Source: Prostheceraeus crozeri
Lineage: Eukaryota > Platyhelminthes > Polycladida > Euryleptidae
NCBI GenBank assembly: GCA_907163375.1
Contig: CAJQUW010000879.1
Span: 1 to 64,000, forward strand
Direction of reading: 5' to 3'
Length of the DNA: 64,000 nucleotides
Below are positions 1 to 64,000 of this stretch, piece after piece. The stretch's first letter is position 1. Every line of letters begins with the position of its first letter. The notes beneath the pieces are model-generated. The model was not told where the DNA came from. It did not search any database and saw nothing but the letters and a program-made list of their open reading frames with translations. The translations under genes and the position numbers were made by a program.

Positions 1-117
1 AAATATATACATGAGTGTACTTCAATAAACATTGCTATATACAAAAAGTCTTTTTACTTCGTGAAGGGTGGAAATATACAGGGATAGGAAAAATGTCTTT
101 CAGTGGAAAAGTCATCA

Positions 118-232
118 CATGGGGAATGTACAGATGTGGACACATATTCACAAGGAAAAAACAATCTCATGCGATACATAAAACAACAATGTTTATCTAC
201 AGAAATCAACATCAAAATACTAAGTTAAGGAT
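118..232 (+). pseudogene. Relic C2H2 zinc-finger fragment
   Basis: A short stretch reads CGHIFTRK followed, after frame changes, by a His-rich tail. It closely resembles the first zinc finger of the PolB gene of element A (CGHIFTRKWDLTRH at about 3930-3960), but lies on the opposite strand just beyond the PolB 3' end. No open frame covers it cleanly. It may be a rearranged scrap of a second copy of the same gene. The evidence is a single short motif, so confidence is low. Confidence 0.3.
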
Positions 233-234
233 GA

Positions 235-3200
235 TTATGCTAAGACGTCTCCTGAATGTGGTAGTGTGAGTTTAATTCTTTTGGGTGGTGGTATGTTTGT
301 GTGAGGATGTCCATGTGGAAGAGATATGTTGTGTTCTAGCCAGCACCTCTTATCCTCCCATGCTGAAAGCGCCCGTTTCCTAAAAGTATGAGTTTTGATC
401 TCATGCGACTTAGATTTTAAGATTGTCATATTGACAAACGTTATATTTTTATTTCTATAGGCTCCCTTGAAATTTTTATGTTTCATGTCAGAGACCAATG
501 ATCTTGATATGCCTTTAGCGCGCTTAATGCTATCATCACTATCCTTTAATTTCATAGAATACATTTTAGGGCGGAGGAGAATCATTTCAGCTATCTCCTT
601 CCCTGCTGTCTCATCCTTAAAGCAACCAAGTTTTGCCTTATTTTTGATGGAGTATAGTGGATGATCAGCAGGATAATTTGATGTATCAAAATATCTTTCT
701 AAAGATTTTCCTACTTCATTAAAATTTAAATCTTTTTGAGTGGTAATACCTAAAAAGAAACTATCTGTGTCACCACCCAACAAACGAACCTCTTTTACGA
801 GAGGACACGGTTTTAGTATTTTATGGAAGAGTTGATACATTTCAAGCTTGGAGTAATCTAGAACAGCTTGACCAATATAGATGGGTTTGCACAACTCAAC
901 TTCAGATTTTATCATTTTAATACCTACAAGATCCTCATCGATTATGTCTCTATCGATGAATAGAGGTGATGAGGTCAATTTGTGATACTTTTGATCATCA
1001 TTAACCAGTTTGTAGTTTACGCGCTTTCTAACATCCTCCATCGTCTTACCAAATAGACTGTTGTTCTTATATTTATAAAAATCTTTTTCAAAATTATTTT
1101 GGGCTAGTGCACGTTTCTGGCTGTTACTATCTATGTAGGGTTTGAGAAAGGCTTTCTGTCTAAATTTAATAATGCGGTGAACTCTTTTTAAAATCATGCC
1201 CATTTCTAAATAAAATTTTAAGATGCTAAAGTGGACTAGATAGTTTTCTTTATCATATTGAGTGAGCAAAAGTTTGCGGCAAGGCTTATACTTGGGTTGT
1301 CCACATGATTCTAAATCTTTATGAAATTGTTTCATAAAGTCGGAAAACATATCTTTACTCACTTCACCTGATTCGGGTGCGAGTGGAAAATCTACGGTTT
1401 TATGTTTAATATTATTTGGATAGATTAGATCTATCTCAAAATAATATCCCCAATCACCTTCATCTGGAATTGCTAGTATGTTGGAAGGGTTGGAGAAATG
1501 TTGAATTTCACTATCATCTAACCAGCTAAACTCAGAGTGAGGTAGCGGTTTGGATAATGAACTACCATACAAATTATTTTGGTCATAATACTTAAGATGA
1601 GTCTGATCATCGCCTACTATTTTTGATTTTAACCTATGTTTATTTACAAATGTGAGACCACCGCGAATTCCTCGCTCAAATAAATTATACATCTCTGGAT
1701 CTTGTAAGAGATGAATGGTCTCACCAGTCATTTTAAAAGCAGACTTAAATGACATGGCTGGTAGACTGACAAAGTGGACGGGATCTAACTTATCTTCTTC
1801 TAATGCCACTCGTCGAAACTCCTGAAATACATCAGCCAGCAAAAATACATCTAACTTAAGATAGGCAATCATATATTCGCCAAATGTATGGCAGTCAAAT
1901 TTTATCCATGCATCTTGTGCATGTTCATAATCTTCGGTCTTACATTCTGCGCCGATCAAATCATTTTTAAATTTATCTATGGGCGGAAGAGAAGTCTCGC
2001 CGAGTTTACTAATCGCATCAAAATATGCATATGGAAAGACTCCTTTCCGTGTGATGACTTCATCGGTTAGATTTGGATATTGTTTCTTAAGATTTTGTGT
2101 TAGTGGAAGAGACTTTAGATTTTGTACGAGAGAGGCCAGTGATGCAGTCATAAATTGGTAGGAATCTAAAAATTTTATATCAAAATAGACCGTCTTATTT
2201 TCTTTAGTTTTATCGACAGGCACTTTTGCTGTCATGGCCATAAACTTCTCTCTCGTTTGTGCTATTACATCAAGCTTCCACTCTTTCATTTGACCTAAAC
2301 CTCCTTTTATTATCATATGGCTATCGTAGCCCTTGAAATTATGGAAAATGACGGGTAATATACGCCGTTTCATCCTAAGTGAAAAATTGCATTTTGAACA
2401 TAGTGCGTTTCTAAATTTACCAGTGATGTGATCATGGTCGCGCACTTTCTTAATCTTATCATCATCAAATGTTTTCCTACATTTGGGGCAAACGTTGCAA
2501 CTATCAAATTTTACTTGATCATCTGCTGTCATATGCAATGATCTGCGATAGAGTTCACCATCATACTTTTGCTGAAATTTTACAGCCTGTTTGAGGAATT
2601 GTAGGAATTGGTAAATACAATCCTCACCTTGCCAGACGTGCATTTTATTTTTTCTATTTTGGAAATGGTCATGCCATACTTCATAGCAGGAAATGGCTGC
2701 TGGTCGATGGATGTTATCATCGATATAACATTCGATGTCAGCATAGATGACACGAAGAGGACTTAGTTCATCGCCATTCTCTCTATATGAAAACTCCTTA
2801 TCTTTGGGCATGCGTTCCATTTGCAGTTTACCTCGCTTACACCACTCATAATGAGTTTCAAATTTGTTTTTACTCCTAAAGTTCCGAATGCATCTGTCAC
2901 AGTAATAAATCTCTGATGAGGTAGAATTTCTTAAGTGGTGGTATAAGCGAGAAATTTTGGGAATGCCGCAGTAGTGCCATTCCTCACTACCATCCTGTCT
3001 TACTAATAAAAGGTTGACAACGTGGTCATAACAACTCGAACGCGAGTTGTAGCACACACCCTTCAATCCCTTTTCCCAAACATGGAGAACTATTTTAATG
3101 TTGTTCAATTTTTCAAATTTTTCTATATCTTTAATTTTCATATCGTCACTATTACAGTCATCGAAGTTTAATTCATTCTCCCACTGCCTATAGCTATATG

Positions 3201-3304
3201 TGCGATTTCGATTCGCATTGATATCATTATAGTGGAGAATGGAGAGGACAGCATATTTAAAACATTGCGATTCGCAATCGACATTAATGACTGCTGTTTT
3301 GTTT
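235..3304 (-). CDS. Family B DNA polymerase (protein-primed type), element A
   Basis: The open frame from the Met at 3141 encodes 968 residues and continues open upstream to about 3304. In order it shows a WHYC segment (55-58), a C2H2 finger (79-101), ExoI YADIEC (133-138), a Cys4/DHDH HNH-like (endonuclease VII-like) insertion (215-251), ExoII FHNFKGYD (266-273), ExoIII YLKLD (427-431), RGG (493-495), motif A DQNNLYG (520-526), motif B KNNSLFGKT (692-700) and motif C DTDS (791-794). All catalytic exonuclease and polymerase residues are present. The architecture matches PolB of Polintons and related animal elements, which copy linear DNA from a protein primer. The N-terminal zinc-finger part (3306-4208) is in another frame; one frame break near 3300 separates them. 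Apart from that the gene looks intact. Confidence 0.9.
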
Positions 3305-3305
3305 T

Positions 3306-4208
3306 TTAAATTTTTGGAAGTTTAAAGGAGCCTCGACCACTATGATTTCCTAATAAACTGATTTTAAATAAGGCTGACTCAATGCCGTCAAAAATGAGAC
3401 CGCTATCGCGCTCGTTAAATTTATCAATATTTAATTTTAATCCTTGGATGTGAAAATTTATCCAAGACTCATAGTCTACAACCTCGGTTGCAGGAGAGGA
3501 GGGTATGTGAAACTCCAACCTCTCTATTATTTGTCCAGTATGGTGGTCGATTTTTACATATTTTATTTTAAGATAGATGAGCGCCTTCATCCTAAAATTG
3601 TCTAAATTGTTGAAGAGCGCTTCTATCAATGATGAATTTTGATGAAACCATTCCTCAAAGTTAGCAATGGTTTCTGAGGAGTCCATCTGGTAGTTCCTCA
3701 CTAAATTATTTATGGACACTTCAGTGAGTCGGATAGAGGAGGTACCGTTGGTGTAGGTATCGTTCGTGTGTGTATGTTGAAGTCTGTGCGAAGATAGTTC
3801 AAAACGTGTCTCGAAAGACTGAGCGCACAAGTCGCAAGAAAAGGAGACGACGTTAACAGAATCATCCCCACCTCCGGAGATTGATGCCGGCTTAGGTCGA
3901 CAAACACCTCGCTTGATGTGTCGGGTGAGATCCCATTTCCTCGTGAAGATGTGCCCACAGTCAGCACATTCCCACTCGTTGCCATGTCGCGACAGTTCTG
4001 AGCTGGAACTCACATCACCTGAAAGAGAAATCATTCTATCATCTCTGTTCAAGCCTCAGTGTAGTGTTACAACCTACCTTGACTCAATAACTCTAAACTT
4101 TCCTCGAGAAGGGAGGGCGTTGGTGATGAAGTTGATGCCTGAAATTGAGGAAGATGCTATTAGTCACACGTTTGAGGGAGATGAGAGAGGAAATCTTTAA
4201 CTTACCAT
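3306..4208 (-). CDS. N-terminal zinc-finger exons of the element A PolB gene
   Basis: I infer three exons. The start ATG (4206-4208) abuts a GTAAGT donor; exon 2 is 4078-4138; exon 3 starts at 4018 after a CTTTCAG acceptor. Phases agree across both junctions. Exon 3 carries two C2H2 fingers (CADCGHIF...H...C and CDLCAQSF...H...H), then a conserved block also found in element B (LVRNYQMDSSE here, LVRDYELESSE there). The frame stops at 3306 in a run of A and T. The sequence just beyond (CESQCFKYAVLSILHYND) matches the PolB protein of B in a shifted frame, so this is the front of one polyprotein-like gene. The frame break could be an indel, a sequence error or programmed frameshifting. Confidence 0.7.
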
Positions 4209-4313
4209 TTTAATGAAATATGATCAGACAGAATAATAGTCAAAGATAGAGATCGTGCGTTCGTCACTTGTATGATTCACAGATTAAATGAAATGACATG
4301 AATGTCACTTTGC

Positions 4314-4320
4314 TTATATA
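4314..4320 (-). promoter_or_regulatory. TATA box of the element A PolB gene
   Basis: TATATAA on the minus strand lies about 105 bp upstream of the inferred first-exon ATG at 4208. It has the same GTATATAAGC context as the other TATA boxes of these elements. The position fits a 5' leader of roughly 75 nt. Confidence 0.6.
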
Positions 4321-4433
4321 CTTTCATTCTCTTCATTCATTGGATGTTCATTCTGATTGGCTGCTTGTGTATACTTAAGAATTAGAAAAATGTTAAAGTT
4401 ATCATTATTCAAAGTCAGCATTTCAAAGACAAC

Positions 4434-4862
4434 ATGACAAGTCCTCCAACAACACCAAATACCGCATTGGAGTTCTCCTCTCCATGCACATCAGCAAAGG
4501 TGCTCGTTACACCAAATGCACCAAGAAAGGCGAAGGTGGAGAAGACATACAATCTCGACAATATACGAAAGTTATCATTATCGGAGGACGATGAAGAGGA
4601 GTTGCCCGACCTAACAGGCATACGGTGGAAATATTTACAATATGATGCCGAAGGGGTGATGGAGATGACCAGCAAGTCGCACTTGCATCAAATATGGGAG
4701 TGGTACACCCCTAACTCCCAACCGCGAACCGTGGCGGAGTGGGCGTACATTGAGAAAGTGAGGGACGCTGCAGAAGAACGTTTAAAGCAGCTCAACTGTT
4801 TTTGCTATCTATGTGAAGCCAGACTCTGGGACGATATTGACGATGAAGACCTTTTGAAATAA
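4434..4862 (+). CDS. Acidic protein with a Cys pair near the C terminus, element A
   Basis: This 142-residue frame starts MTSPPTTPNTALEF and is transcribed divergently from the PolB gene. It has a Ser/Thr/Pro-rich N terminus, a basic patch (PRKAKVEK), an acidic stretch (SEDDEEELPDL) and a C-terminal CFCYLCEARLWDD segment with a possible CxxC zinc half-site. An AATAAA lies about 10 bp past the stop. I recognise no family and see no counterpart in element B. The compact frame, the poly(A) signal and the position between real element genes support it as a gene. Confidence 0.6.
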   Translation: MTSPPTTPNTALEFSSPCTSAKVLVTPNAPRKAKVEKTYNLDNIRKLSLSEDDEEELPDLTGIRWKYLQYDAEGVMEMTSKSHLHQIWEWYTPNSQPRTVAEWAYIEKVRDAAEERLKQLNCFCYLCEARLWDDIDDEDLLK

Positions 4863-4912
4863 ATGCCATAATAAATGTTTATTTCGTATTATCTTTGCTT
4901 TCATACTGACTT

Positions 4913-5333
4913 ACTTGAATGGGGTTTTAGTGAATAATTTAACCATGTATACTTTTTCATTTGGAAATAGTAGCACGCTTAGTTTAACTTGCAAATCTTA
5001 TAACATTTCATATGGGTGATAATGGTAGATGAAATAGTGTTAAATAAAATTAAGATAGGTTACATGATTCTGGGATAGCAATCGACTGCGATCCATGTGT
5101 AAAGAGCTTGTTAGACTACGGATGGGCTTAAGTGGATGATTTAACCATGTATACTTTTTCATTTGGAAATAGTAGCACGCTTAGTCTAACTTGTAAATCT
5201 TAAAACATTTCATATGGTCGATGATGATGATAGATGAAATAGTGTCAAATAAAATTAAGATAGCTTACACTTCTGATACACGGATAGCAATCGACTGTGA
5301 TCCATGTGTAAAGAGATTGTTAGACTACGGAAG
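4913..5333. repeat. Tandem pair of about 210-bp units
   Basis: Two adjacent units, about 4913-5122 and 5124-5333, share long blocks such as CCATGTATACTTTTTCATTT and a second block ending GTGTAAAGAG. Part of the unit (GATAGCAATCGACTG) recurs at 6172. The plus strand of both units translates to a similar peptide containing IAIDCDPCVK, so the unit may derive from an eroded coding sequence. Confidence 0.65.
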
Positions 5334-5442
5334 AGAGAAGTGTGTTATGTTGCGTGTGGCGCGTGAGTGTCCTCCCATTTCATTCCATTCATCAATTCGT
5401 CTCATTGATAGAGACAGGTAGAACTCATGGTTCTCATAACGT

Positions 5443-5669
5443 ATGCAATGGAAAGTTTTAGGCAACCTTCGACAGTTGGCTAAATGTCGCCCTGACGCGA
5501 ATGCATACTACGTTGAGACAGAGGCAATCACTTGCAAACATGACGCAGAGAGGTTTAACAAGATTGACCATTGCCGAATGTCCCTTGCGGTATACATAGC
5601 TACGGGTTTCACCGCCGCCCTTTACAGGAACACCCGTCGAAAGGAAGTATTACACCGAACTTCATTTGC
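5443..5669 (+). CDS. Possible degenerate small gene, element A
   Basis: A plus-strand frame begins MQWKVLGNLRQLAK and contains Cys/His residues (TCKHDAERF, DHCRMS). It runs into the minus-strand 3' cassette repeat at 5671, so its apparent C terminus is not its own. The preceding tandem units contain similar-looking coding sequence in other frames. It may be the decayed remains of one gene spanning about 5220-5670. I do not recognise it. Confidence 0.25.
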
Positions 5670-5670
5670 A

Positions 5671-5810
5671 ACGTTCAAGTTGACTGATAGCAGATTCAAC
5701 TTAATGATAGTATTCGCCAGTCCGAAGACTGCCCAGGGCAAACCGCGAGGAGGTTCTATCATGTCTTGCCCCATGGTGGCCCTTAAGATAGCCGATGGTT
5801 CGTTCTCGGG
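5671..5810 (-). terminator. 3' cassette copy 1 with histone-like hairpin
   Basis: This is the first of three 140-bp direct copies in element A (5671-5810, 6192-6331, 6668-6807). Each lies just after the stop codon of a minus-strand gene, here the gene ending at 5823. On the minus strand each has a 16-nt hairpin (here 5778-5793), then ACCA, then CAAGACATGA about 10 nt on. In this copy the stem has one mismatch (GGCTAT against AGGGCC). Hairpin length, the trailing ACC and the downstream CAAGA match replication-dependent histone mRNA 3' ends. Confidence 0.6.
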
Positions 5811-5822
5811 GTGTGAATTTGA

Positions 5823-6077
5823 CTATTGGCTGGAATAATCAATGGGTATGACGGTTAGGTTGTCATAGACCCTATACCGCCGAGGTCGTACTGGTGCATC
5901 TGGCACCTTTCGGATGCGGGTGGTATTTGGAGTCCACACCTCATCCGTCCAAACGATCCTCTTGATCTTCCCCTTCTTCTCAGTCTCTTCATCCCACTCG
6001 TCGAGGATGACGAACTCGGGAATGGCGTTGTCTTCATCGGTGAAGACGGGAATGTTGTCGGCAGATGTCGCTTCCAT
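5823..6077 (-). CDS. Small acidic/basic protein A1, element A
   Basis: This 84-residue frame starts MEATSADNIPVF. It has an acidic N-terminal half (DEDN, DEWDEETE), a basic middle (KKGKIKR) and an Arg/Pro-rich segment (VRPRRYRV). The start follows a TATATAA box by about 42 bp, so the leader is very short. The stop is followed within 15 bp by the 140-bp 3' cassette with the histone-like hairpin. Promoter, frame and 3' end therefore form a tidy transcription unit. I recognise no family. Confidence 0.65.
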   Translation of the reverse strand: MEATSADNIPVFTDEDNAIPEFVILDEWDEETEKKGKIKRIVWTDEVWTPNTTRIRKVPDAPVRPRRYRVYDNLTVIPIDYSSQ

Positions 6078-6118
6078 CGTGACTTCAAATTGAATGAGAA
6101 GCGCTACAATCTTCTGGC

Positions 6119-6125
6119 TTATATA
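6119..6125 (-). promoter_or_regulatory. TATA box for gene A1
   Basis: TATATAA within CCCTATATAAGCC on the minus strand lies 42 bp upstream of the ATG at 6077. Spacing fits a transcription start about 10-15 bp before the ATG. Confidence 0.65.
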
Positions 6126-6191
6126 GGGTTTTCAACAATGAATTGCTCAACAGCGAATCAGAATGCTTCAGGGATAGCAATCGACTGCATA

Positions 6192-6331
6192 ATGTTCAAG
6201 TTGACTGATAGCAGATTCAACTTAATGATAGTATTCGCCAGTCCGAAGACTGCCCAGGGCAAACCGCGAGGAGGTTCTATCATGTCTTGCCCCATGGTGG
6301 CCCTTAAGAGAGCCGGTGGTTCGTTCTCGGG
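6192..6331 (-). terminator. 3' cassette copy 2 with histone-like hairpin
   Basis: This is the second 140-bp copy, placed 12 bp past the stop of the gene ending at 6344. The hairpin (6299-6314) is GGCTCT-CTTA-AGGGCC with one U-G pair, followed by ACCATGG and CAAGACATGA. It has the 6-bp stem and 4-nt loop of histone mRNA ends. Confidence 0.65.
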
Positions 6332-6343
6332 AGTAACGTCATC

Positions 6344-6610
6344 TTACACCCTACCAATTCTGCTGAGAGAGTCTTTGACTCTCTCTTTGGTAGCACTGTC
6401 GACTTCCACACTAACTGGTACATGGCTAAAAAGTGGAATGTAGCGCCATTCCGTTGGATTGACAGCAGTTTGTGTCATCGGATTGCCAATCCGAGCAAGA
6501 TTATTAAAAACTCTGTCTTGCTCCTCTAGCCTGACAAACTCCTCAAATAAATTTCGCGGCCTTAACTGCGGTCCGCGAGGAGAGCTGACTTGACTGTTCG
6601 GCGTCTGCAT
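6344..6610 (-). CDS. Small protein A2, element A
   Basis: This 88-residue frame starts MQTPNSQVSSPRGPQ. It has a Pro/Arg-rich N terminus, a charged helix (LFEEFVRLEEQDRVF), and a middle segment NPTEWRYIPLFSHVPVSV. A TATATAA box lies 33 bp upstream, and the 140-bp 3' cassette lies just after the stop. I find no known domain. As in gene A1, the very close TATA box suggests a leader of only a few nucleotides. Confidence 0.65.
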   Translation of the reverse strand: MQTPNSQVSSPRGPQLRPRNLFEEFVRLEEQDRVFNNLARIGNPMTQTAVNPTEWRYIPLFSHVPVSVEVDSATKERVKDSLSRIGRV

Positions 6611-6642
6611 GATTGAAATGAAATGAAATGAGAGGCAGTGGT

Positions 6643-6649
6643 TTATATA
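6643..6649 (-). promoter_or_regulatory. TATA box for gene A2
   Basis: TATATAA within GGGTATATAAACC on the minus strand lies 33 bp before the ATG at 6610. Confidence 0.65.
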
Positions 6650-6667
6650 CCCCTCTAACGCGACGCA

Positions 6668-6807
6668 ACGTTCAAGTTGACTGATAGCAGATTCAACTTA
6701 ATGATAGTATTCGCCAGTCCGAAGACTGCCCAGGGCAAACCGCGTGGAGGTTCTATCATGTCTTGCCCCTAGGTGGCCCTTAAGAGAGCCGATGGTTCGT
6801 TCTCGGG
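6668..6807 (-). terminator. 3' cassette copy 3 with histone-like hairpin
   Basis: This third 140-bp copy serves the zinc/coiled-coil gene, after a short 3' intron. The hairpin (6775-6790) is GGCTCT-CTTA-AGGGCC followed by ACC and, 10 nt on, CAAGACATGA. The homologous gene in element B also keeps this hairpin (31859-31874). Confidence 0.65.
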
Positions 6808-6907
6808 AGTGTCGTGATGGGGTGGTGAAGGCGGGCAAAGATCTGCAATGAAAATGATATGTATTAGAATAGGATATACTATCTTATTTACTTTTTCACT
6901 TACCAAG

Positions 6908-8086
6908 TTAGTCATCCTTTGGCAGTCTCGCGCGTTTCCGAATCGAAAATTTGTGGAGATGGCCGCGCATTCGTAGGCTGGCGTGGAGGCATTTTTTCGT
7001 GGGATGACCATTGTAGCATAGGATGGATTCGTCTAAATTCTGGTTTACGAGTACTTCGCCGGCCAAATGATTAACCCGAATAGGGATGTGAAACTCAAAC
7101 AAACGATCCTCATTCACACGTTCCCACTCATCCCTCATTCGCTCCAACTTCTCATACGCCTGCTTCTCATCACCCCGCCGAGCCACAGTCCTCTCCAACT
7201 CAACATTCCTCGCTCTCAACACACTCATCTCCTTCATCATCTCCTCAAACTTCGCTTCTGCATCTCTCATTCTTCTCTCCGCAGCACTCGCCCTCTTCTC
7301 ACACTCATCATTCTTCTCTTCCAACTCACGCGTCTTATTCTTCAAATCAGTCACACTACGCCTCATTCTAATATTTTCATCCGCTACCTCCTTCGACTTC
7401 AGTTCCTTCTTTTTCAACTCATCCAACTCCTTCACAACTTCATCCTTCACTTTCTTCAAACTCTCATACTTATTCACCAACAAATCATGCGCCATCTGCT
7501 GCGAAACATGCCTCTTCTCTTCATCCTTTAACCACCTCGCCGACTGCACACGAATCCCACCACTCTTCACATTTGGGGAAGATGAGCTCTTCGGGGGGTC
7601 GGTGATGACGATGTTTGACACCTCCGACGACGAAGAGCTCAACTTCCTCACACGCTTCCTCACACGCTCCCTATCTAAATCCACATCATCCTCATCATCA
7701 CTCTCAAGCACTCTCTTTCGCTCAATCTCACCCTCCAACGACGCAACCGCTCTCGCCAACTCATCATTCTCAATAACATTCTCAACAACATTCTCAGCCT
7801 TACCCTCTCGCTCGATCGCCAACATTCGCTCCCTCTCTTCCACAATCAACTGCGTAAATCTCAAATCAGTCACTAAACCACCACTGCAGTCAGCATGCAC
7901 TCTGTAAAAACGCGCCTCATCCTCATCACCCTTCAGCACTCTACACTTCACGCACGCAACCCTATTCAAGATAATCATGTGGCCGGTGCCCGCCTTCTTG
8001 ACATGAGCCTTGGCGTCCGCACTGCGATTAACTCGCCCACATGAGCACATTTTAATATGGTATTTGCGGTTCCTGTCATTAGCCAT
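6908..8086 (-). CDS. Zinc/coiled-coil protein, element A
   Basis: The likely start is the ATG at 8084-8086 (MANDRNRKYHIKMCSCG), because a TTACAG splice acceptor lies 15 bp before it; this gives about 392 residues. The N terminus has a Cys/His pattern (CSCG, H, CVKC, H, C) suggesting zinc binding. A long charged helix follows, with heptad-like Leu/Glu/Lys content over about 200 residues (KVKDEVVKELDELKKKELK and similar), which indicates a coiled coil. The C terminus begins FHIPI and has a CYNG...KKC segment. Element B encodes a clear homologue. After the stop comes a 61-nt intron (6843-6903) leading to the hairpin cassette. The role is unknown; a structural or nucleic-acid-binding protein is a guess. 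Confidence 0.75.
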   Translation of the reverse strand: MANDRNRKYHIKMCSCGRVNRSADAKAHVKKAGTGHMIILNRVACVKCRVLKGDEDEARFYRVHADCSGGLVTDLRFTQLIVEERERMLAIEREGKAENVVENVIENDELARAVASLEGEIERKRVLESDDEDDVDLDRERVRKRVRKLSSSSSEVSNIVITDPPKSSSSPNVKSGGIRVQSARWLKDEEKRHVSQQMAHDLLVNKYESLKKVKDEVVKELDELKKKELKSKEVADENIRMRRSVTDLKNKTRELEEKNDECEKRASAAERRMRDAEAKFEEMMKEMSVLRARNVELERTVARRGDEKQAYEKLERMRDEWERVNEDRLFEFHIPIRVNHLAGEVLVNQNLDESILCYNGHPTKKCLHASLRMRGHLHKFSIRKRARLPKDD

Positions 8087-8099
8087 GTTAGATTTATCG

Positions 8100-8640
8100 T
8101 TAGCTGTAAGATAATGAAATTTGTATAAGTTTGGAATCATGTAGTACAGTCATATTCCCAAAGAGTGTAGTGAGTGGCACTCGATCCCGTCAACAGCCCG
8201 AAGGCCTTTTACTGATCACTAGGGAAGTGAGAGATCTTCCCCGATACCCGCTCTTTACAGCTGAAGACATCATTGTCACTGCCCCGAAGTGGTAACAGGA
8301 ACGCCGAGTCAAAGGTAGTGATCAGTAGCTGGGATCTAACCCCTCAAAGCTGCCTTATACTTAGTTAAATTTCAAATCTGATAGCATATTTGAACTCAGG
8401 ATACTTGAAAACCTTAGTCTATATGTTAAAACTTTGAAAAAACTGAAAATTAAGAATTTTTAAAAAATTCCGCATTTTACCACTCATACTACTTTTAAAA
8501 AATTTTATCAGTAGTAAAGACACTATCAAACTCTATCATACAAACTTTGAAGTAAGAAGATAGCTTGCCTACTTCAAAAGATATAGTCCTTTGAAACACC
8601 CGATATCGGCAGCTCAGAGCGACGACCGTCGCTTACCTCG
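8100..8640 (-). other. 5' leader intron of the element A zinc/coiled-coil gene
   Basis: On the minus strand a GAG/GTAAGC donor near 8633 and a TCTTACAG acceptor near 8102 bracket a 5' UTR intron. The sequence around the donor (TCGCTCTGAGCTGCCGAT just inside it) resembles that after the first promoter of element B (29750), so the arrangement is conserved. No other gene is visible here. Confidence 0.5.
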
Positions 8641-8678
8641 TCTTTCGATGAAGTGATCAGACTTACGTTGTCGGGGGT

Positions 8679-8685
8679 TTATATA
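8679..8685 (-). promoter_or_regulatory. TATA box of the element A zinc/coiled-coil gene
   Basis: TATATAA within GCATATATAAACCCCC on the minus strand lies about 45 bp upstream of the inferred leader-exon donor. Confidence 0.6.
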
Positions 8686-8829
8686 TGCTCGGAAGAAAAC
8701 TTAAAATGGCTCTATCTCCGAAAGTATTCATCGTAGCGACATGCGGTTTGTTGCAAACGATTCGTCTCATCATTCTCTATCATATGACACCTGAACCATT
8801 CTCATATGATCACGGAAAGTTGGTCCGTC

Positions 8830-10178
8830 AGCACATGTCCATGTAACATGCCACAAGTGAAAAAATTCCTAAGTGTGAGAGCTCCAGTGTGGTGAAAATT
8901 TTGAAAATTTAAAACTTCCGAATTTCGACCTGGGACCTTTACCAAAACATTTTTCATCAAATTTCACTGACTCCCCCCTCCCCCCCTCGTTCAGAGAAAT
9001 TTGATGAAAAATGTTTTGGTGAAGGTCCCAGGTCGAAATTCCACACTTTGGAAAATTTTCAAAATTTTACCCATACAAAGCCACTCTGACACTTAGGATT
9101 TTTTCAGGTGAGCGAGCTCCGACCTAAAATCTTGTAACCGCTCTAACTTTTGAATGAAGACAGATATGAACAAGCCGTTTCTTTCACTGAATTTGTCTCA
9201 CTCTTAGCTTTCAAACGAGCTATTGCACGACAAAATCCGTCCACTAGAAGCCAAGATCGAAGCTAGCTGTCCAGAGGGGGGGGAGGTCAGTGAAATTTGA
9301 TGAAAAATGTTTTGGTGAAGGTCCCAGGTCGAAATTCCACACTTTGGAAAATTTTCAAAATTTTACCCATACAAAGCCACTCTGACACTTAGGATTTTTT
9401 CAGGTGAGCGAGCTCCGACCTAAAATCTTGTAACCGCTCTAACTTTTGAATGAAGACAGATAGGAACAAGCCGATTCTTTCACTGAATTTGTCTCACTCT
9501 TAGCTTTCAAACGAGCTATTGCACGACAAAATTCGTCCACTGGAAGCCAAAATCGAAGCAAGCTGTCCAGAGGGGGGGGGACGTCAGCCGAAAATTTTTT
9601 CTCTCCGATTGACTTGAAACTCACCATAGCGATGCAGAATTTCACGCTGAATCCGAATCTGACCTCCGTTTTCTCATCCGATGCTTCGTTTTGACGCTAC
9701 ACACCAAAACGTCCCAAATTCTAACTCTGTCGTTTTTCGAAAAATGTTGAAAATTTTTTCTCACCGATTGCCTTGAAACTCACCATACCGATGCAGAATT
9801 TCACGCTGAATACGAATCCGACCTCCGTTTTCTCATCCGACCACTCCTTCCACTCGAAACAACCCATTTTACAACCCAACATTCAGCAGATTGCACGAAA
9901 AACATCACACACTATAGCCTCAAGACTAATCCTGGCGGTCGCCCAAGTCCACCACGACACTCCATCGTTCCAGAGGGGGGGGACGTCAGCGAACAGTTTG
10001 TGAACCCACCTGGTCGGCACACCACGACAGACTACAACCTCGGCCGTTCCAGAGGGGGGGGACTCAGACCCGAAGCACCACGGCGGCCGACCACGACACT
10101 CTGCCGTTCAAGAGGGGGGGGGACGTCAGCGATGGCGGCCATCTTGCGCTATCTGGTGTTCGCCGTTTTCTTACTACT
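8830..10178. repeat. Terminal region of element A: inverted and tandem repeats
   Basis: This gene-free end holds an imperfect palindrome (arms about 8860-8975 and 9000-9110), two tandem 296-bp units (8997-9292 and 9293-9588) and five G-tract motifs of the form CCAGAGGGGGGG-CGTCAG. A block reading ATTTGTCTCACTCTTAGCTT, with CAAACGAGCTATTGC next, recurs just inside the right TIR of element B (44430-44465). The outer boundary at 10178 is ACTACT, as in element B. A full TIR comparison needs the missing left end. Confidence 0.6.
9270..10128 (+). repeat. Five G-tract subterminal motifs
   Basis: Copies of TCCAGAGGGGGGG followed by a CGTCAG-like tail occur near 9270, 9565, 9968, 10043 and 10107. Element B has one at 44952 (CCAGAGGGGGTGCGTCAG). 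They are candidates for recognition by the element's integrase, terminal protein or replication machinery, or for G-quadruplex formation. Confidence 0.55.
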
Positions 10179-10180
10179 TA

Positions 10181-10300
10181 GCATCTAAGTCTGAAGCTGC
10201 TCCTCTATTCCAAATGTCACCTGCAAGCACTAAGATTGACAGGGAGTCTATGGAGCGCCGCATCATAGCTTTGCTGAAGCCAACCCTCAATGACTATTGA
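10181..10300 (+). pseudogene. C-terminal coding fragment at the element A insertion site
   Basis: Immediately outside element A, a frame of 39 codons runs to a TGA at 10298 (it includes SKSEAAPLFQMSPASTK and ERRIIALLKPTLNDY). An AATAAA lies about 60 bp further. The composition is protein-like and the frame begins right at the element boundary, so element A may have landed in the last exon of a gene or another transposon. I do not recognise the protein. Confidence 0.35.
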
Positions 10301-13300
10301 TTTTGAATTTCAGTTTGATATCTTATTCTTATTTGTGTATATTGATGATTTTGAATATAATAAATTCATTCCCTTGACAAGCTTCCCAAGTTAGGGAGCG
10401 AAACCGGTTGGGAATATGAGAGATTTTTGAGTTTTCTTTGGGTCGATTTTGGTATTAGTTAACCATTTTAATTGCCTTTTTTACTTATATATATATATAA
10501 GTTCGTGTTCATCCGATACGAAAGCGATTGGCTTTCCCATTGCATATAGAATCATTTATATTGAAGACTCAGGTTGACCGATCACGTGGATGTTGTCCCA
10601 ATCCAAAATTGGAAGTCAACAATGACGAAGAATGGACAAATGAGATCACGTATCTATTTCTTGTCATTTCTAAAAGCATTGAATAGCCGAGTCACCTACT
10701 TTTGCCCCTTCACCGGGAGCCGTTGACTCGGAGCAAGATATCAACCCAGTTCCGTGACGAAGACTAACACTTCAGAACCTACGGAGCTTCGCATAATGTT
10801 AAGAAATTTCAATATTCCTGAATCAAGCATGCGGATAATGCGAGGAAATGATACGCAACTCATCAATGACTGAAGACTGGTGACTGCAAGCCCGAACAGA
10901 AAGTGATACAAAAACTAAAATAAGGTGCTATATGATCGAGAGGAACATTGAAATTTTTCTTTCAATTAATTCTTGTGCGGAAATGTATAAGACACTTGGT
11001 ACTTTATTCTTCCCCACCCCCCATTTTCCAACGTTTCCAAATTCATCAAATTTCATCAAACTTAGTCACATTGGATTTAGAATAGACTTCATCTGTCACT
11101 GAGTGACAGTGCAACACGACTGAGAAGTCTTACTTAAATCCTGAGATGAAGGATTGGTCCCTTGGATACTCAGTTAGAATACAAGGTACAGCTGTAGTCA
11201 TGAGCTTCGTGGCATTGTTGACAACGGACTACAGACAGATGACGAGCAGTTGTCTAATTCGGAGGCTGTAAAATGCTCTACAAGTCAGATAAGAGGAATT
11301 TTACACACTCAACGAACGCTTTTGCGTAGGGAGACTGTCCGTAGGAGAAAGAGAAGATCGTTAACGATGCAACACTTCCGGGTGTCAACAACAGAAATGT
11401 GGGGGGGGGCGGAAAGAATAGAAGTACCAGACACTTCACCCCAAATTCACCCTGCTAAATGAAACTAACTTAAGGTATAATGCGAAGTATCTATCACTTG
11501 TGTGTGAAGTCCATCAACTAAGCGTCAAACAAATGGCATCAGTCAAAGGATTTTTAATGTTCCACGTCACGTTTTTGTAGTGTAATTATCTTCCTGTTGA
11601 ATATTTCATCAAAAAAGTAGTTTAATATACCTACGTTTTTAAAAAATATTTATGGAGCGAATTTGGTGGACGTCCCCCAAGTTATATCCGTACGGTATTA
11701 ACTTGACGCATTTTTACGAATGTCAGATGTCAAACCAATCATGGATAATGTGTTGCAGTCTTCCACATATGGCAACAAATTTAAATGAAAATGAATATAT
11801 TTCTGCGTTACGTTCTTAAGGATCCGGGCGTCCCACTATTTTCAAAATCTTGGTGACACATATTCGCATTTTTTGGGCATTTCGAGTCACGACTACATCA
11901 CCATAATGCACACCTTCCAGTTTGATGCATGCAGTTTGCTTAATTAACTCATGAATGAAACATTGCAAAGAAAAGTATCTCAAAACTGTCACAAAGTCTG
12001 CTCACACAAGATGTCCCTCAAGTTAGGCCAGCGTATTAGTAGATTTCATCATTAAGCCTTCATTGCGTGGAATTTCTCCGAGGACAAAAAATAACACAAA
12101 TCTGCTATCTTATCTGGATTTGCTGATTTGATGACAGAAAGTCAATTGTAGTTGACGGTTTTTGACGGGAGGTGCTTTATCATAGGTTGAAGGAAAGAAA
12201 TAAAATGCACTCCCTGTGATTTATCCGTAAAATTTTATTGTTAAAAATATATACAGGAGACTATTTCTATTATTCTTATTACGTTCATGACTTGAGCTCC
12301 GTGCAACAAATGGAAATACATAAATAAACCTATGTACAAAGTCTAAGAATCACTGTTCAACTCAAGAGACAAAAGAATGACCAAAAGAATGAAAGAAAAC
12401 ACTTCAAAGAGTCATGCGCGCCAGGAGAGCTCTGGTAACTGATCCTGCCGGCGTCACGCCCAGGAAGTCAAGTATGTCATGGCGAATCAATTAGTACCGT
12501 TCGTTTCTACACATTGACAGCGATCTGGAAATCCGACAGAGACAGACAGGAGACAGACGTTTCGCGACAGGCAGACAGTGACAGACAGTTCCAGCCTCAG
12601 CGCCCGGTAAAAATCGTGCAGACCTATGAAAGTCAAGTGTTGCATCTTTTTGAAAATTATTGGATTATGATGCATTCGTGCACAAAATTAATTTAATCCC
12701 CTGACTGCACAACTTTCAAATATTTGGCAAGATTAGACAACAGATATATATTCTTTTTTATGCATACAGATATATATTCTATCTTCGGTCATTTCGAAGT
12801 TAAAACAAATTAAACTTTACACAAAAATAAGAAATTTGTTGGATCAAATCATAGTGCGATGAAATCAGAATCACTCACATTACGAATGTTGTGCAAACGA
12901 TGCAATGTACAAGCATACAGATGAGAGCAAGGACCGTTATATTTCAAATAAAATATAAGGATTAGAAGAGAATCGATGCCAAAGACCTTCTCATTCATAA
13001 ATTATATAGCACTTTTGATCCCTTCAAGTCAAAGCAAGCATCAAGAATATTGTTCCTCAAATTCACTGAAATATGATTTTCAAAGATTCAGCTTCTTAGG
13101 GAGAAATCTATCAAGTTATTTCTCAGATGCGGATTAATTTTCATCTATTAACTCTGTAGAAAACTCTGAGATACACCTTGTTTATGAACAGGGAGAAAAT
13201 CAAGTGCATATGCTATAAAAATTATATTGTTAATAGAATAATTAAATTATTAGTTTATCCTCCGTAGAAACTGGGAATTGACAGGGGTATCTGACACTTT

Positions 13301-13774
13301 ATCCGATAGCAGGAGTCATTAGAAGACCAAGTTCTTTTATGCAGCTCCGCATTTAACACGCAGCCATATCGCGGTAAATTTGAGATGCATATTAAACATT
13401 TAAGTAAATTTCCTCGTTGAATAGCAAACAAACAGTTCACTAATTAAATTTCACTTTTTACTCACTATATACTAAAATTTTGTCAAAGTTCGTGTATTAG
13501 TTGTAATTGATTAATTCTGATTTTTGATTATGCATTGTAAATATTATCGTTGAAACTGTAATTGCATTCTTAGTTGAATAATGGGAACATGCCTGAATAG
13601 CACCATTTCATCCAATATTGTTGGGCATTATCAGCAGGCCAAGTTTACATCCTTCAACATCAGCGCAGCTCCCTCTTTAACATGCAGCCATGACCTGAGA
13701 TACGAATTAGTAAATTTATATTGAAGAATAGAATCGACGAGAATCGGGAATAGATATGTAATACATGTACATGT
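10301..13774. other. Intergenic DNA, no gene seen
   Basis: AT-rich sequence with a short (AT)n run near 10490 and short ACAGACAG-type runs near 12540. Short frames here lack protein-like composition. Confidence 0.5.
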
Positions 13775-13964
13775 ATGTTGTGTCTGCTGATTTACTTACC
13801 AGTGATTAAAAAAATCGATTTGTGAAATATAATTTTCAAAAATTAGACGCATTATCGCTATTAAATATACATTAAGTCATGCTAATTGTCACTTTTTTGA
13901 TATTGTCACAGCAATTAGTGTTATTAAATGCTGTAAAAAGTGCGTTGAGGAACAGAATGGATTT
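13775..13964. repeat. 190-bp dispersed repeat, copy 1
   Basis: This segment recurs in direct orientation at 18051-18240 with one mismatch that I can see. Flanks differ on both sides. No coding potential or transposon end structure is evident. Such high identity implies recent duplication. Confidence 0.75.
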
Positions 13965-16590
13965 GATTTTAAGTTCATCGTGATTATGTAATGGACATGA
14001 AAGTGATGAAAATGGGATGGTGTTACTTGCTCATGACGGATATTAAGAAGATCAGTGCACGATAAATGCAGCGAGTTCATCAGAGAGATCACTAAGAGTT
14101 CTGCGATCATTAATCACAGATAAAATCGTCAGCCAGAAAAGTGCAATTAAGAATTTCTTTTAGCCACAAGCTGACTAAATTGGACAATAATTATCTCATG
14201 AACATTTCATATTTAGCTTTACTGTGCGACTCTTTGTATTTCACTGGGACGTAGCCGGGGTTCTCTAATCGGTCTTATCTCTATTTTTAAAAAAGACACG
14301 AGAATAGGACAGCCAAGTAATTGAGAGGCTAATCTGTCCTCATAATCCCTGACCTCATTTAGAAAGAGAAAATATCGGCTGATTTAACATGTGTATTGAT
14401 GTCCATATGATAGTTATTGGACAGATGCTAAGTTAAAAAGACGGCTACTGCCCATTAACAGGAAAACTCAGCGGAAATCCATATACTGGGAATCTTCTTT
14501 CGCGAAATACAGAAGAAGCATAAATTCTAAGAGGCATCAATATGATATATTTATTGATTTTTAAAATCCATAGCAAATATTTTTCAAATTAATTCATGAA
14601 ATAAGTGACTGGAAAGAAAAACATTCAATATACTCGATATCGTTAGAGACACTTTCACAGAGAGCTTTAGGACATATTCGTAGACGACAAACACGAAAAG
14701 AAAATTTGCCTTGATGTGAATTGTTTATCAAGATAAGTAAGAAATTTATTTAGTAGGTACCAAACGTCCTATAATTAATTGAAAGTGCACAGAACGTACT
14801 ATAATTTTTATAATAAATTTTCTTCATTCATGTCAATAAAAACAAAATGGCGCCGATAATCAAGTGCATATCAAGGATATGGTCAACATATTGCTGGATA
14901 CGAAAACTGCATGCAAATTGATGCCAAATTCACATAAAAATTTGTGCGAAATTTTTGCATAAATATTTGTATTTACAGAGATTTCGAATGTTTTTTAACC
15001 GATGACTGACTTCCATCGTGTATGTTCGAACAAGTCTGGCATACAGCGTTGCTAGAAGCTTCCTCTGTGATCGGCTGATTTAGAAAGACATGCCAAAAAT
15101 GACATTGGCATCCATCTTTCAGATGTGTTTGGTAGCTAGTTATCGGCGGTTTATAGTGAAGCGCATAGGGAATATAGAGTTTGAATTCATCGAAGATATC
15201 CAATGGAAATGGGAGAGTGCTTGATGCAAATCACGTTCTATTTACACAATATTTCCAGAAAGTCCTAAATTGCTATTTCTATCAAATTGGTGATGAATCT
15301 GAGCATTCCCAACCTTATACAAGTGGCATTGTTTGGCTCTCACTTGTCGGGGTGCATACCGGTATATCTGACTATCTCTTGCCGTTAAGTGAACATATTT
15401 TGATGCCTGTTGTTAACAGTTAACATGCCGGTTGTGATGTCTATGGCCACTGTAATTTCATATGATTGTCTGTCCGTATCAATTTGATTTGACTATGACA
15501 TCACTTAACTGCAAATATTTCCAGGAATATTTTCTAATGCTTACTGTACACACTTAACACTTAACATGCTAACAGCGGGTTGCTTTTGTTTTTGGTGATA
15601 TTACTGATCTCAATACCTTAGGATCTTTTATTACATCTTTATTACAACCTGCGAATTTTATAAAAGACTTTTTATGAACATTATTTAGACTATATTATGC
15701 GGTGTCGATGCGATGTGATCGTTCACCGGTATCACATGTTCATTAATATGCGGCATAGTAGATACCCATGCAACAGCAAAATAAAATTCCATGTATCTCT
15801 CCTAGTCCTTTCCTTCACTTGTATAGAATACACATGTAGATATCTATATTTCCTTGTAATTTTCGTACTCATTTGCCTGAATGTGGCGATAGGAGATAAG
15901 CTGCTGAACTTCAAAAGCAAACGTGAATTGTTGATAAAAATCCTCTCCATGGGTAACTTTAACTTTTACGATTGATGAAGTTCTCGTGATTCTCGTGAGC
16001 GCAGATTCACTGCTTCAAGATCAGAAAACACAGTCAGAAACTGCTTACACACCTTTATGCATTCATTTTAGCTCATTTCAAAATAATTTGTTTACATGAA
16101 GGAGAGATGATCAGACTTTAAGGCAGACATTTGAATACTGCAGATGTTTAAATTTTGTTTCACTTGCAATAAATTTAACTACATGTAGAAAATGTTATCC
16201 AAAATAGAACGAAGATTGCAATCAAAATGAATGACTGAATAATTAAAAGCAATTAAACAAATGGTTAATCTGAATAATTTGAAAATACAGTGACCGGCGT
16301 GTCTGGATGAAAATGATCAACCCATAAAATGTACCCATTTTATACTACAAAATTGAAGATAATTTCATTTCCATTGTAGCGACTATGAATTCATCAAGGA
16401 ACAGCACTCGATTTCTTGAGTGCCTGATCATTTGATACATCCTCTACTAAAAACTGGCAAAAAGTAAAAGTAAAAGTATAAATTTCGTTTGTCTCACAGC
16501 TTCAGTAGTATTCAATGGAAGAGTACTTTTCAGGAAGCACGATGAGAAATAAATACAAGTAAATAATAAAATACGTGGACCTAGCATATT
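13965..16590. other. Intergenic DNA, no gene seen
   Basis: No frame here has recognisable domains. The short frames on both strands look like chance openings in AT-rich DNA. Confidence 0.45.
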
Positions 16591-16768
16591 AGGCGGAAGG
16601 CCTCTCCTCCATGTGTCCGAATTTTTATGCTTCCCATTCTTTCTCAGCAAGCGCTAAGTAGGAATGCAGAATATACCTATTTTAAGTCATAGGTCTGACT
16701 CGATCAAGGTTTGAACACAGGTCCCCCGGACGCAGTACGAACACTCTACCATAGGGCCACAACGGCGA
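16591..16768 (-). mobile_element. tRNA-derived SINE, copy 1
   Basis: On the minus strand the head reads GTGGCCCTATGGTAGAGTGT (A-box-like) and, further on, GTTCAAACC (B-box-like), followed by a body shared with the copy at 28114-28303. The tRNA fold is imperfect and there is a long non-tRNA body, so this is a SINE and not a tRNA gene. Confidence 0.7.
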
Positions 16769-18050
16769 TCATATAAAGTTTAGCTACCAATTGCACAAGT
16801 GCAGAAAATTATTTGATGTTTATGAGAAATCCATGTGCAATGCTAAAGTTGGAGTACAAAATACTTAACTTTAAAGAAAGTGTACATGATAGGACATTTA
16901 TTTCGCTGTTGGCGAAAGAATGATAGAATTAACCTTGACTCCTGAAGAAGTTCATGCTATTCAAAATAGCGGATGAGTTCCGTATTGTCTCTCATATGAT
17001 CGCACACGGGTGGGAGTATTTCTTGGACAAAATGCATTTTCAATCAACTTCTCTTAATAAATCAGGAGGGCAAGCAATAATGTCAAGTGGGAGCAAACGT
17101 AGAAAAATAATAGTTTTGAATCAACTGAGAATGATTGGAAGCTATAGACAATTGACATTTAATATCAAGTAATAGCTTTCACTTGAATAGATTGACATGC
17201 AGTTATACATGCATTCAACGTCATTTGAAATAAGTGCATCAAAAATTCGGTCTTATTAATATCATCAGTCTTCAATAACAACTTGTCACGCAAAAGTGGT
17301 CACATTGGTGATACAAAAGAAATGTCAGGAACATGAACCTTTTCTTCGTAAGTGGGTGGCATGCGTTCATCCCACGAAGCAACAAAACAAACCCATCGAG
17401 TCGGTCAGAATGCTAAGAACAAAAAGGGGAAGTATCGTCTGTGCAATTAGTGATTTCAGTGTTTTGACAATGTGAGTGAGTATGATTTATCAACCTCCAC
17501 AGTAGAAGGTGTTGGATCTAGGACCTAGAGAAATGCATGTATTCGAAGACACATAAGGAGACTCGGTTTGGATTAATGATGGCTGTGACTTTTATCTGTC
17601 AGCTTATCTATTTATGTATTTGAGTAGGAGTAATGCATATTATCTATCTTTCAAAATCTCACATGCACATTCATATCTCGTTATGCGCACTTTATCTTTT
17701 ATATTCTCAAATACACCTTGCAGATTAAATTATATTATAGTATTTTAATGCTGGTTCTATTCCACGTCGGGGTATATAAAATATAGCAATAAATTCCATT
17801 CTTTACTAACCAGTGATTTTGAATACAAATATTATCATATTTATAGATCGATTTATGATGATATATATTATGCAAACGATTTGTCTGACGTGAAGGATAG
17901 CATAGATGTTTGATCGTGTTGTATCTTTCTGCTATTTATCACAATTAATGTGCATTGTACACAGAAATCCAGATAGCAAAAATACTAGAGATCGGAAAGT
18001 TTGGGAAATACGGTGCCTTTATTCGAGAACTTTACGACTATAGTCTGTCT
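16769..18050. other. Intergenic DNA, no gene seen
   Basis: AT-rich DNA with short frames only and no recognisable motif. Confidence 0.4.
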
Positions 18051-18240
18051 ATGTTGTGTCTGCTGATTTACTTACCAGTGATTAAAAAAGTCGATTTGTG
18101 AAATATAATTTTCAAAAATTAGACGCATTATCGCTATTAAATATACATTAAGTCATGCTAATTGTCACTTTTTTGATATTGTCACAGCAATTAGTGTTAT
18201 TAAATGCTGTAAAAAGTGCGTTGAGGAACAGAATGGATTT
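18051..18240. repeat. 190-bp dispersed repeat, copy 2
   Basis: Nearly identical to 13775-13964 and in the same orientation, with unrelated flanks. Confidence 0.75.
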
Positions 18241-19689
18241 ATAGTAGAAGAAGAAAAAAGTAGTGCTGTAGTTTCCATTGAAAATATTCCCCGATTTCAA
18301 TGTAGCTCTACCTCAAAAATCAACATGAAGAATCCTATTATCACTGCTGATTTCTTTTTAAGAGGTGAATTGTTTAACTAAAGTTCGATTTGTAATCTTG
18401 TCCGGCTCAAGGTCACGGCGTCTAATAACATTTGCATACAGAAAGGGAAATATCCTCCGATCATTTATCTCGGCTTGACGGGTTTCAAACAATGTTCTCT
18501 CCTTCTAATCAACTCAATTTGTAGATCTATTTGCCCAAATTAAACCTGAAATCTTTGTATGCTTGTGCGGTTATGGCTTCTATTTTTGATTCGCTTGTTC
18601 ATCCTCGCTTTTCCTTGTATATCTAAAGATTCTGTCAGATTTGGCCATAGATTCAATTCTTTTATCTAATAGATCTATTGGGTTTCCCGAAGTTGTTTCG
18701 TTAATTCACTTCGAATGTGAGACAATTCAGTCGAAGTTCTGAGTTATTACTGACGTATCACGTAGCTTGATTAATGGCATTTGTCCACAGGATGGAAAAA
18801 GTTAGTGAATTTCTTTAACAGTTTGACTTCAAGATGAAATGAAGAACATGACATGAATATTATCATCTGTAATTAGAAAATGAAGTCAGCAGTGAAGTTG
18901 TTCCTGCGCATGAGTGTGTCACTATAACAATTGCAAGGATGAACGGAGATATCTACTCATGTACAAACTGAAAACAATTTTCACTTAGAAGAGAAAAAAT
19001 TGAATAACATTCTATGAGTCATTACACAATTTTCCAAATATGCGAAGAGTAGATTCTAAGTAGCGCCAATGTCCGCTGAGATACAATTTAGAGAAAAATT
19101 AAATTTATTCAGTTCCTGAAATAGATCACAAACCAGTGAAAGTCAAAATGTTTATTGCCGAATTGCTGCTGACATGTAAAAACAAAATGATAAATAAAAT
19201 ATGAAATTAAGTCTGACTTAGCTGATGACAGGGAAGATATTCGGGATGAAATTATCAATGAGATTATACTTTAGCATGTTACTGATGGATTATTACGAGT
19301 AGAAAGAATGAGAGATACACAGCTCTCAATCACGATCAAATTCAGACATTTTAATAATCAATCACATTCATCATCATGCAAGGATGATGCATTTTATCAT
19401 TTAACGACCAGATTAGATATTTCAAGATCTTTCCTAATTAATAATTATCAACCACTTCATTAATCATACATACCCGTATTTATTGATGATCAATCATGGG
19501 TTTTCAGTCGAAAGTTCCTTCCTATTGTCTGAAGATTTTGAGAAACATTAAACACATGACGTAGTGCTTGAGGAGAACGGTGGCTGCTCACAGAACAACC
19601 CAACAGAAACCATAGACCTGTTATTTCAAGGATCCAAGCATTCTGCCTTGGCTAAAACAAGATGGTTAGTCGACTGCTGATGGTTAGAG

Positions 19690-20040
19690 TCGTCTTCTTT
19701 TTTCCATACAGTGGTAATTCCTGTCTGGCGCGTCCACGTCGCGGGAGTCGGTGCTGTGGCTAGCGCTGCAGTAGCTAAGTTCAGACAGGGACCCAGCGTT
19801 GCGTGGTATATCGCATCACCCTGGTCAGGGTGAACAACAAGAACATCGGAAGGAACTTTTTCAGCCGTTTACTTCACGCTGACTTTACCATTTGACATTT
19901 CCATATTTAGTCTACTACTCCTTTAATCTGACTGACTTGCTAAGTAACTTACATAATTGTTTTTCTTCATCAGCTGTAATTCGTCATGTGTTTGTCATAT
20001 CGGAATAAAGCTTTTTATTATTATTATATTATCATTATTC
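19690..20040 (+). repeat. Possible short retroposon with AT-rich tail
   Basis: A locally GC-rich head (GTCTGGCGCGTCCACGTCGC and following) leads into a 3' part with AATAAAGC and then a TTATTATTATTA tail. The shape suggests a SINE or processed transcript 3' end. No second copy is present in the window, so this is tentative. Confidence 0.3.
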
Positions 20041-20844
20041 AGTGTGGCTCCTAATGAACACCACGCCTGGAATTGGAGTCGTTTCAAAGACTAATTGTCC
20101 GAGTTGTGATTTTCTGAAAGCTATGATTTATTGGGATATTTTCATAGACCAGTAGTAGTAATCGATTGATTGATCGATTAATCGCCAGAAACCTCTCCAT
20201 GATCCTTTACGTGAGCATAGTGAAGTATTTTCCAAACACATTCACGAACAACGCAAACTTATTCGCTATAGGCGTAGTGTCACCCAATTCATTCATGCAA
20301 GTTATTGCAATCATATTTAATTATTCAGTAAGTAAAACCGCTAAAACCAGTGCTATGTGCAATCAAATTCGTATATTTCATGATGCGTCATTGCAATCAA
20401 ATTCACGGAATTTTCACACTTTATTCAAGCACTCGTTTATTTAACATCATATGCATCACGTGTCGAAAAAAATGACTTTTGTCACAAGCAATGATTAATA
20501 GCTTGCCGCTATTTTATTTCATCCGATCGGTATGTCTTTGATTTGTCTTCTTTCTAGTTTTTATGAGCACTAGGCTGTATGATCTATGAGTCGTAGGCTA
20601 TATTTACTAGATGTGCATATCTTCAGATGTTCATATTATAGATTCCACAAGTATTTGTAAATAATAATTCAGATTTTATGTGTATACCAGTCTGCATCCA
20701 AGATTTTTCTTCATGCCCATGGTGCCTATTGAAATGTGATAGAAGTGTCGAAATGTTATGTTAAATTTCGTCGGATTTTTATTTATTTTCATGTTCCTGA
20801 AATTTTCACAATTTATGCATTAAAAAATGATTCCCCTTTACTCA

Positions 20845-21003
20845 GTTTATAAATAAATAAAGACACTAAATTCATTTTGATATAAATAAAAACTAATTCT
20901 TGCGCAATGCATTTCGTCCACTCTCATTCAAGTGCAAACATGGACTGACCATAAAATGCAAAATCTGAAATCATATACTTCTACAGTAAAAAATCTATGA
21001 ATA
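20845..21003. repeat. Inverted repeat left of the Penelope fragment
   Basis: About 159 bp that recur in reverse complement at 21756-21914 with a few mismatches. The two copies flank the Penelope-type coding fragment. Inverted flanking copies of this kind are known for Penelope-like elements. Confidence 0.75.
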
Positions 21004-21179
21004 AAATTGAGAGCATGCAAACCTATAATCTAGTAGACTTAAGAGATATGGACTAATAACAAGTGAGTAAATAATCTAGGTATAAGAAGAAGCAAAACAG
21101 AAACTAAAGCTGCCAAGGTAAGTAAAGGGTGGAAATAAAATCTTTTTGCGAGCACAAGTCTCGCGCAAAATAACGAGAG

Positions 21180-21762
21180 ACTGTGTGATTCCTAATGTGT
21201 GTTAGTTGTTGATGTGGTACTTAGTGCTAAAATTATTGAAAGCAGTTTGTCTCTCGTTGCTACAGACTTGCAAATGTCTTGTGATACTGCTAGCTGGAAT
21301 TGCAGTGGACCTTCGTGGACACTTTTAAGGGTTGGCTAACCACTTTGGAAGGTGTTCCGAAACTCTCTCATTCAGACATCTTGCCGTCTTCCCAACGTAC
21401 TTGCTTCCATAGGTACAATGAAATTGATAAATTACATTTGATGTGGAGAAGAGCGGCAATCTATCCTTCAGAGAGCGTATCGGAATCCTTCGTGTAGTGA
21501 AAATGACTTGCAAACGAGCACCAGGAAGTAAACTAAATGCTTTGTTGAAGCTATTTCTAAAAGTCAACGCACTTTTGTCTCCAATCAATGGAAGTCTTAA
21601 GAACATTTTTTTCTTTTCAGGTCCATAAACATCTTCTCTCACTGACAACTCTTTTATTGAATACTTACCGAAAAATGAATCCGGATACCCATTTAATCGA
21701 AGTGTTCTTTTGATGAAATCCAATTCTTCTTTCAAGGTATCAGGGGAACAAATTCTATTCAT
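21180..21762 (-). pseudogene. Penelope-like retroelement fragment with GIY-YIG endonuclease
   Basis: A 145-codon minus-strand frame (21325-21762) covers the end of a Penelope-type reverse transcriptase and the start of its GIY-YIG endonuclease, with VIYQFHCTYGSKYVGKTARC and NERVSEHL as the diagnostic region. A TAA stop at 21325 interrupts the endonuclease; the same frame then continues with ITRHLQVC-like sequence to about 21190. The reverse transcriptase core is missing. It is a 5'-truncated, inactive copy bounded by inverted repeats. Confidence 0.8.
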
Positions 21763-21914
21763 AGATTTTTTACTGTAGAAGTATATGATTTCAGATTTTG
21801 TATTTTATAGTCAGTCCATGTTTGCACTTGAATAAGAGTGGACGAAATGCATTGTCCAAGAATTAGTTTTAATTATATCAAAATGAATTTAGTGTCTTTA
21901 TTTATTTATAAACA
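21756..21914. repeat. Inverted repeat right of the Penelope fragment
   Basis: Reverse complement of 20845-21003. Confidence 0.75.
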
Positions 21915-24900
21915 ATTTATACATGTCAGAAAGAGATAGTAAATTTTTGATGTGGATGATGACCAATTTCGTTATGGACCCATTTATTTACCTTCACTAA
22001 GAAATCATGAGACATCAACAAAGCTCGTCAAAAATGCATCAGTGTTAGTTAGTGGTTTAATTTTACATGAGAATGAGATTAGCTTCAGAGGTTAGAAATC
22101 AGACTTTTCAAACTGAAAGTTAGTCGCTCATTTTTGATACAGATGCATGGAGTGGCTGAACTGGTATTATTACACTGGATTTGATCAGGAATGATAAACC
22201 ATCACGTGGTATACAACGTGGTCACAAACGTTGCAGTCATCGATCTTGGATGAAAAACAAAATACAAGCGCACATAGTTTATAGAGAAGAATATATATAA
22301 AGTTGTAGAGTTGTAGCTTCAAATTGTAGTTTGTCAATGACACATCTTGTGACACAATTGTCTGCACTCATATTCAAGCAATTATATGGTGATAAGCTTT
22401 TCTGAAAGTAGATGTCACAGTTCACACGAAGTCAGAAGTCACAATAAATCAAATTATTTAGTACGGGCGCATGTAATAAGTCATGCGTGCTAATTCATAT
22501 CAAATGCAAATTTCTGAAAGATCATTTTTGAAATCGCATTTCACTCGTTAGTCTCAGCGAGTTCGGGGACATATCCCACTCCATGGAGCACTATGATGGT
22601 GCCATTGGTACTGCTTGTTGGCCATATATTTTAATCAATGCTCGATCAATTGCTGTTATCATGTTTCCTCAAATATCAACATTTTTCGTAGCATGATAAT
22701 CCAGTGTACATGTACAGAAATCCGATTTTTCGCTATGATTTTAGTTAGTGAAACTAGAATGGATTACATCTGTTTGTTGATATGGATATTTCCGCTGTTC
22801 GGTCAGGCGCCGATCTGGGTTAATGTTGCTAGATCATGAGCATAATGAAATTTCTGAAACTTGCGATAGTTGCAAATTCTTGCCGCAAAGCTGTGCGTTG
22901 TAAATCATTATATAGTCAAACAGCTTTGCCGTCGTTATACAAAGGACAAAATTCGTGCCCACAGATTTTCCTTTCGAATGTCGTCATTTTCCGCATTTGA
23001 AGTACCTGAAAGTCATAATCTCCAAGTTCATCCTAGTACTCTTCGTTAGATGGTTGCTATGTTGACAGAGATCTTAGTAAACTAAAGCGTCACAATTCCA
23101 CAAAAAGTAACATCAAACTCTCAACCAACACTAATTTGCCCATAAACGAGGATCGAAAATGCTGAGTAGGCTTTTTTTGGAAAAGTGAGTGATTAAGTTC
23201 CTTTGTCTGCAAAGCATTGAATACAGTCAACATTTTATCACAGACGACTTGCGAACACCAGAAAAGTGGGTTCGGATATCACATTCTTGTGATATCAATT
23301 GCTAATGGAGGCACCATAGTGTAACTGACTGAAACTCCTGCCAATAGCCGAGATTTGTCTCATTTATAATGCACACCAATATTAAAAACAGAGGGTGTAT
23401 TTTCCAGCATTTTAATTGCTGCTTTAAACAAGATGAAGACAGATGATTTGTATTGTCATCACCAAAGTGTTTAAATATATCAAGTGTGGAAACTCCCCTG
23501 TGGCGACAAATCCGCCATCTTTTTTCGCCAAAATAATTTTCAGATATTCATATTCATCAATTTCAAGAAAACACTGTGGCTAGAATATTTGGTGACAACT
23601 TCATTATTCTAGTGATTCCTGCATAAAATTTACTGCTTTATTCATTTTTCACATCAATTTTGTTGTTGAACGTGTCATTTCTGAATAATATGGCTTTATG
23701 TGGTAGTGATGACCTACAGATCTGGTTGATTGCATCACAATAATTGGTTGTACTGCATCGGCCGTTAGAGGAATCGAATACCTACAACTTGTATTGTGAT
23801 GAGTCTGACACATTTGTTGCAATATTTTTTATTTAAGCCTTTAACAGAAGCTTAATAATCAAATTTTGTTCAATTTAGAAAAGCTGTTTCTTCAACCGAA
23901 ATTTATATTTATCATGATTTGAAAATGTCCAAAATAATTACTGTAAGTTTATTTTATGATATTAGCTCATAAAAACAATGATTTTTTATGGGTGTGCGCT
24001 GCACTCACCTGCTCGCACCGAAAATTTTCGAAGTCGTGCTGAAGCAATTATTAGTAGGCCTATAGGTGAAATATAATTTGTTAAAATAAAGTTAGCCTAC
24101 ATATTCGCAAGAAGAGCAACAGCGGGGTATTCACAGCGAAATAATAAAAATTCTGAGAGATTTTGCTGCCAAAAATAATTTGTCATAAACTTGAATGCCC
24201 AGTAAATTTCCGTCTTAAAAAAAAATGCTATTCATGTCTATTACTTTCTTGGAGTATTGAAATTGAAATATAATTGAAATATTGCTTTATGAAGTTACCT
24301 TTAATCATCCCTATATATGTGCATTTTTGTCAACATCGTGAAGCAGTATGAGGCAATCAGTATTCAGTACTCTATACTGTACTTTGTAATGCTTAATACC
24401 GATGTTAGATGAACATGTACGGTGGAATTAATTGATAATTATTCGCAACGTCTAGACAAAAACTTGAATGAACAGCACTTGAAATTTGATTGGCAAAAGT
24501 GATCAAACCAAAAGTGAAACGTTTTGTGGTTTATTCTATAGCTTAATAACACAAATTTCGGTTGAAGGCCTTTTGTGAATTGATGCAGCCTATGATGTTC
24601 CAACCAATGAAATCAAATCTGCGTCACAAATGCTTTTATCTGCATCTGAATGTTTCGTGTTGCTTTCCTTTTTCTGTTGTGAATATAATTTTACTTTTCA
24701 GTGATTTGCCGAAAGCCGAGGAACTATTGTATTAATTGCTCAATATACTCGAATGCAATTAATACAAAGTATCTGCAGCTTAAGGCTGGAGCGTCATTCA
24801 TCATTTTTCATTATTTCATGACTAACAAAAACAGTCATTTACGTGATACATCAATAATTTAGTGACAATATTTCAGAATTTGACTATTTTTTTATAAATT

Positions 24901-27900
24901 GTCATCTCAACACGGATCATCAAATACTGCTATTGATCATAGAAGGGAATACAAGGGAATACTCAGATGTAAGAAAAAAATAATATGTTAGGATGTCAAT
25001 AAAATAATTATTAAATTTCACATAGGATGCTTTCATAATCAGATGAAAAAAATAGGACTAAAAGTATATAATGTAGGTAAGGTCCATCATGTTTCCAACA
25101 TACATTCATGAATGGAAATCTAAAACTAATCAATGAATGTATGTACAATTGGTTATCAATAAGAAAATGAAGGATTTCTAGATTTGATACAAAGATTTTC
25201 AGATGTTCAGTGGGCAAAATTTTGTAAACACGTTCATACACAGTACATGAATGCAATCATAAGTACCCCGTCCTTAAATCGTATAGAGTGGTTTGTAGTC
25301 GTCTATACCTTAATAATCAATTAATTTCTATGCCAAATCGAATCTAGCATTTTAACCATAGAAATGGCTCTTCATCTCATGTTTTTGTCTTCCAGATGTC
25401 TACGGATAACTATGTAATTTTTCACTACTTCATAGTTTTGACATAGCTATTCAGCCCCTTCTATTCAATATTTCAATACTATCCTGTTGTCAATTGCGAT
25501 ATCAAATAAAACTGCTTATAAGAGCTGGCGAAAAAGTAATATCATAGCTGTCGCCACAAATCAACCATTGATTTCATACTTCCCTTATATACTTACTTTG
25601 GTCATCACACTTCTTCGCACGCCACGTTTCCTGCTACGCAATGAATACTTTCTCATGCAATTTTTTCTAGATAAATTGAATGCACGTGATTAACTGATTA
25701 AGATCTGAGTCTTATGATCTTCTGCATTAAATTATATCTATATCACACCATCAAATCTTAAGGTGCACTATTTTTATATGCTAGTTGCACAAACATGTAT
25801 GTATTTTTTCTCGAAGATACTTTCGAATGTCAATGTACTGTAAGAGACCATTAACGAAGAAAATACAGTATGACGTCATGCTCAACTTATTCATTCATCC
25901 TCAAATGTATCATGCAATTGCTACATGAAAAAAAGCAGTGACCTTTAAACACGACTCACAATGGGTTCTGCTGCTGCATTTTCTATACTCAATATATAAA
26001 TGAGATTTTAGCATTTTTTCGATTTTCATAAATTTTGAAAAATCTCTGTTTGAGTTGCGTTAAGCGCCATTTAGCTCTCCCGATGCAATTAAACATGCCC
26101 CAGCGTGTCTTGCTTCCATGCGAAACGTGATCATAATATGTGCCATTTATCACGGTCATTTGTCATCAATTTCTGATTTTTAAATAAGTGGAATTCAAAT
26201 TTGAAACTCCTGTGTGTAGTCACAAAATGACCGAATTGAGCTAATGCCAACATTGGGACGAACATGCGTCAATGGTGTTGCGCAGTCGCAATTTTAGGAA
26301 CGATTGAATCACAGGAACGTCAAAATCAGAAGGGGAGCTAGCAGGCCCGAGTATTCAGAGATCAAAATCGTCCGGAATAACAGGGTTGACTTAAATAAAA
26401 AATGAAATTCGGATTTACCTATATCGTTATACGGATATTTTGGATCCCCACGGATACACTGGATTACAATACAATTTAGTAGTTCATGAAGAACAATCAT
26501 ATAAATACTCTGATGCTGTAGTTTCACTATCATAATTTTTCTCAGTACTTCTGACAGAATGACTGTCAACTTACTAGCAACACTTTCACGAAACTAACAC
26601 ATGTTTTCAAGGTATTTGAAATATCACTTTCAATACATTTTTCACCTAAATTTGATCCGATGAACACTCTCATGTCAAATAAATTGTGTCTAAAATTGAG
26701 CACCTATCTCATTACAGGCTGTTCGGTCTTTAGAATCTCGGGTTTTACAACAACAGCCTCCCTGGAAAACACTTGTCATAGGAGAAGCGTTGTGACATTT
26801 TCGTCAAATATTTTCTCAGATTAGTTTCGTACATGATCAGGTGCTAGACAGACACACATTTGGACGTCTTGTGCATTTATGTCTTGTTTATCTATATCCC
26901 AACTTAACTGTTAAGTTGATTAAGGGAAGAAGGGTATCGATGACCTTTCCCATCAAATGAACTGCGCTAAGTGAACTTATCAGAGAAATGATGAAGCGCT
27001 GAATAAAAGAGAAATTGTCATGAAATCAATTGCCAATGAATAATTGGAAGGAACACTGAAAACTTGCGTAGTTGTTTGAAAATAATGTTTGAACTGACTA
27101 CGAGACAGATTTTTAAAAAGATGGATTTTGCATATTTACTTTTGTTATACATTTCAAGAAACTCGTTCGACTAGAATGACAAATAGCATATTTAACATGA
27201 CAATTGTACAGCTGTGTTTCACAGGTTCAAACGGTTTCTAAAATATAGAAGCGATCACATGGTGGAATAATCGTGCGAATTTACAATTCTGCGTCTGACG
27301 AATTAATCGGATACATCCAAATTCTATACTGCAGCGCCATTACGCCCGCGACATGCATGGTCTGAGAGCGTTCGAATCAAGGCAAGTTAATCGTCACTGT
27401 CGCAAAATTTACACTGTCGCAGTTTACGACGCTTGTAGATACTTTTCATCTCAAGTGGTATATCTAAGCATTGTATATTACCTTATTTTTCAAATATTGT
27501 GGAACTACGACGATGACATTTACGATGCAGTAATAATGACAATGATAATGGTCAAGTAATCTTTTTATAACGAGCAATAAATTGCGAGTACATTTTGTTA
27601 CAAAGCATTTATAACAGATTAAATTTTCTCATAAAATACATAACTATTTATAGGTCTATCATGAGGACTATCTATCCATGTTTATCGCGAAATTTCAGGA
27701 AATTCTTAATATTTTGATGAATCATGCGACAATGCTTGTACTTGTAAGTAACAATAAAGTACTTGTATTGGACTGACAGAAGTGCATTTTCCAAGTTTGA
27801 ATGCAAGTCATAGATTTCTATAACTCAGTTCAATCGGTCTAAGATTTGATTGTGTGTGAGAGAAATTGTAAAGGGTGTTCTTCTGTAAGTATGACTGCAT

Positions 27901-28113
27901 ATGCTGTACTGCGTCAACAAAAAATATTTAGCATGGAAGTGGTCTTGTAATACTCCAATTTTTTGCTTTCACACAACAATTCATTAAGAAGACTGATTGA
28001 ATTGTCATTGCTGCTACTATCAGCTATTACATATTCGCCACATTATGTCACTAGAGAGCTCCACAAATAAATATAAAAATAAATGAATTGCCCTTGTTTA
28101 TACTCGGAAATAC
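21915..28113. other. Intergenic DNA, no gene seen
   Basis: Six kilobases of AT-rich sequence. I see no domain, tRNA or rRNA gene, or clear transposon end. Short frames throughout appear to be chance. Confidence 0.45.
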
Positions 28114-28303
28114 ATGAGGCACCGAGCCCTTCTTCCATGTGGCCGAGTTGCCATTTATCAAACACTCATTCTCTTTGTGCTGAGTGTTTATCAAGAATGC
28201 AGAGTATACTTATTTTAAAAGTCATCGGTTTCATCCAACTAGGGCTTGAACGGGGGTCTCCCGGAAGCAGAACGAACACTCTACCACAAGGCCACAGCGC
28301 CGG
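28114..28303 (-). mobile_element. tRNA-derived SINE, copy 2
   Basis: Same family as 16591-16768. The minus strand starts CGCTGTGGCCTTGTGGTAGA and has GTTCAAGCCC as B box. The two copies differ at many positions, so neither is very young. Confidence 0.7.
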
Positions 28304-28339
28304 TGCCCTAAAAAAAGTCATGAAGGACAACCATTCATA

Positions 28340-28983
28340 GTAATAATAATAATAAACGTTTACATTGGTGAATGGTAATCGATAGCTACAAGTGGCAGCA
28401 GTCATTGTAAAGGTAAATAAGTAAATAAAGTACATAATTTATCTTCTGTACAGAGAGTTAAATAGTGGTGTTGCTTTTAGAATAGAAGAGTCTCTACGCC
28501 CTGCTGTCCGTCTCGGCAATAAAAGAAATCGACCGATGTTGACTGAGTAGCCAACAAGTTGTGTAGCACATGATTCGAGTCCATCACCTTATTCAAAAGT
28601 TTTAAAGAGAGAGTTCTTCCTTCCTCAAGAAGTTCAAGGCATTGAGATTTGCAGTCTTTACCACATAAAATTCTATGAAACCTATTTTGAAGACGCTCCA
28701 TCCGCTAAACGTCTCTTATGCACATTCCAATCAAAAGAGGAGCGCAATACTCTATTATTGAGCGGACAAACGAATCATAAACAAGTTTCATATTCGTGAA
28801 GCTCAGAGACTCTCGAAGGATGCGAAGAACGTGCAATCGACGCGAAGAACTACGAATGACGTTATCGACATGTGATGACCAAGAAGCTCTTTGGTTGAAA
28901 GTCACACCTAGTATGGATAGAACTTCAACTTCAACAACATTTTCCAAAGAAACGTACGATCTGTTACTGCTCTTTGAAGTGAA
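28340..28983 (-). mobile_element. 3' part of the LINE interrupted by element B
   Basis: The minus strand encodes the C-terminal part of a LINE reverse transcriptase: LSILGVTFNQRASWSSHVD, LRILRESLSFTNMKLVYDSF, RSIIEYCAPL, then ERLQNRFHRILCG and a tail ending near 28450. The 3' end runs into an ATTATTATT microsatellite near 28350, typical of CR1/jockey-group LINEs. There is a frame change near 28703. The 5' half of the same LINE continues at 45024 on the other side of element B. Confidence 0.85.
28978..28983. repeat. Left target site duplication of element B
   Basis: AGTGAA here matches AGTGAT at 45024-45029 in five of six bases. Six base pairs is the duplication length known for Polintons. 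Both copies lie in the LINE coding sequence. Confidence 0.75.
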
Positions 28984-29543
28984 AGTAGTAACCCCGTGGC
29001 AAATTCAAGGCCAAAATGCGAAACGATGAGTCATCAGGCTGACGCACCCCCTCTGGAAGGAAGTCGCCAAGGATGTGCTGGGAGGAATGGGTCCGTGAGG
29101 AGGAGAGATGTTCATGAAACCGCCCCCCCCCCCAACGACTCAACTGGCCAAGTTGGTTCAAAAGACCAAAGTTGTTGAGAATCATGTGAAAGAGGCTTCT
29201 ATCAAGGTTTCAGGTTAAAATTCGCACAAAAAATTTTTTCGAAAATGTTTCACTACGGTGGTTGAAAATTTTTTTCAAGTCCAAATGTGAAATGTCGCTT
29301 TTTTAGCCAACTTTGACGATGAATAGCGGAGGATTGGAAGTGAATGAAGAGCTCGGGTTTCTTTTAGGGGCAAGACCGCGCTTTGTTCTCTAGGATCCAC
29401 TCTTTTCAGATGCGTGGCAGGCTCCGTTTCCAAATGAGAGCCTGTTAAAAATCGAGTTTTTGCGCATTTTCCAAGATTTTGGAACTTTTTGAAAAAACGA
29501 CTCAGTGTTTTAACTCGGCTTCTGGTCATCGTAGAGGGTCGAG
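28984..29543 (+). repeat. Left terminal inverted repeat of element B
   Basis: 560 bp, reverse-complementary to 44464-45023, including an 11-base C run. Comparing them by eye I find one difference (ACTCAG against ACCCAG). It contains a TGAGTCA site at 29027 and the subterminal CTGACGC motif about 55 bp from the end. The frames within it are incidental. Confidence 0.92.
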
Positions 29544-29681
29544 GGATGTCTTAAATGAAAGGGGAGAGCGAGAAAACGTGACACTCAAAATTTGGAGTCA
29601 ATCGGAGCACTAGAACCGGAGATAGACGGGTTTAAAGTTCTTGGATGATGGGTATTACGTCATCAGCTGATCGCCACAAAC

Positions 29682-29688
29682 TATATAA
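29682..29688 (+). promoter_or_regulatory. First TATA box of element B, with upstream CRE-like site
   Basis: TATATAA in ACTATATAAGCAAGG, preceded by TTACGTCA at about 29655. A GTAGGT donor follows near 29738, and the sequence there resembles the leader-intron donor of element A. It could start a long 5' leader for the zinc/coiled-coil gene, or a separate RNA. Confidence 0.5.
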
Positions 29689-30170
29689 GCAAGGAACCGA
29701 CAGAGACTTTTCATTTAGAGGAGAGCGATTGTCAAAGGTAGGTCGTCTCTCTGAGCTCCGATGATAGCTTCGGACATTCTAAATTCCGGGTTTCTGTAAG
29801 AAACTGACTTAGAAAATTTCATCGCTGAACTCAGCTAAGCCGTCAGACTTAGAGGTTCGCCAGGAGATGGCCTTCGTCTCCAGGCCATGAAAGACTCCGA
29901 AACTTTAAAGGCTTGTAACTTTGCTTCTACAAGTCCGTTTGACTTGATTCAAAAAAGGTTCGGTCGCTATTGACCTGCCCTAAGTGATAGACTCCTTATA
30001 AAATTTCATAAATAGTGCTAAAAAGTTGAAAAATTTAAATTCGCTATTTTTGTTGATTTTCTGGGGTTTTCAGACCTTCTGATTTCAATAAAGACCTTTA
30101 TAAAGTTGTCAGAGGCGAGCTTCGGCTCGAGACTTGTTTCCTGATGTAAATAACTCCACCGATTTTCATG

Positions 30171-30380
30171 TCAAAATCGGGGCCCGGATACAAACACAGT
30201 GACATGACGCACGCTCTGTCCGCTCGAGGTTGGATTTGTGGGTCGAGGTCTTGGAGTTGGGATAAGATCCCCTCTGAGAAATGCCTGTGACGGATTCATC
30301 AGCTTAACTTGTCTTTCCTCAAAGCGAAGTTGTCTTTGTGATAGTATTGGGCGACTATCGATTCTGTCTTTGTATAGCAT
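30171..30380 (-). CDS. Possible small gene, element B
   Basis: A 69-codon minus-strand frame starts MLYKDRIDSRPILSQRQL, with a Pro/Arg-rich tail (IPTPRPRPTNPTSSGQ). It has no recognisable domain, and no TATA box or 3' signal is obvious. It overlaps the region between the two plus-strand promoters, so chance is possible. Confidence 0.2.
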   Translation of the reverse strand: MLYKDRIDSRPILSQRQLRFEERQVKLMNPSQAFLRGDLIPTPRPRPTNPTSSGQSVRHVTVFVSGPRF

Positions 30381-30505
30381 GGGCCTTCACGACTGAAAGC
30401 CCAGTAACTGTCGATGTGTTAACCAAATTTGGTAAAAGCGTCGTTGTCAAGTCAAAAGCACGACTAAATTTAGAAAGACCAAGGCAAGGCTTTGTGTCGG
30501 GAGGG

Positions 30506-30512
30506 TATATAA
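30506..30512 (+). promoter_or_regulatory. TATA box of the element B zinc/coiled-coil gene
   Basis: TATATAA in GGGTATATAAGCC. A short leader exon would end at a GTAAGC donor near 30560. An intron then runs to the TTTTCAG acceptor at 30645, 7 bp before the ATG. Confidence 0.65.
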
Positions 30513-30652
30513 GCCACTGTTTCTCTCTAGGCTTCACTCCTGCTTCAAGTTGTAAGCTGTGACTTTAGATGAGATCCTGTAACGATCTCCTCTTATGAGC
30601 ACTAAAATGTGTCTCAATTTAACACATTATTTCTTCTCTTTTCAGTTTGAAA

Positions 30653-32053
30653 ATGACGAAGAAATGCAACAAAAAACTACAAATCTTTAAGTGCAGTTGT
30701 GGCATGCCCTTCCGCGATGACCGTTTCAGGCGCCACGTCTTGGCGAGAGTGACGAAGGGTGAGATGAAGCATGATGATGTGTTGATGGTGATATATTGCG
30801 CGTGGTGTGATGTTCGTTGTAGTGCGTATGATGTCGAGTTTGTAAAGGCTCATGCCAATTGTCCTCTGCGTGTGATTGGGAAGGAAATGATGAGTCAAGT
30901 GTTGAGTGGTGAGCGGGGGAGCGCATTTGTTCAAGGCAAACCAGTGCGTTCCCCAGTCGTGAATGTTGATTTGGATAAGGATGATGAAGTGGTGAGTAAA
31001 GTAAAGAGGAAGTTGATTGTCGAGAGTGATGATGAGGCTATGGAGAGCGTTGTAACGAAGAAGGGATGTGTTGAGAGGTTGAGTGATGATGATGAGCTTG
31101 AGCGAGCTGTCGGGTCGATTGAGCCACTGGCAGAGCCACTGGCCCAATCGTCGCCGAGAGATGAGCGTGTGATGCCTAATTGTGTTGTGAGAGTGAGTCA
31201 GTCGAGTGGGCCGAGTAAAGTGGTGTTGACGAAGAATGATGCGGTGGCGTATGGGAATGTGAGGAACGAGTGTGACAGGCAGGGAAAGTTGAATGCTGCA
31301 AAGTGTACGTTAAAAGAAGTGACTGTAGAAAGGGATCGTTTGAAGACAGAGTCGGAGGACTTTGCGAGTGTGAAGAGAGAGTTGTTTGAGGCGAGGCAGA
31401 AGTTGGTGAATGAGAGAAAGTTGAAGGAGACGCTTGAGTCGAAGTTGGAGAGTTGTGAGAAGTCGTTCCGTCGAGAGCGTGAGTTGAAGGAAGAGGCGAT
31501 GGAACGAGTGAGAGTGTTGGAGCGTCAGTTGAGTGTGCAGTCGGAAGTGTCGCCTGAAACGGTCACCGCCCTTCACATTCCTGTGGTGGGCTATGTCCCG
31601 GAGCGGCCATTAATTTATGGAGATGTGACTTCAGATACAACACAGGGATGTTTTAACTGCACGGATGTCCGATGTTATCACGTCAAAATACATCACAAGG
31701 AGGACATCCGTGTAGATTATAGAAAGCCGCACAAATTTCGTAAGTATTATGACTGGAACATAACATTGTACCATCTTTCTCATTCTTACTTCTTTCATTG
31801 CAGGCCAACTGAAAAAGTCATAAGCCCACCACATCCCACGTCCCGAGAACGACCCATGGGCTCTCTTAAGGGCCAACCTTTTAATGCAGCTAAAGCGGTC
31901 CCAAGCCCGCCACATATCTTTGGATATGGAATGCAGAGGGGAAGAAAAATGATGAATGGAATGAAATGGGAGGCGACCCTTGCACCACATGCAACACAAC
32001 AGACTTCTCTCTTCGCTAGTGAACAAGCTCTTGTCAGTGTCATCAGAAATTAA
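30653..32053 (+). CDS. Zinc/coiled-coil protein, element B
   Basis: The start ATG (MTKKCNKKLQIFKCSCGMPF) follows a splice acceptor by 7 bp. The N terminus has a Cys/His pattern (CSC, H, CAWC, H, C) like its element A homologue. The middle is a long charged coiled coil, and the C terminus opens LHIPV and has CFNC...RCYH. A 64-nt intron (31740-31803; GTAAGT donor, TTGCAG acceptor) sits where element A has its 61-nt 3' intron. Both the spliced and unspliced frames stay open to 32053. In element A the stop precedes this intron, so the B protein has probably run on into former 3' UTR, which includes the histone-like hairpin sequence at 31859. The function is unknown. Confidence 0.72.
   Translation: MTKKCNKKLQIFKCSCGMPFRDDRFRRHVLARVTKGEMKHDDVLMVIYCAWCDVRCSAYDVEFVKAHANCPLRVIGKEMMSQVLSGERGSAFVQGKPVRSPVVNVDLDKDDEVVSKVKRKLIVESDDEAMESVVTKKGCVERLSDDDELERAVGSIEPLAEPLAQSSPRDERVMPNCVVRVSQSSGPSKVVLTKNDAVAYGNVRNECDRQGKLNAAKCTLKEVTVERDRLKTESEDFASVKRELFEARQKLVNERKLKETLESKLESCEKSFRRERELKEEAMERVRVLERQLSVQSEVSPETVTALHIPVVGYVPERPLIYGDVTSDTTQGCFNCTDVRCYHVKIHHKEDIRVDYRKPHKFRKYYDWNITLYHLSHSYFFHCRPTEKVISPPHPTSRERPMGSLKGQPFNAAKAVPSPPHIFGYGMQRGRKMMNGMKWEATLAPHATQQTSLFASEQALVSVIRN
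31859..31874 (+). terminator. Histone-like hairpin in the element B zinc/coiled-coil gene
   Basis: GGCTCTCTTAAGGGCC followed by AACC, identical in its 16 nt to two element A copies and preceded by the same GAGAACGA-CCAT context. No CAAGA follows. It lies inside the run-on frame, which suggests loss of the original stop. Confidence 0.5.
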
Positions 32054-32298
32054 CATGTTGTACAAAGGCTTTACTGCAACGCAGGTTGATGTATAGTTAG
32101 AAAGTTTGATCATCGAAGGTTTATTCATAAGTCTAGTCAGAAAGTGTATCATGGCTTGCAAAAGCAAAGTGTAGTCAAATAATTTTACTGCGACGCACGC
32201 CTGGGAAAATAAAGTTTGATCATTGAAGTTTTATGACTGACTGAACTCACAGCAGCAGTAGAAAGTTTAGCACAACACAAGTGTCATGAAAAAATACT

Positions 32299-32750
32299 TT
32301 ATTTGGTCTTCGATTTAACATCATCGAAACCCACTTTACTAATAGCAATGACAATATGGTTTACTTTATTCAGAAGCAAATGATTGCCGTAACCATGAAA
32401 AATGTCCATCCGGGAAATAATCTTCCGCAGATGCCGTGTATAAAACTCAGAAGCATCAGTAACATATTCTTGTCCGTAGGAACGAAATTGAAAGTCAACA
32501 CTTTCCGCTTCTTCACCTTGTGGAAAATGAATGTAATTGACATTTGCAATTAAATGAGCCTTGATGAGACTGTCTTCGAAATAAGATATCAACTCCGTAA
32601 ATATTTCTCGTGTGTAGTCTAAACATGCTTCCAATCTGTCTCCTCCCTTTGAAACTCAAGGATGTAATCTTGTATTAAGCCTCCGAAGCTCTCTTGATGA
32701 CAACGAATCGTGCAATCATCATGTTTCAATGTATTGACTTCAGGTGCCAT
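32299..32750 (-). pseudogene. Family X copy 1 (one-base frameshift)
   Basis: The frame starts at the ATG 32748-32750 (MAPEVNTLKHDDCTIRC), reads through HQESFGGLIQDYILEF, then meets a TAG near 32625. The family similarity continues one base out of frame (from LEACLDYTREIF) to 32299. The three X copies share the pattern RxHxxSxxGxIxDYIxxF, a middle VxxxxxF, and FYxxHxxKI near the C terminus. An AATAAA follows the stop. The missing base could be a true mutation or a sequence error. No known domain is recognised. Confidence 0.6.
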
Positions 32751-32888
32751 GCTTGAGTCTATTGCTAAACATCATTTTGTCTAGGACGATTTCAATAACA
32801 CGTTTCAAATGTGCGTGTGCACATCGGGAACTCTAGCTCGTCTGTGATTGGACGAGAGGTCTGATCCATTCACTGCTTAGGAAAATCT

Positions 32889-32895
32889 TATAAAA
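32889..32895 (+). promoter_or_regulatory. TATA box of the element B PolB gene
   Basis: TATAAAA in CTTATAAAAGACAG. A leader exon would end at the AAG/GTGAGT donor (intron from 32938), and the next exon starts at 33331 after TCCTTTTCAG. Confidence 0.65.
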
Positions 32896-33378
32896 GACAG
32901 TGCATCAGCTCTGTTCTTCACATTAATCTTTCACAAGGTGAGTGTCGGTGAGCTCCTGCTATCAGGTTGTTTTCATGTAGTCTCTTGCTATCACATCTTG
33001 TGCTCATAAAAGATATCATCGTTGTGATATCTCCTTTGCTCGAGCGTTCCTTCGGGACGGCGGGTACTGCCGTAGAGGGATTGCGTTGCACGGGTTGTTC
33101 GTCGTTTGTTAGACCGAAACCTCTGAGCTGTTGCTCATGTTGGGCGTTCGACTTCATACTCAACGTGATGCTTTCTCTCACCAGGTCAGAGTACTTCAGC
33201 CATTCGACAAATGTTAGTCTTTATGATATGGAGTAGAGTGAAATGTAAATCATTAGATGTAACTTCAATGATTGTTCCCATGATAAACGTTGACTAGGCA
33301 AATGTAACGATTCTCATCTTTCCTTTTCAGTGATTGAAATCTGCGTTGACAAAGTCTAATTAAACCTTATCTACTAAA

Positions 33379-35040
33379 ATGGAGTTTACGAAAATCGAAG
33401 AGTATCGCGTCTGTGCTGAGAAGGAGAGGAAGACGATTAAGCAATGTAAGTTTTTTGTGCAATGGGGCAAGGATGAGGTGCAGGTTGTGCTAATAAAACT
33501 CTTTAACTAACACCATTAGGTTTGCATGTGTGCGTTGAACGTAAGAATTAATTTTCATAAACCTCTAAATAACATCAAGAGGGTAGGAATCATGTCCTTA
33601 TTAATTTTCAATGAAAATCAAGACCCCTAACCTCTCCCTACTCCATGATTTTCAAAACCGAAACTGACATTTCGAAAAATGCATTGTGATGTGTTTAGGT
33701 GAAATCTCTCACCACCCTCTTTTCTTCCGTTTCAGTGCAAGAACCGTTCGTCAATGGGGAGTCCGTCCCTGTAGAAGCAATCGGACAAGCCTACGAGCGA
33801 CTTGGAATGTGTAAGTATCTTGATGGATTACTGCTGTCATGTTTTAGCACTTCTGTATCCGTATAGCTCATTCTCTATCATTGTTGTCTCCGCAACCCCT
33901 AATCTCATCTCTTTTTCCTCTCTACAGATTTGGCAAGGCAGGAGAAGTGGGAGGAAGCCGCGAGGAATTTCCGGCCCTACCTTCCCACTCCACCACCACT
34001 GCCAACCAAACAACTCCCTACCATCCATCGACCTCGGCCATTGCCCCACCTCCACCGCCGCCAGCACCGGTACCTGCGCCAGTCCCTGCTCCTCGTCGCC
34101 ACATCCCTCCGACGACAAAGCCAAGGACCCTTCCGCCTTCGGTCCGTATCCCACTCCTGGCTCCTCCGCGTCCATCCTTGCTGCCGGAGTTACAGTCTTT
34201 AGATGGTAAGCAATCGTGATTGGGAAATAGGGGGATGGGGACTTCAAACTTGAAATGATGATCATGTTACTAATCTCTTTTCTCTTTTTCTCAACAGATT
34301 TGGCGGCCTACCTCCTGGACGGCGACGTTCCCTCCCGTCCCATCATCATCCCTGCATTACCACCGCCACCTGCAGCGGCTGACCTCCCTCTCCTCTCCGT
34401 CAAGTCGGTTGAGAGATTGTTGGAGCAGGAGGAGTTGGAGATAGTCGGAGAGGAGAGGGAGATTGAAGTCGAAGAGAAGGAGGACTTTCGATGCCAGTGG
34501 TGTGACAGGGTCTTCGCCTCAGCCTACAATGTGAGACGTCACACCGCTGGCCATGCCTGCAGGGGAAGAAAGCGCCGACCGATCCCTCAACGGCCCAAGT
34601 GTGAAGGTTGTGGACGCACGTTCTACAACAGCACCAACTTGCGAGTCCACATCGAAGGCGGTTCCTGTGGCAGTGTGAGGCAACCACCGACAACAACAGG
34701 TAGGAAGCATCCTTCATCGCACGTCGGCTTTTCCTGTTCTTCGTGTCAGAAGACCTTTCCTACAGAGTTTGTTCTTTCTTCGCACACACTCTGTCACACT
34801 CATCTCACTGAGCTTTACACTGACAACAACGTCACTCTAAGGCTGAGCAAGTTTTCCCGTGAGAGGCTCGTTCGCGATTATGAGTTAGAAAGCTCTGAAG
34901 CTGTGCAAGACATTCATCCTTTCTTGATGAATAATATAGGCTTAATTCATCAAATGTTGGCGAGTTTAGATAGATTTTTACTTAAGGGCATGTTCTATCT
35001 CACTGCTCGTTTCAATAAGGTAGACAGTAGCAGGGAGAAG
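33379..35040 (+). pseudogene. N-terminal zinc-finger exons of the element B PolB gene
   Basis: I infer coding exons at 33379-33445, 33736-33810, 33928-34205 and from 34298, each with GTAAG donors and CAG acceptors. Exon 3 encodes a Pro-rich segment, but the frame that agrees with exon 2 stops at 34202, while the frame that joins exon 4 begins elsewhere, so exon 3 seems to hold an indel. Exon 4 has three C2H2 fingers (CQWCDRVF, CEGCGRTF, CSSCQKTF) and the conserved LVRDYELESSE block. A frame change near 35038 breaks it from the PolB part. Compared with element A the N terminus is longer and Pro-rich. Confidence 0.65.
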
Positions 35041-38000
35041 TAGAGTCCACTGTGACCATTAGGATAGCCTCCTGTGCTGCTGATCTAATAGGTGATGTAA
35101 TCGAGTGGATAGAGAGACATGCGATCTATCTCGTCAGCAACTTAAATAAATTCAATGAAAGAAACAGCGGTCTGGTCTTTGATGGGATAGAGAAAGTAGA
35201 CATCAAAATAAATCTTTTAGAAAATTTACAAGGGAGTGGTTGTTTCACCCTCCCCAAAGCACCGGCTGACAAAAAGGCTGTCGTCAATGTAGAATGTCAG
35301 TCCCAGTGTTTCAAGTATGCCGTCCTCTCCATTCTTCACTATAATGATATAGGTTTGCATCGTCAAAGAGTCACCAAGTATTGTGAATGGGAGGATAAGC
35401 TTAAGTTTGACGGGTTAGATGTCAACACATTAGATTTCAAAGGCATCGCCCAATTTGAAAAACTCAACAATATTAAGATCGTCGTCCATCTCTGGGAAAA
35501 AGGTCTGAAGGGCGTTAGGTATAATAATAGCCAAAGTAACTTCGACCGGGTTGTCAATCTCCTCCTAGTCTATAGCGACAACCACCCAGAATGGCATTAT
35601 TGTGGCATTCCCAAAATTTCTAGATTGCATGTCCACCAACAAAGTTGTGATAACAAACATTATTACTGTGATCGCTGCAAACGGCGCTTTAGGTCAAAAC
35701 CATATTTTGAAGAGCATTACGAGTGGTGCTCTCGGGGTTAATTTCAAATGGAAGTCATGCCCAAAGATAAATTTTATAGGTATGAGGAAAACGGCAATGA
35801 GCTCAGTCCCATATGTATCATCTATGCGGACATTGAATGTTATATTGAACAAGAAGATCTAAGTCATGAGCCAGCAGCCATTGCCTGCTATGAAGTTTGG
35901 CATCCATATTATAGGAACCAAAATAAGATGCATGTGTGGCAAGGCGAGGAGTACGTTGAAAACTTCCTCAACTTTTTAGATAGGAAAGTCCATTTTCATC
36001 AACGCTATGAAACGGAGCTGACTAGGAAACTCATGTGCTTCACAGAAGCCGATAAAATCAAGTTTGATAGGACCACGGAATGTCCCCGCTGCTGTTCATC
36101 CTTTGATGATCAGCAACATAAGAAAGTGAGGGACCATTGCCGTCTCAGTGGCAAATTTAGGTCTGCCTTATGCAGTAAATGCAATATGAAACTTAGGCTC
36201 AAAAGGCGAACGCTCCCCGTCATCTTCCATAACTTTAAATGTTATGATGCTCACATCATCATTCGCCATGGATTCGGTAAAATGAAATCCTGGTCATCCA
36301 AAGTGATTGCACAAAGTAAGGAAAAATTTATGTGCATCACTGCTAAAGTCCAAGTAGATAAGACGAAGGAGGGGAAGCCTGTCTTCTACGACATAAAGTT
36401 TCTAAACAGTTTTCAATTTATGTCTTCTTCCTTAGCCGCGTTGACTAATAATTTAGAAACACTTCCCCTCACTCAAGATTTAAATAAAGACTATCCCAAC
36501 ATAAGTGACAGTCTGATACGACGGAAAGGGGTGTTTCCATATAGTTATTTAGTTCAATTGATACATTGAAAGAAACATCCCTTCCATCCATCGATAAATT
36601 TAAAAGTGATTTGACGGGTGAGGACTGTTCGCTGGATGATTATAGGCATGCAGAGCCAACATAGTCAGAATTTAGGTGTCGCACGTTTGATGACTACATG
36701 CTTGCCTACCTAAAATTAGACGTCTATCTGTTGGCTGACGTGTTTGAGACTTTTAGGAAAGTCACATTAGAACAGGACGCCTTAGACCCCGTCCATTTGT
36801 CCTATCAGTCAGCCTTCAAGATGACGAAAGAGAGCATTCATTTACTGCAAGATGCAGAAATGTACACGTTATTTGAACGTGGTATTAGGGGTGGCTTAAC
36901 ATTTGTCAACAAACATGTTGTCAACAGCACCCAAGACATAGGACCGACCACGCATTTAATGTACATTGACCAAAATAATTTGTATGGGAGCGCACTCTCC
37001 AAGCCTTTGCCACAGTCTGAATTCCAATGGGTAGAGCCCCATGACATTGAGCACTTCTCCAATCCAGCACACATCATGGCACGGGGAGATGAGGCCGACA
37101 TAGGTTATTTACTTGAAGTCGACCTCATCTATCCAGACTGTATTAAGAATAGAACCGTTGATTTTCCTCTCGCACCCGAATCTGGCATAGTCAGTCCAGA
37201 TATGTTCTCTTCCTTTATGGAAGTACACAATAAGAAATATGAGGCAGAAAATGACTTAAATCATAAACCCACTAGGAAGTTGTTGCTCACCCAATTGAGC
37301 AAGCAGCATTACATCGTGCACTATTCCATCCTCAAATTCTATCTAGGTATGGGGATGCAACTTGACAAAGTCCATCGCGCTATCCAGCTTAGGCAGAAGC
37401 CCTTTCTAAAACCGTATATAGAATTTAATAGCAAGAAACGGGCTGAATCCAAGAATCCTTTCGAAAAGGACTTCTTTAAATTTAAGAATAATGCCCTCTT
37501 TTGTAAAACCATGGAGGATGCAAGAAAGCGCATGGACTATCGCATCGTGACTGATCCGGAAACGAGTATCAAGTTATGTCGCTCGCCGTTGTTTTGCTAC
37601 CATGATGTCATTTCCGAAGACATCACTGGTTTTAAGATGTTAAAATCTGAAGTAGAACTTTGCAAGCCCATTTATGTCGGTCAAGCTGTCTTGGATCACT
37701 CCAAGTTAGAAATGTAAAAGTTATTTTACCACACTTTTAAAACGTGTCCATTGATCCAACATGTGGAATTAGTAGGAGGCGATACAGACAGCTTCTACCT
37801 AGCTTGACAACAACGAGCCAAGTCAAGCAGGAAGATATTTTAAAATATTTAGCATCCAAGTTTGATAGTTCCAACTATCCCACTGACCATCCGCTTTACT
37901 CTACCTCAAATAAAGCGAAGCTTGGCTGCTTCGAGGATGAGTGTGCCGGCAAACAGATAGAGGAGATGATCTTGCTTCGTCCCAAGATGTACTCCATGAA

Positions 38001-38310
38001 GCTAAAATCCTCAGAGCTTTCTATAAAACGGGCGAAAGGCATCTCGAAGTCAATCGTTAGAAAAATGACACATAGGGACTATCAAGATGCCTTAGATTCT
38101 CTTAAAATTAAAAAAGTAGAAATGACCATTTTAAAATCACAGTCACATCACGTCAGAACAACGACGTTTAGGAAACAAGGTCTCTCAGCTTGGGAAGACA
38201 AGCGATGCTGGATGAGTCCTAACCACTCATTACCATACGGCCATCCAGACACTCATCTACCTCAACCCAAGAGACAGAAACTTTCTCCTCCTCCGTCCGG
38301 CGATGTCTGA
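35041..38310 (+). pseudogene. Family B DNA polymerase, element B, broken
   Basis: Similarity to the element A polymerase is continuous to the shared SGDV C terminus, but the frame is broken at about 35038 (shift), 35740 (TAA), 36548 (shift), 36660 (TAG), 37715 (TAA) and 37803 (shift). ExoI YADIECYI, ExoII FHNFKCYD, ExoIII YLKLD, motif A DQNNLYG and motif C DTDS are still readable. The HNH-like insertion has lost its DHDH (now DHCR), and motif B has Cys for Gly (ALFCKT). These changes at conserved positions suggest real decay and not only sequencing error. The copy cannot make a working polymerase. Confidence 0.88.
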
Positions 38311-39324
38311 TGATGAATGCTTCCTCTCTGTTGTGGTTGATGTTTTGCTTTTTCGCTCCATGGCGTTTTCTATGGGGGTGTTGTGAGTGAGTGCCTTGTA
38401 ATATGCGTCCAACTCCTGATCACTTCATATCATGACTTACATATCAACTGGTTTTTCCTGACTTTATTTTCTCCCTGCACATGAGTGACTTTGTTTTCTC
38501 CGGTGATGTGAGATTTAAAATTTTGTTTTCTGCTACCATCAGTATTAACTGCATGTGGCTGTGATGAAAATCGGTTGTGTTGATGAATAACATATCATGT
38601 ATATACTGTGTTGTTTCCTTTTGACATAAAGATGGGATTCTCACTCATTAGACAGAAGTAAAAGATTTAATCATTTTGTAAGATAGGTAGGGTTAGAAAT
38701 AAAGTTGTTCATTGTAAGTTAGAATTAAAGTTATTACCATGCCGCTGTTTGTAAGATAGGTGAAATATAAATGAAGTCAGAATCACTTCACTGCTTGTGA
38801 AGTTAGAAATAAAGTTGACATTTGTAAAGTTAGAAATAAAGTTATCAGCATGTCGCTGTTTGTAAGATAGGTGAAATGTAAATGAAGTCATAAGTATTTC
38901 ACTGTTTGCAAGATAGGTAAAGTATTAAATAAAGTCAAAAACATGTTAGAGTTTGTAAGTTGACATTCTCATCAACGAATGTAACATCATGACAATTTCT
39001 TCGGCTTAGGAAACATCAACCACTTTGCTGACTCATGTCTATAAATAGCTCTGACTCATGAGGTGGTAAGGCGACAGTCATACGAATCCAATCAGTCTTG
39101 TTCAACCTTTTTACCGACACGTGTGTGGGTGCGTCATTCAACATCGATGGCGCCTCACGTCAGACAGCGTGACCTTTTCACCAACAAGTGTGTGTGGGCA
39201 TCATTTCATGTCTATAAATAGCGCTGACTCATCATAAAGTGATGAACCTTGTTGATGACCTTTTCACCGACACGTGTGTGGGTGATAGTTCATTGCGATG
39301 ACTCATTCAAAACGCATCATGTGA
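38311..39324. repeat. Intergenic repeats with poly(A) signals, TATA boxes and AP-1 sites
   Basis: After the PolB end, 38660-38960 holds repeated GAAATAAAGTT and GTAAGATAGGT units with several AATAAA signals. From 39020 to 39300, units with CACGTGTGTGGGTG-type sequence occur three times. There are two TATAAATAG boxes (39041, 39214) and TGACTCA sites at 39029, 39052, 39225 and 39299. No gene is seen. The block looks like a tail-to-tail 3' end region plus an enhancer-like repeat. Confidence 0.55.
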
Positions 39325-39864
39325 TTAACACGACTCTATTAACTGTGACTCATACAGATAACGCATTAGAGATTTAACAATGTCAGCTACTTTACTGATA
39401 TCACGTAAACCAGTCATGATACAATGTCCGTTGTGAAACACTGCAATATGTACGGGATGCCACTTCCGAATCAAAGCAGCAGGAAAGAGTTCAGTTTCAT
39501 AAAATATACAATGATTACTGGTTTTAATGTTGGCTAGATTCACTAACATCTTCAATTGAACAGATACTACTATATTCTTCAATGTCAGGGGACTGAGGCG
39601 TAGATGAGGCATGAGTGTTCGCATTTTCTTGACGACGTCGTAACACATGGACTGCATCACGAAATGAGAAAGGTTTCCTAGGACTTGGATTTTGCCACAG
39701 CGAAAGATTTGAAGATTTCGACAGTTGCTCATGCGAATGACCAACATTTGCGGACGACCGCGATGATAGACTGAATCGGGAAGATGGGTATGCAACTGTT
39801 CTAAATCGATGTCTCTTCCGAGATTCATTTCGCGCATGGCGTTGATGATGCGGATGGGGAGCAT
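39325..39864 (-). CDS. TATA-binding-protein homologue (TBP-like)
   Basis: An intact 179-residue frame covers the whole two-repeat TBP core. Repeat 1 (about 5-90) has MNLGRDIDLEQL, then VYHRGRPQMLVIRM and IFRCGKIQVLG, matching the TBP pattern NLGxxLDL...xRFAAVIMRI...IFxSGKxVxTG. Repeat 2 (about 92-172) has LKNIVVSV, YETELFPAALIR and VFHNGHCIMTG, matching IQNxV..., YEPELFPGLIYR and IFxSGKxVLTG. The ELFP motif that places the DNA-intercalating Phe is kept. There is no N-terminal extension. A TATAAAA box lies 37 bp upstream. TBPs bend TATA DNA and seed transcription complexes; here a role on the element's own TATA promoters is inferred. Confidence 0.88.
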   Translation of the reverse strand: MLPIRIINAMREMNLGRDIDLEQLHTHLPDSVYHRGRPQMLVIRMSNCRNLQIFRCGKIQVLGNLSHFVMQSMCYDVVKKMRTLMPHLRLSPLTLKNIVVSVQLKMLVNLANIKTSNHCIFYETELFPAALIRKWHPVHIAVFHNGHCIMTGLRDISKVADIVKSLMRYLYESQLIESC

Positions 39865-39900
39865 GACTCACAAATGACATGAGGGTTGAGTGAACTTCCC

Positions 39901-39907
39901 TTTTATA
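39901..39907 (-). promoter_or_regulatory. TATA box of the TBP-like gene
   Basis: TATAAAA in AGTATAAAAGGG on the minus strand, 37 bp upstream of the ATG at 39864. A TGACTCA overlaps the start codon (39864-39870). Confidence 0.7.
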
Positions 39908-39913
39908 CTTTTC

Positions 39914-40153
39914 TCATGAGGGTTTTGGAATCACGATGTAGCAGTGATCATTATGTAGAATCATCTCTTGAATGCGAATAAATACAATGCCGTCTCCTAC
40001 GTTAATGACACGGCAAGAGTGGGATAGGATAGCGCGATGTAACCTTCGTAGATGAAAGCGTTCTAGAGTTATCTGAAGTTGACGCTTCGTATCATGAAAT
40101 GTAACATACTGATTTTTCCATGATACATGGAGCCATGCTGATGATTTCCACAT
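39914..40153 (-). CDS. Small unknown protein, element B
   Basis: A 79-codon frame starts MWKSSAWLHVSWKN, with a basic middle (FHLRRLHRAILSHSCRV) and a hydrophobic C terminus. A TTCTTCACTCAG acceptor lies 9 bp before the ATG, so it may be the last exon of a spliced gene. It lies between the TBP-like gene and family Y copy 1. No family is recognised. Confidence 0.4.
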   Translation of the reverse strand: MWKSSAWLHVSWKNQYVTFHDTKRQLQITLERFHLRRLHRAILSHSCRVINVGDGIVFIRIQEMILHNDHCYIVIPKPS

Positions 40154-40224
40154 GATTAAAACCTGAGTGAAGAAGGGTATGCCTAAGAAAGAAGGAGAGA
40201 GTCATGTTCATGTGTGGCATGGTG

Positions 40225-40285
40225 AGTGTACATTTTCTTTCTTGATACGGTGGCCGTTAGGCCGTGGTCTCATAAAGACCGATGG
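40225..40285 (-). terminator. Histone-like 3' end of family Y copy 1, with exact CAAGAAAGA
   Basis: On the minus strand, about 30 nt after the Y1 stop, comes the same GAGAACGCACCATCGG lead-in as in element A. Next are a GGTCTTTATGAGACC hairpin, a shorter GGCC-TAAC-GGCC hairpin with ACC, then CAAGAAAGA. Hairpin plus ACC plus CAAGAAAGA is the classic sea-urchin histone mRNA 3' arrangement (established knowledge). Two hairpins in a row is unusual. Confidence 0.65.
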
Positions 40286-40312
40286 TGCGTTCTCAGTGTG
40301 TGGAGAGTGTTA

Positions 40313-40862
40313 CTATAGTTGATCATCATCAACATGGACATCATTTTTAAAGGTTATGGAGACAAGATAGGGATTCAACGTAAACAACCTTCCGTCCCTG
40401 CGCGGACCCTTTCCCAAAATGGGGAGTGGTTTGCAATTGAGTAAGTCGAATTCGCTGCCCTCCTTTTCATGGATGATGAGACAGTGTTTATCCATATGCA
40501 CATACATGTATCGTCTTTCCATGATGGGAACTTGTAGCCGCTTCACATTGTGTCGAACAATTTCTTTGGGAATGGTGAGATTTGCTTTCAGGAATGTTTC
40601 AAGAGTATTGAATTGTAACCGTGTCCAATAGTCTAACGGCACACACACACGGCCAGTCCATACTTTGTTAACATAACCTTTAGATAATCTATCCGATGAC
40701 TTTTTTTATGGTCACGGCTTCTCCATGATGAGTTGTCTTTTGATTGAAAGCATTTTTACCCGATGCTAAAGTAAGGGAGTTCAGTGTACCTAGTGCGAGA
40801 GCAGAGGAGTTGATGGCTTCGAGCAACTGCATGGTTAGCGCAAGGACGGAAATGATTGCCAT
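40313..40862 (-). pseudogene. Family Y copy 1, frame broken at a run of seven A
   Basis: Two minus-strand frames form one gene. The first starts MAIISVLALTMQLLEA (ATG at 40862) and stops at 40689. The second, one base out of frame, continues from an AAAAAAA run near 40707 and ends at 40313 (VCVPLDYWTRLQFNTLETFL ... GPRRDGRLFTLNPYLVSI). It aligns with family Y copy 2 (IPIDNWLRQQLDILEDF ... GPHQSDGNLISLNLRI). TATAAAA at 40878-40884 is only 16 bp before the first ATG, so translation may start at the next Met. The A7 run suggests either a slippage error or programmed frameshifting. Confidence 0.6.
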
Positions 40863-40877
40863 GAGCTCAGTCGTCCG

Positions 40878-40884
40878 TTTTATA
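40878..40884 (-). promoter_or_regulatory. TATA box of family Y copy 1
   Basis: TATAAAA in GCTTATAAAACGG on the minus strand. Confidence 0.6.
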
Positions 40885-41149
40885 AGCAGGCCTAGCTCCA
40901 ATCACATGCGTTTCCCTTTTCTCGTTTTCCCTGTCTTTGTTATGTGACAAAGAGTTATCGGACGTGAACTTTTGACTGCATGGGTAGAAACCTTCCCTCT
41001 TACAAAGTCGTTCTAGTCCTCACAAAGACTTGAGTGACACGCCCCTTTTCTCAAACAAAGACGCATTCATTTATTTAACAAAGCGTAATGACTCATGTTG
41101 CTCTATACACCATTACAAAATACACAGTGAAAAGAAATTTTTATTGCAT

Positions 41150-41596
41150 CTACACAATGTGTCGAGCATCAAACAAAGTCGTGGATGTAAACACACTCAG
41201 TTGAATCATGATATGTTTAACAACGTATGCATTTCCTTCCACCGTCTCTACTATTCTCTCCATAATTTTCTCCATATGACGACCATAAAATTGATCACTA
41301 AGAGTAATCCATTCTGTGCAATAAGATCCAAAACGAAGTGGTTTTTGCAAACCTTTCAACTCTACATAAGCAACGAGTCAACCCTTTACATCTTGAGGTT
41401 GTAAACTCTCCATCAATCTTTTGAAGAGAGGAAGGCTTTCAATGAGCACTACTTTCATATCATTCATCTTCATTTTAAATGTAAGTTTCCAATCTTGTAA
41501 AAATCCATCGAATCCTTGTTGATTAAGTGTCAAATGACACATGTGGTTACTTAAGGTACGATGCGCCATCATAAACGTTGTAACTATAGATTTCAC
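41150..41596 (-). pseudogene. Family X copy 2 (in-frame TGA)
   Basis: The frame from 41596 (AHRTLSNHMCHLTLNQQGF, FDGFLQDWKLTFK) runs to a TGA at about 41378, then stays in frame and matches family X to 41150 (LRFGSYCTEWITLSDQFYGR, HMEKIMERI). The stop replaces an Arg of copy 3 (DVKGRLVAE), consistent with CGA to TGA. An AATAAA follows downstream. The copy is disabled unless the stop is read through. Confidence 0.6.
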
Positions 41597-41742
41597 ATTG
41601 CTTCAATGACTTCCACGATGAATAAAACAGAAATAACAATCATGTTCCACTGTAAATGTATTCAATACGATACAAAATTTACAAGTACAGAATGCACTTC
41701 ATGAAATGATCATCATTCATTCACAAGGAGTAAAAACATGTT

Positions 41743-42306
41743 TCACATAGACCCATGCTGTTGACAATAATATAGATACAGTTCATAAACGTCATAGAGA
41801 CTACAATGCCAGCGTGAAGAGAGTTTTGCAATGTAGGTAGCTTTATTTCTAGTATTACAATGGGATGGTGGTCTGTACAGGTGATGCCTCTCACCGAAAC
41901 ATACAGCCATATCAAAAATCATTTCATCTCTGAACTTCTTTTGATCACAATGCATATGATAGTCTTGTCTTACACGATCTACCCAACATGGTAAATATAA
42001 ATTATCAATGTGCAACTGAAGTGTTGTTGCTTCTCGTTCAGAATCATTTCCTAATATTTTAACAATATGAAAACCTGACAGCCACCGTTTGAAATCACTT
42101 ATCAAATACGTTTCATTTACAAATCCAATATGAATCAAAATAGAAGGATCAAGTCCATGCACATGACGTCGTGACCATTCGTCTTTGTGTGGAGGACAGT
42201 AGGCAAATCTATGATATACACTAACAACAGTTTGATCACTTTCTCTCATTGCAATAGCACTCAATTCCTGCATGGGTGTTCCCTCACTGTCTATGAAGAT
42301 GACAAC
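41743..42306 (-). CDS. DEDDh-type exonuclease-like protein, element B
   Basis: An exon starts at 42306 after a GATATTGTAG acceptor and encodes VVIFIDSEGTPMQELSAIAM, about 187 residues in all. The motifs fit a DEDDh 3'-5' exonuclease: DSE (ExoI), HVHGLDPSIL and DFKRWL, then GND (ExoII region), and HCSLYD (the H-x4-D of ExoIII) near the C terminus. Conserved Cys/His residues between them (YHMHCDQKK, HHLYRPPSHC) resemble the zinc-bearing exonuclease-like fold of Maelstrom proteins. The upstream Cys/His segment (42329-42478) may be its first exon. It could act in replication or RNA/DNA processing. The assignment rests on motifs only. Confidence 0.5.
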   Translation of the reverse strand, partial: VVIFIDSEGTPMQELSAIAMRESDQTVVSVYHRFAYCPPHKDEWSRRHVHGLDPSILIHIGFVNETYLISDFKRWLSGFHIVKILGNDSEREATTLQLHIDNLYLPCWVDRVRQDYHMHCDQKKFRDEMIFDMAVCFGERHHLYRPPSHCNTRNKATYIAKLSSRWHCSLYDVYELYLYYCQQHGSM

Positions 42307-42328
42307 CTACAATATCAAAAAGACTTCA

Positions 42329-42478
42329 TTACAAAATAATACATTGAGCAGGAACTTTACAAGGATTTCTGTCCTTTACATAACAAAAGATACATACAAC
42401 ATGATTACAATGTTTTATTTGAACATAACGCGCAAGGCCGCGTTTTCCACATTCACTACATACTAACTGATTACAATA
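42329..42478 (-). CDS. RING-like Cys/His segment, probable exon
   Basis: The frame reads CNQLVCSECGKRG, then HCNHVVCIFC and NPCKVPAQC, a C-x2-C...H-x2-H-x2-C-x2-C type zinc site. It begins where family Y copy 2 ends in another frame, after a possible TAATCAG acceptor, and lies just upstream of the exonuclease exon. It may be an upstream exon of that gene or a frameshifted tail of Y copy 2. Its own start is not clear. Confidence 0.4.
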   Translation of the reverse strand, partial: YCNQLVCSECGKRGLARYVQIKHCNHVVCIFCYVKDRNPCKVPAQCIIL

Positions 42479-42479
42479 C

Positions 42480-43163
42480 TTAAGATTTCTCTTTGGTGGT
42501 AGCACAATCTTTCTTTGATGCGCGACGACGTTTAGGTTTGGTGACAGGTTCTTGACACTCTTTGACACAAGAATCAATGACTTTCTCAATGTGATCAAGT
42601 CCTGTTAACTCAGGATGATGATGAATTTGAGTAATGCGCAAATTGAGAGAAATCAAATTACCATCAGATTGATGAGGTCCCACATAAACAGCAGGCACCT
42701 CAATATGAAGGGAATAAAAGCTTGCACCTAGCGATGACAATTCTGTTTCAACTGACTGTTCAACTGTCACTCCTGAAGTGACTTTACAATACTTGCTTTG
42801 CAAAATATACCAGCGACTGCCGCGATACAATGGTTTATAATAAGAAGTTTTCTTTTCTGGCCACAACTGTAATAGTTCAGTAGGAATAAGAGCCTTTTGC
42901 CTCACAAAGTCTTCTAAAATGTCAAGCTGCTGACGCAACCAATTATCAATAGGGATACTCAGGTTTTGACCGCAACGATTTACTTGCGTATCCACTTTTG
43001 GTAAGTATATCGCCGGCGTTTGAAGATAGAGTCGAACACCGTTGTAGCGCAATTGCTGTTTGTAGGTGGGATAGCCGTGAATTACCTTTTCAATTTTCGG
43101 ATTCCACAGCTCGAGATGTTGAGGATTCAGTGATGCAGCAGTTGGAGTAGGATTCATGGCCAT
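42480..43163 (-). CDS. Family Y copy 2, intact
   Basis: The likely start is the ATG at 43163 (MAMNPTPTAASLNPQ), because a CTTTCGTTACAG acceptor lies 6 bp before it. The protein has about 227 residues. Its core has beta-strand-like segments (RLYLQTPAIYLPKVD, FYSLHIEVPAVYVGP, NLISLNLRITQIHHH) and a Lys/Arg-rich tail (KPKRRRASKKD). Family Y copy 1 is a divergent paralogue. The basic tail and beta-rich core would suit a small virion or DNA-binding protein, but this is a guess and no family is recognised. Confidence 0.6.
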   Translation of the reverse strand: MAMNPTPTAASLNPQHLELWNPKIEKVIHGYPTYKQQLRYNGVRLYLQTPAIYLPKVDTQVNRCGQNLSIPIDNWLRQQLDILEDFVRQKALIPTELLQLWPEKKTSYYKPLYRGSRWYILQSKYCKVTSGVTVEQSVETELSSLGASFYSLHIEVPAVYVGPHQSDGNLISLNLRITQIHHHPELTGLDHIEKVIDSCVKECQEPVTKPKRRRASKKDCATTKEKS

Positions 43164-43239
43164 CGCAGTCTGTAACGAAAGAATACCACTAAGTACATTC
43201 ATGATCATCAGAGAAAAGAAAATTGTTAGCTTAGCAGTG

Positions 43240-43262
43240 ACATATGAGGTGGCCCTTAAGAG
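43240..43262 (-). terminator. Degenerate histone-like 3' motif
   Basis: CTCTTAAGGGCCACC on the minus strand, about 30 nt after the stop at 43287, matches the 3' half of the element A hairpin and its ACC tail. The 5' stem half has decayed (GTTCCT), and no CAAGA follows. Confidence 0.4.
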
Positions 43263-43286
43263 GAACTTTTGGAGCGTTCACAGGAT

Positions 43287-43598
43287 TTAAAGCTTATCAC
43301 CAAAGTCTAAGTCTTCGTCATCGTCCAGTAAATTAAATGTCTTGGGCTTAGGACCCGAATTGAGTTTCAATTCTCTAAAAGACTTAAAGGTAAAGCGTCT
43401 AGGTGGTGGAGGTGGCAGTGGTGGTGATGGTTCAACAAAATAAGCTTGTACAATCATCGGCCACACACTCTCCTGCGTCTCTCTTCCAAAATGCTGGTAG
43501 GGTTTAGGCCACACCGTCATGACACTCACTTGTAAATTTGCAAACAGGATTGAATCAGACAAAGTTGAGACGGAGAATGGCTTCGGAAAGTCACACAC
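43287..43598 (-). CDS. Proline-rich acidic-tailed small protein, element B
   Basis: About 103 codons, with a polyproline run (PSPPLPPPPPRRF), a basic middle and a very acidic C terminus (LLDDDEDLDFGDKL). There is no good in-frame ATG at its start; the frame opens near a GTG, so an upstream exon or a damaged start is likely. The 3' end has the degenerate hairpin motif. Unknown function. Confidence 0.45.
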   Translation of the reverse strand: MCDFPKPFSVSTLSDSILFANLQVSVMTVWPKPYQHFGRETQESVWPMIVQAYFVEPSPPLPPPPPRRFTFKSFRELKLNSGPKPKTFNLLDDDEDLDFGDKL

Positions 43599-43864
43599 GC
43601 TTTCCAGGTCAAGAGAATGAAATGATTAGAAAATGGGGAGACGTCTGCTTTCATAGTCTCCTGCGAATCCACATTTGACACTATGTGAGCCAATCAGAGA
43701 CCTCCGTTTCTCCCCTGACTTCGTTGCGGCGGGGAAAAGGAGACGCGCAGACGTCTGACTCATGAATGCTTTTCCCAAATCTAGTTTAGCAGATTGAGTT
43801 GAATATGAGTGTGTTTTATGCGACATGAGAGCAAGTTGGATCCATGCTCATGAAATGAATCTAG

Positions 43865-44272
43865 TCAAGATGCAATTTTCGCCATGTGTCCCTGATAGAA
43901 ATCTTTGGGATCATGTATCGTCTGTGCAGAATAGGATGCAAAATGAAACACTACATGTTCACCTGCATGTTCATCAGTCACTTTCTTAAATTCAATCTCT
44001 GCAACTAATCGTCCTTTCACATCTTTATTTATCAAACTGTCCATGAGCTCTTGGAAAACGAAGTAGCCTTCAACGATAGCAAATTCTAAGTCTGCCTTTT
44101 CATGATGAAAGGAGATGATGTAGTCCCTAATCACACCACGAAGACTTTGTCGATGAAAACGTAGTGAACAAAATTTATTCGTAAACTCTACTTCTTCTGT
44201 CATCTTTCTTCCCTTCACTTTGAAGACATAGCATGAATGACATTCAGGTGCAACATGACACGCTGATGCCAA
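43865..44272 (-). CDS. Family X copy 3, open through its whole length
   Basis: About 135 codons. It carries the family pattern RFHRQSLRGVIRDYIISF, DVKGRLVAEIEF, VVFHFASYS and FYQGHMAKI. Its N terminus has an added Cys/His-rich segment (CHVAPECHSCYVF). The first residues lack an ATG; a GGCATCAG acceptor-like site precedes ATGTTGCACC, so it may be spliced. It is the outermost gene, about 190 bp inside the right TIR. The three copies suggest repeated duplication within the element. No known domain. Confidence 0.5.
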   Translation of the reverse strand: MASACHVAPECHSCYVFKVKGRKMTEEVEFTNKFCSLRFHRQSLRGVIRDYIISFHHEKADLEFAIVEGYFVFQELMDSLINKDVKGRLVAEIEFKKVTDEHAGEHVVFHFASYSAQTIHDPKDFYQGHMAKIAS

Positions 44273-44463
44273 ATCTGGTCTCTGTTTTCCCGTCCGAGGC
44301 TTGTTTCACCCGCTAGAGCGATTTTCATAAAAATTCTAACTCTGTCGTTTTTTCGTCAATGTCGAAAATGTCAATAACGTCTCACTTCTAAACGAAGGCA
44401 GAGTGGAACAAGCCATGTTTTCCACTGAATTTGTCTCATTCTTAGCTTTCAAACGAGCTATTG

Positions 44464-45023
44464 CTCGACCCTCTACGATGACCAGAAGCCGAGTTAAAAC
44501 ACTGGGTCGTTTTTTCAAAAAGTTCCAAAATCTTGGAAAATGCGCAAAAACTCGATTTTTAACAGGCTCTCATTTGGAAACGGAGCCTGCCACGCATCTG
44601 AAAAGAGTGGATCCTAGAGAACAAAGCGCGGTCTTGCCCCTAAAAGAAACCCGAGCTCTTCATTCACTTCCAATCCTCCGCTATTCATCGTCAAAGTTGG
44701 CTAAAAAAGCGACATTTCACATTTGGACTTGAAAAAAATTTTCAACCACCGTAGTGAAACATTTTCGAAAAAATTTTTTGTGCGAATTTTAACCTGAAAC
44801 CTTGATAGAAGCCTCTTTCACATGATTCTCAACAACTTTGGTCTTTTGAACCAACTTGGCCAGTTGAGTCGTTGGGGGGGGGGGCGGTTTCATGAACATC
44901 TCTCCTCCTCACGGACCCATTCCTCCCAGCACATCCTTGGCGACTTCCTTCCAGAGGGGGTGCGTCAGCCTGATGACTCATCGTTTCGCATTTTGGCCTT
45001 GAATTTGCCACGGGGTTACTACT
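44464..45023 (-). repeat. Right terminal inverted repeat of element B
   Basis: 560 bp, mirror of 28984-29543. It contains TGACTCA at 44974 and the CCAGAGGGGGTGCGTCAG subterminal motif at about 44952. The block just inside it (44325-44463) matches terminal sequence of element A. Confidence 0.92.
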
Positions 45024-45029
45024 AGTGAT
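45024..45029. repeat. Right target site duplication of element B
   Basis: AGTGAT, five of six bases as at 28978-28983. Confidence 0.75.
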
Positions 45030-47390
45030 TAATGACTTGCATTTCTTTGTGTTAATTGTCAAGTCCATTGAGTTCGACCATTGAAGCATTTCTTGGTGAG
45101 CTCTGTGCTAATGCTGGTTACCGATATTTTGTTGGAAGAGTTGAAGACACAGTGTAACGTCGTCTGAGTAATTTGCCATGTGACAGTCATCACTTTTCCT
45201 CACTAGTGTAGCTGTTGTGAACTTGTGAGCGCAAGTAAGCACAGGCCCAGGATTGATACCTGAGGTAAACCGGATGTGATCTTAGTTGCCGTGCTGCAAA
45301 TTGCTCCAACTCTACTCTAACATATTGATATCTGTTGGTAAGATAGTTACAAATGAACTTGACAAACATAGAAGGAAACCGACATTCGATTATTTTTCCA
45401 CTATGAAATCGCTTCGAAGCTTCCCAAGCGCTTTTGAAAAGTCATAGGCGATTATCATGGCCCTGTGTTCATTGGATCGTCAAGGTATTGAGTCAAGGTC
45501 TCCTGTAAGGATAATAAAGCGCATGTCGTTGAGGAGTTTTGGCGATATCCAAATTGATGATCGTCATCATAAAAAGTTAAGATTGTGCTTTTCATTGAGT
45601 TGAGGATGACTTTCTCAAGGAGCTTTGCTGGGAAGGGTAGTACGCTGATCGGGCGAAGATCATTGACAGTTGGAGATGGGCACTTTGGGACGGGAGTCAC
45701 TGCTGCATATTTCCACAATTTTTGGCAATTTTGCAAGTACAACACATATTTGAAATAACTTGAAAAGTGGTACAGTCATGGTATCCACTGCAGCTTGATA
45801 TAGAATAGTCGGAATATCAAAGGAAGGTTTTATGCTTGGAAAAATCCATTATCAACTTCTTCAGTAATGTTGGGGATACTTCAAAGTTCCAGTCGTGCCC
45901 CTCCGTTAACCTGTTTTCGACATTATTAAGGAGAAAGGGAGAGAAAACAGAGGAAAGAGATGTATTTATTTCTTCAACACTTTCCTGCACAGATCCATAT
46001 TGCGATATCAAAGATGTTAGCGGATCGGATTTGATGCCTTGGATCCCACATAAGTATTTGCCGTCCTCCAGATGTCTCTTCCCTGCATTTTCTTGGTCCG
46101 GTTGATTCTAGACTTGCTCATCTCTTCAGAGACTTTCTTCTTTAAGTGATTACATAATGTAAAGTTCTTGCTACGAAATGTTGCCCGACGTTTGCTAATA
46201 AGGTCTTTTATCTTCGGTGCTATTCAATGTTTATCACGTGCAGTACAGCGAACAGATGAATGAGGAATAGAGCAATCAGCTGCACAGTTTAATATAACAT
46301 GAAATGTATCACATTTGACATCCAAAGTCAAGTCAGGGTCGTCAATAACTCAGTCGACAAGATTAATAACCTCCAAGAAACCTCGCACAAAGGATTCACG
46401 CAAGTCAATCACTTTCGAATTAAAGCATGAGAGTTTTTCTTTATTAGACGGGGTTGCTAAGAGGGAGAAATGTGGTGTGCTTGATCTATCGAAATGTACA
46501 CATTTACTAATGCTGTATTCGCAGATTAGATTCTCAGATAGTGTAATCGAGCTGCACATCGTCGCAGCTAGAGATATTATGCATGTTTCTCAAGCCAAGG
46601 GATACGCCTATTTCTTTGATACTGTATCGATTTAGATCACCAGCGAGTATAATTTCGTAAGAGGGAAATATTTTCACAAAGTCATCGACCATGGTGATCA
46701 TGAAATCAGTTATCTAGCTCGAAAGCTGAACTGCAGCAACAGGTGGAATATACATGCCAATAAGAAAAATATTCAGATGTGGAAATCTTAGGGCAAGACA
46801 CTCAATGTATAGACTCTTTGACTCATACTGCAACAGCACCACCAATACGATTGACACGGTCCTTGCGCAAACAATTATAGCCAGATATTTGAGATAGGCA
46901 TTTATCATGTCTGTTAGAGTTAAACCACGTCTCAGAGCACACAAAAATATCAATGTTCTTGGTACGTATAGCAGTAGATATTTCATCCATCTTGGAAACA
47001 GCGGAACGAACATTTGAACTTAGTATTGCAGGCAGTTCGTAAATTTTTGACTTGGGTTTAGAGTTTGATCACCATTCGAAGATATAATCGTTAAGAAAAA
47101 TCCGAGTTAGTTGATTTCTTGGCAATCAGCCCACGTGAAATAATCACATCTTCTCCGGCGTTCCGTCTGCGCCTCAGTTCTTGTCTCAGTTCGAATGATT
47201 CTTGCCTTTGAATCTTTGTTTGATCAGAATTGATAGAACGTTTTTGTACTCATTGAGATTTCTAAGCTTTTTCGCTGACTTCAATACTTTCATTTTATTA
47301 TCTTGAGTGTCACAGGCTGACTGCAAAATTCTTGGTCTTCTTTGATCTATACGCCCAAGACGCACAACACGCCATTGATGTAATAACAAC
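45024..47390 (-). mobile_element. 5' part of the LINE interrupted by element B
   Basis: The minus strand encodes, in order, an N-terminal block typical of CR1/jockey-group ORF2 (VVRLGRIDQRRPRILQSA, KVLKSAKKLRN; 47390-47100), remains of an APE-type endonuclease (46600-47013), a linker (45820-46560), and the N-terminal half of the reverse transcriptase (SPTVNDLRPISVLPFPAKLL at 45660, QFGYRQNSST, a YSDD catalytic motif near 45160, and LQWSNSMDLTINTKKC at the junction). Several stops and shifts show it is dead. Its 3' half lies at 28340-28983. Confidence 0.82.
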
Positions 47391-47814
47391 CATAGCTTTG
47401 TGACATTGCGAGTGCAAATTGTCTGAAAGCATCCGTGATTGTGACACTCTAATTATGACATGTAATCCATTAATACTTAATCTGTCTAGTTCAATATTAA
47501 GTGATTATCAATAATAGAAGATTGATGGACATTATAATCATAGCTGCATGGAAATTCTTATGAAAGTAATAACTTTCTATCAATCAAAATTGTTGATATG
47601 TATTCTTCCAGTTGAGAATAGTAACCTGACAGGTAGTTCGTTTTATAGGCCTACCAACTCCACAATTAAAAATTCATTGGTCTGGAGCATAGCTTGTCGT
47701 AATGATCAGCCACCTTAAAAGTTCTAGATGCAAGCAAGGGTACTTCCAAAAATACTATTTGTTTCTTTAAGGAAAAGTGCTTCACAACCTTTCAAAGCAG
47801 CGGTCACGCCAGCA
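47391..47814. other. Intergenic DNA, no gene seen
   Basis: AT-rich sequence between the LINE and a fold-back repeat, with no recognisable feature. Confidence 0.4.
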
Positions 47815-48515
47815 CAGTGTGCCGGAGAGGTGGCTTCATTCTTAAAATGTCCGACTATATTTCTCGACGATTTTTGCATGACCTTTTTTGAAATCATAGT
47901 TAGAAAATCACGCGATTAGCCCTTCACAAGAAAATGGCAGTCATAAAAACGAAGCTGCATTCTTAGGCACGATTAAAAAATTCCCAACTATTTCGTCAAC
48001 AGTTTCCTATGTAATTTGACCCGCTCTTTTCAAAGATAATTGTTAGAATGTGACACCGATTGATCGCATCATGCTTAGAGCAATCATAAACGAAGACAAA
48101 AATGCTTATTTGTAGGCTATTTAGTTCAAATATTTACGTGCCGACTGTTGCCTTCAAATGATCAGAGACCTTACTGAAATCAACAGATGATCGGCATAAT
48201 TGAAATCTTTTTCATTTTCTCGAAAAGAGCTGACCGCATGATTTTCTAACAATTATATATTTGAAAAGAGCGGGTCAAATGATATAGGAAATTGCTGGTG
48301 CAATAGTAAGGAATTTTTTTAATTGAGCCCCAGAAAGCAGTCCGACTTTATGTCCGCCATGTATTGAATTTTAGTCATTCTATCAAAAAGGGTTAATCGC
48401 ATGTTGTTTTAAACTGTATATCTCTTGACTTTCGAAAATTTCATGCAAAAATACGTCTGAAACCGTCGAGAAATATAATGGGAAATTTTTAAATGAAGTC
48501 ACCTCTCCTGGCATA
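47815..48515. repeat. Imperfect fold-back repeat
   Basis: Outer arms (about 47815-47940 and 48365-48515) share, in inverted orientation, GGAGAGGTG-CTTCATT and TATATTTCTCGACG. Inner arms share GACCCGCTCTTTTCAAA (48018) and its reverse complement (48255). Arms have diverged markedly, so this is an old palindromic non-autonomous element or hairpin. Confidence 0.55.
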
Positions 48516-50043
48516 TCGTGGCAGCAGGAGTCGGTAAGATACGTTAAAGGGCGTGTGTGATATGCCCTCCGTAGTGAAAAGATTACAAATGGTATTTGGT
48601 TAGGTGCATTGTTAAGTCAACTAATTAGGAATACTTAACAAATCCTTCTCAATCACAAAAAATAGACTTTCAGAATGTACAATTTCAAGCAGAAATTCGT
48701 GTCCTACATTTTTGTAGCTGACGAAGACTACGGATCAATCGCAGTCTTTGTGGACAATTTCCCATGTCGCTAAACATCTTTGGTTTCCCATTCATTATGT
48801 GGTCAACGGTTATCATGGTGTGTTGAAGCAGACGCATATGCTTATTTCAGCTTCAAATGACCAATCAACAATAAATCGCCAATTCTGACCTACCTGTTGC
48901 ACATCGTACTGCTTCGTTGCAGGCAATGGTTGTATCAAATTATGTATGGAAGCCGATTGAGAATTTTACACCAGTTCTGTCCGACGATCGAAGTACATGT
49001 ATGTATGGCCTGCATTTGGTCTCATAATGTGAAGTGAAATTTTATGCTCAAAAATTGAAATGCCTATTGTACCTAAATCATATTTGATTAGTAGAGCAAT
49101 TTTTTATGACATGTCATATTTTTGCATATTATGCTTGTTACGTCATATTTAGTCATATTTCCAAATTTTCATATATGCGTTGCAATTCTACAACATTGAT
49201 AATGACAGCTGATGAATGACTTAAGTGTGCAAATAGAGGTCCTATCAAATCACTGATATTAAAGCTTCATTCTTTAATTTTTCTACAAATCATCATTGCA
49301 CCACGCAACGCCGTGAGCGATGCTGTATGACATTATGGCTTCAATACTGACTGTCAGACAATAAACACAATCCCACTGCAGCAGTCTTTTCTTCCTTTGG
49401 TGTTCTGTCGAGTTTATGGGTCCTCTTCTTCTAGTGAAATGCAATGGAAGTGGGTTTAAATAACCCCTATAAGTGTCCTGTCCCCCATGTTCTCGCATGC
49501 TTTAGTGAAGGTTGCAATATTTGTTTCAATTTCATTGAGTTTCAAATCACCAGGCCAGTCTCACAAGCGTATTTGAAATTGTGTATTATCGGACACAAAT
49601 TTCAAATCTCACCGTCCATCGTCTAGGCTGCAGACTCTATGTGCCAAAACCTCCTGCAATCCACTTTGGCATCTCGGCGTTATCCCCTCCGTTGTCTTTT
49701 TGCCAGAAGCCACTTCCATAATACAAGAAATATCAATTCTCTTCGCGCGCAGTTTCATGCACCAAACGTCTTAGTACTTCTTTTATTAGCTATGCTGCCT
49801 GAACATGACTTTTATAATATCTAGTTTTTTATCTTTGCATTTCCGTGCATGCTCAGCGCTTAATGCTGGACAAATATATAGCTAATTTCAATTTTAATTA
49901 TATGCAAAATGTTGAATCCTTCGAGTTCTCTTATTTGTGTATACATGCATGTTTTCATACAAAAGAACACATGCCGTCTTTTCTCTTGTTTTCACAATCA
50001 AGCGGTTTCTGTTCTTCTTTTCAGTGAATCTTGGAATGTTATC
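48516..50043. other. Intergenic DNA, no gene seen
   Basis: No coding domain or repeat structure recognised. Confidence 0.4.
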
Positions 50044-50190
50044 TAAAACTTCACACGTTGACCCTTTATTTGATACAAGCAATCTATTGTCATCACAATA
50101 GCTTTTTTCAATCAAATAAATCGATTTTCTTGAAATATGACCAGAAGACAAATTGTTAATCAAGGTGATGAAATGTATTGAGATACAATT
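50044..50190. repeat. Inverted repeat, left copy (partner at 52270-52416)
   Basis: About 147 bp including CAATCTATTGTCATCACAAT, AGCTTTTTTCAATCAAA and GTTAATCAAGGT. The partner in inverted orientation is about 2.1 kb away. The two may be ends of a degraded DNA transposon, but the interior shows no transposase. Confidence 0.6.
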
Positions 50191-52269
50191 GGCCTATATT
50201 TACAATTTTGTGAACCATCAGAAAGAATGGCCAAAAAACATCTGATTTTGTGTCAAACATTAAAAGTCATAGTGCTAGAACAATGATCATATCGGAATTC
50301 GGAGTACATTCTATGAAAAATTTAATGTATAGCCTATATATTTTAAAGTGTTCCTATATCATGTAGCTCTATTTTTTGAACGATGGAATATTTAATCATT
50401 CTGAGTATCCTCAAAAAGAAAATATCTATAGGCGTAAAGCAGATAGTTGGCTGCGTAAATGACAACCTGTTGCAGTAGTGGATCAAGCTTAACTGACCGG
50501 CCGGAAAAGATAATTTTTGTCTCATTCTAGAATGACATTTCCGATAAAATTATGAATTTCACACTCAAATTTGGCAGGTTTCAGAAGCATGACTGATCAA
50601 TTGCAGATGCATCAATATATGGTACAGAGATCATGATGCTCAGACTGATAAGGAAGACAAATTTTGTTATAAAATACAAATGTAGATATATCAGTCAGGT
50701 TGTAGCTCTAACAAGGAAAGATCACTGGATGAACTATAGACTTAAGTCTTAGTCCTAAACATTTTATGCAGCAAACTCCACCGACACTGACTTAATTATT
50801 GACGTGGTTCAATATTAGGTAATGAAGAAAATGAAGATCATAAATGTTCACAAAAAGTTTTGAAAAAGTTCCCGATCAGTCATTCTGAAGACGTCACTCA
50901 AAGGGAACGAATCATAAGTGAGCAGGATTTTTACAATCTCAGATCTTGCACCGAAATTTGAAAATTATTGCATTCATATGGTGTGAAGAGGCAACCCAAT
51001 GCATTAGTTGTTTCTTAGCGGATGTAACCTGCCTTTAGAAAACTGATGCTTCTTAATGATATCAGCACAAAGGGTCTGGACTATTTTCCGCATTAGAAGA
51101 AGTTTTTAATTATCAAATGGATATTTCAATGCATTATGATCAATTACTAAGCCCGCTAACACATGTAGACGAAGTGGAATTGAAGTCAGAATGAATATAG
51201 TCCTTAATATTCAAGATTGATATATCGGTTAGGTTCTCTGAGTTAGAATTACACATGAAATTTGTGAACCTGCGAGTGGTCATGAAATTGAGCTGTCACT
51301 TTATTTCAACTGCGCAACATACCTACCGGTACAGCGAGTAGTATTAAAATGACATTGAATTTGCATCGCCAGCATCTGTTCCTGACTACGAAGACTTGCC
51401 TACAGCGGCGCAGAGGAGAGATGATTATTGTGTCCCTACATAAACTAGTGAAAGCATTAAGATATCATAGGAACTCAATGTCATACTTCAAAATAAATAT
51501 GCGATTTCCAGTTATCGAACATCAGGCGGAAAAGCAACAATTTTAAAAAAATTGAATCTTTTATGCGTTGATGTGAATTTTAAATCACATTTTATGTCAT
51601 CTTAAATTCTGTACCTGATGAAAGCTACAGATATTTTGAAAACTCAATCTTTCAAATGAATCTGGGATTTGGCTCCTTCCAAACACAGAAAAAATCGATG
51701 ACTCAGACAAGGAAACTTTCTAGCAAGGTTGCAAAGCTTGTTTTTTATATTATGACATATAAGTATCTACGTATGTAGACAACAATCAATCATCAGTTCG
51801 GTTTAGATAACTGCAGCGAGTGAAATGGGACGCCTCGAAAGTCACCTTTGCTGGCACCTACGCTTTGTGCTGAGTTATTGATTGTGAGTAAGATTGGAAA
51901 TATCAAAAAGTTAAGTCTGCAATAGAATTTTAGTGTATTGAATTTCGAAATTCAACATCTTTTGGAATTACCAGTTTTTGAAGCGTCTGAATCGAAATGT
52001 GATAACATTTCAATTTCGAGTGAATATCCATGTGACTAAGATAACATACATCATCGAAAAAATCGCTGTTTTTCTTTTTATTAGACAAAAGCATATTTGG
52101 AGCAGATTTATGCAGACTGGGAATTGTAATAATATGTGTATCTTAAATCATAGCCCCCTATGTATTTTTGCCTGCATGCATGTTTAACTACTAAATGTTA
52201 ATGTTAGCGCAGTGATTTAGTGAATACTGAATAACACTGATCTCACCATATTCATGGGAACAAAATATT
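50191..52269. other. Interior between inverted repeats, no gene seen
   Basis: AT-rich, with short frames only. No transposase signature (DDE or otherwise) is visible. Confidence 0.4.
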
Positions 52270-52416
52270 CAGATATCAATGCATTCATACCTTGATTAAC
52301 AATGTGTCTTCGCCTCATATTTCAAGAAAATTAAGTGATTTGATTGAAAAAAGCTATTGTGATGACAATAGATTGTCTGTATAAATAAAAGGTAAATGTG
52401 TGAAGTTTTCAAGCTG
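52270..52416. repeat. Inverted repeat, right copy
   Basis: Reverse complement of 50044-50190 with scattered differences. Confidence 0.6.
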
Positions 52417-52880
52417 CAACTTTAGTAGTTGATGAAATACGTTTATAAGTAGTATGATGATGCCTATACATTTTAGGTAGAAAAGACGCATACCTCTCAG
52501 ACAACCTAAATTACTCAGAAACTTCAACCTAGCTCACATTATTAGGCAACATAATCAGCTATTTTCCCACAAACTCTCAGACCAATCGGTTCTATAGTTT
52601 CTTCACAGCAGCCGAAAAACGTCGAAAATAGTCGTTTTTATAAAAAATTCGAAAATGTTAAGAAGTTTGGGTAGAGGTTTTCTTCAAAACTAGCAGCTCC
52701 GATATAGATTTTCTTTAGTTTTACACAAAAGCTCACCTTTCGGCCCGATAAACTTTTTAAAATTCAAAGAAAAGTCGAAAAAGTGCACACGCTAATGTGC
52801 ATGTGTCATTCAGTTGCAACCGTGAAAGGGCCAGTATGGTTGATTAATGCAAATATTATCATCAACTTATGAAATTTTAA

Positions 52881-53246
52881 CAAACAGAATAACGCCACTA
52901 GTGTTCAACATTTTTATTTTGTAGATCTCCTGAGCGCTTTCGCGGCCTCATATCATTTTTCTCCTTCTTTTTCTCTCTTTTTGTCTCAATGTAAATTTCC
53001 GTATGACTCATACTGCATGTCTGTTTATTGCTTCCGATTTCTTTATATCATTTTTATTCTGTTCTGGTCGATGGTGTGACAACAACAATTGTGAATTGAC
53101 ATAAAAATTAATAACTGATGTAACTTGCATATCCATATGTAGATGTCCCAACGGTCGTACTCCTCGCGATAAGAGGCCGCGAAAGCTCTCAGGAGACCCA
53201 ATAAATAAGGATGTTGAACACAGTGGCGTTATTCTGTCTGCCAAAG
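52881..53246. repeat. Short fold-back (MITE-like) element
   Basis: Arms 52881-52952 and about 53170-53246 are inverted copies sharing CAGAATAACGCCACT, GTTCAACAT and GCTTTCGCGGCCTC. The total length of 366 bp and inverted ends suit a MITE. Confidence 0.65.
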
Positions 53247-54556
53247 TTTATTGGGATTAGATATTGCATCAAAGTCCTGAAATTTTGTCAAGTATATACC
53301 GCATCATTGACACCATATACTCTTACACATATCTTTAAACAGAATTTTTTGAGACGAAAATCTATTAATCCAATTATAATGTGAGCAAATGAAGAGTGAT
53401 AATGAATTTACTACAGACAGTGAAGTAGTCATTATTCACATTTTCAACTCTTTCAAAATCTCATTTCAAGTTCAACAGCCCGAGAACCTAATAAAATCGA
53501 ATTATTTATCGAGCGAGTTGAAAAATTAATTAATTCTAAATTGTGAACTCATGGAACTATCATTTTCAATTCACCAGTTTCTGATCGATTACCACCATGG
53601 GAGGTAGCAGATTTTCATAATCAGTTGCCTGTGATAAATCATTAAGTTTCCGATTGACACTCGCAGCGTTTCGGTCGCGCCATCTGTGCTGATTCAACCT
53701 TGAAAGTTGAGAGGAAAGTGATAATGAGTTGTGACAAGTGGAGCCACTGATATCCAACCATAGGGAACAGAATCGTGCCGCGAATTGTAAGTCGGAAGTT
53801 TGGTTTGGAGGCATCGTAGGTTTCATTATGACGATTTAGTGCTGCGGTCAAAAGTTTTGCCAGATAGTTCTATTAAATCACTAACAAATTAAAAGTCACA
53901 CTGCAATAGAAAATAGCAATGCACTTGCAATTGCATTAACAGTGTAAAGAAGTTTGAAGAAAATTTGAATCTGCTTTTTTCATCTTTCAATTAGATTATG
54001 AATGCAGAAAGAAAAATAGTGAGGTGCATATTCTTTTCACATTTTATAACTTGTCGTAATATAGATTTCAGTTTTAAAATCTAAAACCATGCTCAATAGT
54101 AGGAATACATAATGTTTGAATCACTGCGCTAAAAATTTTTCTTTCCTATTTTACATGCACGCTGAGTTGAGAGCAACACATTAATCCATTTCTCAGTCAG
54201 TTTCTGAAACCGCAACCAACAGGAATTTTGGGGTTTGGCTTTAATGCGCAGTTTGGCATTTAGTGAATTATAATAAAAATATAAAATCAACCAGAGTTTG
54301 ATCAGAAATGTGGTGATCGACCCCCTTGAGTTTCTTGACTCCTTCTCAGGTGACGTCTGCAATATGGGGACTTGCCAATGGGTCAACTCTTGCTTTTAAT
54401 GTGGAATTCTCCCCTTTCTTGCATCGATGTCTTGACTACATTCTTTCGTTTCAGGCCGAAGAATAATAGCCACACCTTAACAACTGCAAAATGGTGTACG
54501 GAAAATTCATCCCTTGGAAAATTCCAGAGCTTTCGGGGATGCGATTTTTTATCCCC
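53247..54556. other. Intergenic DNA, no gene seen
   Basis: Short frames at 53566-53851 and 54129-54386 have no recognised domain and look like chance. Confidence 0.4.
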
Positions 54557-55606
54557 ACAGCTGTCTCGCATCGCAGAAAACCTCTATGGGAATGTTTTGT
54601 TAATTCCAATACACCGTAGTAATGAGTTATTTTGTGTAGTATCATGCATGTTCACATACTGCTTACACATACATGTGCAGTGTATAAAGTGTGTTGCTAA
54701 ATACTGTAGGCCCCTATATAGTCCGGCAGCCAGAACGAGTTTCTGCAGGGAACGAGGCCGAAAGTGAGACTTTCACAGAATGATGTGCACCTTATACCTA
54801 CTACGAATCGGAACGTCTGCCGAGTTCTAGTGAGTTCCTCTTCTTGTCAGACAGGATCAAAGAAAAACACATGTAAATCCAATGGGACGCAGATTGCAGT
54901 TTTTGGCAGAAATGAAATTTTCCATGTTTTCTCTGATTAAACAAAAAGTATTAAGCCCAGAGTCATAATTTTTGGCATGGAATGTCTTCAATTCACTTCC
55001 TTTAATTTTCATGTAACCCTGTCTATATAGCTAAACACATGTAGATTTGGCGAGCCTCTTAATGTCGGCAAACACAAACATTTTGAGCAACTTTATCCAC
55101 ATTTAACCACATTCTCGCATACATTTCCTATTAGATGCATGATAAAAGCACATGCATATCATAGGAAATAACCTGAAGACATTACGTGTCAAACATTATG
55201 ACTCTGGGTTAATACTTTTCGTTTAATCAGAGAAAACATGGAAAATTTCATTTCTGCCAAAAACTGCAATCTGCGTCCCATTGGATTTACATGTGTTTTT
55301 CTTTGATCCTGTCTGACAAGAAGAGGAACTCACTAGAACTCGGCAGACGTGCCGATTCGTAGTAGGTATAAGGTGCACATCATTCTGTGAAAGTCTCACT
55401 TTCGGCCTCGTTCCCTGCAGAAACTCGTTCTGGCTGCCGGACTATACAGGGGCCTACAGTATTTAGCAACACACTTTATACACTGCACATGTATGTGTAA
55501 GCAGTATGTGAACATGCATGATACTACAAAAAATAACTCATTACTACGGTGTATTGGAATTAACAAAACATTCCCATAGAGGTTTTCTGCGATGCGAGAC
55601 AGCTGT
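54557..55606. mobile_element. Fold-back element with about 413-bp inverted arms
   Basis: Arms 54557-54969 and 55195-55606 are nearly perfect inverted copies around a 225-bp loop. The ends are ACAGCTGTCTCGC and its complement. No transposase is encoded. I could not find a target duplication in the adjoining bases. High arm identity means it is young or maintained by gene conversion. Confidence 0.75.
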
Positions 55607-56358
55607 CGCTCCCGGGTCAGCAACAAAAGGCTCAGAACCGTGACCCGCAATTTTTCAAAAAAAGTATATGAACTTTTACTTTTATTTCATCTATCTTATA
55701 GCGATATACAGAGACTTTGTTAAAAGATTACTAATGTGAATGCACGCTGATGTAGCAAATAGCCTGCCAGTAATAATTTGATATTCGTATTGATAGTACA
55801 AGCTATATTTCGAAATGACAGACACCCAAACACGTTTCTACCAGCTCATAGGCCTATCATTGTCTCCTACACGTTTAAAAAGTTGACAAAAATATTTTAT
55901 AACATTCTGTTTTGTAAGGATTAATGCCTACTGATAATCAAAGTGAAATGGGGATCAGGTTAATGAGACATAATAATCAAATCAATATATTTAGACTGTT
56001 AATTTTTTCCTCTGGCATGCGACTAAACTGACCTTACAGTTTTCATTTGGTTATGTTAATTCAATAAAATAAATAAGTTAACAAAGTCGAGGTTTATAGA
56101 AAATTAGTTCTTCAAGAATGGAAGTATTGTGAAATTTTCCGGCATAAATGCCATGCTATACGTATTATGGCTTACCGTAATTCACGTAATATTGAAAGCG
56201 ATAGTGCACATAGTAAAAAAAATTATCATTTTTCGGAGCACAGTCACCAAATCGGTAAAAATTATGATAAAACGATCATGAATAGAAGGAATTATTCAAA
56301 TCAAATTACAAGTAGATACGGTATATTATCGAATAGGATGACTGACAGAATGACAGAA
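55607..56358. other. Intergenic DNA, no gene seen
   Basis: AT-rich, no recognised feature. Confidence 0.4.
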
Positions 56359-56760
56359 TCAGAGGTTCTTATAATATTCAAGGGATACGCTAATGGCGTC
56401 CACCGCTTCGGGCTCCAGTTGATTTCGGATAGGGCGCATAATAGATCCGCTATTGAATGCACTGAAGTGTCTTTCAGACGCTGATGAAGAAGCTGGAATG
56501 ACATATACTGAGTGAGCTATTCTCGCAAGAGTTGTCATTGCACTTTTCCTCTCGTTCCAAAACTTCAACAGATCAAAGTGTTACGGAACAAGGTGATTTT
56601 ATGGAGTTATATTGTTGCAACTGAGTCGTAATACTTGCCGTTGTCGGACTTTCCTGAAATTCTAAGGAACGCTCACCCTGCTGGGATCTAAAACTTGAAG
56701 ATATATCCAGCTTTCTACCTTTACTTCTTTTAGATTCAGGTTCTCGAAATACACTCGAAA
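56359..56760 (-). pseudogene. hAT transposase C-terminal relic
   Basis: The minus strand at 56359-56568 encodes FWNERKSAMTTLARIAHSVY, VIPASSSASERHFSAF and RNQLEPEAV. The core, IPASSxxSERxFS, is the signature of the hAT family dimerisation domain. Upstream sequence to about 56760 gives related peptide in broken frames. The DDE catalytic core is missing, so it is a dead fragment. Confidence 0.8.
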
Positions 56761-57465
56761 TCGACTTTTGGCAATGTCAGAGAGCTATTTTGCGCTAGGT
56801 TTCGCAAGCAAGCACACGATTAATTGTTCTTGTTCATACTGATTATTCACGGTTTCATACGATCCCATTCTCATTCCTGATAGTGATAAATAAATCTATA
56901 TTTGAGATTTTTGGAAGGACTTCACTGGTGGCAATGGTCGGCACTCAGAAGATAAAATCATCTGGCATTATTGTTGCTATATGTGGGCTGGAATGAATTC
57001 TTTGATATGCATAAAATCATCCAAAATTTGATTAAATCGTTTGCAGAGTAATCTAAATGATCTATATACATAAACGTGTGACTGCCATGACCCATAGCGT
57101 GCGTATTATTAACTTCTGAATGATTTATATTTCTAATGATTTTTATAAGGTTTGCAGTTTATGCATTTACAGGGGAAAAGGCGTATTTGGTTAAAAAATA
57201 CATGCAGATACAAAGTAACTTATATGTATTTTAGCGTCCGATTAAATAGAACAGCTTTTAGATCATGTTTGAGAAAACTGATCAGTGAAAATATAACCCA
57301 CATAGTAGGTCACATTCATTATATTATAAACATTATTATAATGTTTCCAAAACTAGCCTGTAATATTTTATAAGTGTATATTTCCACTAACTAAAGACGA
57401 CAGATGTATTGTTTGCCTGAAAATGACTGACCCACACTAGATACGCACGGGTTGCGCGGGTCTGA
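56761..57465. other. Intergenic DNA, no gene seen
   Basis: No feature recognised. Confidence 0.4.
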
Positions 57466-59500
57466 CTACAGACCCGTGACCCGTTTCCATCTCTGGACAT
57501 AATCCACACTGATTACCGGGTTCCAATTGGATAGCTCTGGAGAACTAATACTTGAGGGGAGGGGCTGAGGAGAACAGTCTTTAGTCTCAGCACTGACAAA
57601 AATATTGATCATCTGTTCAATGGCTTCTCCAAGTGACTTAAATTGATTGACAATAGCAATAATGGCTGAGAATCGGGATGTTTGAGTACCACGGACGTCG
57701 TTTACTGCATGCCACATTTCTGTAGATCCATTTGAGGATTTGTGAGCGGATTTTAAGCTTTTCGTTGTGGATCAAAGTTTATATTTTGTCACTCAGGTGG
57801 TGATACAAAACAAAGTCTTTAGAGCGATATGTACTCCATTTTTGATTTATCAGCATCTTTGTCAGAGGAGATATGAAAAGTTAATCTTTCGGTGTCATAA
57901 CGACAGTAGAAGAAGGAATGGTCTCAGTAAAGCAAACTTCCAGAGTCATCGAAGAAATCTCATATTTTTCGTTTAAGGATGGTGACATATCAAACATGCG
58001 TCTGAAGTTGACTGATTTAAATTTCAATAAAAATGAGGTAACACAAGATTCACGCAAATCGTAAACAGTACAATGTCTAGCACCCTCAACAGAAAGAGTC
58101 AACTTAGGGGCACAAAGGATGGTTCGATGATCGGATGTACTTGTTGAGGGTCCGATTTCTACTTCGTACAGTGGTTTTACGTTAGAGATATTAGTACCAA
58201 ATCTAACAATGCTTCTAGACACGTTGGAGAGGTAGCGACATTTGTTAAGTCAAAGGAGCAATTGAGAAAGGTTACATCGAGACGGTTGAAGTCGCCAGTG
58301 ATGAAAAGATCAAAGTCAAGATTTTCAGTCAAGATACTGTCAATTTTGTAGATCATAAATGACACCACGCTTGATGACGAGACGAGTTACATACCGTTGA
58401 CGGTGGAATATATATGCATATAAAATCAATTTAAGATTAGGAAAAACCAGCCAGATACTGTTGCTACCGATAGTTTCATCTTCAAGTTGGAAACAGGTAC
58501 GCTGAAGAGAATTTTTTACCCAAACAGAAACACCTCCTCCCAAGCGTCGTCATTTCGATCCTCGCGATGAGGAACAGTATCCGCAACCGCAACAAGATCA
58601 TCAGTGTGTTTAGGGGTAAACCATGACTCGGTGATTGCTAGAATATGCAAAGATTTTGAAGAGAAAGTTGCACGAATATGATCCATTTTGGATGATGCAT
58701 GGTTAACATTTGTTGATGGAATAATGGGTATAGGCGTTCGGTCTCCATTTAAAATCACATTTGAAAACTCGGCATCTCAGATCGGTTCTGAATTCGCCCC
58801 CGATATAATACAGCGTTTTCACCCATTGATCGACGTTCTTTAAGTTCAGTTCTCAGATTTCTATCGATTGCTTGTTGGGTTTGAGTAAGGTCAGACCTAA
58901 TGAATACCTGACTAAATTCCGAGTTCTTTAGAGTTTTGCACTGTCACAGGACCTCCTTCTTTTTCTCTAAATCGGAAAATTTCACTCTCAGTAATCGCGG
59001 GACATCGTTTCTTTTTTTGCCTATTCTAGTGCAAACAGTCTCAACACCTGAGATATTAAGGAAATCAACTATCTTTTCCAGTTCTTCCTGATTATTGGCT
59101 TTTTTCTCGTTCAGACTGCCAGAATCCTTTTCAGGTACACCAAATATTATTAGATTACTATGTCTGTTTTTTCGTATGGTTACTTCATCATCTATGCCTT
59201 GAAAATATTGTGGGAGTTTATGCCGTCACTATCGTTTATCTGTTTCTGATCGTCAGATTGAACATCGATTATCGCGGACATGGATTGTTCAATAAGCCCG
59301 ATTCGAGACAACAAACGCGTTACTTTATCATCCAATGCTTCAATTATGTGGGACACGTTAGCCATAATATCATTCTTTTGCTGATTCAAAAGAGATGTTA
59401 TTGTTTCAAGCGTTGTGTCACTATTGGGGTTTGAACCCAATACCTTTGTAGAAGGGTTCGAGCCTGATCTAGCTACACGCTGCAATAGAGTGTTCGGCAT
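57466..59500 (-). mobile_element. Second LINE copy: 5' half, same group as the interrupted LINE
   Basis: On the minus strand: a coiled-coil-like N-terminal block (59192-59500, LETITSLLNQQKNDIMANVS), a short basic block (about 58830-59100), APE-type endonuclease pieces (NVNHASSKMDHIR, ILAITESWFTPKHTDD, GGGVSVWVKN, DLFITGDFNRLD, SDHRTIL; 57990-58760), then the linker before the reverse transcriptase (57466-57717). Frames are broken in several places and the reverse transcriptase is absent. DLRES-containing linker sequence resembles that of the copy at 45024-47390. Confidence 0.75.
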
Positions 59501-62128
59501 GTTTGAATAGCTTCGATCAATTCAGAGAATGGATTATTCACAAAATTGGTTTTCCGATTCAAGGCTCCAAAAAGAATAATACTTTGATCAACTTCAATAG
59601 AAGTACGTCACATGTTAGCGTCATGCATCACGTGCAGAAAATCGATAATCGAAATAATTTCGGCGAGAGGTTCCTCAGCACCGCCGTAGATAACGGCTGA
59701 TTAATATATATTAATTAATATTTGCATAGTATACTGATGAGATGCTGGCATCTTCCTATTTTCATTCACTGAAAGCCGCCATCGCTTAGGTGCCATTGTC
59801 ACGACAACGCATGGCCTCGACGCACTGCTGTTTACATTGTCCATGTCCGCTCTAGTTATATAGTCGGATATCTATAGGAAAAGCAAATGAATGCCCCAAA
59901 TTTGAAAGTTCACAGTTGTCCCAAAATTGCAGAGATTCAATAGATCTTCAGCATGTTTCAAATTGTTCTCTCTTATTCAAGCTCAGGCAAAGGTCAAACC
60001 AACCTCTTTTACTAGGAATCTTTTTCAAAATTCATTTCAATTATTTCTGCACTCATAATTCACACACATGTCTTTCAAATGGTATGTGACAGGAAAATAT
60101 GGTGATTACATTCTCACATCCATAAAATACTTCTCAGCTTTGAAAGTAACACTGTCACTCAATTATCATCAGCAGTGCACTGTTTAGCAATGCAATTGTT
60201 TTACCAAGCTATCTGATAGAGATGATAGAGAAATTGCTCATGGCTAAACAAACAAAATGCTAATAACCACGCCCAGTAGCAGTGAAATATAATTTGCATA
60301 ATTTGATTATTATCTCCTACAGCTCGGTAAACTGTGTGTTTGTCAAACTGGTTAATGCTGATGTGGAGATCATCACCAATCGTGAAATCTTTTCCAAGCA
60401 ATCGGTGCAAACATCACGAAAGAGGAAAATCAGTCGTTTTATCTCTAGAAATCCATCCGTTGTATTTTTATACATTTCCTTGAAATGTTACTTAACTAAT
60501 TATCAACGTTTGGTTTTATGTTCGCGTGAGCGAATAGCATATTTGATATCAGGAACTAGAATGTGATGTCTTTATTCCTTTCCTATCTGTCATTAACATT
60601 GCAATATTAGAAGGAATATAACTGCGGCATTAATTTCCGTGAGACACACTATTAGATAAAACGTAAATGAATTATTTCCTCTTTCATCTTGGAAAACGCT
60701 AGCATTGGTGAAGTTTCAGAGCAGATTGTGTATTTCGAATAATCCGCGCGCGCATCCAAGCTAATACGGAAATGTGAGCATGTAGATGATATTCTTAATT
60801 TCTGTATAGATTTTCTTTTGCTGTGTTATTCGTTGATTAATTTTTCTTCACATGTCCAAGCATCCGCTAGAAGGCATTGATCATATTGTCCTTTATTATA
60901 ACAATCTTCTCAATGTTCACATAGTATATCTCCTGTTACAGATGTTGGCAACCTCATTTTTCAGAGAAATCTGATAATTAAACGCAACCAACATGAAGAT
61001 AAAATCTCTTTCGTTCATGTTCTAAAAGATTTTCAAGACAATTAATTTCTAGTGAAAACAGTGAAATTCCATATGAGTAAAATAGCCAATGAAAATTCGA
61101 GAAGGAATTCTGTCATTTCCTTTAAACACAATGTGATTTACATAACGAGTGAGCTGAATTGATATGTAGCACAATAGCATGTAAGAGGAAACTTTAAGGC
61201 TTAGCATAAAATACACATGATTGTCCATCAAAACCCGTTTTAAAGGTTGAAACTCGGTGCACAATTATAGGCAATACAAAGTCTGTCTGCAAATGTAAGT
61301 AAGCCAAGTAGATGCAGCCCAAGTCGACGGTAAAAAATGTAAGCTGCTAAGCAGTGGCGGGCGTGATTCGACTTTCGCGCGATTCCGAATATTTTGAGAT
61401 TCTTCGGCTAGAATTTTGCAGTTAATCTAGCTTGCAGTATCTTTCATTTTTGGACCATTTTTCTTTAAAAGCTAGATAAATTCCATTAAAACTCATAGTC
61501 TATTTCGACTGAAATTATAATTGCGTATTAATTAATGCGAAGCTCCATTTATAAATACTTGGGAAAACAGCATAATAAATCAGAACACATAAAAAGTGGC
61601 AGACAAGGCATGAAAAGTCTTAATGATCTATTAGCAAGATTCTACTACAAATCTGCTATCATAGAAGCACTGCAAGTACTACAAGGTGACTCAATAGTCC
61701 AGTTCAAATCAAGATCACTCACTAAGTATTAGTATTACAACTATAATTTTCATAGTGTAGAAGAAGAAGCAGAAGTTTTGGATAAGCTCTCATTTGTAAA
61801 AAATCGAGTTAAATTTCCAGACAGGGCATTGAAGGTATAAGCAAAAAATTAATTTGTAGTGCTAATACTTAATGAGAAATCTTGATTTAAATCCGATTAT
61901 GACTTTTGAATAACCCTGTACATCATGTACATGCAATGTGAAATATATAATTACTATCTTTATTTCGCAGTTTTTGTTCTTTGGGTCTTTGTCAATCATA
62001 TTTTATCGAAAATTGTGGGAGAATAGGTTTTTGCTGTTTCTTCTATCAGTTCCGAAATAAGCATAATTATGCATCAATTAAATCAAACTGTTAGACTTAA
62101 AACATTTGCAAAACATTAACAATAGAGA
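59501..62128. other. Intergenic DNA, no gene seen
   Basis: AT-rich with a TTAATATATATTAATTAA tract near 59700. No coding domain recognised. Confidence 0.4.
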
Positions 62129-62424
62129 GACATCCTCAGACTTGAACGATTTAAAGCACAAAAATTCTGTGACAGTCTTAGACACTGCAGTTTCGCTTTG
62201 CAAGGGTTCGTCAGTACGACTCGTAACGGTCCAAACTAGCTTAAAATATCTAGAATTGGCACTCTATAATCTGCATGATTATCAACCGCACGGCTGATAC
62301 TTTAAGATACTTTAGACAATTCCGAGCCATACTGACGAGCCGTTGTAGTGAGTTAAGCGCAGCGTCTACTGCTGCCGAGGAATCTTTGTGCCTAAATAGT
62401 TCAAGTCTGAGGACATTTTTCTAT
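62129..62424. repeat. Fold-back (MITE-like) hairpin element
   Basis: The left arm from 62129 (CCTCAGACTTGAAC) and right arm to 62424 are inverted copies over nearly the whole length, meeting near 62285. Its 296-bp length and short loop suit a MITE. Confidence 0.65.
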
Positions 62425-64000
62425 GATATGCCCAGGCGATCTGGCATTCTACAATCTTCATAATTACCAGATCTGCAAGTGCAATTGCTACCGGGTTACT
62501 TTATGTTCATAGTGTGCATGTTAAATGTAAATCAGGTATTAGTACGTATCATTATCAATGCATTTATGTGATTTCAATGCGGAGATATAACATTATTGGA
62601 AACTACTATGCTTGAGTGCCTTGACAACATGTATGATTCATGTAAATGGTGCACCTGGTTTATGCGGACGTGTTTAATGCCATGCTTCAATGTTTTGTGG
62701 TGAGCTCCCATACAGATTTCATACGGCAACTGTGTCTAGCTGTACATGATCCTAGGAACGACCACCCGCACATTGGAATTATCTCAAACGATGAAAGAGT
62801 GGATATAAACATTGCTTTTACCTCATCAAGCAAATGTCATTGAGAAGTCACATTGCAAAAAAATCGCACGAATCACTCGATTAATGGTGCGGAATCAATT
62901 AACTGCTTCCGCCACAGTGCTAAAGAAGACAACAAGCTTGGAGAAGACTTCTGCCCTCGCCGGATTCCATCTGAATCGCTGACTTCGGTTCGATTCCTGG
63001 GTCAGGCGAGTGTGGTCCGGGAATCATGGATGCTCCTGTCTTCTACTAACTTAACATTCTCTTTAGATATTCAATATATTATGCCAGACCATTGCTGTCA
63101 ATCTTTAAATCCTATGAATTGCAGTGCAGGGTAAGAAATGACGTAAATTTCATTATCTGGCTGGGATTGCAAGAATGAAAAGATATACGTGTGGTAGTGG
63201 CTCTTCGACAGCAATAAACACATAGTTTTGTTTAATGCATCATTTTCCTTTATCATGGTCGGTCGGAGGTATATTTACGAAGCGAATCAATTAAAGCAAT
63301 GTGAGAATTCTAGTCAAATTAGTCAAAAACATTGCTTTTCTGAATTTTTGTAATTTCAAGCAATGTTCGTCAATTATTCATTCCTGTTTGTTCATATCAT
63401 AGCATTGAGTATGATACACTCCAGGGTTGACTTCGACGAGTATCTGCACTTTATGAACTTCAAAGGTGAACTATTCGCATTCGCATTTGAGTGGATGCGT
63501 ATGCGGAATCTCTTTGAAGCTTGCGGACGGAAGGTGCGGTGCAAATGAGAATTTTTTATGCTTACGGTGTAGCGAACAATCGGTGTCCGAGTCACTGTCA
63601 GTACTGAAAATCTTCATATAACACATGTATACAATTCTATTACTCAATTCAGATGTATTGCCTCTCCTGAACCGTTCGCTTCGTTCACTGTTGAAACGAG
63701 GTATAACCCCTCATCGGTAGTTCACAGATTAATCCTGGCTAACACATTTAAAAGATTAAATATGACAAAGACCTTGGACAGTTTGAGACATACTAGCTTA
63801 CGTGTGTCTCTAATGAATGCGGACTTGCCAACATGCTTAATGTCATGGTGTTGCAGCTTCTCAATAAAAGGAGACAAAGAACGATAGTATATCACGTGTA
63901 TATAGTGTTTTACAAGGCTCTGCATTATCCCCTTTCCTTTTCTTCATGCGATTAACCACACTCACAGGAAAAAATAAAATTGCATTGATATCCATTCATG
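62425..64000. other. Intergenic DNA, no gene seen
   Basis: No recognised gene or repeat. Short frames lack domain signatures. Confidence 0.4.

Follow-up and report, generated by a model that had tools for sequence, protein, structure and literature searches.

We analysed a stretch of 64,000 nucleotides (hereafter the window), which carries at 28984-45023 an element bounded by 560-bp inverted repeats that are 99.8% identical and gapless. Between these repeats lies an intact gene for a homologue of the TATA-binding protein (TBP), and a second, truncated element occupies the start of the contig. The features are as follows, with those of the truncated element last.

28978..28983, no strand: left target-site duplication (TSD) AGTGAA, 5 of 6 bases as in the right copy
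28984..29543, plus: left terminal inverted repeat (TIR), 560 bp, beginning AGTAGTAACC
30623..32053, plus: 476-aa open frame (stop to stop), with a Cys-rich N-terminus and a coiled coil by eye
34231..38310, plus: PolB with N-terminal C2H2 fingers and an endonuclease-VII domain, broken into several frames
39325..39864, minus: TBP gene, 179 aa, intact and intronless
39524..40152, minus: second conserved frame, overlapping TBP residues 1-112 (the 5' two-thirds), interrupted in the window
39872..39877, minus: initiator-like TCATTT, starting 30 nt past the TATA box's initial T, with 7 nt between it and the TBP ATG
39901..39907, minus: TATA box TATAAAA, its first base 43 nt before the TBP ATG
40313..44305, minus: small-gene cluster upstream of TBP, also in siblings L111, L112, L114, L115 and L117-L119
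40316-40705, 42483-43277, 43290-43625 and 43868-44305, minus: small genes in the cluster
41153-41602, minus: small gene in two pieces
41746-42306, minus: DEDDh exonuclease-like 187-aa frame (by eye)
42332-42604, minus: RING-like gene (by eye)
44464..45023, minus: right TIR, ending in GGTTACTACT on the plus strand
45024..45029, no strand: right TSD AGTGAT, one base different from the left AGTGAA
235..8140, minus: second, truncated element, with an intact 968-aa PolB at 235-3141
3306-4052, minus: zinc-finger frame of the truncated element
6908-8140, minus: coiled-coil gene of the truncated element

The window element ends in AGTAGT//ACTACT and thus combines the TIRs, the end motif and the 6-bp TSD of a Maverick. 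Its boundaries place the TBP gene between the TIRs and outside the flanking DNA, as an earlier note on this DNA had proposed. The same note described TBP as intact while PolB of the same element is broken, and PolB is indeed in pieces across several frames. By Pfam these pieces matched zf-C2H2 (1.8e-11), Endonuclease_7 (7.8e-4) and DNA_pol_B_2 (6.6e-4), the latter two under their cut-offs. They are 60-66% identical to the intact PolB at 235-3141, and a sibling (L117) has a 1183-aa open PolB; the enzyme of this family (family A, below) appears to be of the protein-primed type. PolB scans of IMG/VR returned no relative. The 476-aa frame has a homologue in the left element at 6908-8140, and TATATAAG lies at 30506.

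To survey the remaining genes, 87 frames were scanned with Pfam: 77 of the 86 element frames of at least 55 aa and 10 frames from the left element; of the remaining element frames, three PolB frames were scanned separately and six TIR-end frames were left out. Among those 87, only TBP scored below 1e-5. No integrase (rve), protease, capsid or ATPase gene was found in the window element by the Pfam scan (77 of 86 frames) or by tblastn, and the whole element gave no tblastn match at 0.01 with 11 proteins of families B and C (below), the ATPase query being the C-terminal part; strongly diverged versions of capsid, protease or ATPase could escape those searches. By gene content, the window element is therefore a reduced Maverick. 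The TIRs, ends and PolB agree with the previous assignment to a Polinton-type element; the integrase, protease, capsid and ATPase genes of such an element were not detected in the window. In addition, no RNA polymerase gene was seen in the 16-kb window element, no TFIIB-like gene was recognised in it, and an Rfam search returned nothing. The 176-aa ATG frame of the DEDDh-like gene had no Pfam match above cut-off. Two IMG/VR 'relatives' of the 242-aa gene (L001, L002) match over 24 and 31 residues and were taken as chance.

The TBP frame is real and, as claimed before, has 179 residues; it lies on the minus strand. The motif blocks NLGRDIDL, IFRCGKIQVLG, YETELFPAALIR and NGHCIMTG are all four present in the order first described. 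Both TBP repeats, likewise claimed, were recovered: PF00352 matches the frame in two stretches (E=3.4e-22; 78.5 bits against a curated cut-off of 22.9), which gives the two tandem repeats that form a TBP saddle. The same profile also exceeds its cut-off in one copy from each family (A, L117; B, L125; C, L129). A phmmer search of the PDB with the frame returned 35 distinct sequences, nearly all TBP or TBP fusions (best 2.3e-10). These profile and PDB matches are far beyond chance and rule out a chance frame. A TBP saddle had been expected, and a predicted model and structural matches to TBPs were obtained: a BFVD search gave 45 entries at E<=0.001 (best 4.4e-10), and the structural matches are far better to cellular TBPs than to herpesvirus mimics; a single-sequence AlphaFold prediction (pLDDT 38) was uninformative. 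With the window TBP as query (P0001), tblastn against phage records gave no match. Nine YETELFPA pattern matches (L094-L102) were discarded, as P0001 aligns to them over 10 residues only. The overall reading of the earlier note, a mobile element with its own TBP homologue, is supported.

The assembly containing the window comprises 2.05 Gb in 14,165 contigs. A search with P0001, in which the best 150 of 11,375 candidates were scored, found at least 150 TBP copies, the window's included, with 96% identity or more across residues 1-179 or 2-179; 147 of these best-scoring 150 are stop-free, and the copy counts are lower bounds. A genome search with PF00352 scored the best 150 of 10,982 first-look candidates; all 150 were over the cut-off, nine with a stop, and four rows were not from elements, namely two host TBP exons (contig C9306) and two of a TLF-like gene (C3829). 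From the PF00352 table we took 20 stretches of 9.9 kb, plus eight search loci. Family A accounts for 10 of the 20 stretches plus L108 and L110, with TBPs 91-97% identical to the window's. Family B (8 of 20) has TBPs 41-44% identical to the window's, and family C (2 of 20 plus search loci, making three places) has TBPs 54-56% identical to it. In the selection and promoter counts below, family C is represented by five rows from its three places (L107 is L129 and L109 is L130).

PolB, whole or in pieces, was recognisable in 19 of the 20 stretches of families A, B and C, the exception being L126. The left-element PolB aligns with 7 of the 8 family B stretches at 87-97% identity, with one 82% piece in L127. 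In family A the PolB and TBP genes converge, and in families B and C they share a strand; TBP persists despite this change of orientation. A further family A copy (C11032) has 16,666 bp between its ends, which are the same as the window's, and a perfect TSD, AAAGAC; the two family A copies measured are 16.0 and 16.7 kb long. With the 11 family B/C proteins, tblastn matched all 10 family B and C stretches, each with integrase, major capsid protein (MCP)-like and protease matches, and none of the 10 family A stretches at 1e-5 (9.9 of ~16 kb covered in each). By Pfam, both families have an integrase with rve and chromo domains (L125, 1.9e-10; L129, 1.5e-13) and an adenain-type cysteine protease: Peptidase_C48 scores 7.7e-5 in L129, above cut-off, and 0.0013 in L125, below cut-off, alongside Peptidase_C5 at 0.044. 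The MCP-like frames of 425/426 aa and the C-terminal ATPase frames of families B and C were recognised by eye only, and had no Pfam or PDB match. Since TBP lies among integrase, protease and capsid-like genes in all 10 of their stretches, families B and C are Polintons; family A, to which the window element belongs, is a reduced relative of these TBP-bearing Polintons and has many copies. We are in very little doubt that the 179-residue frame is a genuine TBP resident in the Polinton/Maverick lineage.

To examine selection on this gene we used pairwise dN/dS (Nei-Gojobori). Within families the values are 0.37 (A, 78 pairs), 0.38 (B, 28 pairs) and 0.48 (C, 10 pairs, which include duplicate places), although the copies were drawn from the best-scoring 150, so that their intactness and these within-family ratios are biased in favour of selection. 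Between families A and B, and A and C, dN/dS is 0.36 each (dS above 1), values that are less exposed to the best-score sampling. Counted against the majority codon, family A has 42 synonymous and 72 nonsynonymous changes and two stops, a synonymous excess with p=0.011; family B has 18, 24 and 0 (p=0.021). In family C (7, 12 and 0) the excess is not significant (p=0.19). These results show that the element TBP is under purifying selection.

We also compared key residues across 24 places (13 in family A, eight in B and three in C). Human F197, F214, F288 and F305 (339-aa numbering) are presumably the four intercalating Phe. The last three correspond to F54, F127 and F143 of the element TBP, and Pro38 replaces the first in all 24 places, so that three of the four are kept. 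This weakens a claim of normal TATA specificity, not membership of the TBP family. Human N167 and N257 correspond to N8 and N97. Human E284, E286 and L287, which we take to be the TFIIB-contact residues of the C-terminal stirrup, correspond to E123, E125 and L126, so that these contact residues are retained. The residues N8, P38, F54, N97, E123, F127 and F143 are constant in all 24 places, and E125 and L126 are each present in 23. At A184, N189, E191 and R205, which we assume to be the TFIIA-contact positions of human TBP, the element protein has H25, D30, V32 and S46; the human letter is found at none of the four in families A and C and at one in B (N189 as N). Given the lost anchor Phe and the changed TFIIA positions, the element TBP may bind a different site or no TATA. 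The same changes suggest an altered DNA preference and freedom from host regulators.

Most copies of all three families have a TATA box ahead of TBP. TATAAA is found upstream of TBP in 10 of 13 family A sequences (absent from three), in all eight of family B and in all five family C rows (three places). In copies of all three families TATAAAAGG lies ~40 nt before the TBP ATG, and families B and C, too, have TCATT ~30 nt beyond the initial T of the box; the window's TCATTT (39872..39877) is initiator-like by comparison with the initiator consensus. The overlapping frame reads through the TATA box as Tyr-Lys-Arg, so that constraint on that protein could account in part for the conservation of the box. 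Most other element genes in the loci examined are without a TATA box near their starts: within 150 nt upstream, TATAWA was found for TBP only among the nine genes of L125 (family B), for TBP and two of eight other genes in L129, and for TBP and one of five other genes in the window. GCAAA is found within 80 nt upstream of 8 of the 16 non-TBP genes of L125 and L129, against 1.5 expected; the enrichment has p=3.9e-5 before correction for ~1000 five-mers and is borderline after it. GCAAA is thus a possible shared promoter motif of the non-TBP genes.

As to what the protein does, we lean, by a modest degree, towards a role in bringing host TFIIB and Pol II to the promoters of the element. No RNA polymerase gene was seen in the window element, which would therefore have to use host Pol II. 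In brief, the TBP gene would be expressed first, by the host machinery, from its host-type TATA and initiator promoter. Its product would take up the saddle fold and bind element promoter DNA. Judging from the fold and the conserved stirrup (E123, E125, L126), it could then bring in host TFIIB and RNA polymerase II. The replication and morphogenesis genes of the element would be expressed in this way without competition for host TFIID; the promoter targets and the timing of TBP action are those we infer. A more tentative extension, which we consider possible but rather doubtful, is that family A is a satellite of the TBP-bearing Polintons: without integrase and capsid but with a PolB and TBP of its own, it would depend on family B and C proteins for packaging and integration, and would have spread to at least 150 copies. 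In this extension, TBP and its serine-rich overlap partner would form an ancient two-component switch for TATA-less, GCAAA-marked promoters. If true, a small transposon would possess its own initiation system for host Pol II.

The same residues could also serve host interference, in which the element TBP competes for TFIIB or TATA boxes and so damps host or antiviral transcription. A protein with its TFIIB contacts kept and its TFIIA contacts mostly changed could be a sequestering or dominant-negative form. We nevertheless regard this as unlikely, as both repeats and three of the four Phe are conserved in 24 of 24 places, which is beyond the needs of pure TFIIB sequestration. Less probable still, at roughly the level of an outside chance, is a role in replication or packaging, the saddle bending DNA at the terminal repeats or at an origin for protein-primed replication. 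TBP does accompany PolB in all three families, including family A, where no capsid gene was found, but the TFIIB stirrup has been kept (E123 in 24 of 24 places, E125 and L126 in 23), and a protein that only bends DNA would not need it. Recruitment of the host polymerase remains our preferred reading.

Elements do acquire host genes, and we therefore considered whether the frame is a recently captured copy of host TBP or TLF/TRF2, carried as a passenger without a role in the element. In BLAST comparisons the window TBP is 23% identical to human TBP over 150 aa and 29% identical to the best-scoring archaeal TBP (L056), while the host TBP exons match human TBP at 86% and 91% identity. The host TLF/TRF2-like gene (L104, C3829) is 43% identical to human TBP over 115 aa and is distinct from the element TBPs. 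For phylogeny, 36 of 91 fetched TBP loci were retained after an 82% redundancy filter (set A4), with L012, which has a stop, omitted. In the first trees, one of them built without L006, L011 and TBPL1, the window row sits on an end branch of 10 and groups with three eukaryotic TBPs at 91/100, a grouping that is not starred; a topology with those three grouped without the window row was not rejected (p 0.534). A tree with host TBP and TLF and viral TBPs, as the earlier note had proposed, was then built with four element rows and 19 of the 36 A4 loci. The four form one 100/100 clade, whose branch measures 5.6 changes per site or more; together with eukaryotic TBP and TLF they make up a 10-row set (support 97/93). 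AU tests rejected grouping neither with TLF (p 0.092) nor with eukaryotic TBP (p 0.131). Archaeal and IMG/VR viral TBPs were rejected as close relatives; none of the five viral loci in the tree (of 11 fetched) is near the element clade.

The eukaryote-side placement, with both groupings allowed by the AU tests, is what a captured host gene would give. However, the 23% identity to human TBP against the 86% and 91% of the host exons, together with the separate clade, led us to reject a recent host retrocopy. The TBPs of families B and C, moreover, have diverged far from the window's while under purifying selection. The divergence, clade and selection together mean that a capture, if eukaryotic, is old and that the gene has been retained. 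Recent capture of a passenger is therefore largely refuted, and we give it very little weight; an ancient capture is compatible with a resident TBP, and the tree suggests that the gene was probably acquired long ago from the eukaryote side.

The second frame that overlaps TBP is conserved in its own right. In the window it consists of a 78-aa piece ending at 39914 and a 129-aa stop-to-stop piece at 39524-39913. In siblings it encodes 199-231 aa (L117, 4212-4907, 231 aa; L125, 4478-5128; L129, 4306-4905). Identity to the L117 product is 30% for L125 and 36% for L129, and YKR, FSF and SIE occur in all three products alike. When TBP codons were reshuffled synonymously in one copy per family, the observed open overlap was reached in a fraction of only 0.0003 (A), 0.0004 (B) and 0.0016 (C) of 20,000 trials. 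The second frame has at least 200 aa, stop to stop, in 9 of 13 family A sequences, 7 of 8 family B sequences and 1 of 3 family C places; TBP is stop-free in 22 of 24 places, the stops being in L108 and L110. TBP is thus the better preserved of the two overlapping frames.

Within the overlap dN/dS of TBP is 0.43 (A) and 0.55 (B); outside it, the values are 0.28 within A, 0.22 within B, 0.45 within C, 0.51 between A and B, and 0.22 between A and C. The synonymous excess was found outside the overlap in A and B (p 0.012 and 0.023; C, 0.24), and was not significant in the overlap part alone (p 0.14, 0.22 and 0.41 for A, B and C). A reading in which the second frame is the true gene and TBP a remnant kept open by it is accordingly most improbable: the second frame is open, with motifs common to the families, but TBP matches an ancient fold, its residues 113-179 lie outside the overlap and have the lower dN/dS in A and B, and it is open where the second frame is short or broken (window, L118, L120, L128, L106 and L109/L130). 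A dual-coded TBP is unusual in itself.

The elements can be compared with several known systems. In vertebrate Mavericks, (AGT)2//(ACT)2 is described as the commonest end motif, with 6-bp TSDs (PMC8097293), as at the window element's ends. A PolB with an endonuclease-VII domain, as in the window, is reported for Spodoptera Mavericks (PMC5803895). Families B and C share with Polintons/Mavericks the rve and chromo integrase and the C48/C5-type protease. Unlike them, the elements here carry TBP, in an overlapping gene, and family A has PolB and TBP with integrase and capsid genes not detected. The terms TATA and TBP had no match in the Maverick/Polinton papers checked for both, and among the matches listed from the open-access literature no excerpt told of a TBP-bearing Polinton or Maverick.

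Transcription initiation in archaea and eukaryotes centres on TBP (PMC7221094), and the TBPs of eukaryotic viruses in the literature consulted are those of large DNA viruses. TBP is reported for 59% of the genomes of mirusviruses (PMC10132985), and RNA polymerase subunits are described as well, both for mirusviruses and for a megavirus. Giant viruses and mirusviruses thus resemble the elements in having a viral TBP, with BFVD structural matches to the element TBP, and differ in their large genomes and RNA polymerase subunits against a 16-kb window element. The nimaviruses (WSSV-like) of crustaceans likewise represent an animal DNA virus with a TBP gene, also as endogenous copies; that TBP is reported to branch near NCLDV with weak support, and it has 818-891 aa against the element's 179 aa (PMC4506587). 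Beta- and gamma-herpesviruses have TBP mimics (BcRF1, U58, ORF24) which are reported to direct host Pol II to viral late promoters as part of a six-member complex. A TBP fold that steers host Pol II is our working analogy, with weak structural matches to U58 (9.1e-5) and BcRF1 (1.8e-4); the mimics are long proteins (577 and 1005 aa), unlike the bare TBP core of the element. Finally, heliorhodopsin-containing mobile elements of Cymbomonas have sporadic TBP genes and are also integrated, but are described as mirusvirus-like and not as Polintons (PMC10675990).

A conserved and selected TBP in Polintons indicates that a Pol II initiation factor can be encoded even by the small DNA elements that integrate into animal genomes. 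It suggests that such elements run their own transcription switch and are not wholly reliant on the host. The finding is relevant to the question of a virus-like early/late programme in Polintons, which one small protein and a defined promoter make testable. As a deep, fast-evolving TBP branch, with an anchor Phe replaced and most TFIIA contacts changed, the element clade can also help to show which TBP surfaces are dispensable.

Several further observations were made on the sequence around these genes. The DEDDh-like 187-aa frame is 96-99% identical in the seven sibling stretches where it was found. The small genes include two paralogous families on the minus strand, one at 40316-40705 and 42483-43277 and the other at 43868-44305, 41153-41602 and 32302-32655. 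By eye, the frames that flank the window element on both sides resemble one reverse transcriptase, and a frame at 21325-21762 (minus strand) resembles the GIY-YIG endonuclease domain of retroelements. At L132 (C2114:54000-56500), part of one family A TIR is present as ~10 tandem copies, ~260 bp apart. A 401-bp inverted repeat at 54557-54957/55206-55606, 99% complementary with a 248-bp loop, is probably another small inverted-repeat element.
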